Assembly: GCF_030814715.1 (NCBI RefSeq)
Contig: NZ_JAUSVO010000001.1
Span: 992,001 to 1,056,000, forward strand
Length of the DNA: 64,000 nucleotides
Direction of reading: 5' to 3'
DNA from: Kaistia dalseonensis
Lineage (GTDB): Bacteria; Pseudomonadota; Alphaproteobacteria; Rhizobiales; Kaistiaceae
Positions within the stretch are counted from its first letter, which is position 1, and each line of letters opens with the position of its first letter. Made by a program: the position numbers and the translations under genes. Under the pieces are notes generated by a model, which worked only from the letters and a program-made list of their open reading frames with translations, searched no databases and was not told the origin of the DNA. Of this stretch, positions 1 to 64,000 are shown piece after piece.

Positions 1-95
1 ACCGGATCGACGTCGAAGATCACGCCACGAAACGGGAACACCCGGTGGCGGACGACCTGACCGATCTGAAACTTCGCGTTGCGTGCCTGACCCAT
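1..95 (-). CDS. hspQ: HspQ (YccV-like), N-terminal 31 residues only
   Basis: The reverse strand from an ATG at 95 reads MGQARNAKFQIGQVVRHRVF and continues to the window edge. This is the start of the HspQ family, also called hemimethylated-DNA-binding or YccV-like proteins. The family is about 100-110 residues, so two thirds lie outside the window. HspQ is known as a small heat-shock-induced factor that modulates Lon protease. The call rests on the characteristic F-x-I-G-Q-V-V-R-H-R-x-F-P-F-R-G-V-I-F-D-V-D-P pattern. The gene is too short here for any statement about its C-terminus. Confidence 0.85.
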   Translation of the reverse strand, partial: MGQARNAKFQIGQVVRHRVFPFRGVIFDVDP

Positions 96-171
96 TAAAA
101 CGCCCCTGATTCGACGGGTTCGCCAAAGGCCACGATTAGCCGGCGCTGTCAATATTGCCGGATCGCCGTCA

Positions 172-1341
172 CTAGAGATGCGGCGCCAGTCCCTGCCGCA
201 TGACGGCGCGCTTCAACATGGGCACCCGGTCGAGCGCGAACAAGCCGATGCCGCGCATCATCTGTACGGGCAGGAACCCGGTCAGAAGCGTCCGGTTGAG
301 CGCGTCCACAGCCGTGGTCCTCGACAGGATGTCGCCGGTCCGCTGGCGGTCATACGCCGCGAGCGCCTCGGACGCGCCGGGATCGGCAAGATGGTCGCCG
401 ACGACGCCGGCAAAAACGGCAGCATCGCGCAAGCCCAGATTCAGGCCCTGGGCACCGATCGGCGGAAAGACGTGCGCCGCCTCGCCGATCAACGCGATGC
501 GACGGGCCGCGAAGTGGCGGGCGGTCTGCCCCGAAAGCGGGAACACCTGCCGCGAGCCGTCGATCCGGATCCGCCCGAGCAGCGCATGCGAACGCCGCTC
601 GAACTCGAGCGCCAGGGCCTCGTCGTCGAGCTTGGAGAGCCGTTCCGCCTCTTCGGGCCGCTCGACACAGACCACCGCCGAATGGAGGCCGGGGAGGGGA
701 ACGAGCGTGAACGGGCCGGTCTCGGTGTGAAACTCGGTCGACGTATCATCATGCGGCAAAGCGTGCGCGATATTCACGACGAGCGCCGCCTGGCGGTAGG
801 ACCAGCGCCGGACGGGAAGGCCGGCCGCGTCGCGCGCCTTCGAATTGCGGCCGTCCGCGGCACCGACGAGCTTCGTCGTGATCACGCCGCCATCGCTCGC
901 GACGATCTCGACATGCGCGTCGCCGACGCGAAAATCATCAGCGACGCCAAAGTAGCGCGCAATGCCTGCTGCCCGCGCCGCGTCCTCGAGCGCCGCGACC
1001 AGATCTCCGTTCGGAATATTGTAGCCGAATGCCTCGCGTCCGATTTCTCCGGCATGGAACTCGACCAGCGGGGCACGCACCAGCCGCCGCGTCGCGTCGA
1101 CGATCCGCATGGTGCGGAGTGGCGAGGCCTTGGCCTCGATGGCACCCCAGATCCCGGCCTCCTTGAGAAGGTCAACCGATACACCAAGCATGGCGACCGT
1201 CCGCTGGTCGCGCGGCGGAGATGCTGGTGCCAGAACGGCGACGTCGGCGCCTTTACGCGCCGCGAGCAGGGCTGCGACCAGTCCTGCCGGACCGGCGCCG
1301 ACCACCACGACGTCGTGCCGGCTTGCATGTTCCTGTGTCAT
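172..1341 (-). CDS. UbiH/Coq6-type FAD-dependent hydroxylase
   Basis: A 389-residue flavoprotein monooxygenase of the UbiH/UbiF/VisC family, which hydroxylates aromatic rings, classically in ubiquinone synthesis. The dinucleotide-binding GAGPAG lies at residues 15-20. The second FAD motif near residue 285 reads GEAAHVFPPIGAQGLNLGLR; the usual GDAAH has Asp replaced by Glu. Its ATG overlaps the TGA of the upstream YeeE gene (TGATG), so it is translationally coupled to the sulfur-transport pair. That context is odd for a ubiquinone gene. Family membership is sure; whether it acts on ubiquinone precursors or another aromatic substrate cannot be told from the sequence. Confidence 0.85.
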   Translation of the reverse strand: MTQEHASRHDVVVVGAGPAGLVAALLAARKGADVAVLAPASPPRDQRTVAMLGVSVDLLKEAGIWGAIEAKASPLRTMRIVDATRRLVRAPLVEFHAGEIGREAFGYNIPNGDLVAALEDAARAAGIARYFGVADDFRVGDAHVEIVASDGGVITTKLVGAADGRNSKARDAAGLPVRRWSYRQAALVVNIAHALPHDDTSTEFHTETGPFTLVPLPGLHSAVVCVERPEEAERLSKLDDEALALEFERRSHALLGRIRIDGSRQVFPLSGQTARHFAARRIALIGEAAHVFPPIGAQGLNLGLRDAAVFAGVVGDHLADPGASEALAAYDRQRTGDILSRTTAVDALNRTLLTGFLPVQMMRGIGLFALDRVPMLKRAVMRQGLAPHL

Positions 1342-1817
1342 CAGATCGATCCTTCATCCTCGGCCGCCGCGGCGCCGCGGCTGCGCCCGATCAGGCGAAC
1401 AATGGTCGCGCCAAGGCCCATCGCCACGATGAATATCAATATGCCTGGAAAGGCCATGACGATATCGGCGATTGCCGGACCGGGACAGAGCCCCGAGAGC
1501 CCCCAACCTATGCCGAAGATCGCGGCGCCGATCACGAGCCGCGCATCAATGCGCCGTGCCGGCGGCGCGGAAAATGACGGCGCCGCCAGCGGCTGCCGGC
1601 GGCGATGGCCGATCCTTACTGCAGCCATCGTAACGATCACGGCGGCCGCCATGACGAAGGCGAGGCTCGGATCCCAGCCGCCGGACCTCATGGCGCCGAT
1701 ATCGAGGAACGCCTTGACCTTGGCGGGCGAGGTCATGCCGGAAATGGCGAGCCCGAGGCCGAAGATGAGGCCGGCGACAAGCGCGGTCAGATGAAAGACG
1801 AGGGGCCGCCGCATCAC
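1341..1817 (-). CDS. YeeE/YedE-family (DUF6691-like) half-transporter
   Basis: A 158-residue membrane protein with about four hydrophobic segments. It carries the GLSGLCPGPA motif typical of the second half of split YeeE/YedE proteins. Full-length YeeE/YedE proteins import thiosulfate or related sulfur compounds through paired cysteine motifs; the split forms work as adjacent partners. Its start overlaps the stop of the preceding half by four bases (ATGA), and its stop overlaps the start of the UbiH-like gene. The three genes therefore form one tightly coupled operon. The transported sulfur species is inferred from the family only. Confidence 0.85.
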   Translation of the reverse strand: MMRRPLVFHLTALVAGLIFGLGLAISGMTSPAKVKAFLDIGAMRSGGWDPSLAFVMAAAVIVTMAAVRIGHRRRQPLAAPSFSAPPARRIDARLVIGAAIFGIGWGLSGLCPGPAIADIVMAFPGILIFIVAMGLGATIVRLIGRSRGAAAAEDEGSI

Positions 1818-2251
1818 ACGCCATATCTGGCGACGAAGACGGTCGCCATGGCGGTCAACATGAAGACAATGACCGCCACGATTGAGCGTGGCGACAGTCT
1901 CGCGAGCCCTGCCACACCGTGGCCCGAGGTGCAGCCATGGGCGAGCGCCGTGCCCATGCCGACCAGCAGTCCCGCGATCGCCAACCCCAACGGGCCGAGG
2001 TCAAGTTCCGGCCGCGCCTGCGGCATGTCGGCTATGAGCGCCGGGCCGAGCGCCAGCCCCGTCATCGCGCCGACCGGCAGCCCGACCAGAAAGAGCAGGC
2101 GCCAGGGCTGAAAGCCCTCCGGACCCGAGATGACGCTCGCAAAGATATTCGATACGCCCGCGATGCGGCCGTTGACGATCCAGAGCAAGCCGACGCCGAG
2201 CCCAATGAGGGCTCCACCGAGCGTTGCGGAGATGGGCGAAAATCCAAGCAT
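1814..2251 (-). CDS. YeeE/YedE-family half-transporter
   Basis: The first half of the split YeeE/YedE pair, 145 residues with about four membrane segments. The family-defining GCTSGHG motif follows an A-L-A-H stretch. I place the start at the ATG at 2251 (MLGFSPISATLGGAL). An AGGGA box sits eight to nine bases upstream, and the 13 residues of the longer frame beginning at 2290 do not look like transporter sequence. The GCTSGHG cysteine is the residue that carries thiosulfate in characterised relatives. First gene of the operon; it diverges from pcs across about 200 bp. Confidence 0.85.
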   Translation of the reverse strand: MLGFSPISATLGGALIGLGVGLLWIVNGRIAGVSNIFASVISGPEGFQPWRLLFLVGLPVGAMTGLALGPALIADMPQARPELDLGPLGLAIAGLLVGMGTALAHGCTSGHGVAGLARLSPRSIVAVIVFMLTAMATVFVARYGV

Positions 2252-2454
2252 CTGTGATCCCTGCGACGGGGGATCGTGGCGGACTGCCATCCGCGCCGCA
2301 ATCCTGTCTGATGTCGCAGGCGACAGGACGCCGCACAGTCCCTTGCCAGCTTCGCGCGCAGCACGTATCGACAGGACGCCCGGGCGATGCAGGGCAAGAC
2401 GGCAGCAATCTGGCCGCGCGGGGCGCCGGTCCGTCGAGTGATTTGGGGAGTGAC

Positions 2455-3150
2455 ATGGCGACGACGAAGAGCTGGGCCGTCCATCTCCTCACGGCGAGCG
2501 GGGCAGGCCTTGCCCTTCTAGCGGCGCTGGCGGTGATGCGCGGTGCGTGGACCGAGGCCTTCATCTGGCTCGGAGCCGCCCTTTTCGTCGACGCCGTCGA
2601 TGGCCCGCTTGCGCGCACGGTGCGTGTCGGAGACCTCGTCCCGTGGTTCGACGGCGCGATCCTCGACCTGGTGATCGACTACACGACCTATGTCTTCATC
2701 CCGGCGCTGATCCTGGCGCGGTCCGACCTGCTGCCGCCATCGCTGGCAGCGCCCGGGGCTGTGCTGGTCGCGGTGATCGGAGCGCTCTATTTCGCGGATA
2801 CGCGCATGAAGACGCGCGACTATGGTTTTCGGGGCTTTCCGGCCGTCTGGAACATGGTCGTCTTCGTCCTGATGGTCTTCATGCCGCCGCCTCTGGTTTC
2901 GGCGGCGATCATCCTGGCCTTCGCGGTGTTGAGCTTCGCCCCGGTGGAATTCGTCCATCCTGTTCGCGTGCAGAAGCTCCGCCCGGTGACGCTGGCGGTG
3001 ACGCTGGCATGGGCCATTTTCTCGCTGCTTTCAGTCTTTGCCTCGCTGGAGCCGGGCGCGCTCGTCCTCGCCGGCCTCGGGGCGACGACCGTCTATCTGA
3101 CGGTCATCGGGGCCGTGCTACAGTTCACACGAAACGAAAACGCATACTAA
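2455..3150 (+). CDS. pcs: Phosphatidylcholine synthase
   Basis: A 231-residue integral membrane CDP-alcohol phosphatidyltransferase that joins CDP-diacylglycerol and choline to make phosphatidylcholine. The active-site motif is visible as D46-A-V-D-G-P-L-A-R54, then F-D-G67-x3-D71-x3-D75. The stretched gap between the DG..AR and G-x3-D-x3-D parts is characteristic of Pcs rather than Pgs or Pss enzymes. About eight hydrophobic segments follow. Start: the ATG at 2455 has GGGGAG seven bases upstream; the frame extends further upstream but that part is not protein-like. Pcs is largely confined to Rhizobiales and a few other bacteria, which helps place the organism. Confidence 0.9.
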   Translation: MATTKSWAVHLLTASGAGLALLAALAVMRGAWTEAFIWLGAALFVDAVDGPLARTVRVGDLVPWFDGAILDLVIDYTTYVFIPALILARSDLLPPSLAAPGAVLVAVIGALYFADTRMKTRDYGFRGFPAVWNMVVFVLMVFMPPPLVSAAIILAFAVLSFAPVEFVHPVRVQKLRPVTLAVTLAWAIFSLLSVFASLEPGALVLAGLGATTVYLTVIGAVLQFTRNENAY

Positions 3151-3250
3151 CAGTTATGCCATGACCATCCGGGCGTCCTGCGACGCAGCGGCACCGTGAA
3201 GCGACGATCTCGACAGCGTGCCCGCATCGACGGGCTGGGGGAAATGACGG

Positions 3251-3988
3251 ATGAACTTCGAGCTTCTGTTCCTGACGAGCACGTGGGCCAGCCTGCTGAC
3301 GCTGACGGCCATGGAGATCGTGCTCGGCATCGACAATATCGTGTTCATCTCCGTTCTGGTGAGCCGCCTGCCGCCTGATCTCGCCAAGCGCGCCCGCCAG
3401 ATCGGCCTTCTCCTCGCGCTCGTCTTCCGCATCCTGCTGCTGCTCATCCTCTCCTGGCTGATCGGCCTCACCGAGCCGGTCGTGACGCTGTTCGGACGCG
3501 GTCTATCCTGGCGCGACATCATCCTGCTCGCTGGTGGCCTGTTCCTGATCTACAAGGCGACGCACGAGATCCATCAGGGCGTCGAAGGCGATGAGCATGA
3601 CGAGACCAAGCCCGCCACGGCCGGCTTTGGCGCGGTGATCGCCCAGATCGTCGTCATCGACATGGTCTTCTCGATCGATTCGATCGTCACGGCGATCGGC
3701 ATGGCCGAGCATGTCGAGATCATGATCGCCGCCGTGCTGATTTCCATGGCCGTGATGTATGCGGCATCCGGTGCGATCGCATCGTTCATCCAGCAGCACC
3801 CGACCACCAAGATGTTGGCGCTCGCCTTCCTGCTAATGATCGGCATCGCGCTCGTCGCCGATGGCATCGGCTTCCATATCCCGCGCGGCTATATCTACAC
3901 CGCCATGGCGTTCTCGGCGCTGGTCGAAGTCCTGAACATCTGGTCCAAGAACAACCGCGCCAAAGCGAGACTTAGGCGGCCGGAATAA
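3251..3988 (+). CDS. TerC-family integral membrane protein
   Basis: A 245-residue membrane protein with about seven segments. It carries the two family signatures: EIVLGIDNIV at residues 22-31 and VIDMVFSIDSIV near 135-146, with acidic residues buried in membrane helices. TerC/Alx/YgdQ proteins are linked to tellurite resistance and to metal (Mn) export or metalation of secreted proteins. No other ter genes are nearby, so a general metal-homeostasis role is more likely than tellurite resistance. Single-gene unit: a hairpin at 4005-4030 follows the stop. Confidence 0.85.
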   Translation: MNFELLFLTSTWASLLTLTAMEIVLGIDNIVFISVLVSRLPPDLAKRARQIGLLLALVFRILLLLILSWLIGLTEPVVTLFGRGLSWRDIILLAGGLFLIYKATHEIHQGVEGDEHDETKPATAGFGAVIAQIVVIDMVFSIDSIVTAIGMAEHVEIMIAAVLISMAVMYAASGAIASFIQQHPTTKMLALAFLLMIGIALVADGIGFHIPRGYIYTAMAFSALVEVLNIWSKNNRAKARLRRPE

Positions 3989-4004
3989 TCGCCCCAAACA
4001 AGCC

Positions 4005-4030
4005 CGCGCCGTCCCTTATCCGACGGCGCG
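4005..4030. terminator. Hairpin after terC-like gene
   Basis: Perfect 9-bp inverted repeat CGCGCCGTC / GACGGCGCG with an 8-base loop, 17 bases after the stop at 3988. It has no T run. A second short hairpin (CTGCT..AGCAG) follows at 4031-4045. Confidence 0.55.
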
Positions 4031-4113
4031 CTGCTTGCGCAGCAGGCGTATCGCCTCTATAAAAGGCAAATCATCAGAAGGATGGCGAGTCCGTGAGCAG
4101 CGGAGATACGCCC

Positions 4114-4131
4114 CTGTCGCCTTAGCGACAG
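4114..4131 (+). promoter_or_regulatory. Leader hairpin upstream of first MFS gene
   Basis: CTGTCGC-CTTA-GCGACAG is a perfect 7-bp stem with a tetraloop, 28 bases before the ATG at 4160. That start has no recognisable Shine-Dalgarno sequence, so the hairpin could affect mRNA stability or initiation. Its role is a guess. Confidence 0.3.
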
Positions 4132-4159
4132 ATTCCGCTCAACATTCGGCAGTTTCGGC

Positions 4160-5350
4160 ATGGCACTCTCCTTCGCTTCCGCGCGCCTCATCATGGCGCT
4201 GTTCTTTGTCTATTCCTGCGCATTGTCGAACTGGCTGATCCGTATTCCGGACGTCCAGCACCGGCTGCAGCTCGACCCGGCGGCATTGTCGATCTGCCTG
4301 CTCGGCGTGCCCGTTGGCCTGGTCATCTCGATGGCTTTTTCGGGACTCGTCGTCGAACGCCTTGGCCCGCGCCGGGCGATCCGCCTCGGCTTTGTCATCT
4401 TCCTCGTGCCGCTGCTGCTGCCCGGCTTCGCTACCAGCTCCACCATGCTGTTCTTCGCGCTCATGCTGGTTGGATTGGGCATGGGTCCGCTCGAGGTCGG
4501 CCTCAATGTCACCGCCGACCGGATCGGCACGGCCATTGGCCGGACCGTGATGTCGCGCTGCCATGGCTTCTGGAGCCTCGGCCTGATGGCCGGCGGCATC
4601 ACCGGCTCGGCCGCCGCGACCTTCGGCCTGGCGCCCGAGCATCACATGGTGTTGGTGGTACTGGTCCTGATCACGCTCGGCGAGTTGCTGGCGCTGCGCC
4701 TACCGCCGCTCAGGCCCGAACCCGCCGCGCCGGGCGAAAAGGCGCCGGTCTTCGTCCTGCCGCCCCGCAACATCATCCTGCTCTGCCTTTTCGCCTTCGG
4801 CATGCTGCTCGTCGAGGGCGCCATAACTGACTGGAGCGCGATCTACCTGCGCGATGATTTCGGCGCCGTGCCGCCTGTCACCGGCTTCGCCTTCACAGCA
4901 TTCGGCCTCTTCATGGCCGGCGGGCGCCTCGCCGGCGACTGGCTCTCAATGCGCTATGGCCCAGCCACCATGGCGCGGATCTGCTGCCTGATCGGTCTTG
5001 CCGGCATCGCCGCCATGGTGCTGGCCGTCGACCCGATGATGGTCATCATCGGCGCGGCCGCTGGCGGCTTCGGCGTCTCGATCATCTTCCCGCTCGCCGT
5101 AACGGCCGCTGCCGCGCGCGGCGGATCGCCGGCCGTGAACGTCTCGGCGCTGTCGCTGCTTTCTTTCACCGGCTTTCTGGTCGGGCCGCCGGTGATCGGC
5201 TTCGTCGCGCAGTTCGCCGGATTACGGTTCGGTATCGCGACGCTGTTGCTCGCTGCCGGCATGAGCCTGCTCCTTTCGGGCCAGGTACGCGTTCGCCGGC
5301 CGGCAGAGATCGTCGAAGACGCGCCGGTCGGCCAGCGCGAAGCGGCCTGA
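4160..5350 (+). CDS. MFS transporter (first of a tandem pair)
   Basis: A 396-residue major facilitator superfamily protein with twelve predicted membrane segments and a central cytoplasmic loop near residue 190. It shares clear landmarks with the next gene: an N-terminal NWLIRIPDVQ versus SWFPRIPEVQ, a CHGFWSLG motif after helix 4, WSAIYLRD versus WSAVFLRD, and a C-terminal GFLVGPPVIGFVAQ. The pair therefore looks like an old tandem duplication. The substrate is unknown; the layout resembles the sugar/unknown-substrate FucP-YbjJ-like branch. The gene starts after a leader hairpin without a clear ribosome-binding site. Confidence 0.8.
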   Translation: MALSFASARLIMALFFVYSCALSNWLIRIPDVQHRLQLDPAALSICLLGVPVGLVISMAFSGLVVERLGPRRAIRLGFVIFLVPLLLPGFATSSTMLFFALMLVGLGMGPLEVGLNVTADRIGTAIGRTVMSRCHGFWSLGLMAGGITGSAAATFGLAPEHHMVLVVLVLITLGELLALRLPPLRPEPAAPGEKAPVFVLPPRNIILLCLFAFGMLLVEGAITDWSAIYLRDDFGAVPPVTGFAFTAFGLFMAGGRLAGDWLSMRYGPATMARICCLIGLAGIAAMVLAVDPMMVIIGAAAGGFGVSIIFPLAVTAAAARGGSPAVNVSALSLLSFTGFLVGPPVIGFVAQFAGLRFGIATLLLAAGMSLLLSGQVRVRRPAEIVEDAPVGQREAA

Positions 5351-5367
5351 TCGGGCGACGCCCGATC
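5349..5367. terminator. Hairpin at the stop of the first MFS gene
   Basis: GATCGGGC-GAC-GCCCGATC, a perfect 8-bp stem that begins within the TGA stop codon (5348-5350). There is no T run. It could attenuate transcription between the two transporter genes. Confidence 0.4.
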
Positions 5368-5464
5368 GCGCGGAAATTTGTTGCTGCCTTCGGGCACGCC
5401 GCGCCTTAGCATCGAGACAGCGCCGAATCCCGACGCCCTCAATCCAGCATCGAAGTCGTCCGAC

Positions 5465-6631
5465 ATGCGCAACGTCCGCCTCATCATGGCGATCTTCCTG
5501 ATCCAGTCCATCGCGATGGGAAGCTGGTTTCCGCGCATTCCGGAGGTGCAACAGGCGCTCGGCCTCGGGCCGGCCGAACTCGCCATGGCCTTGCTCGGCC
5601 TCCCTGTCGGCGTTCTGCTGAGCCTGCCCTTTGCCGGTGGGCTCGCAGCCCGGATCGGGGCGCGTCACACCATTTTCGGTGGCTTCGTGCTCTTCCTCGC
5701 CGTTGCGCCGCTGCCGGCCTTGGCCTGGAACATCCAGACCTTGTTTCTCGCGCTGATGCTGATCGGCATTGCGGTATCTGCCCTCGAGCTCGGCATGAAT
5801 GTCGCCGCCGACGCGATCGAGCGCATGGAGAAACGCAAGATCATGAGCACCTGCCATGGCTTCTGGAGCCTCGGACAGATGCTGGGCAGCCTCATCGGCG
5901 TTGGCTTCGCGGCCCTGACGGTCCCAGTGGGGTGGTCGCTTGCGACCGTCTCGCTCATCGTCGTCCTGCCGGCTCTCGCGCTCGCCTGGGCGCTGCCCGA
6001 TCTATCCGCTGGCGAGCCTGCGCCGGAGGCGAAGAAGAAATCGTCCTTCTCGCTGCCCTCCAAGGCCTTGATCGGCCTCTGTCTCTTCGTGTTCGGCATC
6101 GCCATGACCGAGGGGGCGGCCGCGGACTGGTCGGCCGTCTTCCTGCGTGATGTCATCGGTTCGCCGACGGCGCAGGCCGGCCTCGGCTACACCGCCTTCG
6201 CCTTCGCGATCGCGGCCGGACGGTTCCTCGGCGACAGCGTGACGCTGCGCCACGGCCCCGTGCCGATTGCGCGCATATGCGGCCTGCTGACGATGATCGG
6301 CATCGTCGCGATCGTGACCAGCGGGGGCGCGCCGCAGGCCATGCTCGGCCTTGCCATTCTGGGCTTCGGGTGCTCGGTCGGCTTTCCGCTCGCCGTCAGC
6401 GCGGCCGCCGGGCTCGGCGATCGGCCCGCGGCGGCCAATGTCGCCGTTCTCTCGCTGTTCGCGCTCGGCGGCTTCCTCGTTGGCCCGCCCATGATCGGCT
6501 TCGTCGCCGAGCATGCCGACCTCCGCTATGGCCTCGCCACCTTGCTGCCGGCGCTGCTGCTGAGCACGCTGCTCGCGGCCGGCCTGCGGCCTCGAGCGTC
6601 CGTCAATAAGCTGGCATCGGCGAAAGCCTGA
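5465..6631 (+). CDS. MFS transporter (second of a tandem pair)
   Basis: A 388-residue, twelve-helix MFS protein paralogous to its upstream neighbour. Shared motifs are CHGFWSLG near residue 120, a RAxIGAR-type loop 2-3 signature, WSAVFLRD, and GGFLVGPPMIGFVAEHA near the C-terminus. The start is taken at the ATG at 5465 (MRNVRLIMAIFLIQS), which matches the first helix of the paralog. The frame stays open upstream to a TTG at 5378, but the intervening residues are polar and unlike the family. Substrate unknown. It ends 25 bases before the quinone oxidoreductase gene and may be cotranscribed with it. Confidence 0.8.
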   Translation: MRNVRLIMAIFLIQSIAMGSWFPRIPEVQQALGLGPAELAMALLGLPVGVLLSLPFAGGLAARIGARHTIFGGFVLFLAVAPLPALAWNIQTLFLALMLIGIAVSALELGMNVAADAIERMEKRKIMSTCHGFWSLGQMLGSLIGVGFAALTVPVGWSLATVSLIVVLPALALAWALPDLSAGEPAPEAKKKSSFSLPSKALIGLCLFVFGIAMTEGAAADWSAVFLRDVIGSPTAQAGLGYTAFAFAIAAGRFLGDSVTLRHGPVPIARICGLLTMIGIVAIVTSGGAPQAMLGLAILGFGCSVGFPLAVSAAAGLGDRPAAANVAVLSLFALGGFLVGPPMIGFVAEHADLRYGLATLLPALLLSTLLAAGLRPRASVNKLASAKA

Positions 6632-6656
6632 GCCTTTCGAACAAGGAATACGCACC

Positions 6657-7634
6657 ATGGTCCAGGCGATCCGCATTCACGCCAATGGCGGTCCCGAGGC
6701 GCTCTCCTGGGATACGATCACGGTTGGCGAACCCGGCCCCGGAGAGGTGAGGGTCCGGCATAAGGCCATCGGCCTCAACTTTATCGACGTCTATTTCCGC
6801 TCCGGGCTTTATCCGCCGCCAGCCCCGTTTCCGTTCATCCCCGGCAGTGAGGGCGTCGGTATCGTCGAGGCGGTTGCCGATGGGGTCAGCGAGCTGAAGG
6901 TCGGTGACCGCGTCGGCTATGCGGGGTCGATAGGCTCCTATTGCGAGGCTCGTCTCATTCCAGCCGATCGTCTGGTGCCCATTCCCGACACGATCGGCGA
7001 CAGCACCGCAGCCGCAGTGCTGCTCAAGGGCATGACGGCGCGCTATCTGTTGCGCGAAACCTTCAAGGTCGGGCCGTCGACAACGGTTCTGTTCCATGCG
7101 GCGGCGGGCGGCGTCGGCCTCATCGCCTCCCAATGGGCGGCGTCGCTCGGGGGGACCGTGATCGGCACAGTCGGATCGCAGGAGAAGGCGGACCTCGCGC
7201 TGGCCAATGGCTGCGCCCACGTCATCAACTATCGGACTGAGGACTTCGTCGCGCGCGTCAGCGAGATCACAGGCGGCCGAAAGGTCGATGTCGTCTATGA
7301 TTCCGTCGGCAAGGATACGTTTCCGGGATCGCTCGATTGCCTGAGGCCGCGCGGCCTCTGGGTTTCGTTCGGCCAGTCCTCAGGCTCCGTGCCGCCATTC
7401 GATATCGGCATCTTGAACCGCAAGGGTTCGCTCTTTGCGACGCGCCCGTCACTCTTCGGTTATGTCGCCGAACGGACAGACCTGCTCAAGACGGCGGCGG
7501 ACCTGTTCGCGACGATCGCCTCCGGCGCCATCTCCGTGCCGGAGCCGCAGACCTTCGCGCTGTCTGATGTCGCCGCCGCACAGACGGCGCTCGAGGAGCG
7601 CCGCACCACGGGCTCCGTGGTCCTGCTGCCATAG
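6657..7634 (+). CDS. NADPH:quinone oxidoreductase (zeta-crystallin-like MDR)
   Basis: A 325-residue medium-chain dehydrogenase/reductase of the quinone-reductase branch. It has the N-terminal GroES-like fold with GLNFIDVYFRSGLYP, then FIPGSEGVGIV, and a nucleotide-binding AAAGGVGLIASQ motif around residue 145. It lacks the zinc-binding cysteines of alcohol dehydrogenases. Enzymes of this group reduce quinones with NADPH, one electron at a time. An AAGGAA box precedes the ATG. The gene converges with the LysR gene eight bases downstream, so the two probably share terminator sequence. Confidence 0.85.
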   Translation: MVQAIRIHANGGPEALSWDTITVGEPGPGEVRVRHKAIGLNFIDVYFRSGLYPPPAPFPFIPGSEGVGIVEAVADGVSELKVGDRVGYAGSIGSYCEARLIPADRLVPIPDTIGDSTAAAVLLKGMTARYLLRETFKVGPSTTVLFHAAAGGVGLIASQWAASLGGTVIGTVGSQEKADLALANGCAHVINYRTEDFVARVSEITGGRKVDVVYDSVGKDTFPGSLDCLRPRGLWVSFGQSSGSVPPFDIGILNRKGSLFATRPSLFGYVAERTDLLKTAADLFATIASGAISVPEPQTFALSDVAAAQTALEERRTTGSVVLLP

Positions 7635-7641
7635 CGCCCGC

Positions 7642-8622
7642 TCAACCCGCGTGCAGGCGCGGATCGTCGGTCGTGTCGAAATAGGTCTTGGCGAGATCGA
7701 AGAACGCCGCCGGCGCGAAGCGTAGCCCGCCGCCGACCTTGACCACCATGGCAAAGCGGTTGAGCGGCAGCCCCTTATCCGCGATCGGCCGGAACACGAT
7801 GTCGCCAGACGCGATTTCGCGCTCGATGCCGAGCGTGGTGATGAAGGCGACGTAGCGGCCGGTCTTGGCGAGTTCGAACAGCATCCGCACCGAATTCGCC
7901 TCGACATAGGAGCGGGGCGCGCGTCGGTCATGGTCCATGAACGGGTCGATGATGTCGCGAATGGAGAGGCCGCGTTTCGGCAGCGCCACGGGATGGGCGA
8001 AACAGGCATCGAAGGTGAGGGCATCCGCCGAGGCGAGCGGGTGATCGGGCCTCATGACGGCGCCGATCGGCAAATCGCGCCGGATCGCGACGTCGATGTC
8101 ACGCCGCGGCTTGGTCAGGAAGGTGAAGCCGATATCGACCTCGCCCGAAACCACGAGGTCGACCACTTCCGAGCCGACCACCATGCGGACATCGACATGA
8201 AGCCGGGGATAGCGCTGGCCGAATTCCGAGATCAGGCCCGGGAGGATGGTGAGGCCGACGCTCTCGACCGTCGCGACCTTGATCGTTCCCGATTTCAGGC
8301 CCGCCAGCAGGTCGAGTTCGGAGACGGCCGATTCGAGCGGCGCCGTCAGGCTCTTCGCGTGGCGCAGCAGCACTTCGCCCGCCGGCGTCAACCGCAACCG
8401 CCGCGACTCGCGGGTGAAGAGCGGCATGTCGAGCGACGTTTCCATATGGGCGATCTGCCGCGCGATCGCCGAGGACGCGACGTTCAGCCGCCGCGCCGTC
8501 TCGCGCATCGAAAGCGTCTCGGCCACCATGATGAAATAGATCAGCGACGGCGTATGGAACAGGCGCGCCAGCGACGCCGGCGAAAGGCCGAATTTCGCGT
8601 TCTGCGACGAGCGTTCCGTCAT
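7642..8622 (-). CDS. LysR-family regulator, probably of the purine cluster
   Basis: A 326-residue LysR-type regulator. The winged helix-turn-helix covers about residues 25-85 (FIMVAETLSMRETARRLNVA, then SSAIARQIAHMETSL), followed by a periplasmic-binding-like effector domain. The ATG at 8622 is chosen because CAGGAG lies eight to nine bases upstream; a longer frame opens at 8682 without support. It is divergently transcribed from uraH-xdhABC across about 230 bp, the classical LysR arrangement. It therefore likely senses a purine intermediate and controls that operon. The effector is inferred from position only. Confidence 0.8.
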   Translation of the reverse strand: MTERSSQNAKFGLSPASLARLFHTPSLIYFIMVAETLSMRETARRLNVASSAIARQIAHMETSLDMPLFTRESRRLRLTPAGEVLLRHAKSLTAPLESAVSELDLLAGLKSGTIKVATVESVGLTILPGLISEFGQRYPRLHVDVRMVVGSEVVDLVVSGEVDIGFTFLTKPRRDIDVAIRRDLPIGAVMRPDHPLASADALTFDACFAHPVALPKRGLSIRDIIDPFMDHDRRAPRSYVEANSVRMLFELAKTGRYVAFITTLGIEREIASGDIVFRPIADKGLPLNRFAMVVKVGGGLRFAPAAFFDLAKTYFDTTDDPRLHAG

Positions 8623-8855
8623 GACACCGGCTCCTGTTGCTGCCTTTTCGGCAGCACTACGCGCTGCAAGAGGTGATATCATGCGCGGCCGGAGCGACCT
8701 AGCATAGGTCGACAGCGTCGAATGTCGGTCTATGGAGACAAAGTGCCGCCATTAAGGGCAGTGGGCGAACCGATATTCCGTTTGATTAAGTCTTGTGCAT
8801 CTCACTATGGTTGGTTGCGAGCGATGCTCGCGCCGCAGTTCTTGATGGAATGAAG
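8623..8855. promoter_or_regulatory. Divergent LysR / uraH-xdh promoter region
   Basis: A 233-bp intergenic segment between the LysR start and uraH. It is noticeably more AT-rich around 8750-8815 than its surroundings, which fits promoters for both directions. I could not settle on a single T-N11-A LysR box by eye. Confidence 0.5.
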
Positions 8856-9206
8856 ATGGGCCGTCTGACAACGCATGTTCTCGATACGGCCGCAGGCCGG
8901 CCAGCAGCCGGGCTGACGATCGAGCTTTATCGCCTGGCGCCCGAGCCGGTGCTGGTGAAGACCGTGGTGACCAATGCCGATGGCAGGGCCGACGGCCCGC
9001 TGCTCGACGGCGACGCCTTCACCAAGGGCGTCTACGAGTTGCGCTTCCATGTCGGGGCCTATCTCAAGACCGGCACGGCGGCGCTGCCCGATCCGCTCTT
9101 CCTCGATCTCGTGCCGATCCGCTTCGGCATTGCTGAGCCGGGGCAGCACTATCACGTGCCGTTGCTAATATCGCCCTTCGGCTATTCAACCTATCGCGGT
9201 AGCTGA
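8856..9206 (+). CDS. uraH: 5-hydroxyisourate hydrolase (transthyretin-like)
   Basis: A 116-residue HIUase. It converts 5-hydroxyisourate, the product of urate oxidation, to OHCU. The N-terminal [14 protein letters not shown] supplies the first catalytic histidine, a second histidine occurs in [18 protein letters not shown], and the protein ends with the family-defining tetrapeptide YRGS. The start is placed at the second of two close ATGs (8850 and 8856), because GGA then has usable spacing; the first differs by only two residues. The next gene begins three bases after the stop, so it heads the xdh operon. Confidence 0.9.
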
Positions 9207-9209
9207 CCC

Positions 9210-10694
9210 ATGCGCGAGAGCATTCGATTCGTCCGCCAAGGCAAGATCGTCGAGATCGCCGATCTCGATCCGATGGCGACGCTGCTCGATCATCTTCGCC
9301 TCACCGAATGTGCCACCGGCACCAAGGAAGGATGCGGGGAGGGCGATTGTGGCGCCTGCACGGTGGCGATCGGCCGTTCGCGCGGCGGCAAGGTCGTCTA
9401 TGAGGCCGTGAATTCCTGCATCCAGTTGCTCGGCATGGTCGACGGCACCGAGATCGTCGCGGTCGAGGATCTGGCGAGCGGCGATACGCTGCATCCGGTC
9501 CAGGCGGCGATGGTGGAGAAGCACGGTTCGCAGTGCGGCTTCTGCACGCCCGGCTTCGTCATGAGCATCTTCGCGCTCTACCAGCATTCGGAAGGCCCCG
9601 TCGCACGCGGCGAGATCAATGATTGGATCGCCGGCAATCTCTGCCGCTGCACCGGCTACAAGCCGATCATCGACGCGGCGCTTTCGGTCTGCGAGGGACC
9701 ACGGGCCGACAAATACCGCGCTGCCAGCGCGGATACGGCCGGGCTGCTCGATTTCCTGTCGGACGACAAGGACATCTTCATCGGCGACGACACGCGCTTC
9801 TTTGCGGCGCCCGCCTCGGTCGAGGGGCTTGCCGCGCTCTACCAGAAGCATCCCACCGCCGTCATCGTCGCGGGCGGCACGGATGTCGGCCTCTGGATCA
9901 CCAAGCAGCTGCGCGACCTGCCGAAGATCATCCATATCGGCCGCGTGAAGGGCCTCGACGGGATCGAGGATACGGGCCGCGAGGTGCTGATCGGCGCGAC
10001 GGCGACCTATGCCAAGGCCGAGCCCTATATGCGCGCGATCGATCCGGATCTCGGCGAACTCTTCCGCCGCATCGGCTCGAAGCAGGTGCGCGCCAGCGGC
10101 ACGGTTGGCGGCAATGTGGCCAATGGCTCGCCGATCGGCGACACGCCGCCGGCATTGATTGCGCTCGGCGCCACGATGGAGCTTCGCCGCGGTGATCGCG
10201 CGCGCGCCCTGGCGGTCGAGGATTTCTATATCGAATATGGCAAGCAGAACCGCGCCTCCGGCGAGTTCGTCACCGGGCTCATGGTGCCGAAGCTGAAGCC
10301 GGGGCAGGTCTTCCGCTGCTACAAGATCACCAAGCGCTTTGACCAGGACATTTCCTCGGTCATGGGCGCATTCCGCTTCACGCTCGATGCGGACAGCGTC
10401 ATCCGCGAGGCGCGGATCGCCTATGGTGGCATGGCCGGGATCCCGAAGCGCGCCAAGGCGGCCGAGGCCGCCCTGCACGGCACCTCGATCCGCGATTCAG
10501 CCGCCTGGTCGAATGCGTTTGCCGCGCTGCGGCTGGATTTCGCGCCGCTCGATGATCACCGTGCGAGCGCCAATTACCGTGCCGAGACGGCGCATGCCCT
10601 GCTCGGCAAGGCCCTGCTGGAAGCAGCCGGCACGCCGACGGGACGTACGCGCCTGATCGGTCGCCGTGAGGAGTTCACCGATGCCGCCGAGTGA
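9210..10694 (+). CDS. xdhA: Xanthine dehydrogenase small subunit (FeS and FAD)
   Basis: A 494-residue subunit. The plant-type [2Fe-2S] cluster is held by C42, C47, C50 and C70. A second, alpha-helical [2Fe-2S] domain has C109, C112, C145 and C147. The FAD domain carries VIVAGGTDVG. Together with XdhB it oxidises hypoxanthine to xanthine and urate, passing electrons through the FeS clusters to FAD and NAD. Length and domain order match Rhodobacter-type XdhA. It is tightly coupled: three bases after uraH, and its end overlaps xdhB by 14 bases. Confidence 0.95.
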   Translation: MRESIRFVRQGKIVEIADLDPMATLLDHLRLTECATGTKEGCGEGDCGACTVAIGRSRGGKVVYEAVNSCIQLLGMVDGTEIVAVEDLASGDTLHPVQAAMVEKHGSQCGFCTPGFVMSIFALYQHSEGPVARGEINDWIAGNLCRCTGYKPIIDAALSVCEGPRADKYRAASADTAGLLDFLSDDKDIFIGDDTRFFAAPASVEGLAALYQKHPTAVIVAGGTDVGLWITKQLRDLPKIIHIGRVKGLDGIEDTGREVLIGATATYAKAEPYMRAIDPDLGELFRRIGSKQVRASGTVGGNVANGSPIGDTPPALIALGATMELRRGDRARALAVEDFYIEYGKQNRASGEFVTGLMVPKLKPGQVFRCYKITKRFDQDISSVMGAFRFTLDADSVIREARIAYGGMAGIPKRAKAAEAALHGTSIRDSAAWSNAFAALRLDFAPLDDHRASANYRAETAHALLGKALLEAAGTPTGRTRLIGRREEFTDAAE

Positions 10695-13002
10695 TGTGAT
10701 GGTCCCCGATGCGGAACTCTCGGTCGTCCGCAAATCCTTGCCGCATGACAGCGCCCCGCGCCATGTGACGGGCTCGGCGGCCTATATCGACGATATTCGC
10801 GAGCCGGCCGGCACGCTGCACATTGCGCCCGGCTATGCGCCGATCGCGGCCGGCAAGATCACGGCGCTTGATCTCGACGCTGTTCGTACGGCGCCCGGTG
10901 TCGTCGCCGTCATGACGGCCGATGATATTCCCGGTGCGAACGATGTCAGCCCGAAGCTGCTCGGCGACGATCCGGCGCTGGCCGGCGACACCATCCGCTT
11001 CCACGGGCAGGTCGTGTTCATCGTCATCGCGAAGACGCGCGATCAGGCGCGCCGCGCGACCAAGAAGGCGAAGTTCACGACGGTCGCCGAGACTCCGATC
11101 ATCGACGTCGACGACGCAACCGACCTCGTGCTGCCGGACTACGCCTTCATCCAGGGTGATCCGGAGGCGGCGATCGCCACAGCGCCGCGCATCTTCGAGG
11201 ACAGTTTTCGCGTCGGCGGTCAGGAGCACTTCTACCTCGAGGGGCAGATCGCCATGGCGGTGCCGGGCGAGGCAGGCGAGATGCTCGTCTATTCCTCGAC
11301 GCAGCATCCAAGCGAGGTCCAGCACCTCGTTTCCCACGCTTTGCACGTGCCTTCGAGCGCGGTGACGGTCGAGATCCGGCGCATGGGCGGTGGCTTCGGC
11401 GGCAAGGAGAGCCAGGCGTCACAATGGGCGGTGCTGGCGGCGCTCGCCGCTGCCAAGACCAAGCGCCCCTGCAAGATGCGGCTCGACCGCGACGACGACA
11501 TGATCATGACCGGCAAGCGGCATGATTTCCGCGTCGACTACCGCGTCGGTTATGATGACGAGGGCCTGCTGCAGGGCGTCGACGTCACCTTCAATGCGCG
11601 CTGCGGCCATTCGGAGGATCTGTCCATGGGCGTCGTCGACCGGACGATGTTCCATGCCGATAATTCCTATTTCTATCCGCAGTCGCGCGTGCTCGCCCGC
11701 CGCCTGCGCACCAACACCTGCTCCAACACGGCGTTTCGCGGCTTTGGCGGCCCACAGGGCATGGTCTTCGCCGAACGCATGATGGACCAGATCGCCTATC
11801 GGCTCGGCAAGGATCCGCTCGACGTCCGCAAGGCGAATTTCTACCGCGATGGCAGCCGCGATCGCACGCCCTACGGCATGCAGGTCACGGATAATCTGCT
11901 ACACGAACTGGTCGCCGAGTTGGAGACCAAGTGCGATTATCGCGCCCGGCGCGCAGAAATCACGGCCTGGAACGCGCAGAGCCGGATCCTGAAGCGCGGG
12001 CTGGCTCTGACGCCGATCAAGTTCGGCATTTCGTTCACGCTGATGATGCTGAACCAGGCCGGCGCGCTGGTGCATCTCTACCGCGACGGTTCGCTGCATC
12101 TGAACCATGGCGGCACCGAGATGGGGCAGGGGTTGTTCCTCAAGGTAGCGCAGGTCGTGGCCGAGGAATTCGGCGTCGACATGGGCAAGGTCGCGATCAC
12201 GGCGACGCGCACCGACAAGGTGCCGAACACCTCGCCGACCGCCGCCTCGTCCGGCACAGACCTGAACGCCATGGCGGCGCTCAACGCCTGCAAGATCATC
12301 AAGGATCGCCTCTTCGCCTTCATCGAGGAAAAGTGGCAGGTTCCCCGTTCACAGGTGAAGTTCCGCGACAACCAGGTGTTGCTTGGCAACCGTGTGATGA
12401 GCCTCGGCGAACTCGCCAACGCCGCCTATGTCGACCGGGTCCAGCTCTCCTCCGCCGGCTTCTACAAGACGCCGACCATCGCCTGGGACCGTGACAAGGC
12501 CGAGGGCCGGCCGTTCTTCTACTTCGCCTATGGCGCGTCCTGCACCGAGGTGACGATCGACACCATGACGGGCGAGATGAAGGTCGACCGTATCGACGTC
12601 CTGCACGATGTCGGCAAGTCGCTCAATCCGGCCATCGACATCGGCCAGATCGAAGGCGGCTTCGTCCAGGGCATGGGCTGGCTGACGACCGAAGAGCTGG
12701 TCTGGGACAAGCAGGGGCGGCTCAGGACCCATGCGCCGTCCACCTACAAGATCCCTGCCGCCTCTGACATTCCCGAGCATTTCAAGGTCGAGCTGTTCGA
12801 GTCGGATGGCGCGCGCGTCGATACGATCTATCGCTCCAAGGCTGTAGGCGAGCCGCCGCTGATGTTGCCGATTTCGGTTTTCTGCGCGATCAACAATGCG
12901 GTGGCGAGCGTCAATCCGGGCACGGTGCCGATGCTCGACGCCCCGGCGACGCCCGAGGCCATCATGAAGGCCGTGCGGGCGATGACAGCGGGAGCCGACT
13001 GA
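10681..13002 (+). CDS. xdhB: Xanthine dehydrogenase molybdopterin subunit
   Basis: A 773-residue molybdenum hydroxylase large subunit. The Moco-binding MGGGFGGKE lies near residue 240 and FRGFGGPQG near 360. The catalytic glutamate is E724 in VGEPPLML. The start at the ATG at 10681 is set by a GAGGAG box eight bases upstream, inside the end of xdhA; the frame is also open from 10666. It binds and hydroxylates the purine. The stop TGA overlaps the ATG of xdhC, which fits the need for XdhC to insert sulfurated Moco as the subunit is made. Confidence 0.95.
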   Translation: MPPSDVMVPDAELSVVRKSLPHDSAPRHVTGSAAYIDDIREPAGTLHIAPGYAPIAAGKITALDLDAVRTAPGVVAVMTADDIPGANDVSPKLLGDDPALAGDTIRFHGQVVFIVIAKTRDQARRATKKAKFTTVAETPIIDVDDATDLVLPDYAFIQGDPEAAIATAPRIFEDSFRVGGQEHFYLEGQIAMAVPGEAGEMLVYSSTQHPSEVQHLVSHALHVPSSAVTVEIRRMGGGFGGKESQASQWAVLAALAAAKTKRPCKMRLDRDDDMIMTGKRHDFRVDYRVGYDDEGLLQGVDVTFNARCGHSEDLSMGVVDRTMFHADNSYFYPQSRVLARRLRTNTCSNTAFRGFGGPQGMVFAERMMDQIAYRLGKDPLDVRKANFYRDGSRDRTPYGMQVTDNLLHELVAELETKCDYRARRAEITAWNAQSRILKRGLALTPIKFGISFTLMMLNQAGALVHLYRDGSLHLNHGGTEMGQGLFLKVAQVVAEEFGVDMGKVAITATRTDKVPNTSPTAASSGTDLNAMAALNACKIIKDRLFAFIEEKWQVPRSQVKFRDNQVLLGNRVMSLGELANAAYVDRVQLSSAGFYKTPTIAWDRDKAEGRPFFYFAYGASCTEVTIDTMTGEMKVDRIDVLHDVGKSLNPAIDIGQIEGGFVQGMGWLTTEELVWDKQGRLRTHAPSTYKIPAASDIPEHFKVELFESDGARVDTIYRSKAVGEPPLMLPISVFCAINNAVASVNPGTVPMLDAPATPEAIMKAVRAMTAGAD

Positions 13003-14012
13003 TGCTGGTCTGGCAGCGCCTTCTCGATGCGATCGACCGTCATGGCAAGGCTGCCATGGCGACGGTTATCGGGACGCGCGGCTCGGCCCCTCGTGAAGCG
13101 GGTGCGCGCATCGTGGTGCTGCCGGACGCCTCCTTCTTCGGCACGATCGGCGGCGGGACGCTGGAATGGCGGGCGATCGCCGATCTGCAGGCGGCGCTGG
13201 CTCGGACGTCCGAGCCCGGTCACGATGTCCGCTCGATCGCGCTCGGGCCGGAACTCGGCCAGTGCTGCGGCGGCCGGGTGGATCTGGCGCTCGAAGTATT
13301 CGATCGGTCGCGGCGGGATGAAGTCGCGCGGCTCGCTGCGGCGGAAGTGGAGGGCGCGTTCCGCACCCGCGCGATCCGCGACGGCGATGGCCCGTTGATC
13401 CGCGAGATCGATCCGAAGGGCACCGTGCCGATCGGCTCCGTCGAGAAGCATGGGCCCGTCATCGAGGAGGGCTTCGGCGATGATCGCCGCGTGCTCTATC
13501 TCTTCGGCGCCGGCCATGTCGGGCGGGCGCTCGTGCTGGCTCTGGCCCCGCTCCCCTTCGACGTCGTGTGGGTCGATCCGCGGCCAGAATCCTTTCCGAG
13601 CCATGTTCCCGGCAATGTGCGCTGCGTGCAGGCCGGCGATCCTGCCTCAGTGCTGGAGGGTGCTGCCGATGGCGCCTTCGCACTGATCATGACGCACAAT
13701 CACGCGCTCGATCTTTCGATCGTGCACAAGGCTCTCGATACGCCGACGCTCGCCTATATCGGCCTGATCGGCAGCGCCACCAAGCGGGCGCGCTTTGCAA
13801 GCCAGCTTGCGCAGGCGGGTGTTCCGAAGGAGGATGTCGCTCGGGTGGTAACGCCGATCGGGCTTCCGGGCATCCATTCCAAACTGCCGGCGGTCATCGC
13901 CGCGTCGGTTACGGCCGATATGCTGACACGCGACGAGGCCCTGCGGCTTCAGGCGCGCGACGACGCGAATGCATCCTATCCAACATCAACCTTTGCCATG
14001 AGAGGCAGCTGA
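13002..14012 (+). CDS. xdhC: XdhC, Moco insertion chaperone for xanthine dehydrogenase
   Basis: A 336-residue accessory protein that binds molybdenum cofactor, promotes its sulfuration and delivers it to XdhB. The N-terminal XdhC/CoxI domain begins MATVIGTRGSAPREAGARI. The C-terminal Rossmann domain has FGAGHVGRALV near residue 168 and GLIGSATKRARF near 260. Translationally coupled to xdhB (TGATG). The importer ATPase gene starts one base after its stop, tying purine uptake to oxidation. Confidence 0.93.
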   Translation: MLVWQRLLDAIDRHGKAAMATVIGTRGSAPREAGARIVVLPDASFFGTIGGGTLEWRAIADLQAALARTSEPGHDVRSIALGPELGQCCGGRVDLALEVFDRSRRDEVARLAAAEVEGAFRTRAIRDGDGPLIREIDPKGTVPIGSVEKHGPVIEEGFGDDRRVLYLFGAGHVGRALVLALAPLPFDVVWVDPRPESFPSHVPGNVRCVQAGDPASVLEGAADGAFALIMTHNHALDLSIVHKALDTPTLAYIGLIGSATKRARFASQLAQAGVPKEDVARVVTPIGLPGIHSKLPAVIAASVTADMLTRDEALRLQARDDANASYPTSTFAMRGS

Positions 14013-14013
14013 A

Positions 14014-15606
14014 TTGGACGGCACCGGGGGCGGCCGCAGACAGCGGCCACAAGGTACAGCACTCGTCGAGGCGAGAGGCATCACGAAGCTGTTCGGCAGC
14101 TTCAAGGCCAATGACGACATCAACCTGTCGATCCGCCCCGGCGAGATCCACGCCCTGCTGGGTGAGAATGGCGCCGGCAAGTCGACGCTGGTGAAGATCC
14201 TCTATGGCTCGCTGCAGCCCTCCGAAGGCGAGATCCTCTGGAAAGGCCAGAAGGTCGGCATTCCGAGCCCGTCGGCCGCGCGCCGGCTCGGCATCGGGAT
14301 GGTATTCCAGCACTTCTCGCTGTTCGATGCGCTGACCGTCACCGAGAATATCGCGCTCGCCCTGCCTGACCGGAAAAGCCGCTCTGCGCTCGCGCGCGAG
14401 ATCGAGAAGGTCTCGGCCGAGTTTGGATTGCCGCTCAATCCCAATTCGGTGATCGTCGATCTCTCGGTTGGAGAGCGCCAGCGCGTCGAGATCGTGCGCT
14501 GCCTGCTGCAGAACCCCGAACTGCTGATCATGGACGAGCCGACCTCGGTGCTGACGCCGCAGGAAGCCGATGATCTCTTTCTGACGCTCGACAAGCTGAC
14601 CGCGCGCGGCTGCGCCGTGCTCTATATCAGCCACCGCCTCGAAGAGGTGAAGCAGATCTGCCACCACGCGACGATCCTGCGCCATGGCAAGGTCGTGGCG
14701 GAATGCGACCCGCAAAAGGAATCGGCCGCCAAACTCGCGAGCCTCATGGTCGGCGCCGAGATCCACGCGCTGTCGTCCGAGGTTCCCGTGCCGGAGAACA
14801 CGCGCACGCGCCTTTCGATCCGCAGCCTGTCGCTGCCTGAGCCCCACCCCTTCGCGGTCGCGTTGCACGATATTTCGCTCGATGTCCGCGCTGGCGAAAT
14901 CGTCGGTATTGCTGGCATCGCCGGGAATGGACAGGGCGAGTTCTTCGATGCTGTCTCCGGCGAGCAGCTCGCCGCCACGGCTACCGCCATCAACATTGAC
15001 GGCAAGCCCGCCGGCCGGCTCGGCGTGACGGCGCGCCGCCGCCTCGGCGCCGCCTTCGTACCCGAAGAGCGCATCGGCCATGGCGCCGTGCCACGCCTGC
15101 GCCTGTCGGACAATGTGCTCCTGACCCGTCATTCGACGGGCGACCAGTTGATGCGTGTCGGCGTGATCGATTTCGAGGGCACACGGACGCTCGCCGAGCG
15201 CGTCAGCCGCTCCTTCGACGTGCGCAAGGCCTCGTCGGACCCCGAGGCTGGGTCGCTTTCAGGCGGCAATCTGCAGAAATTCATGGTGGGGCGCGAGATT
15301 GACCGTCAGCCCGGCGTGCTCGTCGTCAGCCAGCCGACCTGGGGCGTCGATGCGGGCGCCGCCGCCGTCATCCGGCAGGCGCTGATCGATCTGGCGCGCT
15401 CCGGCTCGGCGGTGCTGGTGATCAGCCAGGACCTTGATGAGATCTTCGAAATATCGGACCGCGTCGCCGTCATGTCGCGCGGCTATCTCTCGGAGGCGCT
15501 GCCGGCCAAGAGCGTCACGCGCGAGGCGATCGGACTGATGATGGCGGGCCTCGGCGAAGGTCGCAGGAGCAATGGAGAGGAACTGGCGCATGCGCATCAT
15601 TCTTGA
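14014..15606 (+). CDS. Nucleoside/purine ABC importer ATPase (two ABC domains)
   Basis: A 530-residue tandem ATPase of the BMP-type nucleoside importers (NupO/YufO/RbsA architecture). Domain 1 has Walker A GENGAGKST at 50-58 and signature LSVGERQRVEI. Domain 2 has a degenerate Walker A (AGIAGNGQGEFF) and signature LSGGNLQKFMVGRE. Such loss of the second P-loop is usual in this family. The frame begins with TTG at 14014, preceded by GAGG; no better in-frame start precedes the conserved core. With the next three genes it forms a complete importer, and the xdh neighbours suggest purine bases or nucleosides as cargo. Confidence 0.88.
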   Translation: MDGTGGGRRQRPQGTALVEARGITKLFGSFKANDDINLSIRPGEIHALLGENGAGKSTLVKILYGSLQPSEGEILWKGQKVGIPSPSAARRLGIGMVFQHFSLFDALTVTENIALALPDRKSRSALAREIEKVSAEFGLPLNPNSVIVDLSVGERQRVEIVRCLLQNPELLIMDEPTSVLTPQEADDLFLTLDKLTARGCAVLYISHRLEEVKQICHHATILRHGKVVAECDPQKESAAKLASLMVGAEIHALSSEVPVPENTRTRLSIRSLSLPEPHPFAVALHDISLDVRAGEIVGIAGIAGNGQGEFFDAVSGEQLAATATAINIDGKPAGRLGVTARRRLGAAFVPEERIGHGAVPRLRLSDNVLLTRHSTGDQLMRVGVIDFEGTRTLAERVSRSFDVRKASSDPEAGSLSGGNLQKFMVGREIDRQPGVLVVSQPTWGVDAGAAAVIRQALIDLARSGSAVLVISQDLDEIFEISDRVAVMSRGYLSEALPAKSVTREAIGLMMAGLGEGRRSNGEELAHAHHS

Positions 15607-16675
15607 GCGTCGCCCGGACCACAGCCAGACCATGGTGCTGCTGTCGCCGGTGCTCGCGATCGCGCTATCACTGGTCTCCTTCTTCATCATCTTCGCCGTC
15701 TCGAAGATCGATCCCTTCCAGGCGCTCTATGTCTATTTCATCGAGCCGCTGACGGCGCTCTGGTCGATCGAGGACTTGCTCGCCAAGGCGATCCCGATCA
15801 TCCTGATCGCGATCGGCCTCTCGTTTTGCTACCAGTCCGCGGTCTGGAACATCGGCGCCGAGGGCCAGCTCGCGGCCGGCGCACTCGCAGGATCGATCAT
15901 ACCGGTGCTGCAGCCGACCTGGCAGGGCCCATTGGTCGTCACGGCCATGATGGTGATGGGCGTTCTCGGTGGCATGGCCTATGCTGCCATTCCCGCCGTC
16001 CTCAAGATCCGCTTCAACGCCAATGAGACGCTGACGACGCTGATGCTCGTCTATGTCGCCAACCTCTTCCTCGATTATGTGGCGCGCGGGCCGTGGCGTG
16101 ATCCCGGCGGCTATAATTTCCCCAATAGCCGCGCCTTCGACGAAGGCCAGATGCTGCCGATCGTGGCCGGAGATTCCATACGCCTTTCGATCGTCTTCGT
16201 GATCATCGCCGTGATTGCCGCCTGGTTCCTGACCAGCAAGACGATCACCGGCTTCAAGATTCGCGTGCTCGGCATGTCGCCGCGCGCCGGAGCCTTTGGC
16301 GGCTTCAGCCGTAACAAGATGGTGATGATGACCTTCCTGATTTCGGGCGGCCTTGCGGGGCTCGCCGGCATCTGCGAGGTCGCGGGCCCCATCGGGCAAC
16401 TCCGCACGACGGTTTCGCCAGGCTATGGCTTTACAGCCATCATCGTCGCCTTTCTCGGGCGGCTCCATCCCTTCGGCATCCTCATCGCCGGCCTTCTGCT
16501 GGCGCTGTCCTATATGGGCGGAGAGGGGGCGCAGGTAGCGCTCGGCCTTTCCGACCAGACCACCCAGGTCTTCCAGGGCATGCTGCTCTTCTACGTCCTC
16601 GCCTGCGACAGCTTCATCTATTACCGGCTGAAGATCGTGCGCCAGCGCGCCGTCGATCCAGCCCTGGCCCGGTGA
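15590..16675 (+). CDS. Nucleoside-type ABC permease 1
   Basis: A 361-residue inner-membrane permease of the BPD_transp_2 family (NupP/YufP-like), with about nine to ten membrane segments. The hallmark WNIGAEGQLAAGALAG lies near residue 87. The ATG at 15590 is preferred because GAGAGGAA sits seven bases before it; an ATG at 15572 has its AGGAG too close. It overlaps the ATPase gene by 17 bases and is followed by a four-base overlap with the second permease. It forms the membrane channel together with that permease. Confidence 0.87.
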   Translation: MRIILERRPDHSQTMVLLSPVLAIALSLVSFFIIFAVSKIDPFQALYVYFIEPLTALWSIEDLLAKAIPIILIAIGLSFCYQSAVWNIGAEGQLAAGALAGSIIPVLQPTWQGPLVVTAMMVMGVLGGMAYAAIPAVLKIRFNANETLTTLMLVYVANLFLDYVARGPWRDPGGYNFPNSRAFDEGQMLPIVAGDSIRLSIVFVIIAVIAAWFLTSKTITGFKIRVLGMSPRAGAFGGFSRNKMVMMTFLISGGLAGLAGICEVAGPIGQLRTTVSPGYGFTAIIVAFLGRLHPFGILIAGLLLALSYMGGEGAQVALGLSDQTTQVFQGMLLFYVLACDSFIYYRLKIVRQRAVDPALAR

Positions 16676-17601
16676 TCGTCATGACCATGCTGGAAGGGAT
16701 TCTCCTCACCATCGTCACCGCCGCAACGCCGCTGCTCTTCGCCGCCCTCGGTGAACTGGTCGCCGAGAGGGCAGGCGTGCTCAATCTCGGCGTCGAAGGC
16801 ATGATGGCGGTCGGCGCCGTGTGCGGCTTCGCCGCCTGCAACATGACCGGCATGCCGCTGATGGGGGCGCTCGCCGGCATCGCGGCCGGCATGCTCGCGG
16901 CAGGCCTGTTCGGCGTCGTCGCGCTCTTCTTCGTCGCCAACCAGAATGCGACCGGTGTCGCGCTGACCCTGTTCGGGCTGGGGTTATCCGCGCTGATCGG
17001 CGATGCCTTTGTCGGCATTCCCGGCGTGGCCGTGCCACGGGTCAACATTCCTTATCTGAGCGACCTGCCGGTGGTCGGTCGGCTCGTCTTCGGCGAGGAT
17101 CCGTTCGTCTATGTCGCCATCGCGCTCGCGATCGGCGTCTGGTGGTTCCTGTTCAAGACGCGGGCCGGTCTGATCCTGCGCTCCGTCGGCGACAATCACA
17201 ATTCGGCGCATGCGCTGGGCTTTTCCGTGTTCCGTACGCGCTTTCTCGCCGTGCTGTTCGGCGGTGCCTGCGCGGGTCTCGGCGGCGCCTATCTCTCGCT
17301 CGTCTATACCCCGCAATGGACACAGGCGATGACGGCAGGCCGCGGCTGGATCGCGCTGGCGCTCGTCGTGTTCGCGAGCTGGCTGCCGGGCCGGCTCGTC
17401 ATAGGGGCGCTGCTCTTCGGCGCGGTCAGCATCCTGCAGCTGCATGCTCAAGCCATCGGCGTTGGCATCCCGTCGCAGTTCCTGTCGATGCTGCCTTACA
17501 TCGTCACGATCGTCGCACTGGTCCTGATCTCCCGGAACCGGGCGCTGCTGAGCGTCAATACACCGGCCTGCCTCGGCCGCCCGTTCGTGCCGGACGTTTA
17601 G
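16672..17601 (+). CDS. Nucleoside-type ABC permease 2
   Basis: A 309-residue permease of the same BPD_transp_2 family (NupQ/YufQ-like), with eight to nine segments and the typical AERAGVLNLGVEGMM near residue 30. The GTG at 16672 overlaps the stop of permease 1 (GTGA), as expected for coupled genes. An ATG at 16681 is an alternative start three codons later. The heterodimer of the two permeases is the translocation path. A hairpin follows before the binding-protein gene. Confidence 0.87.
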   Translation: MIVMTMLEGILLTIVTAATPLLFAALGELVAERAGVLNLGVEGMMAVGAVCGFAACNMTGMPLMGALAGIAAGMLAAGLFGVVALFFVANQNATGVALTLFGLGLSALIGDAFVGIPGVAVPRVNIPYLSDLPVVGRLVFGEDPFVYVAIALAIGVWWFLFKTRAGLILRSVGDNHNSAHALGFSVFRTRFLAVLFGGACAGLGGAYLSLVYTPQWTQAMTAGRGWIALALVVFASWLPGRLVIGALLFGAVSILQLHAQAIGVGIPSQFLSMLPYIVTIVALVLISRNRALLSVNTPACLGRPFVPDV

Positions 17602-17605
17602 TGAC

Positions 17606-17639
17606 GGTTCGGGTGCGGCTTTAACGTTGCGCTCGAACC
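17606..17639 (+). terminator. Intercistronic hairpin before the binding-protein gene
   Basis: GGTTCGGGTGCG pairs with TGCGCTCGAACC through 12 base pairs including three or four G-T wobbles, around a 10-base loop. The next bases are GATTGTTCT. Placed between permease 2 and the solute-binding protein, it may partly terminate or stabilise mRNA so that the binding protein is made in excess. Confidence 0.45.
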
Positions 17640-17684
17640 GATTGTTCTACCTGATAAAATGCACCCAGAGAGGGAATAACGGAA

Positions 17685-18755
17685 ATGCGGAAATACCTCG
17701 TTGCAATCGGCGCGATCGCGATCGCGGCCGGGGCGGTCAGCGCCGCCAATGCTGCCGACAAGGTCAAGGCCTGCTTCGTCTATACTGGTCCGCATAATGA
17801 TGGCGGCTGGAGCCAGCAGCATGACGAGGCGCGCCTCGCCGTCGAGAAGCACTTCGGCGACAAGGTCGAGACGGCCTATGTCGAGAACGTGCCCGAGGGC
17901 CCCGATGCCGAGCGCGCCATCGAGCGCCTTGCCCGTTCGGGCTGCAACATCATCTTCACGACCTCGTTTGGCTTCATGGACCCGACCCTCAAGGTCGCTG
18001 CCAAGTTCCCGAAGGTGAAGTTCGAGCACGACGCCGGCTACAAGATGGCCGAGAACGTCTCGATCTACAACATGCGCTGGTATGAGGGCCGCTACGTCCA
18101 GGGCCAGATCGCCGCGAAGATGTCGAAGACGGGCGTCGCCGGCTACATCGTCTCGTTCCCGATTCCCGAAGTCGTGATGGGCATCGACGCCTTCATGCTC
18201 GGCGCGCAGTCGGTCAATCCGGACTTCAAGGTCAAGATCGTCTGGGCCAACACGTGGTTCGATCCCGGCAAGGAAGCGGATGCGGCCAAGGCCCTGATCG
18301 ACCAGGGTGCGGACATCATCGTCCAGCACACGGATTCGCCGGCCGCCATGCAGATCGCCGAAGAGCGCGGCCTGCATGCCTTCGGCCAGTCGGCCGACAT
18401 GTCGAAGTTCGGCCCCAAGGCCCATCTCGCCTCGCTGATCGACAACTGGACGCCCTACTACATCGAGCGCGTCCAGGCGGTTCTCGACGGCACCTGGAAG
18501 TCGACCGACACGTGGGAAGGCATGAAGGCCGACTTCGTGCTGCTGCAGCCGCTGCAGAACATGCCCGATGACGTCAAGGCCATGGCCGAGGACACGATCA
18601 AGAAGATCGAGTCGGGCGAACTGCAGGTCTTCAAGGGCCCAATCACCAAGCAGGACGGCACGATCGGCATTCCGGCCGGCACAGTCGCCGACGACAAGAC
18701 CCTTCTCGGCCTGAACTGGTACGTGAAGGGCATCGACGACAAGCTGCCGCAGTAA
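17685..18755 (+). CDS. BMP-family purine/nucleoside-binding lipoprotein-like SBP
   Basis: A 356-residue periplasmic solute-binding protein of the BMP/PnrA (Med) family. The signal peptide is MRKYLVAIGAIAIAAGAVSA, with probable cleavage after ANA at about residue 24. There is no lipobox cysteine, so it should be a soluble periplasmic protein. The mature part begins DKVKACFVYTGPHNDGGWSQ, the aromatic/ligand loop typical of the family. BMP proteins bind purine nucleosides or bases. A GAGAGGGAA box precedes the ATG. Last gene of the importer operon, followed by a strong hairpin at 18768. Confidence 0.88.
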   Translation: MRKYLVAIGAIAIAAGAVSAANAADKVKACFVYTGPHNDGGWSQQHDEARLAVEKHFGDKVETAYVENVPEGPDAERAIERLARSGCNIIFTTSFGFMDPTLKVAAKFPKVKFEHDAGYKMAENVSIYNMRWYEGRYVQGQIAAKMSKTGVAGYIVSFPIPEVVMGIDAFMLGAQSVNPDFKVKIVWANTWFDPGKEADAAKALIDQGADIIVQHTDSPAAMQIAEERGLHAFGQSADMSKFGPKAHLASLIDNWTPYYIERVQAVLDGTWKSTDTWEGMKADFVLLQPLQNMPDDVKAMAEDTIKKIESGELQVFKGPITKQDGTIGIPAGTVADDKTLLGLNWYVKGIDDKLPQ

Positions 18756-18767
18756 GGGCGCACCCGG

Positions 18768-18791
18768 CTGGCGTTCCGCACGGAGCGCCAG
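18768..18791. terminator. Terminator after BMP gene
   Basis: CTGGCGTTCCG-CA-CGGAGCGCCAG, an 11-bp stem with a single G-T pair, 13 bases after the stop, followed by T then C6. Confidence 0.65.
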
Positions 18792-18847
18792 TCCCCCCGG
18801 GGCCTGCGTGATCCGAGACCGGTACGCACGGCCCGATCGATCCTGCG

Positions 18848-18869
18848 ATGGCCGGCTCTGGCCGGCCAT
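18848..18869. terminator. Second hairpin between BMP and puuD
   Basis: ATGGCCGG-CTCTGG-CCGGCCAT, a perfect 8-bp stem followed by TTTGC. It may back up the hairpin at 18768 and isolate puuD from the upstream operon. Confidence 0.4.
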
Positions 18870-18928
18870 TTGCATATTCATCGCCATCAGTCCCGTTCAG
18901 GTCGCCTCACCAAGGCTGAAGCAGCTTC

Positions 18929-20110
18929 ATGTCCTCATTCTATGTCGAATGGCTGAACCTCCTGATCCGCTGGTCCCACCTGATCGTGGGCATCGGCTGG
19001 ATCGGCACGTCGTTCTATTTCATCGCGCTCGATCTGAGCCTGAAGAAGCGCGAGAAGATGAACCCCGGCGTCTATGGTACGGCTTGGGAGGTTCATGGCG
19101 GCGGCTTCTACCATGTCGAGAAATACCTCGTCGCGCCGCCGGCGCTGCCGTCTGACCTGATCTGGTACAAATGGGAGGCCTATCTCACCTGGGTCTCCGG
19201 CTTCCTTCTGCTGATCGTGCAGTATTACTGGAACGCCAACACCTTCCTGATCGATCGATCCGTGCTGCCGCTGCTGCCGTCGCAGGCGATCGTGATTTCG
19301 GTGCTGACGCTGGTCGGCGGCTGGCTCATCTACGATCAGCTCTGCAAGTCGCCGATCGGCAAGAACACGCCGCTGCTCGCCGTCTGCCTGTTCGTGCTGA
19401 TCGTCGGCGCAGCCTATCTGCTGACCCATGTCTTCTCGGGACGCGGTGCGCTGATCCATGTCGGTGCCTTTATCGGCACGATCATGGCGGTGAACGTGTT
19501 CGGCATCATCGTCCCGAACCAGAAGAAGATCGTCGCCTCGCTGCTGAAGCACGAGGCGCCCGATCCGCGCCTCGGCGCGATCGGCAAACAGCGCTCGGTG
19601 CACAACAATTACCTGACGCTGCCCGTGCTGCTGATGATGGTGAGCAACCATTATCCCTTCCTGACTGGCCATCCGCAGAGCTGGATCCTCGTCGCCTTCA
19701 TCCTGCTGCTCGGCGGATCGATCCGCCATTTCCTGAACCGCCATGAAGCGCACGATCCGCTGCTCAAATATGTCTGGACCGTGCCCCTGGCGGCGGCCGC
19801 CCTCGGCGTATTGCTGGTGATGACGGCGCCGAAGCCGCTCGATATCGATCCGAGCCTCACGGTCAGCGATGCGCAGGTGCTGACGCTGACGGCCAAGCAC
19901 TGCACCATGTGCCATGCGGCGCGGCCGACCCATGACGGCTTCGACGCGCCGCCAAAGGGCGTGCTGCTGACATCGACGGATCAATTGATCCTGCACAAGG
20001 ACCAGATCATGGCGCAGGCGGTCAACGGAACAGCCATGCCACTCGGCAATGAGACGCACATGACCGAAGAGGACCGCAAGACCCTCGGCGCCTGGCTGCA
20101 GAGCCATTAG
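18929..20110 (+). CDS. puuD: Urate hydroxylase PuuD (membrane urate oxidase with cytochrome c)
   Basis: A 393-residue membrane protein that oxidises urate to 5-hydroxyisourate without making hydrogen peroxide. The N-terminal urate-oxidase domain has about eight membrane helices and begins with WLNLLIRWSHLIVGIGWIGT. The C-terminal periplasmic cytochrome c domain has the haem site CTMCH at 325-329 and a distal methionine region TAMPLGNETHM. Electrons should reach the respiratory chain through the haem. It replaces soluble uricase in many alphaproteobacteria. It lies between xdh/importer genes and uraD-allC, completing the urate branch. Confidence 0.93.
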   Translation: MSSFYVEWLNLLIRWSHLIVGIGWIGTSFYFIALDLSLKKREKMNPGVYGTAWEVHGGGFYHVEKYLVAPPALPSDLIWYKWEAYLTWVSGFLLLIVQYYWNANTFLIDRSVLPLLPSQAIVISVLTLVGGWLIYDQLCKSPIGKNTPLLAVCLFVLIVGAAYLLTHVFSGRGALIHVGAFIGTIMAVNVFGIIVPNQKKIVASLLKHEAPDPRLGAIGKQRSVHNNYLTLPVLLMMVSNHYPFLTGHPQSWILVAFILLLGGSIRHFLNRHEAHDPLLKYVWTVPLAAAALGVLLVMTAPKPLDIDPSLTVSDAQVLTLTAKHCTMCHAARPTHDGFDAPPKGVLLTSTDQLILHKDQIMAQAVNGTAMPLGNETHMTEEDRKTLGAWLQSH

Positions 20111-20170
20111 GCCGCTACCAGCGGCAGGCCGGGGACCCACGCGCTCCAGCCGCCATGTGTCACATCGATC

Positions 20171-20203
20171 CGGGCGGAAAACCGGTTTCCACTTTTCCGC
20201 CCG
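20171..20203. repeat. Palindromic intergenic repeat of Rhizobiales type
   Basis: CGGGCGGAAAA and TTTTCCGCCCG form a perfect 11-bp inverted repeat around the spacer CCGGTTTCCAC. The fuller context GAAAACCGGTTTCCACTTTT followed by CCGATGCTCTAGA resembles a short dispersed palindromic element that I recall from many Rhizobiales genomes. Only this copy is in the window. It sits between puuD and uraD and could act as a transcriptional punctuation hairpin. Confidence 0.6.
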
Positions 20204-20247
20204 ATGCTCTAGACAACGGACCGGGATTTTCAACCGTTCGGGACGTG

Positions 20248-20769
20248 ATGCCAAACCAGCCGCTGACGATCGACGCCGTCAACCGCATGGATGAAGTGGC
20301 CTTCGTGGCGAGCTTCGGGGATATTGCCGAGCACTCGCCATGGGTGGCGCGCGCGGCTTTCGCGGAGGCTCCGTTCGCGGACCACGCGGCGCTGGTGGCG
20401 GCATTTCATCATGCGATCGAATCCGCCCCGCATGACGCGCAACTCGCCCTCCTGCGTGAGCACCCCGATCTCGCCGGCAAGGCGGCGATTGCCGGTACGC
20501 TGGCGCCCGAATCTTACAACGAGCAGACCGGCGCCGGCCTCGATCGCATGACGGCGGAGGAGTTCGCGCTGTTCACCGCGCTCAACAACCGTTATCGCGC
20601 GCGGCACGGCATTCCCTTCATCCGCGCGGTCAAGGGTTCGACCAAGGCGCAGATCATCGCCGCCTTTCAGGAGCGGGTCGAAAACGAGCCGGAGGTCGAG
20701 TTCGCGACCGCGCTGACACAGGTTGGCCGGATCATCCGTTTCCGCCTCGAAGATCGTGTCGCCGCATGA
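20248..20769 (+). CDS. uraD: OHCU decarboxylase
   Basis: A 173-residue 2-oxo-4-hydroxy-4-carboxy-5-ureidoimidazoline decarboxylase. It converts the UraH product to S-allantoin. The catalytic histidine lies in AEHSPWVARAAF, followed by LREHPDLAGKAA and the substrate-contacting NNRYRARHGIPFIRAVKG. The ATG at 20248 is chosen, with GGGA upstream; a frame open from 20155 passes through the palindromic repeat and is not credible as protein. Its end overlaps the next gene by four bases (ATGA). Confidence 0.92.
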   Translation: MPNQPLTIDAVNRMDEVAFVASFGDIAEHSPWVARAAFAEAPFADHAALVAAFHHAIESAPHDAQLALLREHPDLAGKAAIAGTLAPESYNEQTGAGLDRMTAEEFALFTALNNRYRARHGIPFIRAVKGSTKAQIIAAFQERVENEPEVEFATALTQVGRIIRFRLEDRVAA

Positions 20770-22043
20770 CCAGCGAACTGACGACCCGGGCACTCGGCGA
20801 GAAGGCCCAGCGCATGATCGACGCGCTGGCGGCCATCTCGGCCAGCCCCGAGAATCTGACGCGCCTCTATCTGACGCCCGAGCACAAGCGCGCGGCGGAA
20901 CTGGTCGAGGTCTGGATGCGCGAAGCGGGACTTTCCACCCGCATGGACGCGGCCGGCACGATGCGGGGTTCGCTCCCGCCCGGCAAGGCAGGCCGTAGCG
21001 GCAACAAGGCGCTGCTGATCGGCTCCCATATCGACACGGTCATCGATGCCGGCCGCTATGACGGCAATCTCGGCGTCGTGGTCGGCATTCTGGCGGTCGA
21101 GACGCTGAAGGCGAGGGGGGTCGAGCTGCCCTTCGGCCTCGACATTCTCGCTTTCGGCGACGAGGAGGGGGTTCGTTTCCCCGTCACGCTGACCTCGTCG
21201 GCCGTTGTCGCGGGCGTCTTTGACCAGAAGGCGCTCGATGTTGCCGACGAACAGGAGATCACGCTGCGCGACGCTCTCGTCGCCTTTGGCGGCGATCCGA
21301 AGCGGCTGCGCGACGAGGCCTATCAGCGGCCATCCGTGCTCGGCTATCTCGAGGTTCATATCGAACAGGGGCCGGTGCTGGAGCGGGCGAACGAGCCGCT
21401 TGGCGCGGTCACGGCTATTGCGAGCCAGAGCCGCCACCGCATCCGAATCCGCGGCGAAGCCGGCCATGCCGGCACAGTGCCGATGGGCATGCGCCATGAC
21501 GCGCTCACCGCGGCGGCCGAGATCATCCTTGCCGCGGAGGAGATCGCGCGGAAGGACAAGAAGAACTCGCTCGTCGCGACCGTCGGCCACGTCGAGGTGA
21601 TGCCGGGCGCGTCCAATGTCATCCCCGCGGATGTCCGTTTCTCGCTCGATGTCCGCGCCGCCAACGACAAGGCGCGCAAGGAGGCCGTCGAGGCGATCAC
21701 CCTGGTGGCGCGCAAGATCGACAAGCGGCGCCATGTTGTCGTGGGCGTCGAGACGATGCTGGAGAAATCGGTCGCGGAATGCGCGCCGCGCCTGCAGAAG
21801 GCGATCGGCACGGCGGTGACGGCGATCCAGGGCAAGCCGGCGCGGAGCCTGATGTCGGGCGCCGGCCATGACGGGCAATCCATGGTCCATCTCGGCGAGT
21901 TCGGCATGATCTTCGTGCGCTGCCGCGCCGGTATCAGCCATAACCCCAACGAATTCGTCACGATCGACGATATGGGCCTCGCCGTCGAAGCGCTGGTCGG
22001 CACGATCCTCGAGCTGGCCAAACAGGAAACGGCCGGGCGATAG
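20766..22043 (+). CDS. allC: Allantoate amidohydrolase (M20 hydantoinase/carbamoylase family)
   Basis: A 425-residue Zn- or Mn-dependent M20-type amidohydrolase. Metal-binding GSHIDTVIDAGRYDGNLGV lies near residue 80-98, then FGDEEGVRFP, VHIEQGPVLE and a terminal SGAGHDGQSM. The family includes allantoate amidohydrolases, ureidoglycolate amidohydrolases and N-carbamoyl amino-acid hydrolases. Translational coupling to uraD makes allantoate the most likely substrate, giving ureidoglycolate plus ammonia and carbon dioxide. Allantoinase, the step between UraD and this enzyme, is not in the window. Confidence 0.85.
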   Translation: MTSELTTRALGEKAQRMIDALAAISASPENLTRLYLTPEHKRAAELVEVWMREAGLSTRMDAAGTMRGSLPPGKAGRSGNKALLIGSHIDTVIDAGRYDGNLGVVVGILAVETLKARGVELPFGLDILAFGDEEGVRFPVTLTSSAVVAGVFDQKALDVADEQEITLRDALVAFGGDPKRLRDEAYQRPSVLGYLEVHIEQGPVLERANEPLGAVTAIASQSRHRIRIRGEAGHAGTVPMGMRHDALTAAAEIILAAEEIARKDKKNSLVATVGHVEVMPGASNVIPADVRFSLDVRAANDKARKEAVEAITLVARKIDKRRHVVVGVETMLEKSVAECAPRLQKAIGTAVTAIQGKPARSLMSGAGHDGQSMVHLGEFGMIFVRCRAGISHNPNEFVTIDDMGLAVEALVGTILELAKQETAGR

Positions 22044-22095
22044 GGCAGGGCACCTTTCCCGCCCCATCGATTTTCTCGAGGCAGCGCTGGCTTAG

Positions 22096-22596
22096 TTAGC
22101 GCCGCACCGCCAGCACCCTGCCCTCGACACGAATACGATAGGCGAGGAGCGCCAGATTGAGGACGCCAAACAGGGCCGCCAATACGGGCAGGTCGAGGAT
22201 CAGGGGCAGCAGCGGGATCTCGATCGCCACGACGAGGTAGTTCGGGTGGCGCAGCAGGCGATAAGGGCCACGCCTTTGTAGCGGGGCTCCATCGAGCGTG
22301 ATGATCCGCGTGGTCCAGTACGGCCCGAGGCTGGCAATGATCCAGATCCGGAGCAGTTGCAGGACGCCGTAAAGGGCCAGCAGGGGCCAGATGACAGGCG
22401 GGGCAGGGGGCGTCAGCAGGAACAGCGCCACCAGCCAGGACGTGTGCAGGGCAATGAACATCCAGTAATGGTCGCCCCCGACCTCGCGGCCACCGCGCGC
22501 CAACAGGCGCGCGGTGTTGCGACGGGCGTGGACGAGTTCCAGGAGCCGCTGCAGGACGACGGCGCCCAGCAGCAGATAGGCCCATCCGAATGTCAC
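22096..22596 (-). CDS. Isoprenylcysteine carboxyl methyltransferase-like protein
   Basis: A 166-residue membrane methyltransferase of the ICMT family with four to five segments. The SAM-binding signature near residues 110-130 reads RRGPYRLLRHPNYLVVAIE. Its ATG overlaps the stop of the type III polyketide synthase (ATGA). The same gene pair is known from Streptomyces (srsA-srsB), where the ICMT-like enzyme O-methylates the phenolic lipid made by the synthase. By analogy it should methylate a resorcinol, pyrone or related product. It converges with allC. Confidence 0.85.
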   Translation of the reverse strand: MTFGWAYLLLGAVVLQRLLELVHARRNTARLLARGGREVGGDHYWMFIALHTSWLVALFLLTPPAPPVIWPLLALYGVLQLLRIWIIASLGPYWTTRIITLDGAPLQRRGPYRLLRHPNYLVVAIEIPLLPLILDLPVLAALFGVLNLALLAYRIRVEGRVLAVRR

Positions 22597-23723
22597 GAAG
22601 GACGGCTCGCCTGCGCGACATCGACGATCTGGAACGCCGCCGTGAAGCCTGGCCCAAGCGCGGAAAGCAGCAATCGGCCAGACGCGCCACCGCGCAGCAA
22701 TTCATCGAGCACGAAGAGAACAGTCGGCGCCGACATGTTGCCGTTCTCGCGCAGGACCGTTCGTTCGGCGTCGAGCTCGCCCGGCCCGTAGCCGAACACC
22801 TTCTCCAGTTCGTCCATCACCTTCGCGCCGCCGGGATGGCAGCATGGGCGGTCGATGTCGGAACGCGCGAGGCCGTTGCTGGCGAGGAACCCGTCCAGAG
22901 CGGCCGGATAATCGTCGGCGATGATCTGCGGGATGCTCTGCTGGAAGATCACGTCGAGGCCGTTGCTGTCGATGTTCCAGCCCATCACGCCGAGCGTGTC
23001 AGGCCAGCAATGCTCGCCGCTCGCGCCGAGCGTGATCGAAGCGCCGTCACCGGGCGCACCGCTGGTCAGCACGGCCGCTGCCGCGCCATCGCCGAAGAGC
23101 GCACAGGCGACGAGATTGCTCTTCGTCAGGCGATCATAGCGGAAGGCGAGGGAGGACAGCTCGACCACGATCAGCAAGCAGTTCATGCCGGGCCTGGAAC
23201 AAGCCAACTGCGCCGCGCGGGTCAGGCCGAGCACGCCGCCGGCGCAGCCGAGCCCGAAGATCGGGAGGCGGATCACGTCGCGGCGGAACGGCAGCAGGTT
23301 CATCAGCCGCGCATCGATGCTCGGCGTCGATATGCCCGTGGAGCTGACGAAGACGATGGCGTCGATCTCGTCGGCGGCAAGGCCGGATGCCGCGAGCGCA
23401 CGCTCGGCGGATTCCTTGGCGAGCGCCGTCGCATGCTCGACATAGAGCCGCGATTTCTCCTCGAAATCCGCCTGCCCCATGAACCACTCGACCGGCAGGC
23501 AGGAATGCCGCGTGTCGATCGCCGCATTGATGAAGACCTGCTCCAATTGCGGGAAAAAGGGCATTCGCGACGCGAACACATCGCGGGCGCGTTCGAGTGC
23601 GACCTTCTGGGGAACGTGGTTGGGCGGGGTCGCGGTGACCAGGGCACGGATCGACGCGACAGGTGCCGGCGCCGCAAGGGGCGCCGGCTGCCGGACCTGG
23701 TCCGGCAGCACGGTGATTGTCAT
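22593..23723 (-). CDS. Type III polyketide synthase (chalcone/stilbene synthase family)
   Basis: A 376-residue homodimeric ketosynthase that extends an acyl-CoA with malonyl-CoA. The nucleophile is C160 in FGLGCAGGVLGLTRA. The catalytic histidine is in CCHPGGAKVMDEL (residues about 295-307) and the asparagine follows in RENGNMSAPTVLF. The N-terminus is extended by about 25 residues relative to plant enzymes. GAGG precedes the ATG. With the coupled methyltransferase it should make an O-methylated phenolic lipid or alkylpyrone; starter and chain length cannot be read from the sequence. Confidence 0.9.
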   Translation of the reverse strand: MTITVLPDQVRQPAPLAAPAPVASIRALVTATPPNHVPQKVALERARDVFASRMPFFPQLEQVFINAAIDTRHSCLPVEWFMGQADFEEKSRLYVEHATALAKESAERALAASGLAADEIDAIVFVSSTGISTPSIDARLMNLLPFRRDVIRLPIFGLGCAGGVLGLTRAAQLACSRPGMNCLLIVVELSSLAFRYDRLTKSNLVACALFGDGAAAAVLTSGAPGDGASITLGASGEHCWPDTLGVMGWNIDSNGLDVIFQQSIPQIIADDYPAALDGFLASNGLARSDIDRPCCHPGGAKVMDELEKVFGYGPGELDAERTVLRENGNMSAPTVLFVLDELLRGGASGRLLLSALGPGFTAAFQIVDVAQASRPS

Positions 23724-23769
23724 ACGCTATGCCTCAAAGGCTTCGGGAAAAGCACTAGGGTCTGATCCC

Positions 23770-24357
23770 TCAGTCGACCGGCTTGCCGGCGATCGCCGCC
23801 GCGAGCTCTTCATACTGCTCGCATTTGGTGTCGCCGCATAGCTGCTTGACGGTGTCGAGCTCCGCCTTGGCGAGTTCGTACTTGCCCGAGCTCACATAGC
23901 CTTCGCCCAGATATTCATGGGTGTTGATGTTGCGTGGATCGATCGCCAACGCCTGCATGTAATAGCCGATGCCAACATCGGTCTGACCCATCTTGCGGTG
24001 GCTGTAGCCGATATAGGTCAGCACCATCGAATCCTGCTTGTTGTCGACGGCATCGAGGACGTCGAGCGCATCCTGATACTGCCCGGCGAGCGCCATGGCG
24101 CGGCCCTGCTGCAGCAATTCCTTGTCGGTCAATCCGCTCGAGCGCGGCTTGACGCAGCGCTGCACGGCCGTGCTCCAGACGAGACCGTTCTTGCAGGTCG
24201 GGGTCTGGGGCGACTGCATGCCGCTCCCGCCGCCGCTGCTGCTCCCACCGCCACCGCCGCCGCCACTGGAGGCGAGGGCAGGGCCGGCCGCGGCAAGAAG
24301 TCCTGCGAATGCGACCGCGAGGGCCGATCGCGTGGTGCTTTGGAACATGCTAGTCAT
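23770..24357 (-). CDS. Exported TPR protein with Gly/Ser-rich linker
   Basis: A 195-residue protein. Residues 1-27 form a signal peptide (SALAVAFAGLLAAAGPALA). It is followed directly by a low-complexity linker of glycine and serine, then a conserved-looking CKNGLVWSTAVQRCVK segment with two cysteines. The C-terminal half has three tetratricopeptide repeats (GRAMALAGQYQDALDVL, YIGYSHRKMGQTDVGIGYYM, EYLGEGYVSSGKYELAKAEL) and a last cysteine pair in LCGDTKCEQYEEL. The ATG at 24357 has GGAG nine bases upstream. It diverges from the sigma-factor gene and may belong to its stimulon. Function unknown. Confidence 0.75.
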   Translation of the reverse strand: MTSMFQSTTRSALAVAFAGLLAAAGPALASSGGGGGGGSSSGGGSGMQSPQTPTCKNGLVWSTAVQRCVKPRSSGLTDKELLQQGRAMALAGQYQDALDVLDAVDNKQDSMVLTYIGYSHRKMGQTDVGIGYYMQALAIDPRNINTHEYLGEGYVSSGKYELAKAELDTVKQLCGDTKCEQYEELAAAIAGKPVD

Positions 24358-24444
24358 CTTGATAGTCTCCGGCTGGTACCTCCCGCCGGTCGCGGCGGAA
24401 GTCGCACCAAGAACAACCGCACCCGGCGACTTATTCGTTCTTCC

Positions 24445-24990
24445 ATGAACACGAGCAGTCACGAAACAGTGAGGGACGGTCTAGCGACGCATCTCGCCGC
24501 GTTGTGGCGCTATGGGCTCGTCCTCTCCGGCAATCGCGACGTCGCGGAGGATCTGGTCCAGGCGACCTGCCTGCGTGCGCTGGAGCGCCGTTCCCAGTTC
24601 CAGCCCGGGACGCGACTCGATCGCTGGCTGTTCTCCATCCTGCATTCGATCTGGATCAACGAGGTCCGCGCGCGCGTCGTCCGCCAGGGTGCCGGCTTCG
24701 TCGATGCCGAGCTGGCGCTCGTCGTCGATGGCGGGCGCGAGATCGAAACGAATATATTGGCGTCTCAGATGTTAACTGAGATCGGCAGGCTGCCGGAGGC
24801 CCAGCGGGAAACCGTGCTGCTGGTCTATGCGGAAGGCTATTCCTACCGCGAGGCGGCCGACCATCTGAATGTGCCCATCGGCACGATCATGAGCCGGCTC
24901 GCCGTGGCGCGCGAAAAACTCGCGCAAGCCACCGGCGACCGTCCGGCCAAGGAAGAGGACGAGACGCGAGACCGCGATGAACGACGCTGA
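24445..24990 (+). CDS. ECF (sigma-70 family) RNA polymerase sigma factor
   Basis: A 181-residue extracytoplasmic-function sigma factor. Region 2 spans about residues 15-80 with DVAEDLVQATCLRALERRSQ and WLFSILHSIWINEVR. Region 4 (residues about 118-165) has LPEAQRETVLLVYAEGYSYR and an HTH at EAADHLNVPIGTIMSRLAVA. The ATG at 24445 starts the family core; a much longer open frame upstream is the antisense of the TPR gene. It overlaps the anti-sigma gene by 14 bases, the usual arrangement for a sigma/anti-sigma pair. Confidence 0.9.
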   Translation: MNTSSHETVRDGLATHLAALWRYGLVLSGNRDVAEDLVQATCLRALERRSQFQPGTRLDRWLFSILHSIWINEVRARVVRQGAGFVDAELALVVDGGREIETNILASQMLTEIGRLPEAQRETVLLVYAEGYSYREAADHLNVPIGTIMSRLAVAREKLAQATGDRPAKEEDETRDRDERR

Positions 24991-25816
24991 CCGCCATCCC
25001 GACGAGGAACTCGTCGCCTTCCTCGATGATGAGCTCGCCTCGGAAAAGGCGCGCGACATTGTCGACGCGGCGCGAACGGACTCTGATCTCAGGGAGCGTC
25101 TCGCCTTTCTCGATTCCGGCGGGCGCCTGGTGCTGCCTGCGCTCGACGCTATTCTCGACGCCGCACCGCACGAACGGCTGCAAGGCCTGCTCGCAGCGGC
25201 AATTGCACGACAAGCCGATGATCCCGTGCCGATCGTCTCATCCACCGCGACACGGCCGTCGCCCTGGCAGAGGCTCGGCTGGGGGCAGCTCGCGGCGGCC
25301 GCCGCCGTGCTGCTCGTCATCGGTGGCGCCACCGGTGGCCTGATCGCGAGCAATTTCGGGCCCGCCGATCAAACGGAAGTCGTGACGGTGGGGCATGAGA
25401 ACTGGCGGCAGGCCGTGGCCGAATACTGGCTGCTGACGACCGCCGATACGCTCGCCATCGCGCCGACGCCCGACGTCGCGCGTGAGCAACTGGCGCTGGC
25501 GGGCAGGGGGCTCGGACTGGATCTCGACAAGGCCGCGGCGCCCCCGCCTGCCCTCTCGTTTCGCGGCGCGCAACTCTTCGACTTCCAGGGCCGGCCGCTG
25601 ACGCAGATCGCCTATATCGACCCGGATCACGGGCCGATCGCCTATTGCATCATCAAGACCGGTAACCCCAAGGAAACTGGACTCACCGATGAGACGCTGG
25701 ACGGCTTCAACATCGTCCATTGGGCCTCGGGCGGCCATTCGCGGATGCTGATCGGCCGCGCGCCGCCGGAAACGCTGCGCGCCTATGCGGAGCAATTCGC
25801 CGCCAGCGCGGGGTGA
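24977..25816 (+). CDS. Transmembrane anti-sigma factor
   Basis: A 279-residue protein. The N-terminal about 45 residues (HPDEELVAFLDDELASEKAR) are the anti-sigma start seen in FecR/RsiW-like proteins. A single membrane helix at about 110-130 (LAAAAAVLLVIGGATGGLIA) separates it from a periplasmic domain of about 150 residues with two cysteine-free halves. The HxxxCxxC zinc motif of ZAS anti-sigmas is absent, so release is unlikely to be thiol-based and may need proteolysis or ligand binding. The start lies inside the sigma gene, supporting cotranslation. Confidence 0.8.
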   Translation: MNDADRHPDEELVAFLDDELASEKARDIVDAARTDSDLRERLAFLDSGGRLVLPALDAILDAAPHERLQGLLAAAIARQADDPVPIVSSTATRPSPWQRLGWGQLAAAAAVLLVIGGATGGLIASNFGPADQTEVVTVGHENWRQAVAEYWLLTTADTLAIAPTPDVAREQLALAGRGLGLDLDKAAAPPPALSFRGAQLFDFQGRPLTQIAYIDPDHGPIAYCIIKTGNPKETGLTDETLDGFNIVHWASGGHSRMLIGRAPPETLRAYAEQFAASAG

Positions 25817-25852
25817 GGGCGTCTCGGACGACCTCCCCGCCGTCGCCTGGCC

Positions 25853-27181
25853 TCAGACGACCTGGCCGTAGAGATCGTAGGGATCGGCACGTTCGAGCTT
25901 GACGGTGACGATGTCACCGACACGGATCGGCCGGCGCGACGTCACATGCACGCTGCCGTCGATCTCCGGCGCGTCCCAGACGGTACGACCCTTGGCGGAA
26001 AGCCCATTGCTCTCGTCGATGATGACCGGCACGCGGCGGCCGACCTTCTTGGCGAGCCTCTTGGCGCTGATCGCCTGCTGACGCTGCATGAAGCGGTCCC
26101 AGCGGTGCTGCTTGACCTCTTCCGGCACATGCGGGCCGAGATCATTGGCCGGGGCGCCATCGACCGGCTCGAACTTGAAGCAGCCGACGCGATCGAGCTT
26201 CACTTCGTCGAGCCAATCGAGCAGGAACTCGAAATCCTCGTCGGTTTCGCCGGGGAAGCCGACGATGAAGGTCGAGCGCACGGCGAGGTCCGGACAGATC
26301 TCGCGCCACTTATGGATGCGATCCGCCGTCTTTTCCTGATTGCCGGGCCGGCGCATGGCCTTCAGCACGCTCGGGCTCGCATGCTGGAAGGGAATGTCGA
26401 TATAGGGCAGGATCTTGCCCTCGGCCATCAACTCGACCACGGCGTCGACATGAGGGTAGGGGTAGACATAGTGCATGCGCACCCAGGCGCCGAGCTCTCC
26501 CAGAGCCGCCGAGAGGTCAAGGAACTTCGCCCTCACCTCACGGTCGCGCCACAGGCTGGTCGCATATTTCAGGTCGACGCCGTAAGCGCTGGTATCCTGC
26601 GAGATGACGAGCAGCTCCTTGACGCCGGCCTTAACCAGCCGCTCGGCCTCGCGCAGCACGTCGGCGGCGGGACGGCTGACCAGGTCGCCGCGCAGCTTCG
26701 GGATGATGCAGAAGGAGCAGCGATTGTTGCAACCCTCTGAAATCTTGAGATAGGCGTAGTGGCGCGGCGTCAGCTTGATGCCCTGCGGCGGCACGAGATC
26801 GATGAAGGGATCATGCGCCGGAGGCACGGCCGTATGGACCGCGCCGAGCACGCTCTCATATTGCTGCGGGCCGGTAATGGCGAGCACGTTCGGGAAGGCA
26901 TCGCGGATCTGCTCGGGCTCGGCGCCCATGCAGCCCGTCACGATGACCTTGCCGTTCTGCTTCATCGCCGTGCCGATCGCCTCAAGCGATTCCGCCTTGG
27001 CGCTGTCGAGGAAGCCGCAGGTATTGACGATGACGACATCGGCGCCGTCATGGTGGCGCGAAAGTTCGTAACCCTCGGCGCGCAGATGCGTCAGGATGCG
27101 CTCGCTGTCGACGAGCGCCTTGGGGCAACCCAGGCTGACGAAGGAAATGCGCGGGGCGTCGCGAGTGACGGGTTCGGTCAT
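25853..27181 (-). CDS. rimO: Ribosomal protein S12 methylthiotransferase
   Basis: A 442-residue radical-SAM methylthiotransferase that modifies aspartate 88 of ribosomal protein S12. The auxiliary [4Fe-4S] cluster is bound by C19 ([13 protein letters not shown]), C55 (NTCGFLDSA) and C84 (VTGCMG). The SAM cluster is bound by C151, C155 and C158 (CNNRCSFC). A TRAM domain ends the protein ([18 protein letters not shown]). The SLGCPK-LVDSE signature separates RimO from MiaB. The start at 27181 gives the usual length; an ATG at 27217 would add 12 residues. Confidence 0.93.
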
Positions 27182-27384
27182 GTGGTGGCTTTCGATCAGG
27201 TTCGGTGTGCGCGCCATCGGCTCGGGCACTTGTTCGCGCCGCGTGCGATCAACTGGAAATCCGCGCAATGTTGCGCCTATCTGTCCAAGCCGCGTTGTCG
27301 TGTCAATGGGCGGATGAGCTTTGGGCGTCTGGCCAGACGCATCTCGGCGCCTGCACCCGTCGCGCGGGATCGCGCCGTGGCCGG

Positions 27385-27867
27385 CTACCGGGGCATATCG
27401 CCGAGGTCCTGCGCGACCCAGCCCGGCGCGTCCAGCCGCACCGGCGACGGCCCCACCAGCACGGCCAGGCTTGCCTCGAGTCTCGCGAGCTCTTCCGCAC
27501 CGATCCGCTGTTCCCATTCACGGCGCAGCTCTTCAAAGATCGCCTCGCCTTGCCGCATCACCTCAAGACCGAGAGCCGTCACTTGAAGCAGCTTTCGCCG
27601 GGCGTCGTGCGGATCATCGGCCCGCACCACATATCCACGCTCCTGCAGCAGGGCGATGGTCTTGGCAGCCGCCTGTTTCGAGACGGCCAGACGGCGGGCC
27701 AGTTCCGACGCATTGCCGGCGCCCGCAGCAATGGCGCGCATAGCGAAATCATGCGCCGGCCGCACATCGTCATAGCCGCGGCGTGACAGCTCCGCGCTGG
27801 CCGCATCCGCCAACTGGCGGAAGCCTCCGAGAAGAAGCAATGCGAGATCGGCACCCGTTCTGACCAT
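27385..27867 (-). CDS. MarR-family repressor of the adjacent hydrolase
   Basis: A 160-residue MarR-type winged-helix protein. The recognition region is [20 protein letters not shown] near residues 55-75 and the wing is [18 protein letters not shown]. Start at the ATG at 27867. It diverges from an epoxide-hydrolase-like gene. The 121-bp gap holds three copies of a 15-bp palindrome, strongly suggesting that it represses both itself and the hydrolase until a ligand binds. Confidence 0.85.
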
Positions 27868-27897
27868 GAGCCGACAATAGGAGAGCGGCCCCAGAAT

Positions 27898-27912
27898 GAC
27901 AACCAGGTTGAC
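27898..27912. promoter_or_regulatory. MarR operator candidate 1
   Basis: GACAACCAGGTTGAC, an inverted repeat related to the two copies at 27928 and 27959. Centre at 27905. Confidence 0.65.
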
Positions 27913-27927
27913 TGAATGCTGGACATC

Positions 27928-27942
27928 GACAACCTGATTGTC
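27928..27942. promoter_or_regulatory. MarR operator candidate 2
   Basis: GACAACCTGATTGTC, the same palindrome with centre at 27935, exactly 30 bp from the first copy. Confidence 0.7.
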
Positions 27943-27958
27943 TATCACTCCCGAGAAC

Positions 27959-27973
27959 GACAACCATGTTGTC
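27959..27973. promoter_or_regulatory. MarR operator candidate 3
   Basis: GACAACCATGTTGTC, the most symmetric copy, centre at 27966, 31 bp from the second. It ends 15 bases before the hydrolase ATG, so a bound repressor would also block ribosome-site transcription. Confidence 0.75.
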
Positions 27974-27988
27974 TATCTGGAGATTGAA

Positions 27989-28879
27989 ATGAACCTTGCA
28001 CCAATTGGGTCTACACTTCCGGGCGTCACGCACCATCGCGTTGCGCTCAATGGAGCGGAACTGCACTATGCGGCAGCGGGGCGGGCAGGGCCGCCTATCC
28101 TGCTCGTCCATGGGTTTCCCGAGACCTGGTGGGCGTTCCACAAGCTCATTCCGCTGCTTGTCCGGAGCCACCGCGTCTTCGCGGTCGACCTGCGCGGTTT
28201 CGGCGATTCGAGCCATGAGCCGGGCGACTACGACAGCGCCACCGTTGCCGAAGACCTGTACAGGCTCATCAAGCATCTCGATGTCGGCCGCGTGCATGTG
28301 GTCGGGCAGGATATCAGCGGAGCGGCCGTTTTCCGCCTTGTCGCTTCGCATCCCGACGACATTGTCAGCTTGACCGCTATAGAGATGGGGCTGGCCGGTT
28401 TCGGGCTCGAAATGCTTGCCGACGTCACGCATGGCGGCGCCTGGCATATCGGCGTCATGGCCGCTGCCGGCATACCCGAAATGCTGCTCGCCGGTCACGA
28501 GCGCGAATTCATCGCCTGGCTTTTCAACTCGATGAGTGCCAATCCGTCTGCGATCGGCGGCGCCGACATCGAGGAATTCGCGCGCAGCTATTCGCGTCCC
28601 GAGGGTTGGCGCGGAGCGACCGGTCTCTATCAGTCCATGCTGCGGGAAGGCGCCGAGATCAAAGCCATCGCCGAGACCGGTGCACTGAAGATGCCCGTGC
28701 TCGCGATCGGTGCCGGCGGCGGCACCTTCACGGTCGACACCATCTCGAAGGTTGCGGCCGGCCCGATTCGATCCGTCCTGCTTCAGGGCGTGGGCCATTA
28801 TGCAGCGCTGGAGGCTCCTGATGAGGTGGCAAGCGCCATTGCCGATTTCGTGGCGGGCGGAGACGGCGTATCTGGTTGA
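27989..28879 (+). CDS. Alpha/beta hydrolase, epoxide-hydrolase-like
   Basis: A 296-residue alpha/beta-hydrolase. The oxyanion motif HGFPETW is at 41-47. The nucleophile elbow VGQDIS places Asp108 where lipases have Ser, as in epoxide hydrolases and haloalkane dehalogenases. The catalytic histidine is H270 in QGVGHYAALE. GDSS follows the DLRGFG motif. The canonical epoxide-hydrolase elbow is GHDWG; here Q-D-I-S-G is a variant. The ATG at 27989 has GGAG seven to eight bases upstream. Under likely MarR control, so perhaps a detoxification enzyme for a small electrophile. Confidence 0.82.
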   Translation: MNLAPIGSTLPGVTHHRVALNGAELHYAAAGRAGPPILLVHGFPETWWAFHKLIPLLVRSHRVFAVDLRGFGDSSHEPGDYDSATVAEDLYRLIKHLDVGRVHVVGQDISGAAVFRLVASHPDDIVSLTAIEMGLAGFGLEMLADVTHGGAWHIGVMAAAGIPEMLLAGHEREFIAWLFNSMSANPSAIGGADIEEFARSYSRPEGWRGATGLYQSMLREGAEIKAIAETGALKMPVLAIGAGGGTFTVDTISKVAAGPIRSVLLQGVGHYAALEAPDEVASAIADFVAGGDGVSG

Positions 28880-29216
28880 TCTGCCGACGGAAACTGGTCG
28901 ACCGCCGCAGTGGGGCTCTTCAGCCTTCGCGCCGTAGGGCCGGTGTCCTTGCCAATCTCGGCGGCCAGCACAAATAAGTTCCATAATATATCTTATGCGA
29001 ATTGCGGATCTATGGGTCAGGCAGTGCTCGTGGATTGGTGGCAGCGCCTGCCCTGCCTCATGCGGTGCCACGCCGCCTGCTCTATCGCTTGATCCGGGCT
29101 GCGCTTTGCCCGGATCAAGCACGCCGCGGCCTGTCGGCGGTCGCGGCATGATCCCGGCTGGCGGCTGTCCTTGATCACGCCATTCTGGCCGGAGCGGCTC
29201 GCTCAGGCGCCGGTCG
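28880..29216. other. 337-bp convergent intergenic region
   Basis: Non-coding gap between the hydrolase and the exported hydrolase gene on the opposite strand. It is AT-richer around 28970-29010 and contains one strong hairpin at 29087-29120. I see no protein-like frame or RNA gene. Confidence 0.6.
29087..29120. terminator. Bidirectional terminator hairpin
   Basis: GCTTGATCCGGGC pairs perfectly with GCCCGGATCAAGC (13 bp) around an 8-base loop, between convergent genes. Lacks a T run on either strand. Confidence 0.65.
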
Positions 29217-30290
29217 TCACATGCCGGGCTTCAGCATGGTCGTGAACGCGCTCGTGATCAGGCCTGTCAGTTCGGCGTGGATATCGGCGCGCTGTCTGAT
29301 CCCGCCGTCGTCGCAGACCGTGTCCGTATCGCCGACCGACTTCAGGAATGCGGCGCCGTCCGGCTGGCATAGCGCCAGGAAGCTAAAATGCACTGCGTCA
29401 TCGACCTGCGCATACCGGCCCTGCGGCGTCAGGCTCGCCAGCGCGTCCGCCTTGACGGCGACCGGGATATTCGCCGGGCGACCGAGATTGATGAACTGCA
29501 GCGGGATCGCGATCTCCCTAAGGCTCCCTGCATCATAGGCCTGGGCAACCGACGGATCGACCAGCACGGCGGCACGGATACGCCGATCGAGATTGGACTG
29601 CTCGAAGCGGGCCTTGTCGATCATGCGCAGATCGAGCGCCGCTGTGGTCACGGGCGCCCCATCGACAAAGCCCTTGCCGCCGGCGAACCACGCGCAGTCC
29701 GGCATGGTCGGATAGGTATCGCAATAATGCGCATAGGCCTCGCGGTTCGCCCGCGCGCCGACAAGCTCCAGTGCTGTCGCGCCGCCCAGCGAAAAGCCGA
29801 GCACGCCGATGCGACCAGCCTCGACAGAGGCGCGCCATTCCGGCTCGGTCGTGAGCGCGGTCAGAACGTCCGACATGTCGCGCGTCCGCTCCCAGAGTTT
29901 CGGCGTATCGGCCGGCGTCGAGTCGCCGCTGGTCGTGCCTGGATGGTTCGGCCCCGCGACAACGAACCCGGCCTCGACGAGCGGTCGGGCGATCCAGCCC
30001 AGATCCCGGATCCGTCCGCCGGAGCCGTGCGAGACCAGGATGAGCGGGAAGGGACCGGGGAGAGCGGGGGCGTCGGCGAAGGCGGGGGCGCCCTGGAAGA
30101 CCCTGCCCTCGCCCAACAGCGTCGTCTTGCCGCCAGCCGCGGCCGGGTACCAGACGGTAACGGCGAGGTTCTCGCCGCGCTCGGCCGAGGCGACTGCGAT
30201 CGTGCGGACCCCGACGGCGTCGGCAGAAAGCGCCGGGGCGGCGGCGCCAGCAAGGAACATCAGCGATAGAGCAATGAGAAGAGGTTTCAT
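29217..30290 (-). CDS. Exported dienelactone/PAF-acetylhydrolase-like hydrolase
   Basis: A 357-residue alpha/beta-hydrolase. The signal peptide is MKPLLIALSLMFLAGAAAPA, with cleavage near LSA at residue 23. The oxyanion region LILVSHGSGGRIRDLGWIAR and nucleophile elbow GFSLGG (serine near residue 165) match the predicted dienelactone hydrolase / plasma PAF-acetylhydrolase group (COG4188). A catalytic histidine is likely in QVDDAVHFSFLA. Probably periplasmic; acts on a short ester or acyl bond of unknown identity. Divergent from the AraC-type gene, which may control it. Confidence 0.8.
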   Translation of the reverse strand: MKPLLIALSLMFLAGAAAPALSADAVGVRTIAVASAERGENLAVTVWYPAAAGGKTTLLGEGRVFQGAPAFADAPALPGPFPLILVSHGSGGRIRDLGWIARPLVEAGFVVAGPNHPGTTSGDSTPADTPKLWERTRDMSDVLTALTTEPEWRASVEAGRIGVLGFSLGGATALELVGARANREAYAHYCDTYPTMPDCAWFAGGKGFVDGAPVTTAALDLRMIDKARFEQSNLDRRIRAAVLVDPSVAQAYDAGSLREIAIPLQFINLGRPANIPVAVKADALASLTPQGRYAQVDDAVHFSFLALCQPDGAAFLKSVGDTDTVCDDGGIRQRADIHAELTGLITSAFTTMLKPGM

Positions 30291-30451
30291 GTTGGACTCT
30301 TGGGAGGCGGTGGACCGGAGGAGGTCGACTTGACCGCCCGTCCCTATTCCCTCGACCTCCCGTCGGCGTCCTCGATCGCGTTTCAGGTCGTCCCGGATCG
30401 CGATTCAGATCATGATGCCGGCTCGATCCAGTTACGGTCTGCGGAGCGATC

Positions 30452-31558
30452 TTGCTTTTCGTGCCTATCCCTTTCGTCGTCGCGCTTCTCCTTATCCTGC
30501 TGTTGATCGCGCTACTGCGCCGGGGCGACGAGGCGAGGGGAAGCCGGTCGTTCCTGGCGCTGATCGCGCTCTGCGCCATTCACTCGGTGATCGTCGGCTT
30601 GCGCTGGGGCTACGGCATCGCCGAATTGCGCTATCCGCTGCCTATTCTGGCGGCCTGCCTGCCTCCCCTCACCTTTGTGAGCTTCCGCAGCCTGGTCCGC
30701 GATGAACGCCCATCCGATCGCCCCGACTATGTGCTCTACGCCGCGCCACCCTTGCTGATCATCGGGCTGTTCTTCACCTGGCCGATCCTGATTGATCTCG
30801 TCCTGATCGTTCTCTTCATCGCTTATGCGATCGCGATCCTGGCGCTCGGCCGTTCGGGTCCCGATGCGCTTGATGAGGCACGGTTCGACGATGCGGTCGC
30901 GGCCTATCGTGCTTTGCGCATTGCCGCCGCTGCGCTCTGCATGTCGGCGCTGTTCGATCTCCTGGTGTTCATCGATTTCGAATGGACCAAGGGCACGAAT
31001 GCGGCGGCACTGGTCAGCAATGCCAATCTCCTCGGCCTGCTGCTGATCGGCCTCACGGCCTCGGTCGCGGGGCGAAGCCGAGCCATGCCCGAGACGACGG
31101 CGCCCGAGCCGATCGTTCAGCCTCCTCCCGTACTCGACAGCGCCGCGGATCGCGACGTGCTCACCCGGATTGATGGCATGATGCGAGCCGAAGGCCTCTA
31201 TCGCGACGCCAATCTCAACCTGTCGCGGCTGGCACGGCGCGCCGGAATGCCGGCCCGGCAGATCTCGGGTGCGGTCAATCGGCTGACCGGCTCGAACGTC
31301 TCGCAATATGTAAACGATTTCCGGATCGCCGAGGCCTGCCGGTTGCTGGCGGAGACGGATCACACCGTCACGACGATCATGTTCGAATCCGGCTTTCAGA
31401 CCAAATCGAACTTCAACCGCGAATTCCGCCGCGTGACCGGCCTGGCGCCGGCTGCCTGGCGGGACGAGGCGAAGGTTCGCTCACGCGTCGGCCCCGCAGG
31501 CACACGCGAGGCGCGCCCGCCGCCGAGACAGAGTGCGGCGACCGGCGATGCGCGCTAA
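30452..31558 (+). CDS. Membrane-anchored AraC-family regulator
   Basis: A 368-residue protein. The N-terminal 200 residues hold about seven membrane segments (first one VVALLLILLLIALL). The C-terminal 100 residues are an AraC/XylS DNA-binding domain with two helix-turn-helices (NLSRLARRAGMPARQISGAV and VTTIMFESGFQTKSNFNREF). The TTG at 30452 is chosen because GGAG lies six bases upstream. It presumably senses a signal at or in the membrane and acts on nearby promoters such as that of the divergent exported hydrolase (161-bp gap). Confidence 0.82.
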   Translation: MLFVPIPFVVALLLILLLIALLRRGDEARGSRSFLALIALCAIHSVIVGLRWGYGIAELRYPLPILAACLPPLTFVSFRSLVRDERPSDRPDYVLYAAPPLLIIGLFFTWPILIDLVLIVLFIAYAIAILALGRSGPDALDEARFDDAVAAYRALRIAAAALCMSALFDLLVFIDFEWTKGTNAAALVSNANLLGLLLIGLTASVAGRSRAMPETTAPEPIVQPPPVLDSAADRDVLTRIDGMMRAEGLYRDANLNLSRLARRAGMPARQISGAVNRLTGSNVSQYVNDFRIAEACRLLAETDHTVTTIMFESGFQTKSNFNREFRRVTGLAPAAWRDEAKVRSRVGPAGTREARPPPRQSAATGDAR

Positions 31559-31656
31559 TTGTGAACCCCGCGCGCGAACAATGCGGCGGAGCACCACAGG
31601 CGCGAGAATACAGGTCTTCTTCCGTCGCGCGGCCCCTGCGTCGAACTGGGAGCGGA

Positions 31657-31684
31657 TTGACACGATGGCACACCATCTTATCAT
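31657..31684 (+). promoter_or_regulatory. Sigma-70 promoter for the GH2 gene
   Basis: TTGACA at 31657-31662, 16-base spacer, TATCAT at 31679-31684. An imperfect palindrome CTTAT...ATAAG (31677-31695) overlaps the -10 box and could be an operator. Confidence 0.6.
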
Positions 31685-31839
31685 AATACCATAAGTCGGT
31701 ACGACGCCGCGCCGGGAGGAGGCGAGGCACGGATTGCGTCGCCCTACCCTCGTTTTCACGCTCCGGCAATCGGATCGTCGAGAACGAGGTTCACATCGGC
31801 TTTTCGGCCTCAAACAAAATGCTCTCCAGGAGGAATGCC

Positions 31840-33666
31840 TTGGCCTATAGCGATCACCCGCGCCCGCAGCTCGAACGCACCGATTGGGTGTCTCTCGACG
31901 GGCCGTGGAATTTTGCCTTCGACGACAAAGCCCTGTGGCACGGTCCGTCGGAGCCCGATTTCGCGCTCACGATCAATGTTCCCTATGTGCCGGAGGCGCC
32001 GCGGAGCGGCCTTCATGACGAGGCATTTCATCCCGTCGTCTGGTATCGCCGCACCGTCGAGCTACCAGAGGGCCTCGCCCTCGATGACGCGCACGATGTG
32101 ATCCTGCATTTCGGCGCGATCGACTATGAAAGCGACATCTGGATCAACGGCCAGCATGCCGCCCATCATGTCGGTGGCCACACGCCGGTGCGGGTAGGGC
32201 TGCGCGCCTATGGCGCCGGGCCAGACTTCGAGATCGTCGTACGAGCGGCCGATGATCCGCTCGACATGCACAAGCCGCGCGGCAAGCAGGATTGGCTGCG
32301 CGAGCCGCATGGCATCTGGTATCCGCGCACGACCGGCATCTGGCAGAGCGTCTGGCTCGAGCGAGTCGGAATCAGCCATATCGACCGCCTGCACTGGACG
32401 CCGGACTTTGCCCGCTTCGAGATCCGGCTCGATGCCCGCATCGCGAGGCCGCACGGTCACAAGCTCCGCGTCACGCTTTCCCATGCCGGCACGATGCTGG
32501 TCGCCGATGAATATGCCCTGACCGGCAAGGATACGGGGCGCGTCATCGCCCTCCCCGATCCGGGCATCGACGACGCCCGCGCCGACTTCGTTTGGTCGCC
32601 CGAGCATCCGCGCCTGCTCGACGCCGAGATCGAGCTGATCGACGCCGATGGCGCGGTGGTCGACAGCGTCCGGAGCTATACGGCGCTCAGGACTGTCGGC
32701 ATCGCCAATGGCCGCTTCATCCTCAACGCACGGGACTATTTCCTGCGCCTCGTGCTCGACCAGGGCTATTGGCGCGAAGGCGTCATGACGGCCTCGGATG
32801 AGGAACTGCGCCGCGATGTCGAGCTCACCAAGTCGCTGGGCTTCAATGGCGTGCGCAAGCACCAGAAGATCGAGAATCCTCGGTTCCTCTATTGGGCCGA
32901 TGTTCTCGGGCTGCTGGTCTGGGAGGAAATGCCGAGCGCCTATGCCTATTCGAACGAAGCGGTAACCCGCCTCGCCGCTGAATGGCAGGAAGCGATCGAG
33001 CGCGACTATTCGCATCCTTCGATCGTCGCCTGGGTGCCCTTCAACGAGTCCTGGGGCATTCCTGAGCTGCCGCGCGTGGCGGTGCAGCGAAGCTATCAGC
33101 AGGCGCTCTACCATCTGACCAAGACGCTCGATCCGAGCCGTCCCGTCAGTGGCAATGATGGCTGGGAGCAGATCGCGACCGACATCTTCGCCGTGCACGA
33201 TTATCATCCGAGCGGCGACGTGCTCGATGGTCGCTACCGCGACGAGACGGTCTTCCGCAACACGCTGAAGACCTTCCGCTCGGCCGGCCGCGTGCTGGAG
33301 ATCGACGGCCATCCCTGGGCCGGCCAGCCGGTCATGGTCACGGAATTTGGCGGCATCGCCTATTTCCTCGACCAGACGGCGGGCTGGGGCTACAGCCAGG
33401 CCAAGGACGCCGAGGACTTCCTCGAGCGCTATGCCGACGTGCTGCGCGGGGTGACCGATTCCGTGTTCATCGCCGGCTATTGCTATACGCAGCTGACCGA
33501 CACCTATCAGGAACAGAACGGCGTCCTGACCATGGACCGCACGCCCAAGGCCGATGTGGCGCGTATCCGCGCGGCCAATCTCGGCGTTCCGCTCGAGCAG
33601 TTGCCGGCCGATCCGCTCGGCTACAATGCGCGCTGGCTGAAGAACCAGGCGCCGCGCAAGCCCTAG
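31840..33666 (+). CDS. Glycoside hydrolase family 2 (beta-galactosidase/glucuronidase-like)
   Basis: A 608-residue GH2 enzyme. Domain order is a jelly-roll sugar-binding domain (about 20-180), an Ig-like domain (about 185-280) and a TIM barrel. The acid/base is E403 in PFNESWG and the nucleophile E502 in VTEFGG. Start: an ideal AGGAGG at 31828-31833 sits six bases before TTG at 31840; an in-frame ATG at 31819 lies upstream of that box and has none of its own. No signal peptide, so it is cytoplasmic. No sugar transporter is adjacent; the substrate could be a beta-galactoside, glucuronide or mannoside. Confidence 0.85.
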   Translation: MAYSDHPRPQLERTDWVSLDGPWNFAFDDKALWHGPSEPDFALTINVPYVPEAPRSGLHDEAFHPVVWYRRTVELPEGLALDDAHDVILHFGAIDYESDIWINGQHAAHHVGGHTPVRVGLRAYGAGPDFEIVVRAADDPLDMHKPRGKQDWLREPHGIWYPRTTGIWQSVWLERVGISHIDRLHWTPDFARFEIRLDARIARPHGHKLRVTLSHAGTMLVADEYALTGKDTGRVIALPDPGIDDARADFVWSPEHPRLLDAEIELIDADGAVVDSVRSYTALRTVGIANGRFILNARDYFLRLVLDQGYWREGVMTASDEELRRDVELTKSLGFNGVRKHQKIENPRFLYWADVLGLLVWEEMPSAYAYSNEAVTRLAAEWQEAIERDYSHPSIVAWVPFNESWGIPELPRVAVQRSYQQALYHLTKTLDPSRPVSGNDGWEQIATDIFAVHDYHPSGDVLDGRYRDETVFRNTLKTFRSAGRVLEIDGHPWAGQPVMVTEFGGIAYFLDQTAGWGYSQAKDAEDFLERYADVLRGVTDSVFIAGYCYTQLTDTYQEQNGVLTMDRTPKADVARIRAANLGVPLEQLPADPLGYNARWLKNQAPRKP

Positions 33667-33725
33667 AACGGCGAAGGCGGCGGCCCGTCCCCCAACAGGG
33701 AGGGCGGCCACCTTTGATCAATCAG

Positions 33726-33752
33726 GGGGAGGGCAGGTTCCCTGCCCTCCCC
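33726..33752. terminator. Strong bidirectional terminator
   Basis: GGGGAGGGCAGG-TTC-CCTGCCCTCCCC, a perfect 12-bp stem between the convergent GH2 and YbhN-type genes, abutting the latter's stop at 33754. Confidence 0.7.
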
Positions 33753-33753
33753 G

Positions 33754-34680
33754 TCAGTCCTTCCGGCCGAGCTGCGTCTTCTCGAAGATGAGGACGACGA
33801 CCAGCGACATGGCGAACGGGATCAGCAGGTAGAGAAGCCGGAACACGATCAGCGCGGCGAGCACGTCGTTCGGGTTCATTTCGGGCATGGCGGCCAGGAA
33901 GGTGACTTCCAGCACGCCGAGCCCGCCCGGCGCGTGCGAGAGCAGCGCCAGTGTGAACGAGGCCAGGAACACGCCGAGCACGATCAGATAGCCGGGATTG
34001 CTCTCGGCCGGCAGCGCGAAATAGATGATCGCAGCCGCGCTGGCGAGTTCGATCGGGCCGGCCAGCAATTGCCGCCCGACGATCGGCAGCCGCGGATACT
34101 GCAGGAAGAAGCGGCCGAACTGGCGCGGCGGAAAATGCAGCCAGGATCCGACGACATAGAGGATCACCAGGGCGAGCAAGGCGAGGCCGATCACGAAGGA
34201 CACGGCGACGGGCACATCGACGAGGCGCTGGACCACCTCCGGCTCGATGATCAGCACGAACGCGCCCATCAGCGTCGTGCCGAGCGCGAAGGTGAACGAG
34301 CAGAAGACGATCAGGAGGCCGATCTCATGCGCCGTCAGCCCGCGCGTCGAATAGGCCCGATAGCGCACGACCGCGCCGGAAATGACCGAGGCGCCGATAT
34401 TGTGCGAGAGCGCATAAGTGGTGAACGAACACAGCGTAACGAAGAGCCACGAAACCTTCTTGCCGAGATGCGCGATGGCGATCCGGTCATACCAGGCGAG
34501 CGCACCATAGGCAGCCAGCGTGGCGATGATGGCCAGAGCCCAATTATGCAGGCTGATCGCGTAGAGGCTGTCGGCGACGGCCGCAAACGAGATCCTTCGG
34601 AATTCGCGATAGAGAATATAGCAAGAGATGACAACCGCCCCGATCCCGAAGATCGACCAGGCAGCGTTACGAATCTTCAT
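33754..34680 (-). CDS. YbhN/LPG-synthase-TM-like integral membrane protein
   Basis: A 308-residue membrane protein with eight hydrophobic segments. It belongs to the UPF0104 / lysylphosphatidylglycerol-synthase transmembrane (flippase) family. Typical stretches are YALSHNIGASVISGAVVRYR, with the family G-x-R-Y-R element, and SHAPGGLGVLEVTFL near residue 255. It lacks the soluble synthase domain of MprF, so it can only be a lipid-handling or flippase-like membrane part. Nothing adjacent points to its lipid. It is alone on its transcript. Confidence 0.8.
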   Translation of the reverse strand: MKIRNAAWSIFGIGAVVISCYILYREFRRISFAAVADSLYAISLHNWALAIIATLAAYGALAWYDRIAIAHLGKKVSWLFVTLCSFTTYALSHNIGASVISGAVVRYRAYSTRGLTAHEIGLLIVFCSFTFALGTTLMGAFVLIIEPEVVQRLVDVPVAVSFVIGLALLALVILYVVGSWLHFPPRQFGRFFLQYPRLPIVGRQLLAGPIELASAAAIIYFALPAESNPGYLIVLGVFLASFTLALLSHAPGGLGVLEVTFLAAMPEMNPNDVLAALIVFRLLYLLIPFAMSLVVVLIFEKTQLGRKD

Positions 34681-34811
34681 CAGGCGGGATCCCCTTCCCT
34701 CACGCCGACATCGAGCCGGACCGACACATGGCCGGAGCTTCGCATGTGAAGGCGGACTGAACCAGAGCCGCCGACAGCGAATTATTGCAAAATGTTACTA
34801 AGCGTGAACGC

Positions 34812-35651
34812 TCAAAGCGAGACATCGAGAACCATGCCGTCGAAAGCCGGCTCGACGTCGCCAGGAACCTTTGCCGCGAGCACCCGATAATCGAGGTCGC
34901 CATGCATGTGGGTGAGCACGGTCCGGCGGGGGCGCAGCCGCTCATGCCAGCCGAGCGTCTCGTCGACGCTGAAATGGCTCGGATGCGGCCGCCAGCGCAG
35001 CGCGTCGACGATCCAGAGCGAGAGCCCGTCGAGCTTTGGGACAGTCTCGGACGGCAGGGCGCTCACATCGCTAGAATAGGCGAAATCGCCGATCCGGAAG
35101 CCGAGACTGTCGATTTCGCCATGGATCTGGCGGAACGGCAGGATATCGAGCCGCCCGCCGGGGCCGTCGACGGAAAACGCCGTGCCGGGCTCGATCCGCA
35201 CGCGCCCGAGAATCGGCGGATAGCTGCCGCCGGCCGGGGTGTGGAAGCAGTAGCCGAACGCCTCCTCGAGCCGTTCCTGCGTGAAATCGTCGGTGTAGAC
35301 CGGCACCAGGCGGCGCGAATCGAGCCAGAACGAGCGCAGGTCGTCGATCCCGTGCGTGTGATCGGCATGGGGATGCGTGAACAGCACGGCGTCGAGCCGG
35401 TCGACGCGCGCGTCGAGCAATTGGTTGCGCATGTCGGGGCCGGTATCGACCAGCACGCGGGTCGGATAGGGGCTGTCATTGCGGAACCCGTCGATCAGGA
35501 TCGACGAGCGGGTGCGACGGTTCTTCGGCTCCGACGGATCGCACGCGCCCCAGTCATTGCCGATGCGCGGCACGCCGGGCGACGCGCCACAACCGAGCAC
35601 GGTGATCCTGAGCCGTTCGGCCCGTGGCGCGTTTTCGGCCGCCTCAGCCAT
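34812..35651 (-). CDS. MBL-fold metallohydrolase (PhnP-like phosphodiesterase)
   Basis: A 279-residue metallo-beta-lactamase-fold enzyme. The di-metal motif is THPHADHTHGIDD (HxHxDH) near residue 95, and THMHGDLDY carries a later metal histidine. The N-terminal VLGCGASPGVPRIGNDWGAC, with a following RTRSSILI, matches the PhnP / cyclic-phosphodiesterase branch rather than beta-lactamases. Its ATG overlaps the end of tatD by eight bases. The pair lies at this position in the conserved metG block. Likely a phosphodiesterase acting on small or RNA-derived substrates. Confidence 0.85.
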   Translation of the reverse strand: MAEAAENAPRAERLRITVLGCGASPGVPRIGNDWGACDPSEPKNRRTRSSILIDGFRNDSPYPTRVLVDTGPDMRNQLLDARVDRLDAVLFTHPHADHTHGIDDLRSFWLDSRRLVPVYTDDFTQERLEEAFGYCFHTPAGGSYPPILGRVRIEPGTAFSVDGPGGRLDILPFRQIHGEIDSLGFRIGDFAYSSDVSALPSETVPKLDGLSLWIVDALRWRPHPSHFSVDETLGWHERLRPRRTVLTHMHGDLDYRVLAAKVPGDVEPAFDGMVLDVSL

Positions 35652-36453
35652 GATGCGCGGGCTCCTGCGCATAGGCGCTCGCCGGAACCTTGCTGAACAG
35701 GCGGCGGAAATTGGCCGTGGTGATCGCGGCGATCTCATCGGGCGAGACGCCCTTGATCTCCGCCAGCACGCGGGCCGTCTCGCGCACGAAAGCCGGCTCG
35801 TTGCGCTGGCCGCGATGGGGCACGGGTGCGAGGTAGGGCGCGTCCGTCTCGACCAGCAGCCGATCCAGCGGCACATCCACCGCCACATCGCGGATGGACT
35901 GCGCGCTCTTGAAGGTCAGGATGCCCGAGAAGGAGACGTGGAGCCCGAGTTCAAGCCCGACACGGGCGAGTTCCGGCCCGGAGGAGAAGCAGTGCAATAT
36001 GGCCGGAAAGGTCCCCTGCCCCATCTCGTCGCGCAGGATCTCGATCATGTCGGCGTCGGCGTCGCGCGCATGGATGACGAGCGGCAACTGGGTGATCCGC
36101 GCCGCCGCGATATGGCGCCGGAACCCGACAGCCTGTATCGCGCGATGCTCGGCGCCATAGAAATAGTCGAGCCCTGCCTCCCCGATCGCCACGACCTTCG
36201 GATGCGCGGCCAACGCGACGAGCTCATCCGTCGTGATGTCGGGCTCCTCATGCGCGCTGTTCGGATGGGTCCCGACCGAGCAGTAGATCTCGTCATGCGC
36301 CTCGGCCAGCGCACGAATGCGGTCGAACTGGCGGACGCGGGTCGAGATGGTCACCATGAGGTCGATGCCGGCCTCATGCGCCCGCTCGATCAGCGCGTCG
36401 CGATCGGCTTCGAACTCGGGAAAATCGAGATGGCAGTGGCTGTCGACGAGCAT
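35644..36453 (-). CDS. tatD: TatD-family metal-dependent DNase
   Basis: A 269-residue TIM-barrel metallohydrolase. Metal ligands are visible as SHCHLDF (residues 5-11), EAGLDYF, VIHARDA, LHCFSSG and VETDAPYLAP. TatD enzymes have 3'-5' exonuclease activity and act in DNA quality control. The ATG at 36453 gives the usual length; the frame extends further upstream without family similarity. Normally metG precedes tatD in this gene order. Here a glycosyltransferase gene on the other strand intervenes, leaving tatD with a separate promoter. Confidence 0.9.
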   Translation of the reverse strand: MLVDSHCHLDFPEFEADRDALIERAHEAGIDLMVTISTRVRQFDRIRALAEAHDEIYCSVGTHPNSAHEEPDITTDELVALAAHPKVVAIGEAGLDYFYGAEHRAIQAVGFRRHIAAARITQLPLVIHARDADADMIEILRDEMGQGTFPAILHCFSSGPELARVGLELGLHVSFSGILTFKSAQSIRDVAVDVPLDRLLVETDAPYLAPVPHRGQRNEPAFVRETARVLAEIKGVSPDEIAAITTANFRRLFSKVPASAYAQEPAHHG

Positions 36454-36610
36454 TGTTCTCTGGGGCTGGCATGGCGTTGAACGGGCGCTTGCACAAGGCG
36501 TGCCCGATGCTGTGAGTAAACGCTTCGACCGTCCCTGTCGACCGTTCTGGACAGTCTCGGGCAGAGGCCTCACACTGCTGCCCAAAGGACATCCTGTCCG
36601 GGATTCGGTC

Positions 36611-37654
36611 TTGAACCCAGTCGAACCTGCTCTCTTTTCCCTCGTGCCGCGGCCCCTCAAGGAAGAGGTCCTGCTCTGGCGGCTTGGCGACGCCCTCCCC
36701 ACCATGGCGGAGACGACGCTGCGCCTTTCCTTCGCTCATGGCGCCGAACGCAGCCGGCATCGCTACCAGGTCGATTTCGAGCGTGTCGGCGACCGTCTCA
36801 TCGTGATTCTCGACCGGCAGCGGCTCGCCCATGACCTGCCGCTCTATCAGATGATGTGGCGCCGGCTGCCGACCTTCGTCCGCCTGCTGTCGCGCGCGGC
36901 GCCGAACCTTCCACCGGTCGCGACCAACATTTCCGATGGCGGCGGCAACCAGCCGAACGAACTCGCCTTCTGCTCAGACGAAGAGCGCGCGATCCTGGTG
37001 CCCGATCCGGCCTTCATGACGCCGAGCATCTACGAGCCGTTCCGCGAACTGGCCGACAGCCGGCCAGACCGTTGGAACAAGCGCGAGGACACGCTGCTCT
37101 GGCGTGGTGCCGTGACCGGCCAGGGCCATACGACGACCGCGGCGATGGACATGGACGATCCGAGCCTGAAGCAGCGGGTCCGCCTCTGCCTGGCGTTGCG
37201 CGGCCTTTCCGATGTGGACGTCAAGCTGGTGGTAACCGGTCACGACCGCGGCGCGCACCAGGCGACGGATGCGCTGCGGGCGCACGGCATATTGGGCGAA
37301 TTCGTGCCGCCTTCGCGCTGGATCGACGTCAAGTTCGCGATCGACATCGATGGATCGAGCAATAGCTGGGCGAACCTCTATACGCGCCTCTTGCTCGGCT
37401 GCTGCGTCCTCAAGGTCGCCTCCCCCGGCGGTTTCCGCCAGTGGTACTATGACGAGTTCGTGCCCTGGACCCACTATGTGCCCGTGGCCTCCGACCTCTC
37501 CGACATCGTCGAAAAGGTCGAATGGTGCCGCGCCCACGACCAGGCGTGCCGCGAAATCGCCGCCGCCGGCCAGGAATTCGCCTTGAGACGCACGCCGGAA
37601 TCCGAAACAGTCGCCGCCGTGCAGAAGATCAATGATCTGCTGGCGGGGACGTAG
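36611..37654 (+). CDS. GT90 (CAP10-like) glycosyltransferase
   Basis: A glycosyltransferase family 90 / lipopolysaccharide-modifying CAP10-like protein, about 347 residues as called. The hallmark C-terminal half is clear: FAIDIDGSSNSWANLYTRLL, then CCVLKVASPGGFRQWYYDEF, PWTHYVPVASDLSDIVEKVEW and a final DQACREIAAAGQEFA. The middle has DTLLWRGAVTGQG, matching the W-R-G element. The start is uncertain: TTG at 36611 with GGGA upstream is used, because codon third-position GC rises near there; ATG 36704 and GTG 36512 are alternatives. It probably adds a sugar to a surface glycan. Inserted in reverse orientation between tatD and metG. Confidence 0.82.
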   Translation: MNPVEPALFSLVPRPLKEEVLLWRLGDALPTMAETTLRLSFAHGAERSRHRYQVDFERVGDRLIVILDRQRLAHDLPLYQMMWRRLPTFVRLLSRAAPNLPPVATNISDGGGNQPNELAFCSDEERAILVPDPAFMTPSIYEPFRELADSRPDRWNKREDTLLWRGAVTGQGHTTTAAMDMDDPSLKQRVRLCLALRGLSDVDVKLVVTGHDRGAHQATDALRAHGILGEFVPPSRWIDVKFAIDIDGSSNSWANLYTRLLLGCCVLKVASPGGFRQWYYDEFVPWTHYVPVASDLSDIVEKVEWCRAHDQACREIAAAGQEFALRRTPESETVAAVQKINDLLAGT

Positions 37655-37790
37655 GACAGATCAGGCTCAAGAATGTCGGCGGAACGGATGGCCTGCACGT
37701 CCGCACGCAACACGGTCGGTGTTGGCGATGGGTCCGCCGCCAAGGCAGCTCGGTCCGGTGCCTGATCCGACCGTGTGGATGCGCTGAGTG

Positions 37791-37812
37791 CCCTCCCCGC
37801 GAGCGGGGAGGG
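37791..37812. terminator. Bidirectional terminator between GT90 and metG
   Basis: CCCTCCCCGC-GA-GCGGGGAGGG, a 10-bp perfect stem between convergent genes. Confidence 0.65.
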
Positions 37813-37832
37813 AATAGAACACGCCCCCTGCC

Positions 37833-39395
37833 CTAAGCTTCGGACGGCGTCGCCTCAGCCTCGACATAGCGCGGGAATACGCCGGCCGGCGTCGGCAGCT
37901 TTGTGCCGGGGACCAGCCTTCCAGCCGGTCCGAGCGCTGCGAACAGGCGGCCCTCCTCGCTGACGCCGAGCAGGTCGAGCAGCTTCGCCGACGAGTCCGG
38001 CATGGCGGGCTGGGCGAGGATCGCGATCTGGCGGATCAGTTCGGCCGTGACATAGAGCACGGTCGCCATGCGGTCCGGATCGGTCTTCCGGAGCTGCCAC
38101 GGGGCATTGTTGGCGAAATAGCGGTTCGCGTCGGCAACGAGCCCCCAGACGGCGTTCAGCGCCTGATGGATCTGCTGGCCGTCAAAGGCGGCGCGGCAGA
38201 TCGGCAGCAGGCCATCGGCGACGGCGAGGATCGCCTCGTCCTCGGCCGTCAGCGTGCCCGGCGACGGCAGCACGCCGTCGAGGTTCTTGCCGATCATCGA
38301 GAGCGAGCGCTGCGCCAGATTGCCGAGATCATTGGCGAGATCGGCATTGATGCGGTTGACGATCGCCTCATGGCTATAGTTACCGTCCTGGCCGAACGGC
38401 ACCTCGCGCAGGAAGAAGAAGCGAACGGGATCGACGCCGTAATGCTCGACGAGCGAGAACGGATCGATGACGTTGCCGACCGATTTCGACATCTTCTCGC
38501 CCCTGTTGAACAGGAAGCCATGCGCGAAGACGCGCTTCGGCGGCTCCAGCCCGGCCGAGAAGAGGAAGGCGGGCCAGTAGACCGCGTGGAAGCGGACGAT
38601 ATCCTTACCGATCACATGCAGATCGGCCGGCCAATAGCGCTTGAACGAGGCGCTATCGACATCAGGATAGCCGACGCCGGTGATGTAGTTGGTCAGCGCA
38701 TCGACCCAGACATACATCACATGCTTGGGATCGCCGGGCACCGGAATGCCCCAGTCGAATGTCGTGCGCGAGATCGAGAGGTCCTTGAGCCCGCCCTTGA
38801 CGAAACTCACCACTTCGTTGCGGCGCTCATCCGGCCCTATGAAATCCGGGTTCGCCTCGAAATGGGCGAGCAGGCGATCCTGATAGGCGGAGAGGCGGAA
38901 GAAATAGCTCTCCTCCTCGACCCAGTCGACCGGGGTGCCCTGCGGGCCGTAGCGCACGCCATCGGGACGAACTTCCGTCTCGGATTCGGCGTAATAGGCC
39001 TCGTCCCGGACGGAATACCAGCCGGCATAGCTATCCTTGTAGATGTCGCCCGCCGCTTCCATGCGCCGCCAGATTTCCTGCGAGGCCGCATAATGGCGCG
39101 GCTCCGTCGTGCGGATGAAGTCGTCATTCGAGCAATTGAGCGCGGTCGTCATCGCCTGGAAGTGCGGCACGTTGCGATCGGCGAGTTCACGGGCGGTGAT
39201 GCCCTCGCGCGCCGCCGTCTGCACCATCTTGATGCCGTGTTCGTCCGTTCCCGTGAGGAAGCGGACGTCAAACCCGTCGAGCCGCTTGAAGCGCGCCAGC
39301 GCATCGGTCGCCAGCATCTCATAGGCATGGCCGATATGAGGAACACCGTTCGGATAGGAAATTGCCGTAGTGATATAGAATTTGGGCGCCGTCAT
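37833..39395 (-). CDS. metG: Methionyl-tRNA synthetase
   Basis: A 520-residue class Ia synthetase. HIGH motif as PHIGHAYEM near residue 20 and KMSKS in [14 protein letters not shown] near residue 295. The connective-peptide region ([17 protein letters not shown]) lacks the zinc-knuckle cysteines, as in the shorter alphaproteobacterial type. There is no C-terminal tRNA-binding (Arc1p-like) extension. The ATG at 39395 starts the family core [17 protein letters not shown]; six residues could precede it. Essential housekeeping gene in the conserved tmk-holB-metG order. Confidence 0.96.
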
Positions 39396-39466
39396 CGCCG
39401 TCCCGCCTTTCATTTGATCGCGACCAAGGGCTTACGAACCGGCCGAGGCCGGTCGTCAATCAAGCT

Positions 39467-40540
39467 TCACATTCGGGTCGCGCGGGCGAGCATGGCGAGT
39501 GACGTAAGCACGAATTGTTTGCGGTCGAGATTGAGACCCTCGACCTCGGCTGAAGAGTGGCGGACTTTCTCCCATACCTCCGCGAAGCGTGCAAGCGGCG
39601 TCGCCGCTATCGCGGCCGGCAGCACGGCTGCATCCGGCTCCGGCAGACCGCGCGCCCGGCGGCCGAGCCAGTCGAACATCAGATCCTGATAGTTCTGGAA
39701 GGCTTCGTCCGCCCCGCGCTGGGCGACGATATCGCCGAGCGCATGCGCGGCCGATGCGTCGAAGCGGGGGAACTGCGCCGTGACCCGCGCGAAGGCGCGC
39801 CCGATCGCGATGGCGTCATCGTCGAGAAAGCGGATCGCGCGGCGCAGGCTGCCCTCACCGGCCAGTGCGGCGAAACGCCTGACATCCGGCTCGGCATCGG
39901 TAAACTGCGCCAGCGCCCGCTCTATCCCCGCTGGCTCGAGGGGCGCGAGATCGAGTCGGCGGCAGCGAGAGCGGATCGTCGGCAGCAGGCGCCCCGGCGC
40001 ATGGGAGAGCACCAGGAACAGCGAGCGCTTCGGCGGTTCTTCAAGAATCTTCAGCAAGGCATTGGCGGCATTGGCATTCATATCATCGGCCGAATCGATG
40101 ATCGCGATCCGCCAGCCCGCCTCGCCCGCCGTCGAGCCGAAGAAGGGGATCGTCCGCCGGATCTCGTCGATCGTGAGGCTCGACATGTAGCGCTTGCCCT
40201 TTTCATCCCAGGGGCGCGCGAGCGTCAGCACATTGGGATGCGAGCGCGCCGCGATCTTGCGGGCGGCCGGCGCATCGGGCGCGATGGCGAGGCTGTCGAC
40301 ATCCGGCGCTCGCGCGGGATCGGGATGGGTGAGCGCAAAACGCACAAAGCGATAGGCGAGCGTCGCCTTGCCAATGCCGCGCGGCCCGCCAATCAGCCAG
40401 GCATGGTGCATGCGGCCACCCCGATAGGCCTCGACGAGAAGCCTCTCGACCCCGGCATCGCCATACCATTCGGCCTGCTCTTCGGGCGCCGGCCAGCCGT
40501 CGAGTTGATCGAGACGCGCAATATCCGCGGCTTCCGCCAT
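39467..40540 (-). CDS. holB: DNA polymerase III delta' subunit
   Basis: A 357-residue clamp-loader AAA+ subunit. The P-loop-like GGPRGIGKATLAYRF lies near residue 51-65, followed by the arginine-finger SRC motif in LPTIRSRCRRLDLAPL near residue 190. DnaA-like sensor residues and a C-terminal collar domain follow. It works with delta and tau/gamma to load the beta sliding clamp. Nine bases downstream of tmk's stop on the same strand; part of the same operon. Confidence 0.92.
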   Translation of the reverse strand: MAEAADIARLDQLDGWPAPEEQAEWYGDAGVERLLVEAYRGGRMHHAWLIGGPRGIGKATLAYRFVRFALTHPDPARAPDVDSLAIAPDAPAARKIAARSHPNVLTLARPWDEKGKRYMSSLTIDEIRRTIPFFGSTAGEAGWRIAIIDSADDMNANAANALLKILEEPPKRSLFLVLSHAPGRLLPTIRSRCRRLDLAPLEPAGIERALAQFTDAEPDVRRFAALAGEGSLRRAIRFLDDDAIAIGRAFARVTAQFPRFDASAAHALGDIVAQRGADEAFQNYQDLMFDWLGRRARGLPEPDAAVLPAAIAATPLARFAEVWEKVRHSSAEVEGLNLDRKQFVLTSLAMLARATRM

Positions 40541-40549
40541 GCTTCGTTC

Positions 40550-41224
40550 CTAACCCAGCCTGTCGGCAAAACGCTTGAGCACCACCTGCCAGACCGCTTC
40601 GGCGACCTCCTCCTCACTCCGATTGGCGTCGATCACGACACAGCGGTCGGGGTTCGCGGTCGCGATCGACAGGAAGACCTGCCGCCGGCGCTCGTGCCGC
40701 TCCACGGTTTCGCGTTCGAAACGGTCGGGCGCATCGCCATCGTCCCTCCGCCGCGCCGCGCGCGCCAAGCCAATCTCGACCGGCAGATCCAGCATGAGCG
40801 TCAGATCGGGTCTCACGCCGTCGATCGCAAGCGCCTCGAGGCCGTTGAGCAAGTCCGGGTCGACGCCATCGCCACCCTGATAGGCGCGGGTCGAATCGAT
40901 GAAGCGATCGCACAGGACCCATTCGCCGCGCGCGAGCGCCGGGCCGATCACCCGGTCGACATGGTCGGCACGGGCAGCGGCGAACAGAACCATCTCGGCC
41001 TCTGGCCCGAGTGGCTCCGCAGCACCGGACAGGATGAAGGCGCGCACGCTTTCGGCGAGCGTCGTGCCGCCAGGCTCGCGCGTCAGCACCACGACGAGCC
41101 CCTTCTCGCGCAGGCGGGCTGCGAGCCGCTTGATCTGGGTCGATTTCCCGGCCCCTTCTCCCCCCTCGAAGGTGATGAAACGCCCTGCCCGCTCGATTCC
41201 GTCCAAGCCTGTCGCCATGTTCAA
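40550..41224 (-). CDS. tmk: Thymidylate kinase
   Basis: A 224-residue dTMP kinase. P-loop FEGGEGAGKST at residues 19-29, the DR(Y/F) substrate motif in CDRFIDSTRAYQGG, and REPGGTTLAE near residue 49. The lid region is R-rich (ARAARRRDDGDAPDRFE). The N-terminus carries a short extra MNMATGLDGIERAG before the core; the ATG at 41224 overlaps the dacF-like stop (ATGA), and an ATG at 41218 is also possible. Produces dTDP for DNA synthesis. Confidence 0.95.
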   Translation of the reverse strand: MNMATGLDGIERAGRFITFEGGEGAGKSTQIKRLAARLREKGLVVVLTREPGGTTLAESVRAFILSGAAEPLGPEAEMVLFAAARADHVDRVIGPALARGEWVLCDRFIDSTRAYQGGDGVDPDLLNGLEALAIDGVRPDLTLMLDLPVEIGLARAARRRDDGDAPDRFERETVERHERRRQVFLSIATANPDRCVVIDANRSEEEVAEAVWQVVLKRFADRLG

Positions 41225-42411
41225 AGCCAGCCGATCAGCAATTGTGCGACCGCGTCGAGTGCGCGCTGGCGCATCGTGCCGGTGGCCACGTCCGCCGTGG
41301 TGAAGACCGGTTTCTCGACGGCGAGGTCGTCCCCGATCCAGACGCGCACGACGCCGACCTGCGTGTCGCGCTTGACCGGGGCGATCAGCGGCCCGGCATA
41401 GATGACCCGCGCACGCACCCGGTCGCGCGTGCCCCGCTGCAGCAGGATATCGAGCGGCTCCCGCGTCGCGAGCGCCACCGCACGGACAGCGCCGCCATAG
41501 ACGCGCGCATCGGCGATCCGCGCGCCGCTGTCGAAGAAGCGGATGCGCTCGAAGGCCGTGCTGGACCAGTCGAGCAGCTTGCGGGCCTCGTCCGCCCTGT
41601 CCTTTTCGGTCGCGAGCCCGCTCACCACCAGAACGACCCGGTGTCCGTCGCGCACGGCCGACGCGGTCAGGCCGAAGCCGGAGGATTCCGTATAGCCGGT
41701 CGAGAGGCCGTCGACACCGAGATTGGCGCCGAGCAAGGGGTTGCGGTTGCGCTGGTAGATCCGGTTCCAGGTGAACTCCGGCTCGGCGTAGATCCTGTAA
41801 TAGTCGGGATAGGACTGGATGAGATATTCGGCGATCGTCGCGAGATCGCGCGCATTCACCTTCTGCCGCGGGTCCGGCAATCCCGTCACATTGGCGAAGA
41901 CCGAACCCGTCAGGCCGAGTGCGCTCGCCTTGTCGTTCATCCGCGTTACGAAGGCCCCTTCCGATCCTGCAATTCCTTCCGCCAGGATGATGCAGGCATC
42001 ATTGCCCGCCTGGACGATCGCGCCCCGCAGGAGATCGGACACCGGGATCGAGGATTTGAGCGCGGCGAACATGGTCGCGCTGCCGGATGGCGCACCGCCG
42101 GTCCGCCAGGCATATTCACTGACCGGAAAGGACTGGTCCAGGGTGATCTGGCCGGCGCGGAGCGCATCGAAGACCACGGCCATGGTCATCATCTTCGCCA
42201 TGGCGGCCGGCTCGAACAGCGCGTCATCCGCCTTGCGATAGAGCGTCACGCCGGAATCGAGGTCGATCAGGATCGCGTTGGTCGCCTTGCTGTCGAAGCC
42301 CTGCGCCTCCGCTGGCCCCGGCCGGGCCAGGCCGACCAGAAGCGCAATCGCGAGCAGAACGACAAACGACCGCAAAGGCGACGATCGAACCAACATCATG
42401 ACGCCGTTCAT
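41221..42411 (-). CDS. DacF-like D,D-carboxypeptidase homolog lacking catalytic residues
   Basis: A 396-residue exported protein of the S11 peptidase / low-molecular-weight PBP (PBP5-like) family. It has a signal segment (SFVVLLAIALLVGL...AEA), a full peptidase domain and a C-terminal beta domain ending in an amphipathic helix (RQRALDAVAQLLIGWL). All three active-site motifs are altered. SxxK reads AMAK (codon 42202-42204 is GCC, Ala). SxN reads AGN (42007-42009 GCG, Ala). KTG reads STG (41701-41703 TCG, Ser). It should therefore be unable to hydrolyse D-Ala-D-Ala. Genomic position is that of the ordinary dacF. Start: ATG 42411; TTG 42420 and ATG 42399/42396 are alternatives. Confidence 0.85.
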   Translation of the reverse strand: MNGVMMLVRSSPLRSFVVLLAIALLVGLARPGPAEAQGFDSKATNAILIDLDSGVTLYRKADDALFEPAAMAKMMTMAVVFDALRAGQITLDQSFPVSEYAWRTGGAPSGSATMFAALKSSIPVSDLLRGAIVQAGNDACIILAEGIAGSEGAFVTRMNDKASALGLTGSVFANVTGLPDPRQKVNARDLATIAEYLIQSYPDYYRIYAEPEFTWNRIYQRNRNPLLGANLGVDGLSTGYTESSGFGLTASAVRDGHRVVLVVSGLATEKDRADEARKLLDWSSTAFERIRFFDSGARIADARVYGGAVRAVALATREPLDILLQRGTRDRVRARVIYAGPLIAPVKRDTQVGVVRVWIGDDLAVEKPVFTTADVATGTMRQRALDAVAQLLIGWL

Positions 42412-42504
42412 TCGGACCAAGGGCGACTTATATCGCGCCGCCTCTGGTTAACAGGCAAGGCAACCGCAAGGCAACGCCGATGCAACGGTCAGCGCGCGTG
42501 TTGC

Positions 42505-43950
42505 TCAACGGGTGAGGATATAGGCCCCGGGGGCGCCAGCTTCGGCGACGACCGCCATGGCGTCCTTTTCACCGAGCGCCCGATCGGTCACCACGAGCTG
42601 GACCGATTCCATCGGCCGTCCACCGACGACGATGCTCGTGCCGGTGACACGGCCATAAGCGGCAAGGCGCTGCGAAATCGCGGCGACGTTGCTCTGGTCG
42701 GAGAAGACACCGACCTGGATGATGGTGAGATCGGCGCGCCGCTCGGCCGCGATCCGCGCGACGGCCTCGTTCAACGCCGACTGCAAATCGGGCCGTGCCG
42801 GAGCAATCGCCAATGCGTTGGCTGCTTCCTGGGCCGGCGTCAACGCGGCATCCGAAGCGTAGGAAGACCGGGCCGAAGCAACCTGCAGCGTCGGGGCGTA
42901 ATAATACCCCTTTGCCGGAGCGACTGCGGCCGGTTCGATGCCTTCCGAACTGTAGGCCACGGGCTGCGACGTGGTGTAGGTGCCCAGCGTCCGCTCGCCA
43001 TAGGTCGTGCCGAGGGCCGCATTGTCGGCAGCCTGCGTGCCGTAAACGGCGGCAGCCGGCGCGGCACTGGCCACCGCGACCTGACGGTTCGCCTCCGCGG
43101 CAGCGGCAACCTGGAAATGATAGGGATCGAAGGAAGCGTCGCCGACATAGGCCTCTTCCGGCCTCGCACGCGGCACGGGAGCGCTGGCCATGGCCACCAC
43201 GGCACGCGGCGCCACCACGGGGGCAGCGGCCATCGCAACGGCGACGGTCGGCGTCGTGCGCGGCGCCTTCAGGCTGGCCAGCATTGTATCGCCGGAAACC
43301 GTGCTGCCCGGTCCGACATAGGTCGCCAGCAGCATCTGCTTGTCGTGGCCTTCCATGCGGGCGGGGCCGACATATTCGACCTTCACCTTGGCCGTGCCAT
43401 GACCTTTGACCTCGAGCAATTCCGCGGTCCTCGACGACAGGTCGATCACGCGGTCACGCTCGAAGGGGCCGCGATCGTTGACGCGCACGACGACCGAGCT
43501 GCCATTGCGCAGATTGGTCACCCGGGCATAGCTCGGCAGCGGCATGGTGGGATGCGCGGCCGAGAGCATGTCCATGTCGTAGACTTCGCCATTGGCCGTC
43601 CGTCGACCATGGAAGGCGGAGCCATACCAGGACGCGTAGCCCACCGATTCATAGCGCGGATCATGAGCCGGCTTATAGACCCGACCCTTGACCGTATAGG
43701 CCTTGCCAACCATGTAGCGGCCGCCGCCCTGAGGCACTGGCTGGCCGTATTCGACGACCTTGGGGCTGGCTTTCACGCCATATTTGGATTCGGGAAAATA
43801 CTCTTTGGAGCGGGTCTTCTTAGGCGGCGCAGTCGCGCATGACGCAAGCACCGACGCCGCCGCAATCATCGCAGCTGCCTTGAGCACCGTCCGACCCGTC
43901 GGTGCCTCCGAGTACAAAACACCCGGAAATGGCTTGGCTTTCGTCCCCAT
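42505..43950 (-). CDS. rlpA: RlpA-family septal lipoprotein with SPOR domain
   Basis: A 481-residue lipoprotein. The lipobox LASC near residue 37 follows a membrane segment and an unusually long polar N-terminus. The double-psi beta-barrel (about 103-190) reads YASWYGSAFHGRRTANGEVY and later VRVNDRGPFERDRVIDLS, including the catalytic Asp and His of RlpA lytic transglycosylases. A long Ala/Pro-rich linker follows. The C-terminal SPOR domain (about 405-480, IIQVGVFSDQSNVAAISQRL) binds denuded peptidoglycan at the septum. Next to the inactive DacF homolog, both acting on the cell wall. Confidence 0.9.
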   Translation of the reverse strand: MGTKAKPFPGVLYSEAPTGRTVLKAAAMIAAASVLASCATAPPKKTRSKEYFPESKYGVKASPKVVEYGQPVPQGGGRYMVGKAYTVKGRVYKPAHDPRYESVGYASWYGSAFHGRRTANGEVYDMDMLSAAHPTMPLPSYARVTNLRNGSSVVVRVNDRGPFERDRVIDLSSRTAELLEVKGHGTAKVKVEYVGPARMEGHDKQMLLATYVGPGSTVSGDTMLASLKAPRTTPTVAVAMAAAPVVAPRAVVAMASAPVPRARPEEAYVGDASFDPYHFQVAAAAEANRQVAVASAAPAAAVYGTQAADNAALGTTYGERTLGTYTTSQPVAYSSEGIEPAAVAPAKGYYYAPTLQVASARSSYASDAALTPAQEAANALAIAPARPDLQSALNEAVARIAAERRADLTIIQVGVFSDQSNVAAISQRLAAYGRVTGTSIVVGGRPMESVQLVVTDRALGEKDAMAVVAEAGAPGAYILTR

Positions 43951-44301
43951 CCTGCCTCACTCGATACCAGCAACGGCGACGATTGTCGACTGACACCGTC
44001 CGCTGTTGTCCGAATTTCTAGCCTGACCGAAAATCCGCAGTCGGAGTCTGGAATCCTTCAGACGTTTCCGCAAGCCATTCAGCCCGCCGCGCATTACAGA
44101 ACGATTAACAAAGTGTGGCGGAAATGCGTCGACGTTGATCCGGAAGGGGTTGAGGGCCGGTATGGTTAGCAAATCTTTCTATCTTGAAGCGCCTCCCGAC
44201 CATGCAAAGCACGGCAAGGAGCTCAGTCGCTTCCAACCCTTGCGGCGGCATCTCGTCCGTTTGATCTCGATGTACCCTAGGCTCACGCCAGTGACGAGCC
44301 T
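43951..44301. other. 351-bp intergenic region upstream of rlpA
   Basis: AT-richer gap between rlpA and the CoA-transferase gene. It holds the rlpA promoter side (right of 43951) and a weak hairpin near 44280-44300 after the CoA-transferase stop. A short frame from 44162 runs into the antisense of the next gene and is not convincing. No RNA gene recognised. Confidence 0.5.
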
Positions 44302-45492
44302 TCATGTCTCTGAACCCCAGGGGCTGTGGCCGGACGCCAGTGCGGAGCGGATCGACCTGTCCGAGCTGCCGAGGTCCGGGCTGGCGGTTTCGGCGACGGC
44401 CGGCTCGCCGTCGAAGACGATCGGGGAGCGGACGGAGGGGACAGTCGAGCCGTCGTCCCGGGCGAGGGCGCGCGCCATGCCGCGATGGACGACCTGCGGA
44501 TCGGCGAAGACGCCTTCGAGATCGTTGATGGGGCCGGCCGGGACGCCCGCCTGCTCCAGCGCCGCCAGCATGTCGGCGGAGGAGCGGTTCGCGATCGCCT
44601 CGGCGAGGATCGGGACCAGTTCGGAACGGTTGGCGACGCGGGCGGCATTGGTGGCGAAACGCGGATCGGCCGATAGCAGGTCGAGGCCGAGCATCGTGCA
44701 GATACGGCGGAACTGGCCGTCATTGCCGGAGGCGATGATGATGTCGCGATCGGCCGTGCGGAAGAGCTGGTAGGGCACGATGTTGGGATGGGCATTGCCG
44801 AGGCGATGCGGCGGCACGCCAGAGGCCAGATAGTTCATCGCCTGGTTGGCCAGCACGGCAACCTGCGTATCGAGCAACGCCATGTCGATATGGACGCCCG
44901 CCCCCGTATCGCGGCGCTGGTAGAGCGCGGCGACGATCGCGTTCGAGGCATAGAGGCCGGTGAAGATATCGGCATAGGCCACGCCAACCTTCTGCGGCTC
45001 GCCATCTGGCTCGCCTGTCAGGTCCATGATGCCGGCCATGCCCTGGATGATGAAATCATAGCCGGCGCGCGGCGCATAAGGCCCGTCCTGGCCGAAGCCG
45101 GTAATGGAGCAATAGACCAGGGCCGGATTGACGGCGCTGAGGCTCGCATAGTCGAGCCCGTATTTCTTCAGACCGCCAACCTTGTAGTTTTCGAGCACGA
45201 CATCAGCCTCGGCGGCGAGCGCCAGGACCATGGCGTGATCCTCGGAATTGTCGAAATCGGCCGTGACCGAGCGCTTGCCGCGATTGGTCGAATGGAAATA
45301 GGCGGCGGTCTTGCCTGCCCCGTGCTCGCCCGGAATGAAGGGCGGTCCCCAGGCCCGCGTATCATCGCCGGCGCCGGGTCGCTCGACCTTGACGACATCG
45401 GCACCGAGATCGGCCAGGAGTTGGCCCGCCCAGGGTCCGGCGAGGACACGGGCGAGTTCCAGAACGCGAACACCCTTGAGCGGCTTCATCAT
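44302..45492 (-). CDS. CaiB/BaiF-type CoA-transferase, probably glutarate CoA-transferase
   Basis: A 396-residue class III CoA-transferase. The N-terminal PLKGVRVLELARVLAGPWAG and the catalytic aspartate in VAYADIFTGLYASNA (near residue 167) are typical. It begins at an ATG directly after the TGA of the acyl-CoA dehydrogenase; a second ATG follows at 45489. Pairing with glutaryl-CoA dehydrogenase recalls SUGCT-type enzymes that transfer CoA to glutarate. So I infer that it activates glutarate from a CoA donor such as succinyl-CoA. Other C5-dicarboxylates are possible. Confidence 0.85.
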   Translation of the reverse strand: MMKPLKGVRVLELARVLAGPWAGQLLADLGADVVKVERPGAGDDTRAWGPPFIPGEHGAGKTAAYFHSTNRGKRSVTADFDNSEDHAMVLALAAEADVVLENYKVGGLKKYGLDYASLSAVNPALVYCSITGFGQDGPYAPRAGYDFIIQGMAGIMDLTGEPDGEPQKVGVAYADIFTGLYASNAIVAALYQRRDTGAGVHIDMALLDTQVAVLANQAMNYLASGVPPHRLGNAHPNIVPYQLFRTADRDIIIASGNDGQFRRICTMLGLDLLSADPRFATNAARVANRSELVPILAEAIANRSSADMLAALEQAGVPAGPINDLEGVFADPQVVHRGMARALARDDGSTVPSVRSPIVFDGEPAVAETASPDLGSSDRSIRSALASGHSPWGSET

Positions 45493-46779
45493 TCAGAACG
45501 CCGCTATGCCGGTGATGGCGCGCCCAATGATCAGCGCGTGGACATCATGCGTGCCCTCATAGGTGTTGACCGTCTCGAGGTTCACCATGTGGCGCATGAC
45601 GGGGAATTCTTCAGAAATGCCGTTGCCGCCATGCATGTCGCGCGCGGCGCGCGCAATATCGAGCGCCTTGCCGCAATTGTTGCGCTTGACGATCGAGATC
45701 ATCTCGGGCGCCAGCTTGCCCTCGTCGAAGAGACGCCCGACGCGCAGCGCCGCCTGCAGGCCGAGCGCGATCTCCGTCTCCATGTCGGCGAGCTTCTTCT
45801 GCACCAATTGCGTCGCGGCGAGCGGCCGGCCGAATTGCTTGCGATCGAGCGTATATTGCCGCGCGGCGTGAAAGCAGGCCTCGGCCGCGCCCATTGCGCC
45901 CCATGAAATGCCGAATCGGGCGCGGTTCAGGCAGCCGAACGGACCCTTGAGCCCGGAGACATCGGGGAGCAACGCGTCTTCCGGCACGACGACGCCGTCC
46001 ATGACGATCTCGCCGGTGATCGAAGCGCGCAGCGAAAGCTTGCCCTTGATCTTCGGCGCCGTCAGCCCGGCCATTCCCTTCTCCAGGACGAAGCCACGGA
46101 TCGCGCCGTCATGCGCATCAGATTTCGCCCAGACGACGAAGACATCGGCGATCGGCGCGTTGGAAATCCACGTCTTGGAGCCCGTCAGGCGGTAGCCGTC
46201 TGCGACCTTCTCGGCCCTGGTCAGCATGCCGCCGGGGTCGGAGCCAGCATCCGGCTCGGTCAGGCCAAAACAGCCGACCCATTCTCCGGTCGCAAGCTTC
46301 GGCAGGTATTTCTTCTTCTGCGCTTCCGAGCCATAAGCGAGGATCGGGTACATCACGAGAGACGACTGCACGCTCATCATCGAGCGATAGCCGCTATCGA
46401 CGCGCTCGACCTCTCGCGCCACCAGGCCATAGGCGACATAGGAGGCACCGGCGCAGCCATATTCCTCCGGCACCGTGACACCGAGCAGGCCCAGTTCACC
46501 GAGTTCGTTGAAGATGGCGCGGTCGGTGTGCTCGTCGGCAAAGGCCTCGATCACGCGAGGCTGGAGCTTCTCCTGGGCATAATCGCGGGCGGTGTCCCGG
46601 ATCATGCGCTCCTCCTCGGTCAACTGGTCGTCGAGCAGGAATGCATCATCCCATTGGAATTTCTGGTAGCCGGCCAAGTCATCCTCCAGCGGAAGCCCGA
46701 TATCGTTGGCGTCGATCTTGATCCGTTCGAGACGGGTTCGCAAACGATGATCGCTCATGAGTTGATGAGCTTTCGTCAT
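45493..46779 (-). CDS. gcdH: Glutaryl-CoA dehydrogenase
   Basis: A 428-residue FAD acyl-CoA dehydrogenase that oxidises and decarboxylates glutaryl-CoA to crotonyl-CoA. Typical GCDH features are [20 protein letters not shown] at the N-terminus, [16 protein letters not shown], and the catalytic glutamate in [20 protein letters not shown] at the C-terminus. The start is placed at ATG 46779; ATG 46758 is also possible and neither has a good ribosome-binding site. An upstream frame extends into the divergent LysR gene. Works with the CoA-transferase downstream. Confidence 0.92.
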
Positions 46780-46825
46780 GAACCAGGCTTGACGGGGCTC
46801 GGGCGCGGGACGAGGAATGAGCGCC

Positions 46826-47773
46826 ATGGAGTCCATGCTCGCCCGCCGTTTCCTGCCGCCGTTCGCCGCGCTCGTCGCCTTCGAGGCGGCGGCCCGCCAT
46901 GGCAGCTTCACCAAGGCGGCCGATGAACTCGACTTGACCCAGGGCGCGATCAGCCGGCAGGTCAAGCTTCTGGAGGATCAACTCGGCCTTGCCCTTTTTG
47001 TCCGCGTCCGGCAACGCGTCGCGCTCACCGATGCCGGCGCGTTCTATGCCGGAGAGATCCGCCAGATCCTGCAGAAATTCGTCTCGGCGACGGCCAATGT
47101 GATCGCCTATCGCGGTCGGGGCGGGCTGCTCTCGATCGCGACGCTGCCGACATTTGGTACGCGATGGCTGGTGCCACGCATTGGCCGCTTCATCGCGCGC
47201 CACCCGCAGGTCGAGATCAGCTTTTCAACGCGCGTGCGACCGTTCGATTTCGCGACCGAGCCCGTCGACGCGGCAATCCATTTCGGGGCCGAAGACTGGC
47301 CGGGCACCACCATGCACCGTCTGATGGGCGAGACACTGGTCGTTGCCGCATCGCCGGCCTTCATCCGCCAGCACGCAGTCGAACGGCCCGGCGATCTCGC
47401 CCGGTTGCCGCTCCTGGTTCAGGCGACCCGGCCGACGGCCTGGGAAGATTATGCCCAACTCGCTCAGATTCCAGATCTTGCGGGTCCCCGGCTTCATTTC
47501 GAGCAATTTGCCCTCGTCCTGCAGGCGGCCGTCGCCTCGATCGGCGTGGCGCTGGTGCCGCATTTTCTCGTGCGGCCGGAACTGGAAGCCGGCAGCCTCG
47601 ACGTGCTGTTCGATGTCCGGCTGGAGACCGAGAAGGGCTACTATCTCGTCTATCCCGAAGGACGCGACCGCCTGCCGGCGCTAGCCGATTTCCGCGACTG
47701 GCTGATCGAGGTGGCCGGTTCAGAAGCCCTGCCCGGTCCGCCTTCATTGACGGCAGAGGCGCCGACCGCATAG
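46826..47773 (+). CDS. LysR-family regulator (GcdR-like)
   Basis: A 315-residue LysR regulator. The DNA-binding domain (residues about 8-67) reads [20 protein letters not shown] and [20 protein letters not shown], the GcvA-like subclass. It diverges from gcdH with only about 46 bp between starts, so it most likely controls gcdH and the CoA-transferase, as GcdR does in pseudomonads. ATG 46826 is chosen with GAGGA upstream; ATG 46817 directly abuts that box. Confidence 0.85.
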
Positions 47774-47790
47774 TTGTTTGTATACAAACG
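47747..47790 (+). promoter_or_regulatory. marR promoter with operator
   Basis: TTGACG (47747-47752), 17-base spacer, ATAGTT (47770-47775), then at once the palindrome GTTTGTATACAAACG (47776-47790). The operator matches those at the fpr and hnr promoters in sequence and position. It overlaps the end of the LysR gene. Confidence 0.65.
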
Positions 47791-47827
47791 GCGATGGCAG
47801 ATCGATGCACAGGGCGGGGAGCACGTC

Positions 47828-48277
47828 ATGACGGATCCGGCGACGATCGGACACGAAGCGAACGCCGCCGATTACGTGCTCGACGATCAGGTCGGCTTCA
47901 TCCTGCGCCAGGTGTCGCAGCGCCATTCGGTGCTCTTCTTGGATCGCTTCGGCGATGTGCTGACGCCGACGCAGTGGGCGTCGATGATCAAGCTCCATGA
48001 GCGCGGTCCGCTCTCGCAGAACCTGCTCGGCCGCATGACCGCCATGGACGTCGCAACGATCAAGGGCGTCATTGACCGGCTGACCGCGCGCGGGCTGACG
48101 GAAGTGCGCCCCGACGAGACGGATGGACGCCGACGGCTGGTGGCGCTGACGGCGGAGGGACACGATCTCGTGTCGGCATGCCTGCCGCTCGCCTCGGCCG
48201 TCACCGAGGATACGCTGGCGCCGCTCAGCAAGGGCGAGCGCGCAAGCCTCCTCGCTTTGCTCAAGAAGCTCCGCTGA
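47828..48277 (+). CDS. MarR-family repressor of the fpr/hnr regulon
   Basis: A 149-residue MarR protein. Helix-turn-helix around residues 55-80 (LSQNLLGRMTAMDVATIKGV), wing DETDGRRRLVALTAEG. The ATG at 47828 has GGGGAG seven bases upstream; a frame opening at 47774 would run through the operator. A TTTGTATACAAA palindrome lies directly before the gene, and near-identical sites sit in the fpr and hnr promoters. This is good evidence that it represses itself and those two units. The ligand is presumably a pathway intermediate, perhaps a hydroxylated nicotinate. Confidence 0.85.
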   Translation: MTDPATIGHEANAADYVLDDQVGFILRQVSQRHSVLFLDRFGDVLTPTQWASMIKLHERGPLSQNLLGRMTAMDVATIKGVIDRLTARGLTEVRPDETDGRRRLVALTAEGHDLVSACLPLASAVTEDTLAPLSKGERASLLALLKKLR

Positions 48278-48313
48278 CGGGTCTGCCATGCGGAAATGGC
48301 GGGGTTCCGCCAA

Positions 48314-48357
48314 TTGACAAGATCCGGCCGCGCTGCAATATTGTTAGCATACAAATG
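48314..48357 (+). promoter_or_regulatory. fpr-side promoter with MarR-type operator
   Basis: TTGACA (48314-48319), 17-base spacer, AATATT (48337-48342), then GTTAGCATACAAATG (48343-48357). The operator directly follows the -10 box. It differs from the hnr operator at a single base. It lies 277 bases upstream of the fpr ATG. Confidence 0.7.
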
Positions 48358-48633
48358 AATAGCGCGCGCCAGGCGAGTCATTCTCCAGAGTATCGGCGAA
48401 TGACGTTTCAATCTTCGGGCTGAAACGGAAAAATGATACCTGGCATTTGACTCCGCTTTGCGGAAAAACGCCACGCAGATGAATTGTGACGATGGCCTGA
48501 TGGATGTCGCATGCGAGGGCAAGCCGATCGGATCGGCAGCCTCCGGCGAATATCGGCCAAACTGCTTCAACCCGCCGGCCACGAACGTCCGTTGGCCGGC
48601 TTATTGATATCCTCTCGGATCAAAGCCGCGGTC
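48358..48633 (+). other. Long leader between operator and fpr
   Basis: If transcription begins at the promoter above, fpr has a 5' leader of about 275 bases (the full gap after marR, 48278-48633, is 356 bp). A 42-codon frame from ATG 48479 to 48607 lacks a ribosome-binding site. I see no riboswitch I can name; a second promoter nearer fpr is equally possible. Confidence 0.4.
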
Positions 48634-49407
48634 ATGAGCAATTTCTACGAAGAAACCGTTCTCAGCGTCCATCACTGGACCGACACGCTCTTCAGTTTCA
48701 CGACGACGCGCGACCCGACGTTCCGCTTCAAGAACGGCCAGTTCACGATGATCGGCATCAAGGTGAACGAGAAGCCGCTGTTGCGCGCCTATAGCGTCGT
48801 CAGCACGAACTATGACGACAATCTCGAATTCTTCTCGATCAAGGTCCCGGACGGTCCGCTGACCTCGAAGCTGCAGAATTTGAAGGTCGGCGATCCGCTC
48901 ATCGTCGGCAAGAAGGCGACCGGCACGCTCGTCCTCGACAATCTGAAGGACGGCAAGCACCTTTATCTGCTCGGCACCGGCACGGGCCTCGCGCCCTTCC
49001 TCTCGATCATCCGCGATCCCGAGACCTATGAGCGCTACGAGAAGGTCGTGCTCGTCCATGGCTGCCGACAGATCTCCGAGCTCGCCTATGGCGAGAAGAT
49101 CACCAAGGATCTGCCGGAAGACGAATTCCTCGGCGACATGATCCGCGAGCAGCTGATCTACTACCCGACGGTCACGCGCGAGCCTTTCCGCAATCGCGGC
49201 CGCATCACCGACCTGATGACCTCGGGCAAGCTCTACGAGGATGTCGGCCTGCCGCCGATGAACGGCGCCGACGACCGTTTCATGCTCTGCGGCAGCCCGC
49301 AAATGCTGGTCGATCTCAAGGCGATTTTCCTCGAGAACAACCTTGTTGAAGGCAATCACGGCGAACCGGGCGACTTCGTCATCGAACGCGCCTTCGTCGA
49401 GCGGTAG
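48634..49407 (+). CDS. fpr: Ferredoxin--NADP+ reductase
   Basis: A 257-residue FAD-dependent reductase of the bacterial FPR type that exchanges electrons between NADPH and ferredoxin or flavodoxin. FAD contact RAYSVVST near residue 50, NADP-binding GTGTGLAPFLSI near residue 115, CGSPQM near 220, and a C-terminal IERAFVER as in proteobacterial FPRs. The ATG at 48634 matches the family start (MSNFYEETVLSVHHWTD). The MarR-type operator upstream matches that of the 6-hydroxynicotinate-reductase gene, which would need reduced ferredoxin. Confidence 0.93.
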   Translation: MSNFYEETVLSVHHWTDTLFSFTTTRDPTFRFKNGQFTMIGIKVNEKPLLRAYSVVSTNYDDNLEFFSIKVPDGPLTSKLQNLKVGDPLIVGKKATGTLVLDNLKDGKHLYLLGTGTGLAPFLSIIRDPETYERYEKVVLVHGCRQISELAYGEKITKDLPEDEFLGDMIREQLIYYPTVTREPFRNRGRITDLMTSGKLYEDVGLPPMNGADDRFMLCGSPQMLVDLKAIFLENNLVEGNHGEPGDFVIERAFVER

Positions 49408-49434
49408 GCCGTTCCCCTCTCAGGTTCACGATTG

Positions 49435-49465
49435 CGTCATTGCCAGGCCCCGCCCGGCAATGACG
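49435..49465. terminator. Bidirectional terminator between fpr and UPF0280
   Basis: CGTCATTGCC and GGCAATGACG, a perfect 10-bp stem with an 11-base GC-rich loop, between convergent genes. The sequence resembles a common dispersed intergenic hairpin. Confidence 0.6.
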
Positions 49466-49474
49466 GCAGCCGGC

Positions 49475-50347
49475 TCATGCCGAGGATCTTTGGAGCAACG
49501 CTCCTTGCCCCTCCGCCACGCGTGTAGAGCCCTGGAGATGCAGCGCCGCCGACACGATCAGGCCGCGAGCCTGCAACTGGCCGGCCATGGCGACACCGCG
49601 CCTCAGCGCTTCCTCGACATCGCTGTCCGCTAGTCTGCCGACATCGCGCGTCACCAGCCGGGCTCCGAGATCGCTGTCGGGCTGAATGTCCGTGCCCGGT
49701 TCCCGAATGATCGCCGGATGATCCGGCAGGTCGACCGCATTGGCGATGACGGTTGCGGCCGCGTCGGCCATGGCTGCACTCGCGGCGAGCACCGTCACCG
49801 CGTCGGCTATGCCGAGCGAGAAGCTGCGGCCCCGACGGCCGCTGGTCGCGATGCCGCGGATGGGATCCGCCTCCGAAATCTCCGTCGTTCCAAAGAGGCC
49901 CGGACGGTCCGGCCGATCGACGAGGCCGATACGGAAGCGCTCGCCGGGCGCGAGATGCAGCGCGATGTCGCCGCCATTATTGACGAAGGCACGGTCGAGC
50001 CGGGCGCCATCCAGCATCGCGCCGAGGATTTCCTCGGCCACGGCACCTGCCACGGCCGCCATCGGCGTGATGAAGATGTCGGCTGCGAAAGGCATGACAG
50101 CTGCCAGCATGCGCCGCGCGACGACGCCGTTCGGTGGCAGATGGCTGGGACCCGCCGGCGCGCGCAGCATGAGGAGTTCGTCGCAGAGCTCCTGCAACAG
50201 GCCATCGAAACGGCGGACCGCACCGGCATAAGCTGCAGCGACGGCCGTATCGGTCCCGAAGGCGCCAATTACCAAGTCGATCGGCCCCTGCTGCAGGTGC
50301 AGCCGTCGCCCATCTGGCAGCATGCGCGCGACGGGCGGATCGAACAT
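49475..50347 (-). CDS. UPF0280-family protein (ApbE-like fold)
   Basis: A 290-residue UPF0280 (COG2122) protein. The segment FITPMAAVAGAVAEEIL and later RAFVNNGGDIALHL recall the flavin-transferase ApbE superfamily, where a similar NxGGD loop binds FAD. No signal peptide, so it is cytoplasmic. It starts ten bases after the hydroxynicotinate-reductase gene with GAGG upstream, forming a two-gene operon. I infer a role in cofactor handling or maturation for the reductase; no activity is established that I know of. Confidence 0.8.
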   Translation of the reverse strand: MFDPPVARMLPDGRRLHLQQGPIDLVIGAFGTDTAVAAAYAGAVRRFDGLLQELCDELLMLRAPAGPSHLPPNGVVARRMLAAVMPFAADIFITPMAAVAGAVAEEILGAMLDGARLDRAFVNNGGDIALHLAPGERFRIGLVDRPDRPGLFGTTEISEADPIRGIATSGRRGRSFSLGIADAVTVLAASAAMADAAATVIANAVDLPDHPAIIREPGTDIQPDSDLGARLVTRDVGRLADSDVEEALRRGVAMAGQLQARGLIVSAALHLQGSTRVAEGQGALLQRSSA

Positions 50348-50357
50348 GGCAGTTGCC

Positions 50358-51866
50358 TCAGCCGATCGCGTGCCGGAGGCCGCCCGGCTGCATTGGCCAT
50401 GGATTGTCGCGATGGGGCACGACGCTGCGACGGCCCTCCCCGGTCAGGCTCGAGAGTGGGCGCACGCAGTCCATATAGCCGCCCAGCGCCTCATAGTCGG
50501 AGAGCTTGAGCGTGAATTCGATCGGCGCCACCAATGCGGGCGTCGGCACATAGCCGAAGGCGTTTTCCGGCAGGCGCGTCACGTCGACCATGAAGGTGAT
50601 GCCGCCGCCGGGCCAGACGTAGACTGGCGCGCCGCCGCATGTGACGGATGTCAGCGCGTCCTTGACCGAGCGGGTCAGGCGAACGGGATTATCCGTCACA
50701 CCGGCCCGCAGCGAACCGCCGGCGCCAGCCATGAAGAGAACTGTGGAAAGCGCGGGCTCGCAATTCTCCGCGATGCGCTCGACGGCGCTGACCAGCACGT
50801 CCGGCATCTCGACCTGGACCGGCCGAAGATCGTCGTCGAGCTGATAATAGGCCGAATGCTCGCCCGTCGTGGAGGTCATCAGCAGCCTGAGGCCCGGATA
50901 GGCGACCTTGGGATCGAACGGCCCGAGGATCGAGAGAGGATCGTCGATATCCGTGCCGCCCCATCCGGTCCCCGGCTGTGCGACCTGGAAATAGCGCCCC
51001 GGCGTCGAGCGGCGGCCTTTCAGCTTAATGCCCGTATCGGGAATGCCGAGCAGCTTGCCCGCCTGGTGTTCCGACAGGACGCCGGTGATGTGATCGTCGA
51101 CGACGACGACCTCGTCGGCCTTGCCGAGCCATTGCTTGGCGAAGATGCCGATGGTGGCCGAACCGCAGCCGACACGCATGCGCGTCTCGGTCTGGCCGTT
51201 CACGATCGGCGGCTTGCCGGCTTCCACGATCAGCGTCGCGCCGCCATCGATCGTCATCTCGACGGCCTTGCCGTTGCAGAGTTCGAGCAACGCGTCACAG
51301 GTGACGCGACCCTCTTTCTTCGAGCCGCCGGTCAGATGGTGCACGCCGCCGAGCGACAGCATCTGCGAGCCGTATTCGCCGGTGGTGACATGGCCGATCG
51401 CCTCGCCCGCCACGCGCACCAGGCTCGTCTCCGGCCCGACGAAGCGGTCGGTATCGATCTTCACCTTGACGCCGCAATAGCTGAAGATGCCCTCGGTCAC
51501 GACCGTGACCATGTCGACGCCATCAACCTCCGACGAGACGATGAACGGCGCGGGCTTATAGTCGGGATAGGTCGTGCCGGCACCAATCGCGGTGACGAAG
51601 GTGTTGCCCTCACGCACGACGCTGCCATCCCAGGCGCCCGAGCGGGCGAAGGGAACGAGTTCGCCGCCCTGCTCCAGCGTGCGCTCCAGCAGCACATGCG
51701 GATCGACCCGGACGAGCGCGCCATCGGCGTTGGCGTAGCGATCACAGGCGCCCGTGGCACCCGGCCGGATGTAACACATCACCGGACAGGCATCGCAGCG
51801 GATCTTGTCGTCCTTGGCCGGCATGGCCTCGGAAGCGAGAGGCGCGGCTTCGTCACGCAGAGACAT
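50358..51866 (-). CDS. 6-hydroxynicotinate reductase-like iron-sulfur protein
   Basis: A 502-residue protein matching the 6-hydroxynicotinate reductase family named from Eubacterium barkeri. That enzyme uses reduced ferredoxin to convert 6-hydroxynicotinate to 1,4,5,6-tetrahydro-6-oxonicotinate. An N-terminal C24-x2-C27-x3-C31-x9-C41 cluster (RCDACPVMC) probably binds [4Fe-4S]. Further conserved-looking stretches are TEGIFSYCGVKVKIDTDRFV, GGVHHLTGG, RVGCGSATIG and VWPGGGITFMVDV. The frame starts at ATG 51866. The promoter carries a MarR-type operator shared with fpr. Family assignment is good; the actual substrate here is unproven. Confidence 0.78.
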   Translation of the reverse strand: MSLRDEAAPLASEAMPAKDDKIRCDACPVMCYIRPGATGACDRYANADGALVRVDPHVLLERTLEQGGELVPFARSGAWDGSVVREGNTFVTAIGAGTTYPDYKPAPFIVSSEVDGVDMVTVVTEGIFSYCGVKVKIDTDRFVGPETSLVRVAGEAIGHVTTGEYGSQMLSLGGVHHLTGGSKKEGRVTCDALLELCNGKAVEMTIDGGATLIVEAGKPPIVNGQTETRMRVGCGSATIGIFAKQWLGKADEVVVVDDHITGVLSEHQAGKLLGIPDTGIKLKGRRSTPGRYFQVAQPGTGWGGTDIDDPLSILGPFDPKVAYPGLRLLMTSTTGEHSAYYQLDDDLRPVQVEMPDVLVSAVERIAENCEPALSTVLFMAGAGGSLRAGVTDNPVRLTRSVKDALTSVTCGGAPVYVWPGGGITFMVDVTRLPENAFGYVPTPALVAPIEFTLKLSDYEALGGYMDCVRPLSSLTGEGRRSVVPHRDNPWPMQPGGLRHAIG

Positions 51867-51961
51867 GGCGACCCCATCAATGGCTGCCGGCCCCTGCCCA
51901 CTCCGCGCTTTGGCGACGCTCAGGCTGGCCCGGTCAGGCCGGAGGAACTGCTCGGGAAACT

Positions 51962-52006
51962 CATTTGTATACTAACATTATTCCAATGAAGGGAAACCGC
52001 TGTCAA
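51962..52006 (-). promoter_or_regulatory. hnr promoter with MarR-type operator
   Basis: On the minus strand: TTGACA (52006-52001), 18-base spacer, AATAAT (51982-51977), then GTTAGTATACAAATG (51976-51962) directly after the -10 box. Same layout as the fpr and marR promoters. The ATG follows about 95 bases later. Confidence 0.72.
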
Positions 52007-52031
52007 GCCGTGAGGCGCGGCGGTTTCGGGA

Positions 52032-52385
52032 TCACGGCGCCAGCGCCTCCGCATAACTCTCCGGCTTGAACCCGACGAGAAGCCGACCGTCGCCGAGATC
52101 GAGCACCGGCCGCTTGATCATCGAGGGCTGGGCCAGCATCAGTCCGATCGCCTTCTCCGTGTCGAGATCCTGTTTCGCCTCATCCGGCAATTTTCGAAAC
52201 GTCGTGCCGACGCGGTTGAGAACTGTTTCCCAGCCGAATGTGGCGACCCATTGGTCGAGATGCGCACGGTCGATGCCCTCGGCCTTGTAGTCGTGGAACG
52301 CATAGGCCACGCCATGCTCGTCCAGCCAGAGCCGGGCTTTCTTCATCGTGTCGCAGTTCTTGATGCCATAGATCGTGATGGTCAC
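52032..52385 (-). CDS. ArsC/Spx-family protein YffB-like
   Basis: A 117-residue thioredoxin-fold protein of the ArsC family, YffB/Spx branch. ITIYGIKNCDTMKKARLWLD carries the single active-site cysteine, where classical arsenate reductase has CxxS-type neighbours, and the RPVLDLGDGRLLVGF segment contains the conserved R-P. The GTG at 52385 is chosen because AGGA lies six bases before it and the length then fits the family; an ATG at 52433 gives an unusual tail. No ars genes are nearby, so arsenate reduction is unlikely. Role unknown. Confidence 0.8.
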   Translation of the reverse strand: MTITIYGIKNCDTMKKARLWLDEHGVAYAFHDYKAEGIDRAHLDQWVATFGWETVLNRVGTTFRKLPDEAKQDLDTEKAIGLMLAQPSMIKRPVLDLGDGRLLVGFKPESYAEALAP

Positions 52386-52466
52386 GCTGGTCCTCGAAAA
52401 TGAGCGGTACTGGCCGACAGTCTCCTGGCTCACCCTGCATGAGACAAGGGCCGTCAGCGTCGGTCG

Positions 52467-54626
<2,160 letters not shown>

Positions 54627-54667
54627 GATGGTCTCCCGCTGCCGTCATCGATAATCCCGACAGCGAC

Positions 54668-54699
54668 CCGCCGCCAGCCCGTTCGAGGGCCTGCGGCGG
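54668..54699. terminator. Hairpin between nucleoside hydrolase and mutase genes
   Basis: CCGCCGC and GCGGCGG form a 7-bp stem with an imperfect inner extension, upstream of the mutase and downstream of the nucleoside hydrolase. No T run. Confidence 0.4.
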
Positions 54700-54765
54700 A
54701 ATGGCGACTATCTCATGTCGCGGCGCGCACGGCCCCGAGGACGCGCTGCTGCGTATCGGTGACGA

Positions 54766-55728
54766 TCAGGCCGAGGCGGAGGGGCGGCAGAGCGAGGGAA
54801 CGAGAAGTTCGAAGAAGCGCGTCGCGTTGACGGCGCTCGCCGCCTTGATCGTCGGCAGATGCGTCCAGCGGAAATTGTCGCGCCGGTCGACGACGGTCTG
54901 GCCGAGGGTCAGCGAGGATTGTGTCTCGACCGCGACCTGGATGTCTTCAAGCGTCACGAAAGCAGGATCGATCGCGGCGGCTACAGCGAGCGAATCGATC
55001 AACCCGCAATAGGATTTGAAGCCCCTCCGCTCGACGAATGCGACCACGCCGAGAAGGAATTCAGCCGCCGGCGTCGCCGCTGCCTCAAGCGTTTTTCGAT
55101 CGGTAGCGCCGAGCTCGATCGTGCTGTGCGTGACCACGTCGAGGCCGAGCGCCGTCAGATTGAAGCCCGCCTTGAAGACGATATCGGCCGCTTCCGGATC
55201 GACATAGATGTTCCATTCGCTGGCCGGATTGTCGCCCGTCGCCCGCGTCGATCCCTCGCTCTGGAAGCCGAACGCGCCCCCGATGATGATCAGTTCCTTC
55301 ACCTTCCTGGGCAGGTCGGGATCTTTGATCGTGGCGAGCGCGATGTTGGTCAGCGGACCGAGCGCCAGGATGGTGAGGTCGCCGCCTTCGGCATTGGCCG
55401 TCTCGACGATGAGGTCCGGCGCAAAGCGCGGGTCGATCGCACGGGTCGACGGCGCGAGGCGCAGTTCGCCGAGACCGTCATCGCCATGGGAGAACGGATC
55501 GCGCGGATAGGGTCGAACCAACGGCTTCAGCGGGCCCATGGCGACGGGAATGGCCGGCGCACTGAAGCGGTCGAGCACCCGCGTCGCATTATCGGCGCAG
55601 CGGTCGGCGGTGAGATTGCCTGATACCGTCGTAATGGCGCGGATCGCGAGCTTGCCGGACCCCATCGCGAAGGCAATGGCGACGGAATCGTCAATGCCGG
55701 GATCGCAGTCGATCAGGATCGGTTTCAT
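54766..55728 (-). CDS. Nucleoside hydrolase (IunH/RihA-C family)
   Basis: A 320-residue inosine-uridine preferring nucleoside hydrolase. The calcium-binding cluster at the N-terminus is DCDPGIDDSVAIAFAM (residues 6-21). TTVSGN, LALGPLTNIA and SEWNIYVDPEAADIVF follow. It splits ribonucleosides into base and ribose. Its ATG overlaps the TGA of the PfkB-ARH fusion gene (TGATG), so the two are translationally coupled. The precise nucleoside cannot be predicted. Confidence 0.9.
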   Translation of the reverse strand: MKPILIDCDPGIDDSVAIAFAMGSGKLAIRAITTVSGNLTADRCADNATRVLDRFSAPAIPVAMGPLKPLVRPYPRDPFSHGDDGLGELRLAPSTRAIDPRFAPDLIVETANAEGGDLTILALGPLTNIALATIKDPDLPRKVKELIIIGGAFGFQSEGSTRATGDNPASEWNIYVDPEAADIVFKAGFNLTALGLDVVTHSTIELGATDRKTLEAAATPAAEFLLGVVAFVERRGFKSYCGLIDSLAVAAAIDPAFVTLEDIQVAVETQSSLTLGQTVVDRRDNFRWTHLPTIKAASAVNATRFFELLVPSLCRPSASA

Positions 55729-57563
55729 CAGGCGACGTCCTTGTTCGAGGTCTGGATGTGGGTACGGGCGGCGGCCGCGAGGCGTTCGGCCCAGCGGTCG
55801 ACATCGAGCGCGTTCACCTCTGCCACCGTCTGCCGCCATTCGGCCGGGATAGCGCCCTCGCCGGCATAGGCGCCACAGATCGCGCCCGCCATGGCGGCTA
55901 TCGTGTCCGTATCGCCGCGCAGATTGCCCGCAATCTCGATCGCGACCCTGGGATCGCCCTTGGCGTAATCGGCGATCGCAATGGCGGCCGGCACGGATTC
56001 CGTCGTCGGCTCGCCAGCGCCCACAATGTCGGAGATCAGGCGGACGAGTTCGACCTTGGATCGGGCTCCGGCGGCGAGCCGCCGGCCATGCTCGATCCGC
56101 GAGGCGACATCGGCGGAATAGATCCAGTTGCCCCGCCGCTGGCCGATCCGGGCGCCCTCGAGCGCCTGCTCCATCACATGGTCCCAGTCCTTGCCGGCAA
56201 TGGCGGCTGCAATGGCGGCCGCGAGCGCATTGGCGCCGGAAATAGCCGGGCTCGTATTGTGGGTCGGCAGGCAGGCGGTCGTGACGATATCGGTGAGCCT
56301 CTCCAGCGAGAGACCGGCCAATGCGCCAAAGACGCCAATCGGCGCAATGCGCATGGCCGCGCCATTGGTCACGCCGAACTTGCCGATCTCCTCGACCGGA
56401 GCGCCGGCCTGATAGGCCATCAGCGCGCGCTTGGTGCTCGGTCCGACGGCGAGCGAGTTCTCGCCGCCAACGCCGACGAACCACTCATTCAGCCGGGCAG
56501 CTACCGTCGCGGGGCCGAAGCCGTCTTCGAGCGCGTCGGTCAGCGCCAGGGCCTGCTCAGTATCGTCGGTGATCCGCCCCGCGGGGTAGCCGGCATGATA
56601 GGGGCTGTCGGCCGGACCGGGCTGCATCGTCATCCGCCAGGGCGGCGCCGGCAGGAAGGAATTCGGCATGCCGAACGCGTCGCCGCAGGCCGTGCCCCAC
56701 AGCGCGCCGCGCACGCGCTCCTCGAACGTCGGTGGCGCATCGACCGCGGGTTCTGTCACGAAAGCCGCCCATGAGCCCCAGCCCTCGCAGGCCCTCGCCG
56801 CGATTTCCGCGGCAATCCGCCCGGCATCGGCATTCGAATCGCCCTGCAGCGTGCGGGCGAGAAACGTGCCGCCGAATGTGTCGCCCGCGCCCGTCGTATC
56901 GACGACATTGGCCTTCACGGCTGCAATCGGGATTTCCGCGCTGTTCTGGCGAATGACGGCGCCTTCTTCGCCGCGCGTAACGACGAGCGTCGACGCGGCA
57001 AGCGTTCCGAGCGTCTCGAACTGACGCTCATCGACGATGACCGTGTGCCAGCGATGCCGGCGGGCCTCCAGCGCCGGCTCGCCGACCAGGCTTGCCGCAA
57101 TGCCACGCCGTTCTGCGGCGGCCAGCAGGATCTCTGTCCACTCGCCCCAGACCGGGGCGATGATGAGATGGGTGACATCGGCGAGGATCGCTTCGACATC
57201 ATAGGGGCGAACGCTGAGCAGCCGCGTGGACCAGGACGATCGTCGTTGGCCGTCATAAACCATGACACAGCGGGCCGGCTCGTCGCTGACACGGGGCGAG
57301 CGAGAGAGATCGACACCAGCCTGCCGGAGCATGGTCAGCGTCGCCTCATGCGACCCCTCCGCCGGCAAGGGATGCCAGAGCGCGGCCGGCAGGCCCTGAT
57401 GGCGTAGCGCGAGCGCGATGGTCATCGCCGCGCCGCCAGGCAGCCACTCTCCCGAAGCGCTGGGGTTCGGATAGAGCACAGCCACCTCCGACGAGCCCGG
57501 ATGGCGATCCGCCGCGAAGATCAGATCGAACATAGCTGCGCTGCCAGCGACGAGAATCGTCAT
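55728..57563 (-). CDS. PfkB sugar kinase fused to ADP-ribosylglycohydrolase-family domain
   Basis: A 611-residue fusion. Residues 1-265 are a PfkB/ribokinase-type kinase with LPGGAAMTIALAL and the catalytic DTTGAGDTFGG (D228). Residues about 283-605 are an ADP-ribosylglycohydrolase-family domain: RGALWGTACGDAFGMP, metal ligands in RITDDTEQALALTDAL, and LRGDTDTIAAMAGAICGAYA. The start at ATG 57563 is set by AAAGGA seven bases upstream. E. coli encodes the two as separate neighbours (yegV, yegU). The domain fusion implies that the ARH product or substrate also serves the kinase. Coupled to nucleoside hydrolase. Confidence 0.88.
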   Translation of the reverse strand: MTILVAGSAAMFDLIFAADRHPGSSEVAVLYPNPSASGEWLPGGAAMTIALALRHQGLPAALWHPLPAEGSHEATLTMLRQAGVDLSRSPRVSDEPARCVMVYDGQRRSSWSTRLLSVRPYDVEAILADVTHLIIAPVWGEWTEILLAAAERRGIAASLVGEPALEARRHRWHTVIVDERQFETLGTLAASTLVVTRGEEGAVIRQNSAEIPIAAVKANVVDTTGAGDTFGGTFLARTLQGDSNADAGRIAAEIAARACEGWGSWAAFVTEPAVDAPPTFEERVRGALWGTACGDAFGMPNSFLPAPPWRMTMQPGPADSPYHAGYPAGRITDDTEQALALTDALEDGFGPATVAARLNEWFVGVGGENSLAVGPSTKRALMAYQAGAPVEEIGKFGVTNGAAMRIAPIGVFGALAGLSLERLTDIVTTACLPTHNTSPAISGANALAAAIAAAIAGKDWDHVMEQALEGARIGQRRGNWIYSADVASRIEHGRRLAAGARSKVELVRLISDIVGAGEPTTESVPAAIAIADYAKGDPRVAIEIAGNLRGDTDTIAAMAGAICGAYAGEGAIPAEWRQTVAEVNALDVDRWAERLAAAARTHIQTSNKDVA

Positions 57564-57596
57564 CGCATATCCTTTCCGGCTCATCCGAATTCATGT

Positions 57597-57633
57597 TTGG
57601 CGCTTAGAAGAGGTATAGTCTATAATACCTCTT
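57597..57633. promoter_or_regulatory. GntR operator in divergent promoter
   Basis: AAGAGGTAT and ATACCTCTT (57608-57616 / 57625-57633) form a perfect inverted repeat with an 8-base spacer, of the GGTATA-type seen for HutC/UTRA GntR regulators. TTGGCG (57597-57602), 18 bases, TATAAT (57621-57626) would be a plus-strand promoter lying under it. Confidence 0.7.
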
Positions 57634-57717
57634 GCGATCAAGAGCCACGGGATCAAAACGCTTGCCTGCAACCGCGTGACAGGGCACCCAGTCTGCGAGA
57701 GGACCGAAGGGGAAAGA

Positions 57718-58485
57718 ATGCGATCCGAACCGATCATCCAGGTTGACCGCGACCTGATCGACCACGCCTCGCCGGTCCCCGTCTTCATGCAGGTCGAGCA
57801 GGATCTGCGCCGTCAGATCCTGAATGGCGCGCTGAAAAGCGGCGGACGACTGCCGCGCGAGACGGAACTCGCCAAGCTCTATGGCATCAGCCGCATGACC
57901 GTGCGCCGCGCCCTGGAAGGGCTCGCCGATGCGCGTCTCGTGCGCCGCGCCCATGGCGTCGGCACGATCGTGACGCCCCCGCCCCTGCCCGTCACCTGCG
58001 ATCTCGGCCTGATGATCAGCTTCGCCGAACAGCTTCGCCGCCAGGGTCATGAGGCGGCAACCACGGTCGACATGCAGGCACGGGTCGTTCCGCCGGCCCA
58101 GATACGCCAGGCGCTCGCCATAGACGACACTGAACAGACCGTGGTGATCCGCCGCGTCATCGCCATCGACCATCGCCCGATCGTGATGAATACGTCATGG
58201 CTGCCGGCAGCGCTTTTTCCCGGGCTCGACCGGGAAGAACTCTCCGGCGGGTCTCTCTGGAGCACGCTTCTCGCCCGCTACGATGTGCGGACGGTCCGCG
58301 CGGACAACATGGTGGAACTGGTGAACGCCTCGGCCGACGAGGCCCGCCTTCTCCATGTCGAAGAAGATGCTCCGCTGCTGCGGCTGACCGGCACGGTGTT
58401 CGGCGAGAACGACCGGCGCCTCGAATATTCAACGGCGCTCTGGGCCGGCAATGTGCGGTTCCATTTCCTGTCGCAGACGAGTTGA
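57718..58485 (+). CDS. GntR/HutC-family regulator with UTRA domain
   Basis: A 255-residue regulator. The winged helix (about 20-85) includes LRRQILNGALKSGGRLPRET and LAKLYGISRMTVRRALEGLA. The UTRA ligand-binding domain covers about 105-245. The ATG at 57718 follows AAGGGGAAAG. It diverges from the PfkB-ARH/nucleoside-hydrolase operon across a palindromic operator and so probably represses that operon and itself. Position and domain type match E. coli YegW, which lies beside yegTUV. Confidence 0.88.
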   Translation: MRSEPIIQVDRDLIDHASPVPVFMQVEQDLRRQILNGALKSGGRLPRETELAKLYGISRMTVRRALEGLADARLVRRAHGVGTIVTPPPLPVTCDLGLMISFAEQLRRQGHEAATTVDMQARVVPPAQIRQALAIDDTEQTVVIRRVIAIDHRPIVMNTSWLPAALFPGLDREELSGGSLWSTLLARYDVRTVRADNMVELVNASADEARLLHVEEDAPLLRLTGTVFGENDRRLEYSTALWAGNVRFHFLSQTS

Positions 58486-58520
58486 CGGCCGCCAATTTCG
58501 TCTGGTTCGATCGCGCGTGG

Positions 58521-59249
58521 TCAGCCTCTCTGGGCCTCGCGCAATTCGCGCAGCGGCGCGGCGTCCATGATCGATGGATCCACCAGATCCCAGGCGAGCG
58601 AGGCTGGCTGAACGCGGGCGCCGGTCATGAGCGTGCGCGTCGGCGTCACGATGATGTCGGCGGTCACATCGGATGAGCCGACAGGCAGGTCTTCCTCGGC
58701 GAGTTGGATATCGTGGACGATCGCCGCGACCGGGGTCGCTGCCCCCACGACGCCGATCTCCGAGAAGATGCCCCATTCGAGATCGAGATAGGCATGGCCC
58801 ATCCCGAAGCGCAGGCCTCTCCGCGTGATGGCCGACGCGCCGGCAATGACGAGGTCGAAGACGCCATGCGCGCGCAATTCGGCCAGCGAGACGAGCCGGC
58901 CGAAGTGATCGACGCCGTCGAGCCAGGCCGCGAAGGGTGCGTCGCCGGCCGGCACGTCGGCGGGATCGAGCAGGATGAAACCGCGATGGAGGCCGTAAGA
59001 CGGCAGGACCATCGTCTTGCCATCCTCGATCAGGCGGCGGCGAAGGGGAACGAGCCCGTTATCGGGCGTGACGAAGACGTGCCGGGCCGCCGCATAGACG
59101 GGCTCCGCCGCGAGGCGCTCGGCAGCTATGTCACCGCCCTCAAAGCCGGGAATGAACTGCGTGAAGTCGAAATGGAAACGCGAATCCGGCTGCGCATGGA
59201 GCCGCATTTCGCGGCTGATCGCCTCGGCTATGGTCCGTCTGGCGGACAT
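58521..59249 (-). CDS. 5-formyltetrahydrofolate cyclo-ligase-like protein
   Basis: A 242-residue protein of the 5-FTHF cyclo-ligase (COG0212) superfamily. FHFDFTQFIPGFEGGDIAAE is the N-terminal signature of a distinct subgroup, and RRGLRFGMGHAYLDLEWG resembles the C-terminal ATP/glycine-rich motif of cyclo-ligases. The typical N-terminal lysine/arginine ATP loop is not evident. ATG 59249 is preceded by AGGAA eight bases upstream. It lies at the end of the sugar-transport operon, suggesting a catabolic rather than folate role. Substrate unknown. Confidence 0.7.
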   Translation of the reverse strand: MSARRTIAEAISREMRLHAQPDSRFHFDFTQFIPGFEGGDIAAERLAAEPVYAAARHVFVTPDNGLVPLRRRLIEDGKTMVLPSYGLHRGFILLDPADVPAGDAPFAAWLDGVDHFGRLVSLAELRAHGVFDLVIAGASAITRRGLRFGMGHAYLDLEWGIFSEIGVVGAATPVAAIVHDIQLAEEDLPVGSSDVTADIIVTPTRTLMTGARVQPASLAWDLVDPSIMDAAPLRELREAQRG

Positions 59250-59283
59250 GTCCTTGGTTCCTGATGCAGGGAAGAGGATAGGC

Positions 59284-59308
59284 TGCGCCGCCGGGAGAGA
59301 GCGGCGCA
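59284..59308. terminator. Intercistronic hairpin after binding-protein gene
   Basis: TGCGCCGC and GCGGCGCA, perfect 8-bp stem with a 9-base loop, between the binding-protein stop and the cyclo-ligase-like gene. Confidence 0.45.
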
Positions 59309-59339
59309 ACCGGATCGTCGCTGGAACCGCGCAAATGGC

Positions 59340-60278
59340 TCAGCAGCCGGCCTTGTATTCGTACTTGTCCGCCATTTCGGGCTCAGACGCCTTGATCGTC
59401 ACGATCTCGGTGAACGTCGTCTTCTCAACCGGCTTTCCAGCGGCCAGCGCGGCGGCGGTTTCCACGGCGAGTTCGCCCTCGCGGCGCGGATCCTGCGCGA
59501 TCAGGGCATGGATCTGGCCGTTCTTGAGCGCGCTCACCTCGGGGCCGGCGGCATCATAGGCCACAACCTTCACGGCTCCCGCGTTCGCCTGCCGCAATCC
59601 GGTGACGGCGCCGATGGCGCCCAGATCGTTCGTCACGAATATGCCCGCGACGTCGGGATCCTTTGCGAGGATCGCCGTGATCATCTCGGTCGCTTGCTGC
59701 GGGTTCGTATAGAACTGCTGTCCGAGATAGGTGATTCCTGGATAGCCCTTGATCTCGGCTTCGAAGCCGGCGGTGCGCTCGTCCTGGGCCGTCGTGCCGG
59801 GCGGGTTGGTCATGACGACAACCTTGCCCTTGCCGGCGAGGAGCTCGTTCATCGCGATGGCAGCGCGCTTGCCGCCTTCCTTGTTGTCCGTGACGATCCT
59901 CGTCTTGACGAAGCTGTCGTCATTGATCGTCTGATCGGCCGTCAGCACATGGATGCCGAGGGAATCGAGCTGCTTCATCGGGGCGATCAGCGCCTGCGCG
60001 TCGACGGGAACGATAGCGGCTGCGGTGGGCTTCGCGGCCGCTATGGCATTGACGATCGGGATCTGCTGGTCCGGGCCCCACTGATCGGATGCCGATACCG
60101 TCAGATCGATGCCGAGCTCGGCTGCCTTCGCCTTCGCGCCACAGGCCATGGCTTCGTAGAAGGGGCTGCCCTTCACGCCCAGCACGAGCGCTAGGCTCGT
60201 ATCGGCGGCAAAGGCCGGTCCGGTGGCGAGGGTCGCCGCAATCGTAGCGAACACCGCAATATGTGAAACGCGCTTCAT
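59340..60278 (-). CDS. Ribose-type ABC periplasmic binding protein
   Basis: A 312-residue periplasmic sugar-binding protein of the RbsB family (peripla_BP_4). Signal peptide MKRVSHIAVFATIAATLATG, cleavage near AFA-AD at residue 25. LVLGVKGSPFYEAMACGAKA is the usual first ligand strand, followed by PVDAQALIAPMKQLDSLGIH and VTNDLGAIGAVTGLRQA. Ligand likely ribose or a furanosyl compound, inferred from family and from the nucleoside hydrolase and kinase nearby. Flanked by hairpins on both sides. Confidence 0.87.
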   Translation of the reverse strand: MKRVSHIAVFATIAATLATGPAFAADTSLALVLGVKGSPFYEAMACGAKAKAAELGIDLTVSASDQWGPDQQIPIVNAIAAAKPTAAAIVPVDAQALIAPMKQLDSLGIHVLTADQTINDDSFVKTRIVTDNKEGGKRAAIAMNELLAGKGKVVVMTNPPGTTAQDERTAGFEAEIKGYPGITYLGQQFYTNPQQATEMITAILAKDPDVAGIFVTNDLGAIGAVTGLRQANAGAVKVVAYDAAGPEVSALKNGQIHALIAQDPRREGELAVETAAALAAGKPVEKTTFTEIVTIKASEPEMADKYEYKAGC

Positions 60279-60312
60279 GTCCTTGTTCCTTCTCTGGCTG
60301 GTCTCGTGATGT

Positions 60313-60335
60313 CCGGGTGCCGTTTCCGGCCCCGG
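60313..60335. terminator. Hairpin between permease and binding-protein genes
   Basis: CCGGG-T-GCCG-TTTC-CGGC-CCCGG: nine base pairs with one bulged T. Probably separates expression of the abundant binding protein from the permease. Confidence 0.4.
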
Positions 60336-60352
60336 ATTCGTGGTTCTTGGCT

Positions 60353-61414
60353 TCAGGCGCGCTCGCGGGCGCGTCGCTTGAGCTGATCGGTGAAGACCGA
60401 AATGATGAGCACCGCCCCCATCGCGACGGTCTGCCAGAAGGGCGGGATGCCGATGATGACGAAGCCGTTCAGCAGCACGATCGGAATGAACACGCCGATG
60501 ACGGTGCCGATGATGCTGCCGGTGCCGCCGAAGAGGCTCGTGCCGCCGAGAATGACGGCGGAAATGGTGGCGAGATTGTCCATGGCGTGGCCAGCGATGG
60601 TCGTCGTGCCGTAGCGAGCGAGCGACATGATCGCCGCGACGCCGGCAAGCCCGCCCGAGATCGCATAGATGACGATCAGCCTCTGCGCGATGCGGATGCC
60701 GCTCCGCCGCGCCGCCTCGCTATTGGAGCCGATCGCGTAGACATGGACGCCGAAGCGGGTGAGATGCAGGACGATCGCGCCGAGGATCGCCGTCAGGACC
60801 GCGATCTGAACCAGATTGGGCAGGCCGAAGAGACCCACCCCGCCCAGCCCCATGACCAGAAGCTCGGGGACTGCCCTGACGTCGATGCCTCCCGTCAGGA
60901 TCTGGGCGCCCCCGAGCGCCATGCCGAGCGTTCCGAGCGTCACGATCAACGGAGGTATCCGCGCGACCGCAACCAGGAATCCGTTGAGCGCGCCCCAGAG
61001 CGCGCCGGACAGGATGGCAGCCACTGCGCCAATGACCACCACGCCGAGACTGGCATTGGTCGTGCCATAGGCGCCGCCGCCCTGATCGCCGGCGAGCATG
61101 AGCATGACGCGCGCAGCGACAACAGAGGAAAAGACGAGCACGGCCCCAATGGAAAGATCGACGCCGGCCGCGATCATGACGAAGGTCTGCCCGACAGCAA
61201 GAACGAGCAGGATCGCCGCATTGACCGCGATATTGGACAGGTTGAAGGAGGAGCCGAACTGCGTCGGCCGCAGGATCGTGAAGATCGCGATCAGTGCGAT
61301 CAGCAGCAGGAAAACCCAGCCGCCGCCGACCAGACGGCTCCAGTCTCTCGGGGCGCCTTCCTCGGCCGCAACATCGGACGATGCTGTTCCGATTTTCCGC
61401 CAGCCAATGTTCAT
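60353..61414 (-). CDS. Ribose-type ABC permease
   Basis: A 353-residue permease of the RbsC family (BPD_transp_2), about nine segments after a 30-residue cytoplasmic N-terminus. Typical stretches are GQTFVMIAAGVDLSIGAVLV and NGFLVAVARIPPLIVTLGTL, plus ILGGTSLFGGTGSIIGTVIG. The gene overlaps the ATPase gene by four bases (ATGA). As the only permease in the operon it should homodimerise, as RbsC does. Confidence 0.9.
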   Translation of the reverse strand: MNIGWRKIGTASSDVAAEEGAPRDWSRLVGGGWVFLLLIALIAIFTILRPTQFGSSFNLSNIAVNAAILLVLAVGQTFVMIAAGVDLSIGAVLVFSSVVAARVMLMLAGDQGGGAYGTTNASLGVVVIGAVAAILSGALWGALNGFLVAVARIPPLIVTLGTLGMALGGAQILTGGIDVRAVPELLVMGLGGVGLFGLPNLVQIAVLTAILGAIVLHLTRFGVHVYAIGSNSEAARRSGIRIAQRLIVIYAISGGLAGVAAIMSLARYGTTTIAGHAMDNLATISAVILGGTSLFGGTGSIIGTVIGVFIPIVLLNGFVIIGIPPFWQTVAMGAVLIISVFTDQLKRRARERA

Positions 61415-62178
61415 GACGCCCCCTCCACCGCGAGGCCGCTGGTCATGGCCGCCACTAGGCTTTCGATGGTCGCGTCCCGCGCCTTGAAGCGCGCAACGCG
61501 GCGACCGAGCCTCAGCACCTCGATCCGGTCGGCCACCTTCAGCACCTGAGGCATGTTGTGGCTGATCAGGACGACGGCGACGCCCTGGTCGCGAACCTGG
61601 CGTATGAGGTCGAGGACGCGCTCGGTCTGCACCACGCCGAGCGCGGCCGTTGGCTCATCCATGAAGATGACCTTGTCAGCCCAGAGCGCCGCGCGCGCGA
61701 TGGCAACAGATTGCCGCTGGCCGCCCGAGAGCGAAGCAACCGAAACATGCTGCGACCTGAGCCGCACCCCCAGCCGCTGGAACTGTGCCTCGGCACGCAT
61801 CCGCATGGTTCGCCGATCGACGAAACCCAGCGCGCCGCGCCAGCCGGCAAAGAGCAATTCGCGCCCGAGGAAGAGATTGGCCGCCGGCGTGAGATTGGGC
61901 GCCAGCGCCAGATCCTGGTAGACCGTGGCGATTCCCTTGGCCTGGGCGTCAGTCGGCGCCGCGAAGGCAACCGGCTGGCCATCCAGCAGGATTTCGCCGT
62001 TATCCGGCTTGTCCGTGCCGGAAAGTATCTTCACCAGCGTCGATTTTCCCGCGCCATTATCGCCGATCAGCGCGCAGATTTCGCCGGCATGAACGGCGAA
62101 ATCGGCCCCGTCGAGCGCCGTGACGTGGCCGAACCTGCGCTTGATGCCGCGCGCCTCAAGGAGCGGCGCGCCTGTCAT
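61411..62178 (-). CDS. Sugar ABC importer ATPase (single domain)
   Basis: A 255-residue single-domain ATPase, FrcA-like rather than the tandem RbsA. Walker A GDNGAGKST near residue 38, Q-loop VYQDLALAPNLT, signature LSGGQRQSVAIARA, Walker B VIFMDEPTAAL, and H-loop ISHNM. ATG 62178 overlaps the stop of the small upstream gene (ATGA); the longer frame from 62220 overlaps it without reason. Powers uptake with the permease and binding protein below it. Confidence 0.9.
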   Translation of the reverse strand: MTGAPLLEARGIKRRFGHVTALDGADFAVHAGEICALIGDNGAGKSTLVKILSGTDKPDNGEILLDGQPVAFAAPTDAQAKGIATVYQDLALAPNLTPAANLFLGRELLFAGWRGALGFVDRRTMRMRAEAQFQRLGVRLRSQHVSVASLSGGQRQSVAIARAALWADKVIFMDEPTAALGVVQTERVLDLIRQVRDQGVAVVLISHNMPQVLKVADRIEVLRLGRRVARFKARDATIESLVAAMTSGLAVEGAS

Positions 62179-62474
62179 TCGATCGGACCGAAGCCAATAT
62201 TGTTGGCGTAGGCGAACCACTCATTGTAGCCGGCAATCGTAAGCCGGACCCAATGCTCATAGGCCGCCTCGGCATTCGGAAAACTCCATATTTCGACCGT
62301 CTCGAAATCATGGTTGCCGCGAATGTGATAAGCGCCGACGCGTGCAGCGCCGACGGATTTCGAACGCTCGGCCGAGGCCGACCATTCGGCCTTCAATGCC
62401 GTCTGGCGTTCGTCGGAAAGGTCGTACCAATGCGGCCTTGGACGGGCATAGTGAATCCAGATCGTTTCGCTCAT
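62175..62474 (-). CDS. Small uncharacterised protein (possible ferredoxin-like/Dabb fold)
   Basis: A 99-residue soluble protein, rich in aromatic residues (IWIHYARPRPHWYDLSDERQ, AYHIRGNHDFETVEIWSF, YNEWFAYANNIGFGPIE). I do not recognise a named family with certainty; length and pattern suggest an alpha/beta-barrel (Dabb or NIPSNAP-like) monomer. The middle part resembles the C-terminal part of the next gene upstream (TDWMHGWQHLSIWEATSPEL), so the two may share a fold. Coupled to the ATPase gene by a four-base overlap. Confidence 0.75.
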   Translation of the reverse strand: MSETIWIHYARPRPHWYDLSDERQTALKAEWSASAERSKSVGAARVGAYHIRGNHDFETVEIWSFPNAEAAYEHWVRLTIAGYNEWFAYANNIGFGPIE

Positions 62475-62485
62475 CGGTGGCGCCC

Positions 62486-63205
62486 TCAGTTCGTCGCGAG
62501 GAAATCGGCGAGCGGACGACGCCGGCCGACATAGTGGCGGGATGTGGTGAAGCGGAAATCGAGCACGCGCTCATGCTCGTACATCGCGTGATCGATCAAT
62601 TCGGGACTGGTCGCCTCCCAAATGCTGAGATGCTGCCAGCCATGCATCCAGTCGGTGCGGTGACGGCCCGTCATGTTGATGTTGGCGTCGAGGTCGGCCT
62701 GAAAGGCTATGTCGCAATCGGCGTCGTTCCTGCGCCGCTCTTCGGGGCTCGCTGCCGTCCGCGCATCGTTCCACTCCCAGAAGGCGACGAAGCCCCAGGG
62801 TCGATCGACCGGATCACCAATGCCCTTCACGGTGGAGAGCTCGCGCGGCCCGATCAGCCATTCGGTATCGAAGCGCCGGTTCCAGCCTGCGGCCTCGAGC
62901 CGTACAGTGCCCTCGAGCGCCGCGGTCACGCTCGGCGCCTCGAAGACGCCGGCGAGATCGATATTGTGGGCAAAACCGGTATCGAAGACCATCGGCTCGG
63001 CGACCGACGGATCGAACATCGCCCGGACCGAGAGCTGCCAGCCCTCGTCTGCCAGTTCAGCCAGTACTTGCCCGATGGCGAGGCGCTGGGCCTCCCCGAA
63101 TACCTTCGGCGAGGCCGGCACGCGCTTTGCCAGGAATATGACGGCGCAACCGGTACTGAGCTGGTCGACCGAGAAAACCTGGGTGGCACCTGGGATTAGG
63201 GACAT
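62486..63205 (-). CDS. Uncharacterised two-part protein, first gene of sugar-transport operon
   Basis: A 239-residue soluble protein with no signal peptide. The C-terminal half (FVAFWEWNDARTAAS, then WMHGWQHLSIWEATSPELID) resembles the small protein that follows it, suggesting a repeated alpha/beta-barrel unit. I do not recognise a characterised family. Start at ATG 63205; the frame extends seven codons further to 63226. It heads the operon with the ABC importer, 43 bases downstream of a palindromic operator candidate. Perhaps an isomerase, lyase or hydrolase acting on the imported compound; this is a guess. Confidence 0.75.
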   Translation of the reverse strand: MSLIPGATQVFSVDQLSTGCAVIFLAKRVPASPKVFGEAQRLAIGQVLAELADEGWQLSVRAMFDPSVAEPMVFDTGFAHNIDLAGVFEAPSVTAALEGTVRLEAAGWNRRFDTEWLIGPRELSTVKGIGDPVDRPWGFVAFWEWNDARTAASPEERRRNDADCDIAFQADLDANINMTGRHRTDWMHGWQHLSIWEATSPELIDHAMYEHERVLDFRFTTSRHYVGRRRPLADFLATN

Positions 63206-63247
63206 CGGGACACGCCTCCGCCGCAACGTCCGAGCCTGGGCGCAGAC

Positions 63248-63261
63248 GAAACATATGTTTC
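63248..63261. promoter_or_regulatory. RpiR operator candidate
   Basis: GAAACATATGTTTC, a perfect 14-bp palindrome, with a related imperfect copy GAAGCATTGTTTC at 63278-63290. Both precede the operon that starts at 63205. GAAA-N-TTTC palindromes are usual for RpiR-family regulators. Confidence 0.6.
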
Positions 63262-63350
63262 CGCATCTAATCTAGTGGAAGCATTGTTTCACAAGCTGGC
63301 GAAGCTGTCACCGGGTCTGGACGTTCGTTTTTTAGGCAGGATGACAATCG

Positions 63351-63380
63351 CGCCGCCTGCGATCCGTCAGGCAGCGGCGA
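63351..63380. terminator. Hairpin after RpiR-type gene
   Basis: GCCGCCTG and CAGGCAGCGGC pair with a 2-base bulge around CGATCCGT, a dozen bases past the RpiR-type stop on the minus strand. Confidence 0.4.
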
Positions 63381-63392
63381 TCCGGATCGCCA

Positions 63393-64000
63393 TCAGTCCG
63401 TCCGGAGTTGCTCGCGCAGGCCTTCGATCAGGTCCGAACGCACCAGGGCAGTGTTACCGAGCTTGTCGATCGTTGCGAGCTGCAGCAGCGCGATCATGCT
63501 CATGAGTGCGGTGTAGGAGGCGCCTGCCCCGTTTTGCGGGAGCTGGCAGATCAGCGGGATGCCGCCGTGCCGCTTGACCTTGGCCTGGCTGGCCGGATCC
63601 GTGATGACGACAATGTGGACGCGGGCCGTCTGCGCGAACTCAAGCAGGCCCGGCACCATGGAGGGCCACGGCCGCGTTGCGATGACGAAGAGGAGATCGC
63701 CCGGCCCCATCGACGCCAGTTCCTCCGGCCAGGTCTCGGCATCCTCGCTGAGCAACTGGACCGCAGGACGGACCTGGGCGAAGAGCGAGCGGGCCAGTCG
63801 GGCGCTGCCCGAATGCGGACCGGAACCGGCGATCCAGATCCGCCGCGCCGAGGCGAGATGTTCCGCGACCTCGGCGAGAAGATCGGAGCGCAGGAATTCG
63901 AAGGTGCGGGTGAGGCTCGCAATTTCCGACTGGAGATGGCCGGAGACGGTCGAGGCTCCCGTCGGACGTTCCATCGAGACGACGATGTTCTGGGTCGGGC
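63393..64000 (-). CDS. RpiR-family regulator, SIS domain (N-terminus outside window)
   Basis: The frame is open to the window edge, giving at least 202 residues. The visible part is a SIS sugar-phosphate-binding domain: RRIWIAGSGPHSGSARLARS, then LLFVIATRPWPSMVPGLLEF and VVITDPAS. The N-terminal helix-turn-helix of RpiR proteins would lie beyond 64000. It is on the same strand as, and just upstream of, the sugar-transport operon, and a palindromic site lies between. So it probably senses a phosphorylated sugar made by the pathway and regulates the importer. Confidence 0.8.
   Translation of the reverse strand, partial: PTQNIVVSMERPTGASTVSGHLQSEIASLTRTFEFLRSDLLAEVAEHLASARRIWIAGSGPHSGSARLARSLFAQVRPAVQLLSEDAETWPEELASMGPGDLLFVIATRPWPSMVPGLLEFAQTARVHIVVITDPASQAKVKRHGGIPLICQLPQNGAGASYTALMSMIALLQLATIDKLGNTALVRSDLIEGLREQLRTD

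Follow-up and report, generated by a model that had tools for sequence, protein, structure and literature searches.

MarR-type control of nicotinate (vitamin B3) catabolism has been described in two systems close to the locus discussed here. In Bordetella, the MarR-family protein BpsR (PDB 6pco, 6pcp) regulates the nic genes and is released by 6-hydroxynicotinate, and NicR of Pseudomonas putida is a MarR-like repressor of nic genes, according to PMC6837509, which also gives Pseudomonas aeruginosa as the organism of the solved protein 2nnn. For the clusters of Azorhizobium caulinodans and Bradyrhizobiaceae strain SG-6C, a route through 1,4,5,6-tetrahydro-6-oxonicotinate to glutarate has been predicted, and the Hnr protein of SG-6C matches the Eubacterium barkeri enzyme at 42% (PMC3511419). 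In the main text of that paper, the words 'MarR' and 'ferredoxin' are both absent. A literature search, with most subscription papers outside its reach, found no paper on the operator or the regulon described below.

The window, a 64,000-nucleotide stretch of Kaistia dalseonensis DNA, contains three promoters which share one operator-like palindrome next to the -10 box (Table 1), and this observation is confirmed. An earlier note on this DNA had listed the three sites, and it gave their sequences and positions correctly (GTTTGTATACAAACG and GTTAGCATACAAATG on the plus strand, and GTTAGTATACAAATG at 51976-51962 on the minus strand). A promoter scan of 4.5 kb (47600-52100) returned three sigma-70-like promoters, exactly the operator-bearing ones, against a shuffle mean of 0.8. 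These promoters end at 47774 (marR), 48342 (fpr) and 51977 (hnr), so that at fpr and hnr the operator begins directly after the -10 box, as the note had claimed for all three; at marR, with CATAGT as -10 box and a spacer of 16, it begins one base later. The claimed distance of 17-18 nt between TTGAC(A/G) and the -10 box likewise stands for fpr (17) and hnr (18) and fails for marR, where 16 is the better spacer; ATAGTT with a 17-nt spacer was considered there and set aside as poorer. Counted from the first T of TTGAC, the operator follows after 29, 29 and 30 nt at the three sites, and the perfect palindrome of operator 1 starts 52 bp ahead of the marR start codon. With up to three mismatches the motif has six matches in the window, three of them with none, compared with a shuffle mean of 1.25 and no shuffle out of 100 reaching six.

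Table 1. Positions of the regulon features and of neighbouring genes in the window.
Feature	Position	Strand	Description
CoA-transferase family III gene	44302..45492	-	Neighbour, not counted as regulon member; best NCBIfam model succinate--glutarate CoA-transferase, 580 bits, below cut-off 750
Acyl-CoA dehydrogenase frame	45493..46965	-	Neighbour, not counted as regulon member; glutaryl-CoA dehydrogenase among models, none above cut-off; start codon provisional
Promoter of marR	47747..47774	+	TTGACG - 16 nt - CATAGT; at 3' end of lysR frame
Operator 1	47776..47790	+	GTTTGTATACAAACG; first 14 bases form a perfect palindrome
marR	47828..48277	+	MarR-family regulator, 149 aa; pocket residues Y16, F24, R27, H33
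Promoter of fpr	48314..48342	+	TTGACA - 17 nt - AATATT
Operator 2	48343..48357	+	GTTAGCATACAAATG; 291 nt ahead of fpr start codon
fpr	48634..49407	+	Ferredoxin--NADP reductase-like flavoprotein, 257 aa; best NCBIfam model 166 bits, below cut-off 390
UPF0280-type gene	49475..50347	-	NF003322, 406.5 bits (cut-off 290); downstream of hnr
hnr	50358..51866	-	Putative 6-hydroxynicotinate reductase, 502 aa, CDACPVMC motif; named because its cluster resembles the published one
Operator 3, 14-base core	51963..51976	-	GTTAGTATACAAAT
Promoter of hnr-UPF0280	51977..52006	-	TTGACA - 18 nt - AATAAT

Searching the whole genome (5.18 Mb) for GTTWGYATACAAAYG with up to two mismatches gave zero-mismatch matches only at the three sites, every one at a promoter, which clears one refutation condition of the earlier note, that the motif be common outside promoters. 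The remaining matches have two mismatches, except the reverse strand of operator 1 with one. The looser RTTNGYATACNAAY with up to one mismatch gives 27 strand-wise matches versus 18 for the reversed pattern, and specificity therefore comes only with the tight motif or with motif and promoter together. The composite pattern TTGAC-N23-26-operator has four matches, three of them within 4.3 kb, and the fourth, at C1:1259806-1259849, lies ahead of a gene for a nucleoside hydrolase, in the vicinity of nicAB-type genes for nicotinate hydroxylase. The regulon probably includes at least this nucleoside hydrolase gene as a further member. A candidate site at nicA is weak, and the genome's amidohydrolase/AA_synth locus has no site within two mismatches. 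Two other sequences were not counted: ATTGGTATACCAAT at C1:1067952, outside the window, fits the loose palindrome and lacks TTGAC in the 45 nt on either side, and GTTTGTATACAAAG at C5:201545 was read as coding sequence.

The arrangement recurs in relatives. Among 87 related loci (1.59 Mb), 54 contain exact copies of RTTNGTATACNAAY, 95 in all, compared with none for each of five control patterns, bearing out the claim that the three sites exceed chance. Of 124 TTGAC sequences in 342 flanks, which represent 171 distinct operator contexts, 93 start 28-31 nt ahead of the operator, compared with one of 15 for the reversed CAGTT. The motif is also conserved upstream of orthologs, where its absence would, by the earlier note, have told against the regulon: at 58 of 79 hnr loci and 34 of 36 fpr loci, a copy with up to one mismatch is present in the 450 bp upstream of the gene. 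As Bradyrhizobium accounts for 39 of the 80 named loci, these counts are not independent. In the two loci missed for fpr, L049 and L050, a ferredoxin gene stands between a zero-mismatch operator and fpr. Of the 21 loci without a near site at hnr, 12 show a match with up to one mismatch 3.6-4.1 kb upstream, nine of these with TTGAC 27-31 nt before it; the other nine have none up to 8 kb upstream, five of these loci spanning less than 6 kb on that side. One locus (L127) has a single operator between divergent fpr-marR and hnr. For the MarR orthologs of genomes G031, G045 and G046, the operator is recognisable at neither hnr nor marR: G031 and G046 (L043 and L044) each have one 1-mismatch place 7.5 kb upstream of hnr, lacking TTGAC in the preceding 60 nt, and G045 (L045) has no place with up to one mismatch upstream of hnr. 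A self-site at marR is rare, being present (up to one mismatch, within 450 bp upstream) in three of 64 MarR-bearing loci.

An order-wide survey by pattern alone located the composite at 50 places in 32 of 297 genomes, versus nine for the reversed pattern, and a nicotinate-cluster gene is present in 24 of the 30 composite-match loci examined, that of K. dalseonensis included. The composite match and hnr coincide in 28 of the 32 genomes (Fisher 9e-16, relatedness not corrected for), and 28 of the 32 encode a MarR of the window's type. Variants such as GTACAC cores escape this strict pattern, which is absent from 44 of 72 hnr genomes and 52 of 80 MarR genomes. None of 13 congeners has hnr; the loose palindrome alone occurs at one place each in three of them, and their MarR relatives (about 34-39% identical) were rejected as orthologs and treated as paralogs because in all 13 the closest upstream match carries 3-6 mismatches. 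Since the module of promoter plus palindrome recurs at nicotinate genes in many relatives, the palindrome is very probably the binding site, predicted from these patterns, of one local repressor that also controls an electron-supplying enzyme, and the module is probably functional.

The candidate for this repressor is the MarR encoded at 47828. Proteins of the MarR family bind palindromic operators as dimers, in many cases close to the regulator's own gene. Its winged-helix domain scores above curated cut-offs (PF01047, 36 bits against 24.6; PF12802, 29 against 27), and it is linked to nicotinate degradation genes: 59 of the 80 named hnr loci carry a gene for a MarR with 44% identity or more, which three relatives have between hnr and UPF0280, and hnr is present in 70 of the 80 genomes having a MarR of this type. 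The small regulon of marR, fpr and hnr-UPF0280 proposed in the earlier note is supported by operator conservation and by the co-occurrence of operator, MarR and hnr in relatives, and we think it highly likely that this MarR acts as a local repressor of nicotinate catabolism through the shared operator at the three promoters. The YFRH pocket is present in 62 of 65 MarR sequences, the window's included. The best solved relative is 2nnn, a probable transcriptional regulator (E 1.9e-37), followed by 6pcp and 6pco (E 2.8e-21 and 5e-21), which we take to be BpsR, in agreement with the residue numbering.

The presence of fpr, taken in the earlier note as a housekeeping-type gene, had seemed unusual in a catabolic regulon. 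The gene is not out of place, as fpr lies in the nicotinate cluster of many relatives, and a housekeeping role for it is not supported. It is the sole match at E<=1e-20 in its own genome, and a search of 12 congeners found such a match in two. L049, L050 and L051 each contain a 109-aa ferredoxin frame between operator and fpr, and in L194 the operator is followed by a ferredoxin homolog. With Fpr, and a ferredoxin in some relatives, under the same predicted switch, a source for the low-potential electrons of the reductase suggests itself, and 6-hydroxynicotinate reductase probably receives electrons from Fpr. For the fpr leader, an RNA element was also considered and rejected, with one sub-threshold Rfam match and a fold z-score of -1.5. 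The hnr product has no match in Pfam, NCBIfam or PDB, and the NF003322-matching gene is presumably UPF0280, as the earlier note had labelled it. A nicA homolog is found in 78 of 87 related loci; in L061, genes for a nicA-like 2Fe-2S protein, a nicB-like MoCoBD protein and a cytochrome c are divergent from hnr. A molybdenum hydroxylase gene stands beside hnr in relatives, and in K. dalseonensis the nicB-like gene (C1:1260892, 63% identity) is about 220 kb off. Glutarate-type genes adjoin the regulon in the window, matching the end in glutarate predicted for the published route (PMC3511419).

In the mechanism we propose, a MarR dimer would bind the palindrome RTTNGYATACNAAY immediately downstream of the -10 box, a position that covers the start-site region, and would block promoter opening or escape at marR, fpr and hnr-UPF0280, thereby repressing rather than activating them. 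Nicotinate would be hydroxylated to 6-hydroxynicotinate, which most likely enters the pocket of Y16, R27 and H33 and frees the repressor. Hnr would then reduce 6-hydroxynicotinate with electrons passing from NADPH through Fpr and a ferredoxin. As three of the four 6-hydroxynicotinate contacts published for BpsR (Tyr15, His23, Arg26 and His32; PMC6837509) are kept, this compound is the likely inducer.

The palindrome might instead serve another regulator, for example a GntR/HutC-type protein like the one encoded at 57676, which carries GntR and UTRA domains. GTATAC-like cores are common among GntR/HutC-type operators, and the palindrome core resembles sites of that family. However, tblastn with the window's own GntR and its neighbouring LysR as queries found homologs of neither protein in 87 loci at E<=1e-5 (best 0.18), whereas MarR is found in 64 of the 87 and tracks hnr; both were rejected as binders. 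Distant MarR paralogs with about 35% identity also have such palindromes ahead of their own genes, with 0-1 mismatch in L037 and L040 and two in L035, and control by another regulator is very unlikely. Chance palindromes beside chance promoter-like sequences are a negligible explanation, even though AT-rich palindromes readily overlap -10-like sequence and the loose palindrome is little above its control in the genome (27 versus 18), since they are contradicted by conservation at orthologous promoters, by operator/hnr co-occurrence and by the order-wide survey, in which nine control matches in 297 genomes stand against four composite matches in this genome alone.

A reading in which MarR binds the sites and answers nicotinate, the reduced product or a general aromatic acid carries more weight, although we hold it to be rather unlikely. 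It would fit the Phe at pocket position 24, the place of 2nnn, ahead of BpsR, as the best solved relative, and the site at the nucleoside hydrolase gene, which would suit an upstream inducer too. Against it stand the three retained contacts and the company of MarR and hnr in 70 of 80 genomes, and we continue to favour 6-hydroxynicotinate.

With 6-hydroxynicotinate as inducer, the aerobic reductive nicotinate route gains a predicted repressor, operator and inducer, and throughout the order the promoter-operator pattern can aid annotation of nicotinate genes, those for transporters and hydroxylases among them. We see an even chance that the regulon is a scavenging unit leading from NAD-derived nucleosides to glutarate, where a 6-hydroxynicotinate-sensing MarR switches the reductase, a dedicated NADPH-ferredoxin supply and, here, the nucleoside hydrolase. 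If so, the hydrolase would release nicotinate or nicotinamide from the corresponding riboside, electrons would be supplied by Fpr with or without the 109-aa two-cluster-type ferredoxin, and aerobic Hnr would be an Fpr-fed ferredoxin enzyme in Hyphomicrobiales and some Rhodospirillales.

Compared with the Azorhizobium caulinodans/SG-6C cluster (PMC3511419), the pathway genes found in K. dalseonensis are split over three places. 2nnn differs from the window MarR in having Tyr instead of His at the fourth pocket position of the alignment. NicR, by its description in PMC6837509, is likewise MarR-like and belongs to nicotinate catabolism. BpsR shares with the window MarR its family, nicotinate degradation genes as predicted targets, and three contacts (Tyr15, Arg26 and His32, here Y16, R27 and H33). 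Its His23 is replaced by Phe24, and the predicted targets here are hnr, of the reductive route, and fpr, in contrast to the Bordetella nic genes. Not classed in the BpsR-type sensor group, the window MarR may nevertheless work like BpsR.

The coordinates given in an earlier note for three operators, beside the promoters of a MarR-family regulator gene (marR), a ferredoxin-NADP reductase-like gene (fpr) and a putative 6-hydroxynicotinate reductase gene (hnr, named by cluster resemblance), were confirmed in the window sequence, and its observation of three shared sites was right. In the Kaistia dalseonensis genome (5.18 Mb), GTTWGYATACAAAYG without mismatch occurs only at these sites; at up to two mismatches there are 10 strand-wise matches (7 for the reversed pattern), six of which lie outside the three sites, each with two mismatches. 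When up to one mismatch was allowed, the looser RTTNGYATACNAAY gave 27 strand-wise matches in this genome versus 18 for its control, which means that the loose palindrome is not specific by itself. A motif-blind scan of 47600-52100 returned three sigma-70-like promoters, exactly those at the three operators (shuffle mean 0.8), and found no terminator-like site. The operator had been placed straight after the -10 hexamer at all three promoters. This holds at fpr and hnr (gap 0) but not at marR, where CATAGT, 16 nt from TTGACG, makes the better hexamer and ends one base short of the operator.

Hnr orthologs were found in seven of 61 genomes, own included. Seven loci from relatives (L041-L047) and 80 named hnr loci, the best 80 of 587 confirmed matches and thus biased toward close relatives (39 carry Bradyrhizobium in their titles), form a conservation set of 87. 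In this set, RTTNGTATACNAAY occurs with no mismatch at 95 places in 54 loci and with up to one at 180 places in 73 loci; five control patterns matched nowhere exactly, and at 2 to 4 places when one mismatch was allowed. Conservation upstream of orthologs was set as a test beforehand, and in the set including these best 80 of 587 an operator with up to one mismatch lies within 450 bp upstream of hnr at 58 of 79 loci (14 of the 30 genera or groups named in titles) and of fpr at 34 of 36 (eight of nine groups), not counting genes that start less than 100 bp from the end of a locus or matches to half of the query or less. The spacing to the promoter was examined across 171 distinct operator contexts (342 flanks of up to 60 nt). 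TTGAC was counted 124 times, and in 93 cases its start lies 28 to 31 nt ahead of the operator (27, 7, 48 and 11 at 28, 29, 30 and 31 nt); the reversed control word CAGTT occurs 15 times, once at that distance. The window distances are 29, 29 and 30 nt.

Twelve of the 21 hnr loci without a near site have a place with up to one mismatch 3.6 to 4.1 kb upstream (L049, L105, L106, L108, L111, L112, L114, L115, L117, L118, L119 and L126), nine of them with TTGAC starting 27 to 31 nt before it (exceptions L105, L117 and L118). Up to 8 kb upstream of hnr in the 21 loci, the operator pattern was found at 15 places and the five controls at 0, 0, 2, 0 and 0. A homolog of the nicotinate hydroxylase gene nicA lies between place and hnr in L049, L105, L106, L112, L114, L118 and L126, and therefore in these loci the operator probably stands at the head of an operon of hydroxylase genes and hnr. 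Neither a MarR ortholog nor a site with a promoter was found within the acidobacterial loci L105, L107, L109, L110, L113, L117 and L121, and the places in L105 and L117 may be due to chance. No place with up to one mismatch was found in the DNA searched upstream of hnr (up to 8 kb, and less than 6 kb for L109, L113, L120, L122 and L124) in L084, L107, L109, L110, L113, L120, L121, L122 and L124.

A pattern-only survey of 297 genomes of the order approached the same question without regard to genes. The composite TTGACN{23,26}RTTNGNNTACNAAY (promoter element, spacer and operator palindrome) occurs at 50 places in 32 genomes, and its reversal at 9. Four hits fall in the own genome, namely the three window sites and a fourth on contig C1. 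Gene content was checked at 30 of the 50 places, own locus included, and 24 lie within about 3 kb of a cluster-gene homolog (hnr, fpr, ferredoxin, ABC binding protein, amidohydrolase, MarR or hydroxylase subunits); L193, L196, L206, L207, L208 and L212 have none within that distance. In L191 the homolog is not downstream of the site, in L188 and L189 it lies at the head of an operon whose first gene encodes an FAD-binding molybdopterin dehydrogenase subunit, and the L207 site stands before the gene of an extracellular solute-binding protein. Across the order, hnr (E<=1e-50) is found in 72 genomes and MarR (E<=1e-20) in 80; each is present in 28 of the 32 genomes with a composite hit, and in 0 (hnr) and 1 (MarR) of the 9 control genomes, although Fisher values for this co-occurrence ignore the relatedness of genomes. 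Against the link, 44 of the 72 hnr genomes and 52 of the 80 MarR genomes have no strict composite hit.

A MarR at least 44% identical to that of the window lies about 1 to 9 kb from hnr in 59 of the 80 named loci (best 80 of 587), and in three relatives (L043, L044 and L045) its gene sits between hnr and UPF0280. The best PDB match of the window MarR is 2nnn, followed by 6pcp and 6pco, which we take to be BpsR of Bordetella. In PMC6837509, the 6-hydroxynicotinate contacts of BpsR are Tyr15, His23, Arg26 and His32; the aligned window residues are Y16, F24, R27 and H33. This YFRH combination is found in 62 of 65 MarR sequences, window included (set including the best 80 of 587). The three exceptions, all YFRA, come from genomes G031, G045 and G046; in their loci neither hnr nor marR carries an operator. 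Two of these loci have a place with one mismatch that lies 7.5 kb upstream of hnr and lacks TTGAC. Palindromes of the operator kind stand before the genes of more distant MarR paralogs in G054 (L037) and G046 (L040), and the paralog gene of G043 (L035) is preceded by one with two mismatches. Upstream of MarR relatives in 13 congeners, no palindrome better than three mismatches was found.

The place of fpr in such a regulon had surprised the earlier note, which saw it as a housekeeping-type gene. In the Bradyrhizobium locus L061, nicB-nicA is divergent from hnr-UPF0280-AA_synth-binding protein-fused permease-two ATPases-marR, followed by an amidohydrolase divergent from fpr. Among the 86 loci that contain any cluster gene (including the best 80 of 587), 38 have fpr inside the stretch; many stretches stop short of where it usually lies. 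In L127 fpr forms one unit with marR, divergent from hnr, with a single operator between. A 109-aa ferredoxin frame separates a zero-mismatch operator from fpr in L049, L050 and L051 (Chelatococcus, Bosea), with the operator about 520, 450 and 410 nt before fpr, respectively, and in the survey locus L194 the operator is followed by a ferredoxin homolog. The Hnr of E. barkeri uses ferredoxin. The simplest reading is that Fpr and ferredoxin feed Hnr, which would resolve the surprise. At E<=1e-20 the window fpr is the only match in its genome, and a match was found in 2 of 12 congeners searched. Its leader of about 276 nt, compared with 65-105 nt from operator to fpr in most Bradyrhizobium loci, has no Rfam family above threshold and a fold z-score of -1.5. 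Two operator-like palindromes 14 bp apart precede fpr in nine Bradyrhizobium loci (L062, L078, L081, L083, L085, L088, L092, L093 and L116); they may serve fpr and the divergent amidohydrolase separately.

Hnr has no Pfam, NCBIfam or PDB match at the thresholds used. With 72 of the 297 genomes encoding it, this is a large family that no curated model in Pfam or NCBIfam covers. The UPF0280 gene, found in 76 of the 80 named hnr loci (best 80 of 587), matches ApbE (PF02424) below threshold, a hint of a flavin-related function. None of 13 congeners has hnr, and therefore the module was gained by K. dalseonensis or lost by the others. Further pathway genes lie elsewhere in the genome. The C5 place has no operator within two mismatches; at the C1 place, nicA has a weaker candidate before it, GTGTGTGTACAAAC, with TTGCCA upstream. 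A nicotinate cluster is described for SG-6C and A. caulinodans, with a pathway through 1,4,5,6-tetrahydro-6-oxonicotinate to glutarate (PMC3511419). Beside the regulon in the window are a glutaryl-CoA dehydrogenase-type acyl-CoA dehydrogenase and a succinate--glutarate CoA-transferase-like gene, with no operator match at up to three mismatches. A further group in the window (54769-62220) resembles a salvage system for ADP-ribose or NAD-derived nucleosides.

Coordinates of the operators, genes and related places in the own genome
Feature	Position	Content
Operator before marR	47776	
marR	47828	
Operator, fpr side	48343	
fpr leader	48358-48633	operator end to start codon
UPF0280 gene	49475-50347	
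hnr	50358-51866	
Operator before hnr	51976-51962, minus strand	
Salvage-like group	54769-62220	nucleoside hydrolase, 618-aa PfkB + ADP-ribosylglycohydrolase protein, GntR/UTRA regulator, 5-FTHF cyclo-ligase-family gene, ribose-type ABC transporter
C5 place	C5:319-339 kb	amidohydrolase (74% to L061), two AA_synth genes (PF06684), isochorismatase-family hydrolase, nucleoside hydrolase, second MarR gene (together at L142:5000-19000)
C1 place	C1:1253-1273 kb	nicAB-type hydroxylase (NicB 63%), nucleoside hydrolase, amidase, ABC transporter
Fourth composite hit	C1:1259806	TTGACA, 24 nt, GTTTGACTACGAAC, directly before the nucleoside hydrolase

The putative small MarR regulon of nicotinate catabolism is well supported by the comparative evidence, with binding of the MarR predicted. 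The proposed link to electron supply raises its interest. No description of the operator was found in the literature searched. BpsR and NicR (Pseudomonas putida) are, like the putative regulator in the window, MarR regulators of nicotinate catabolism; however, one of the four pocket residues of BpsR is not kept in the window MarR, and the predicted target set differs.
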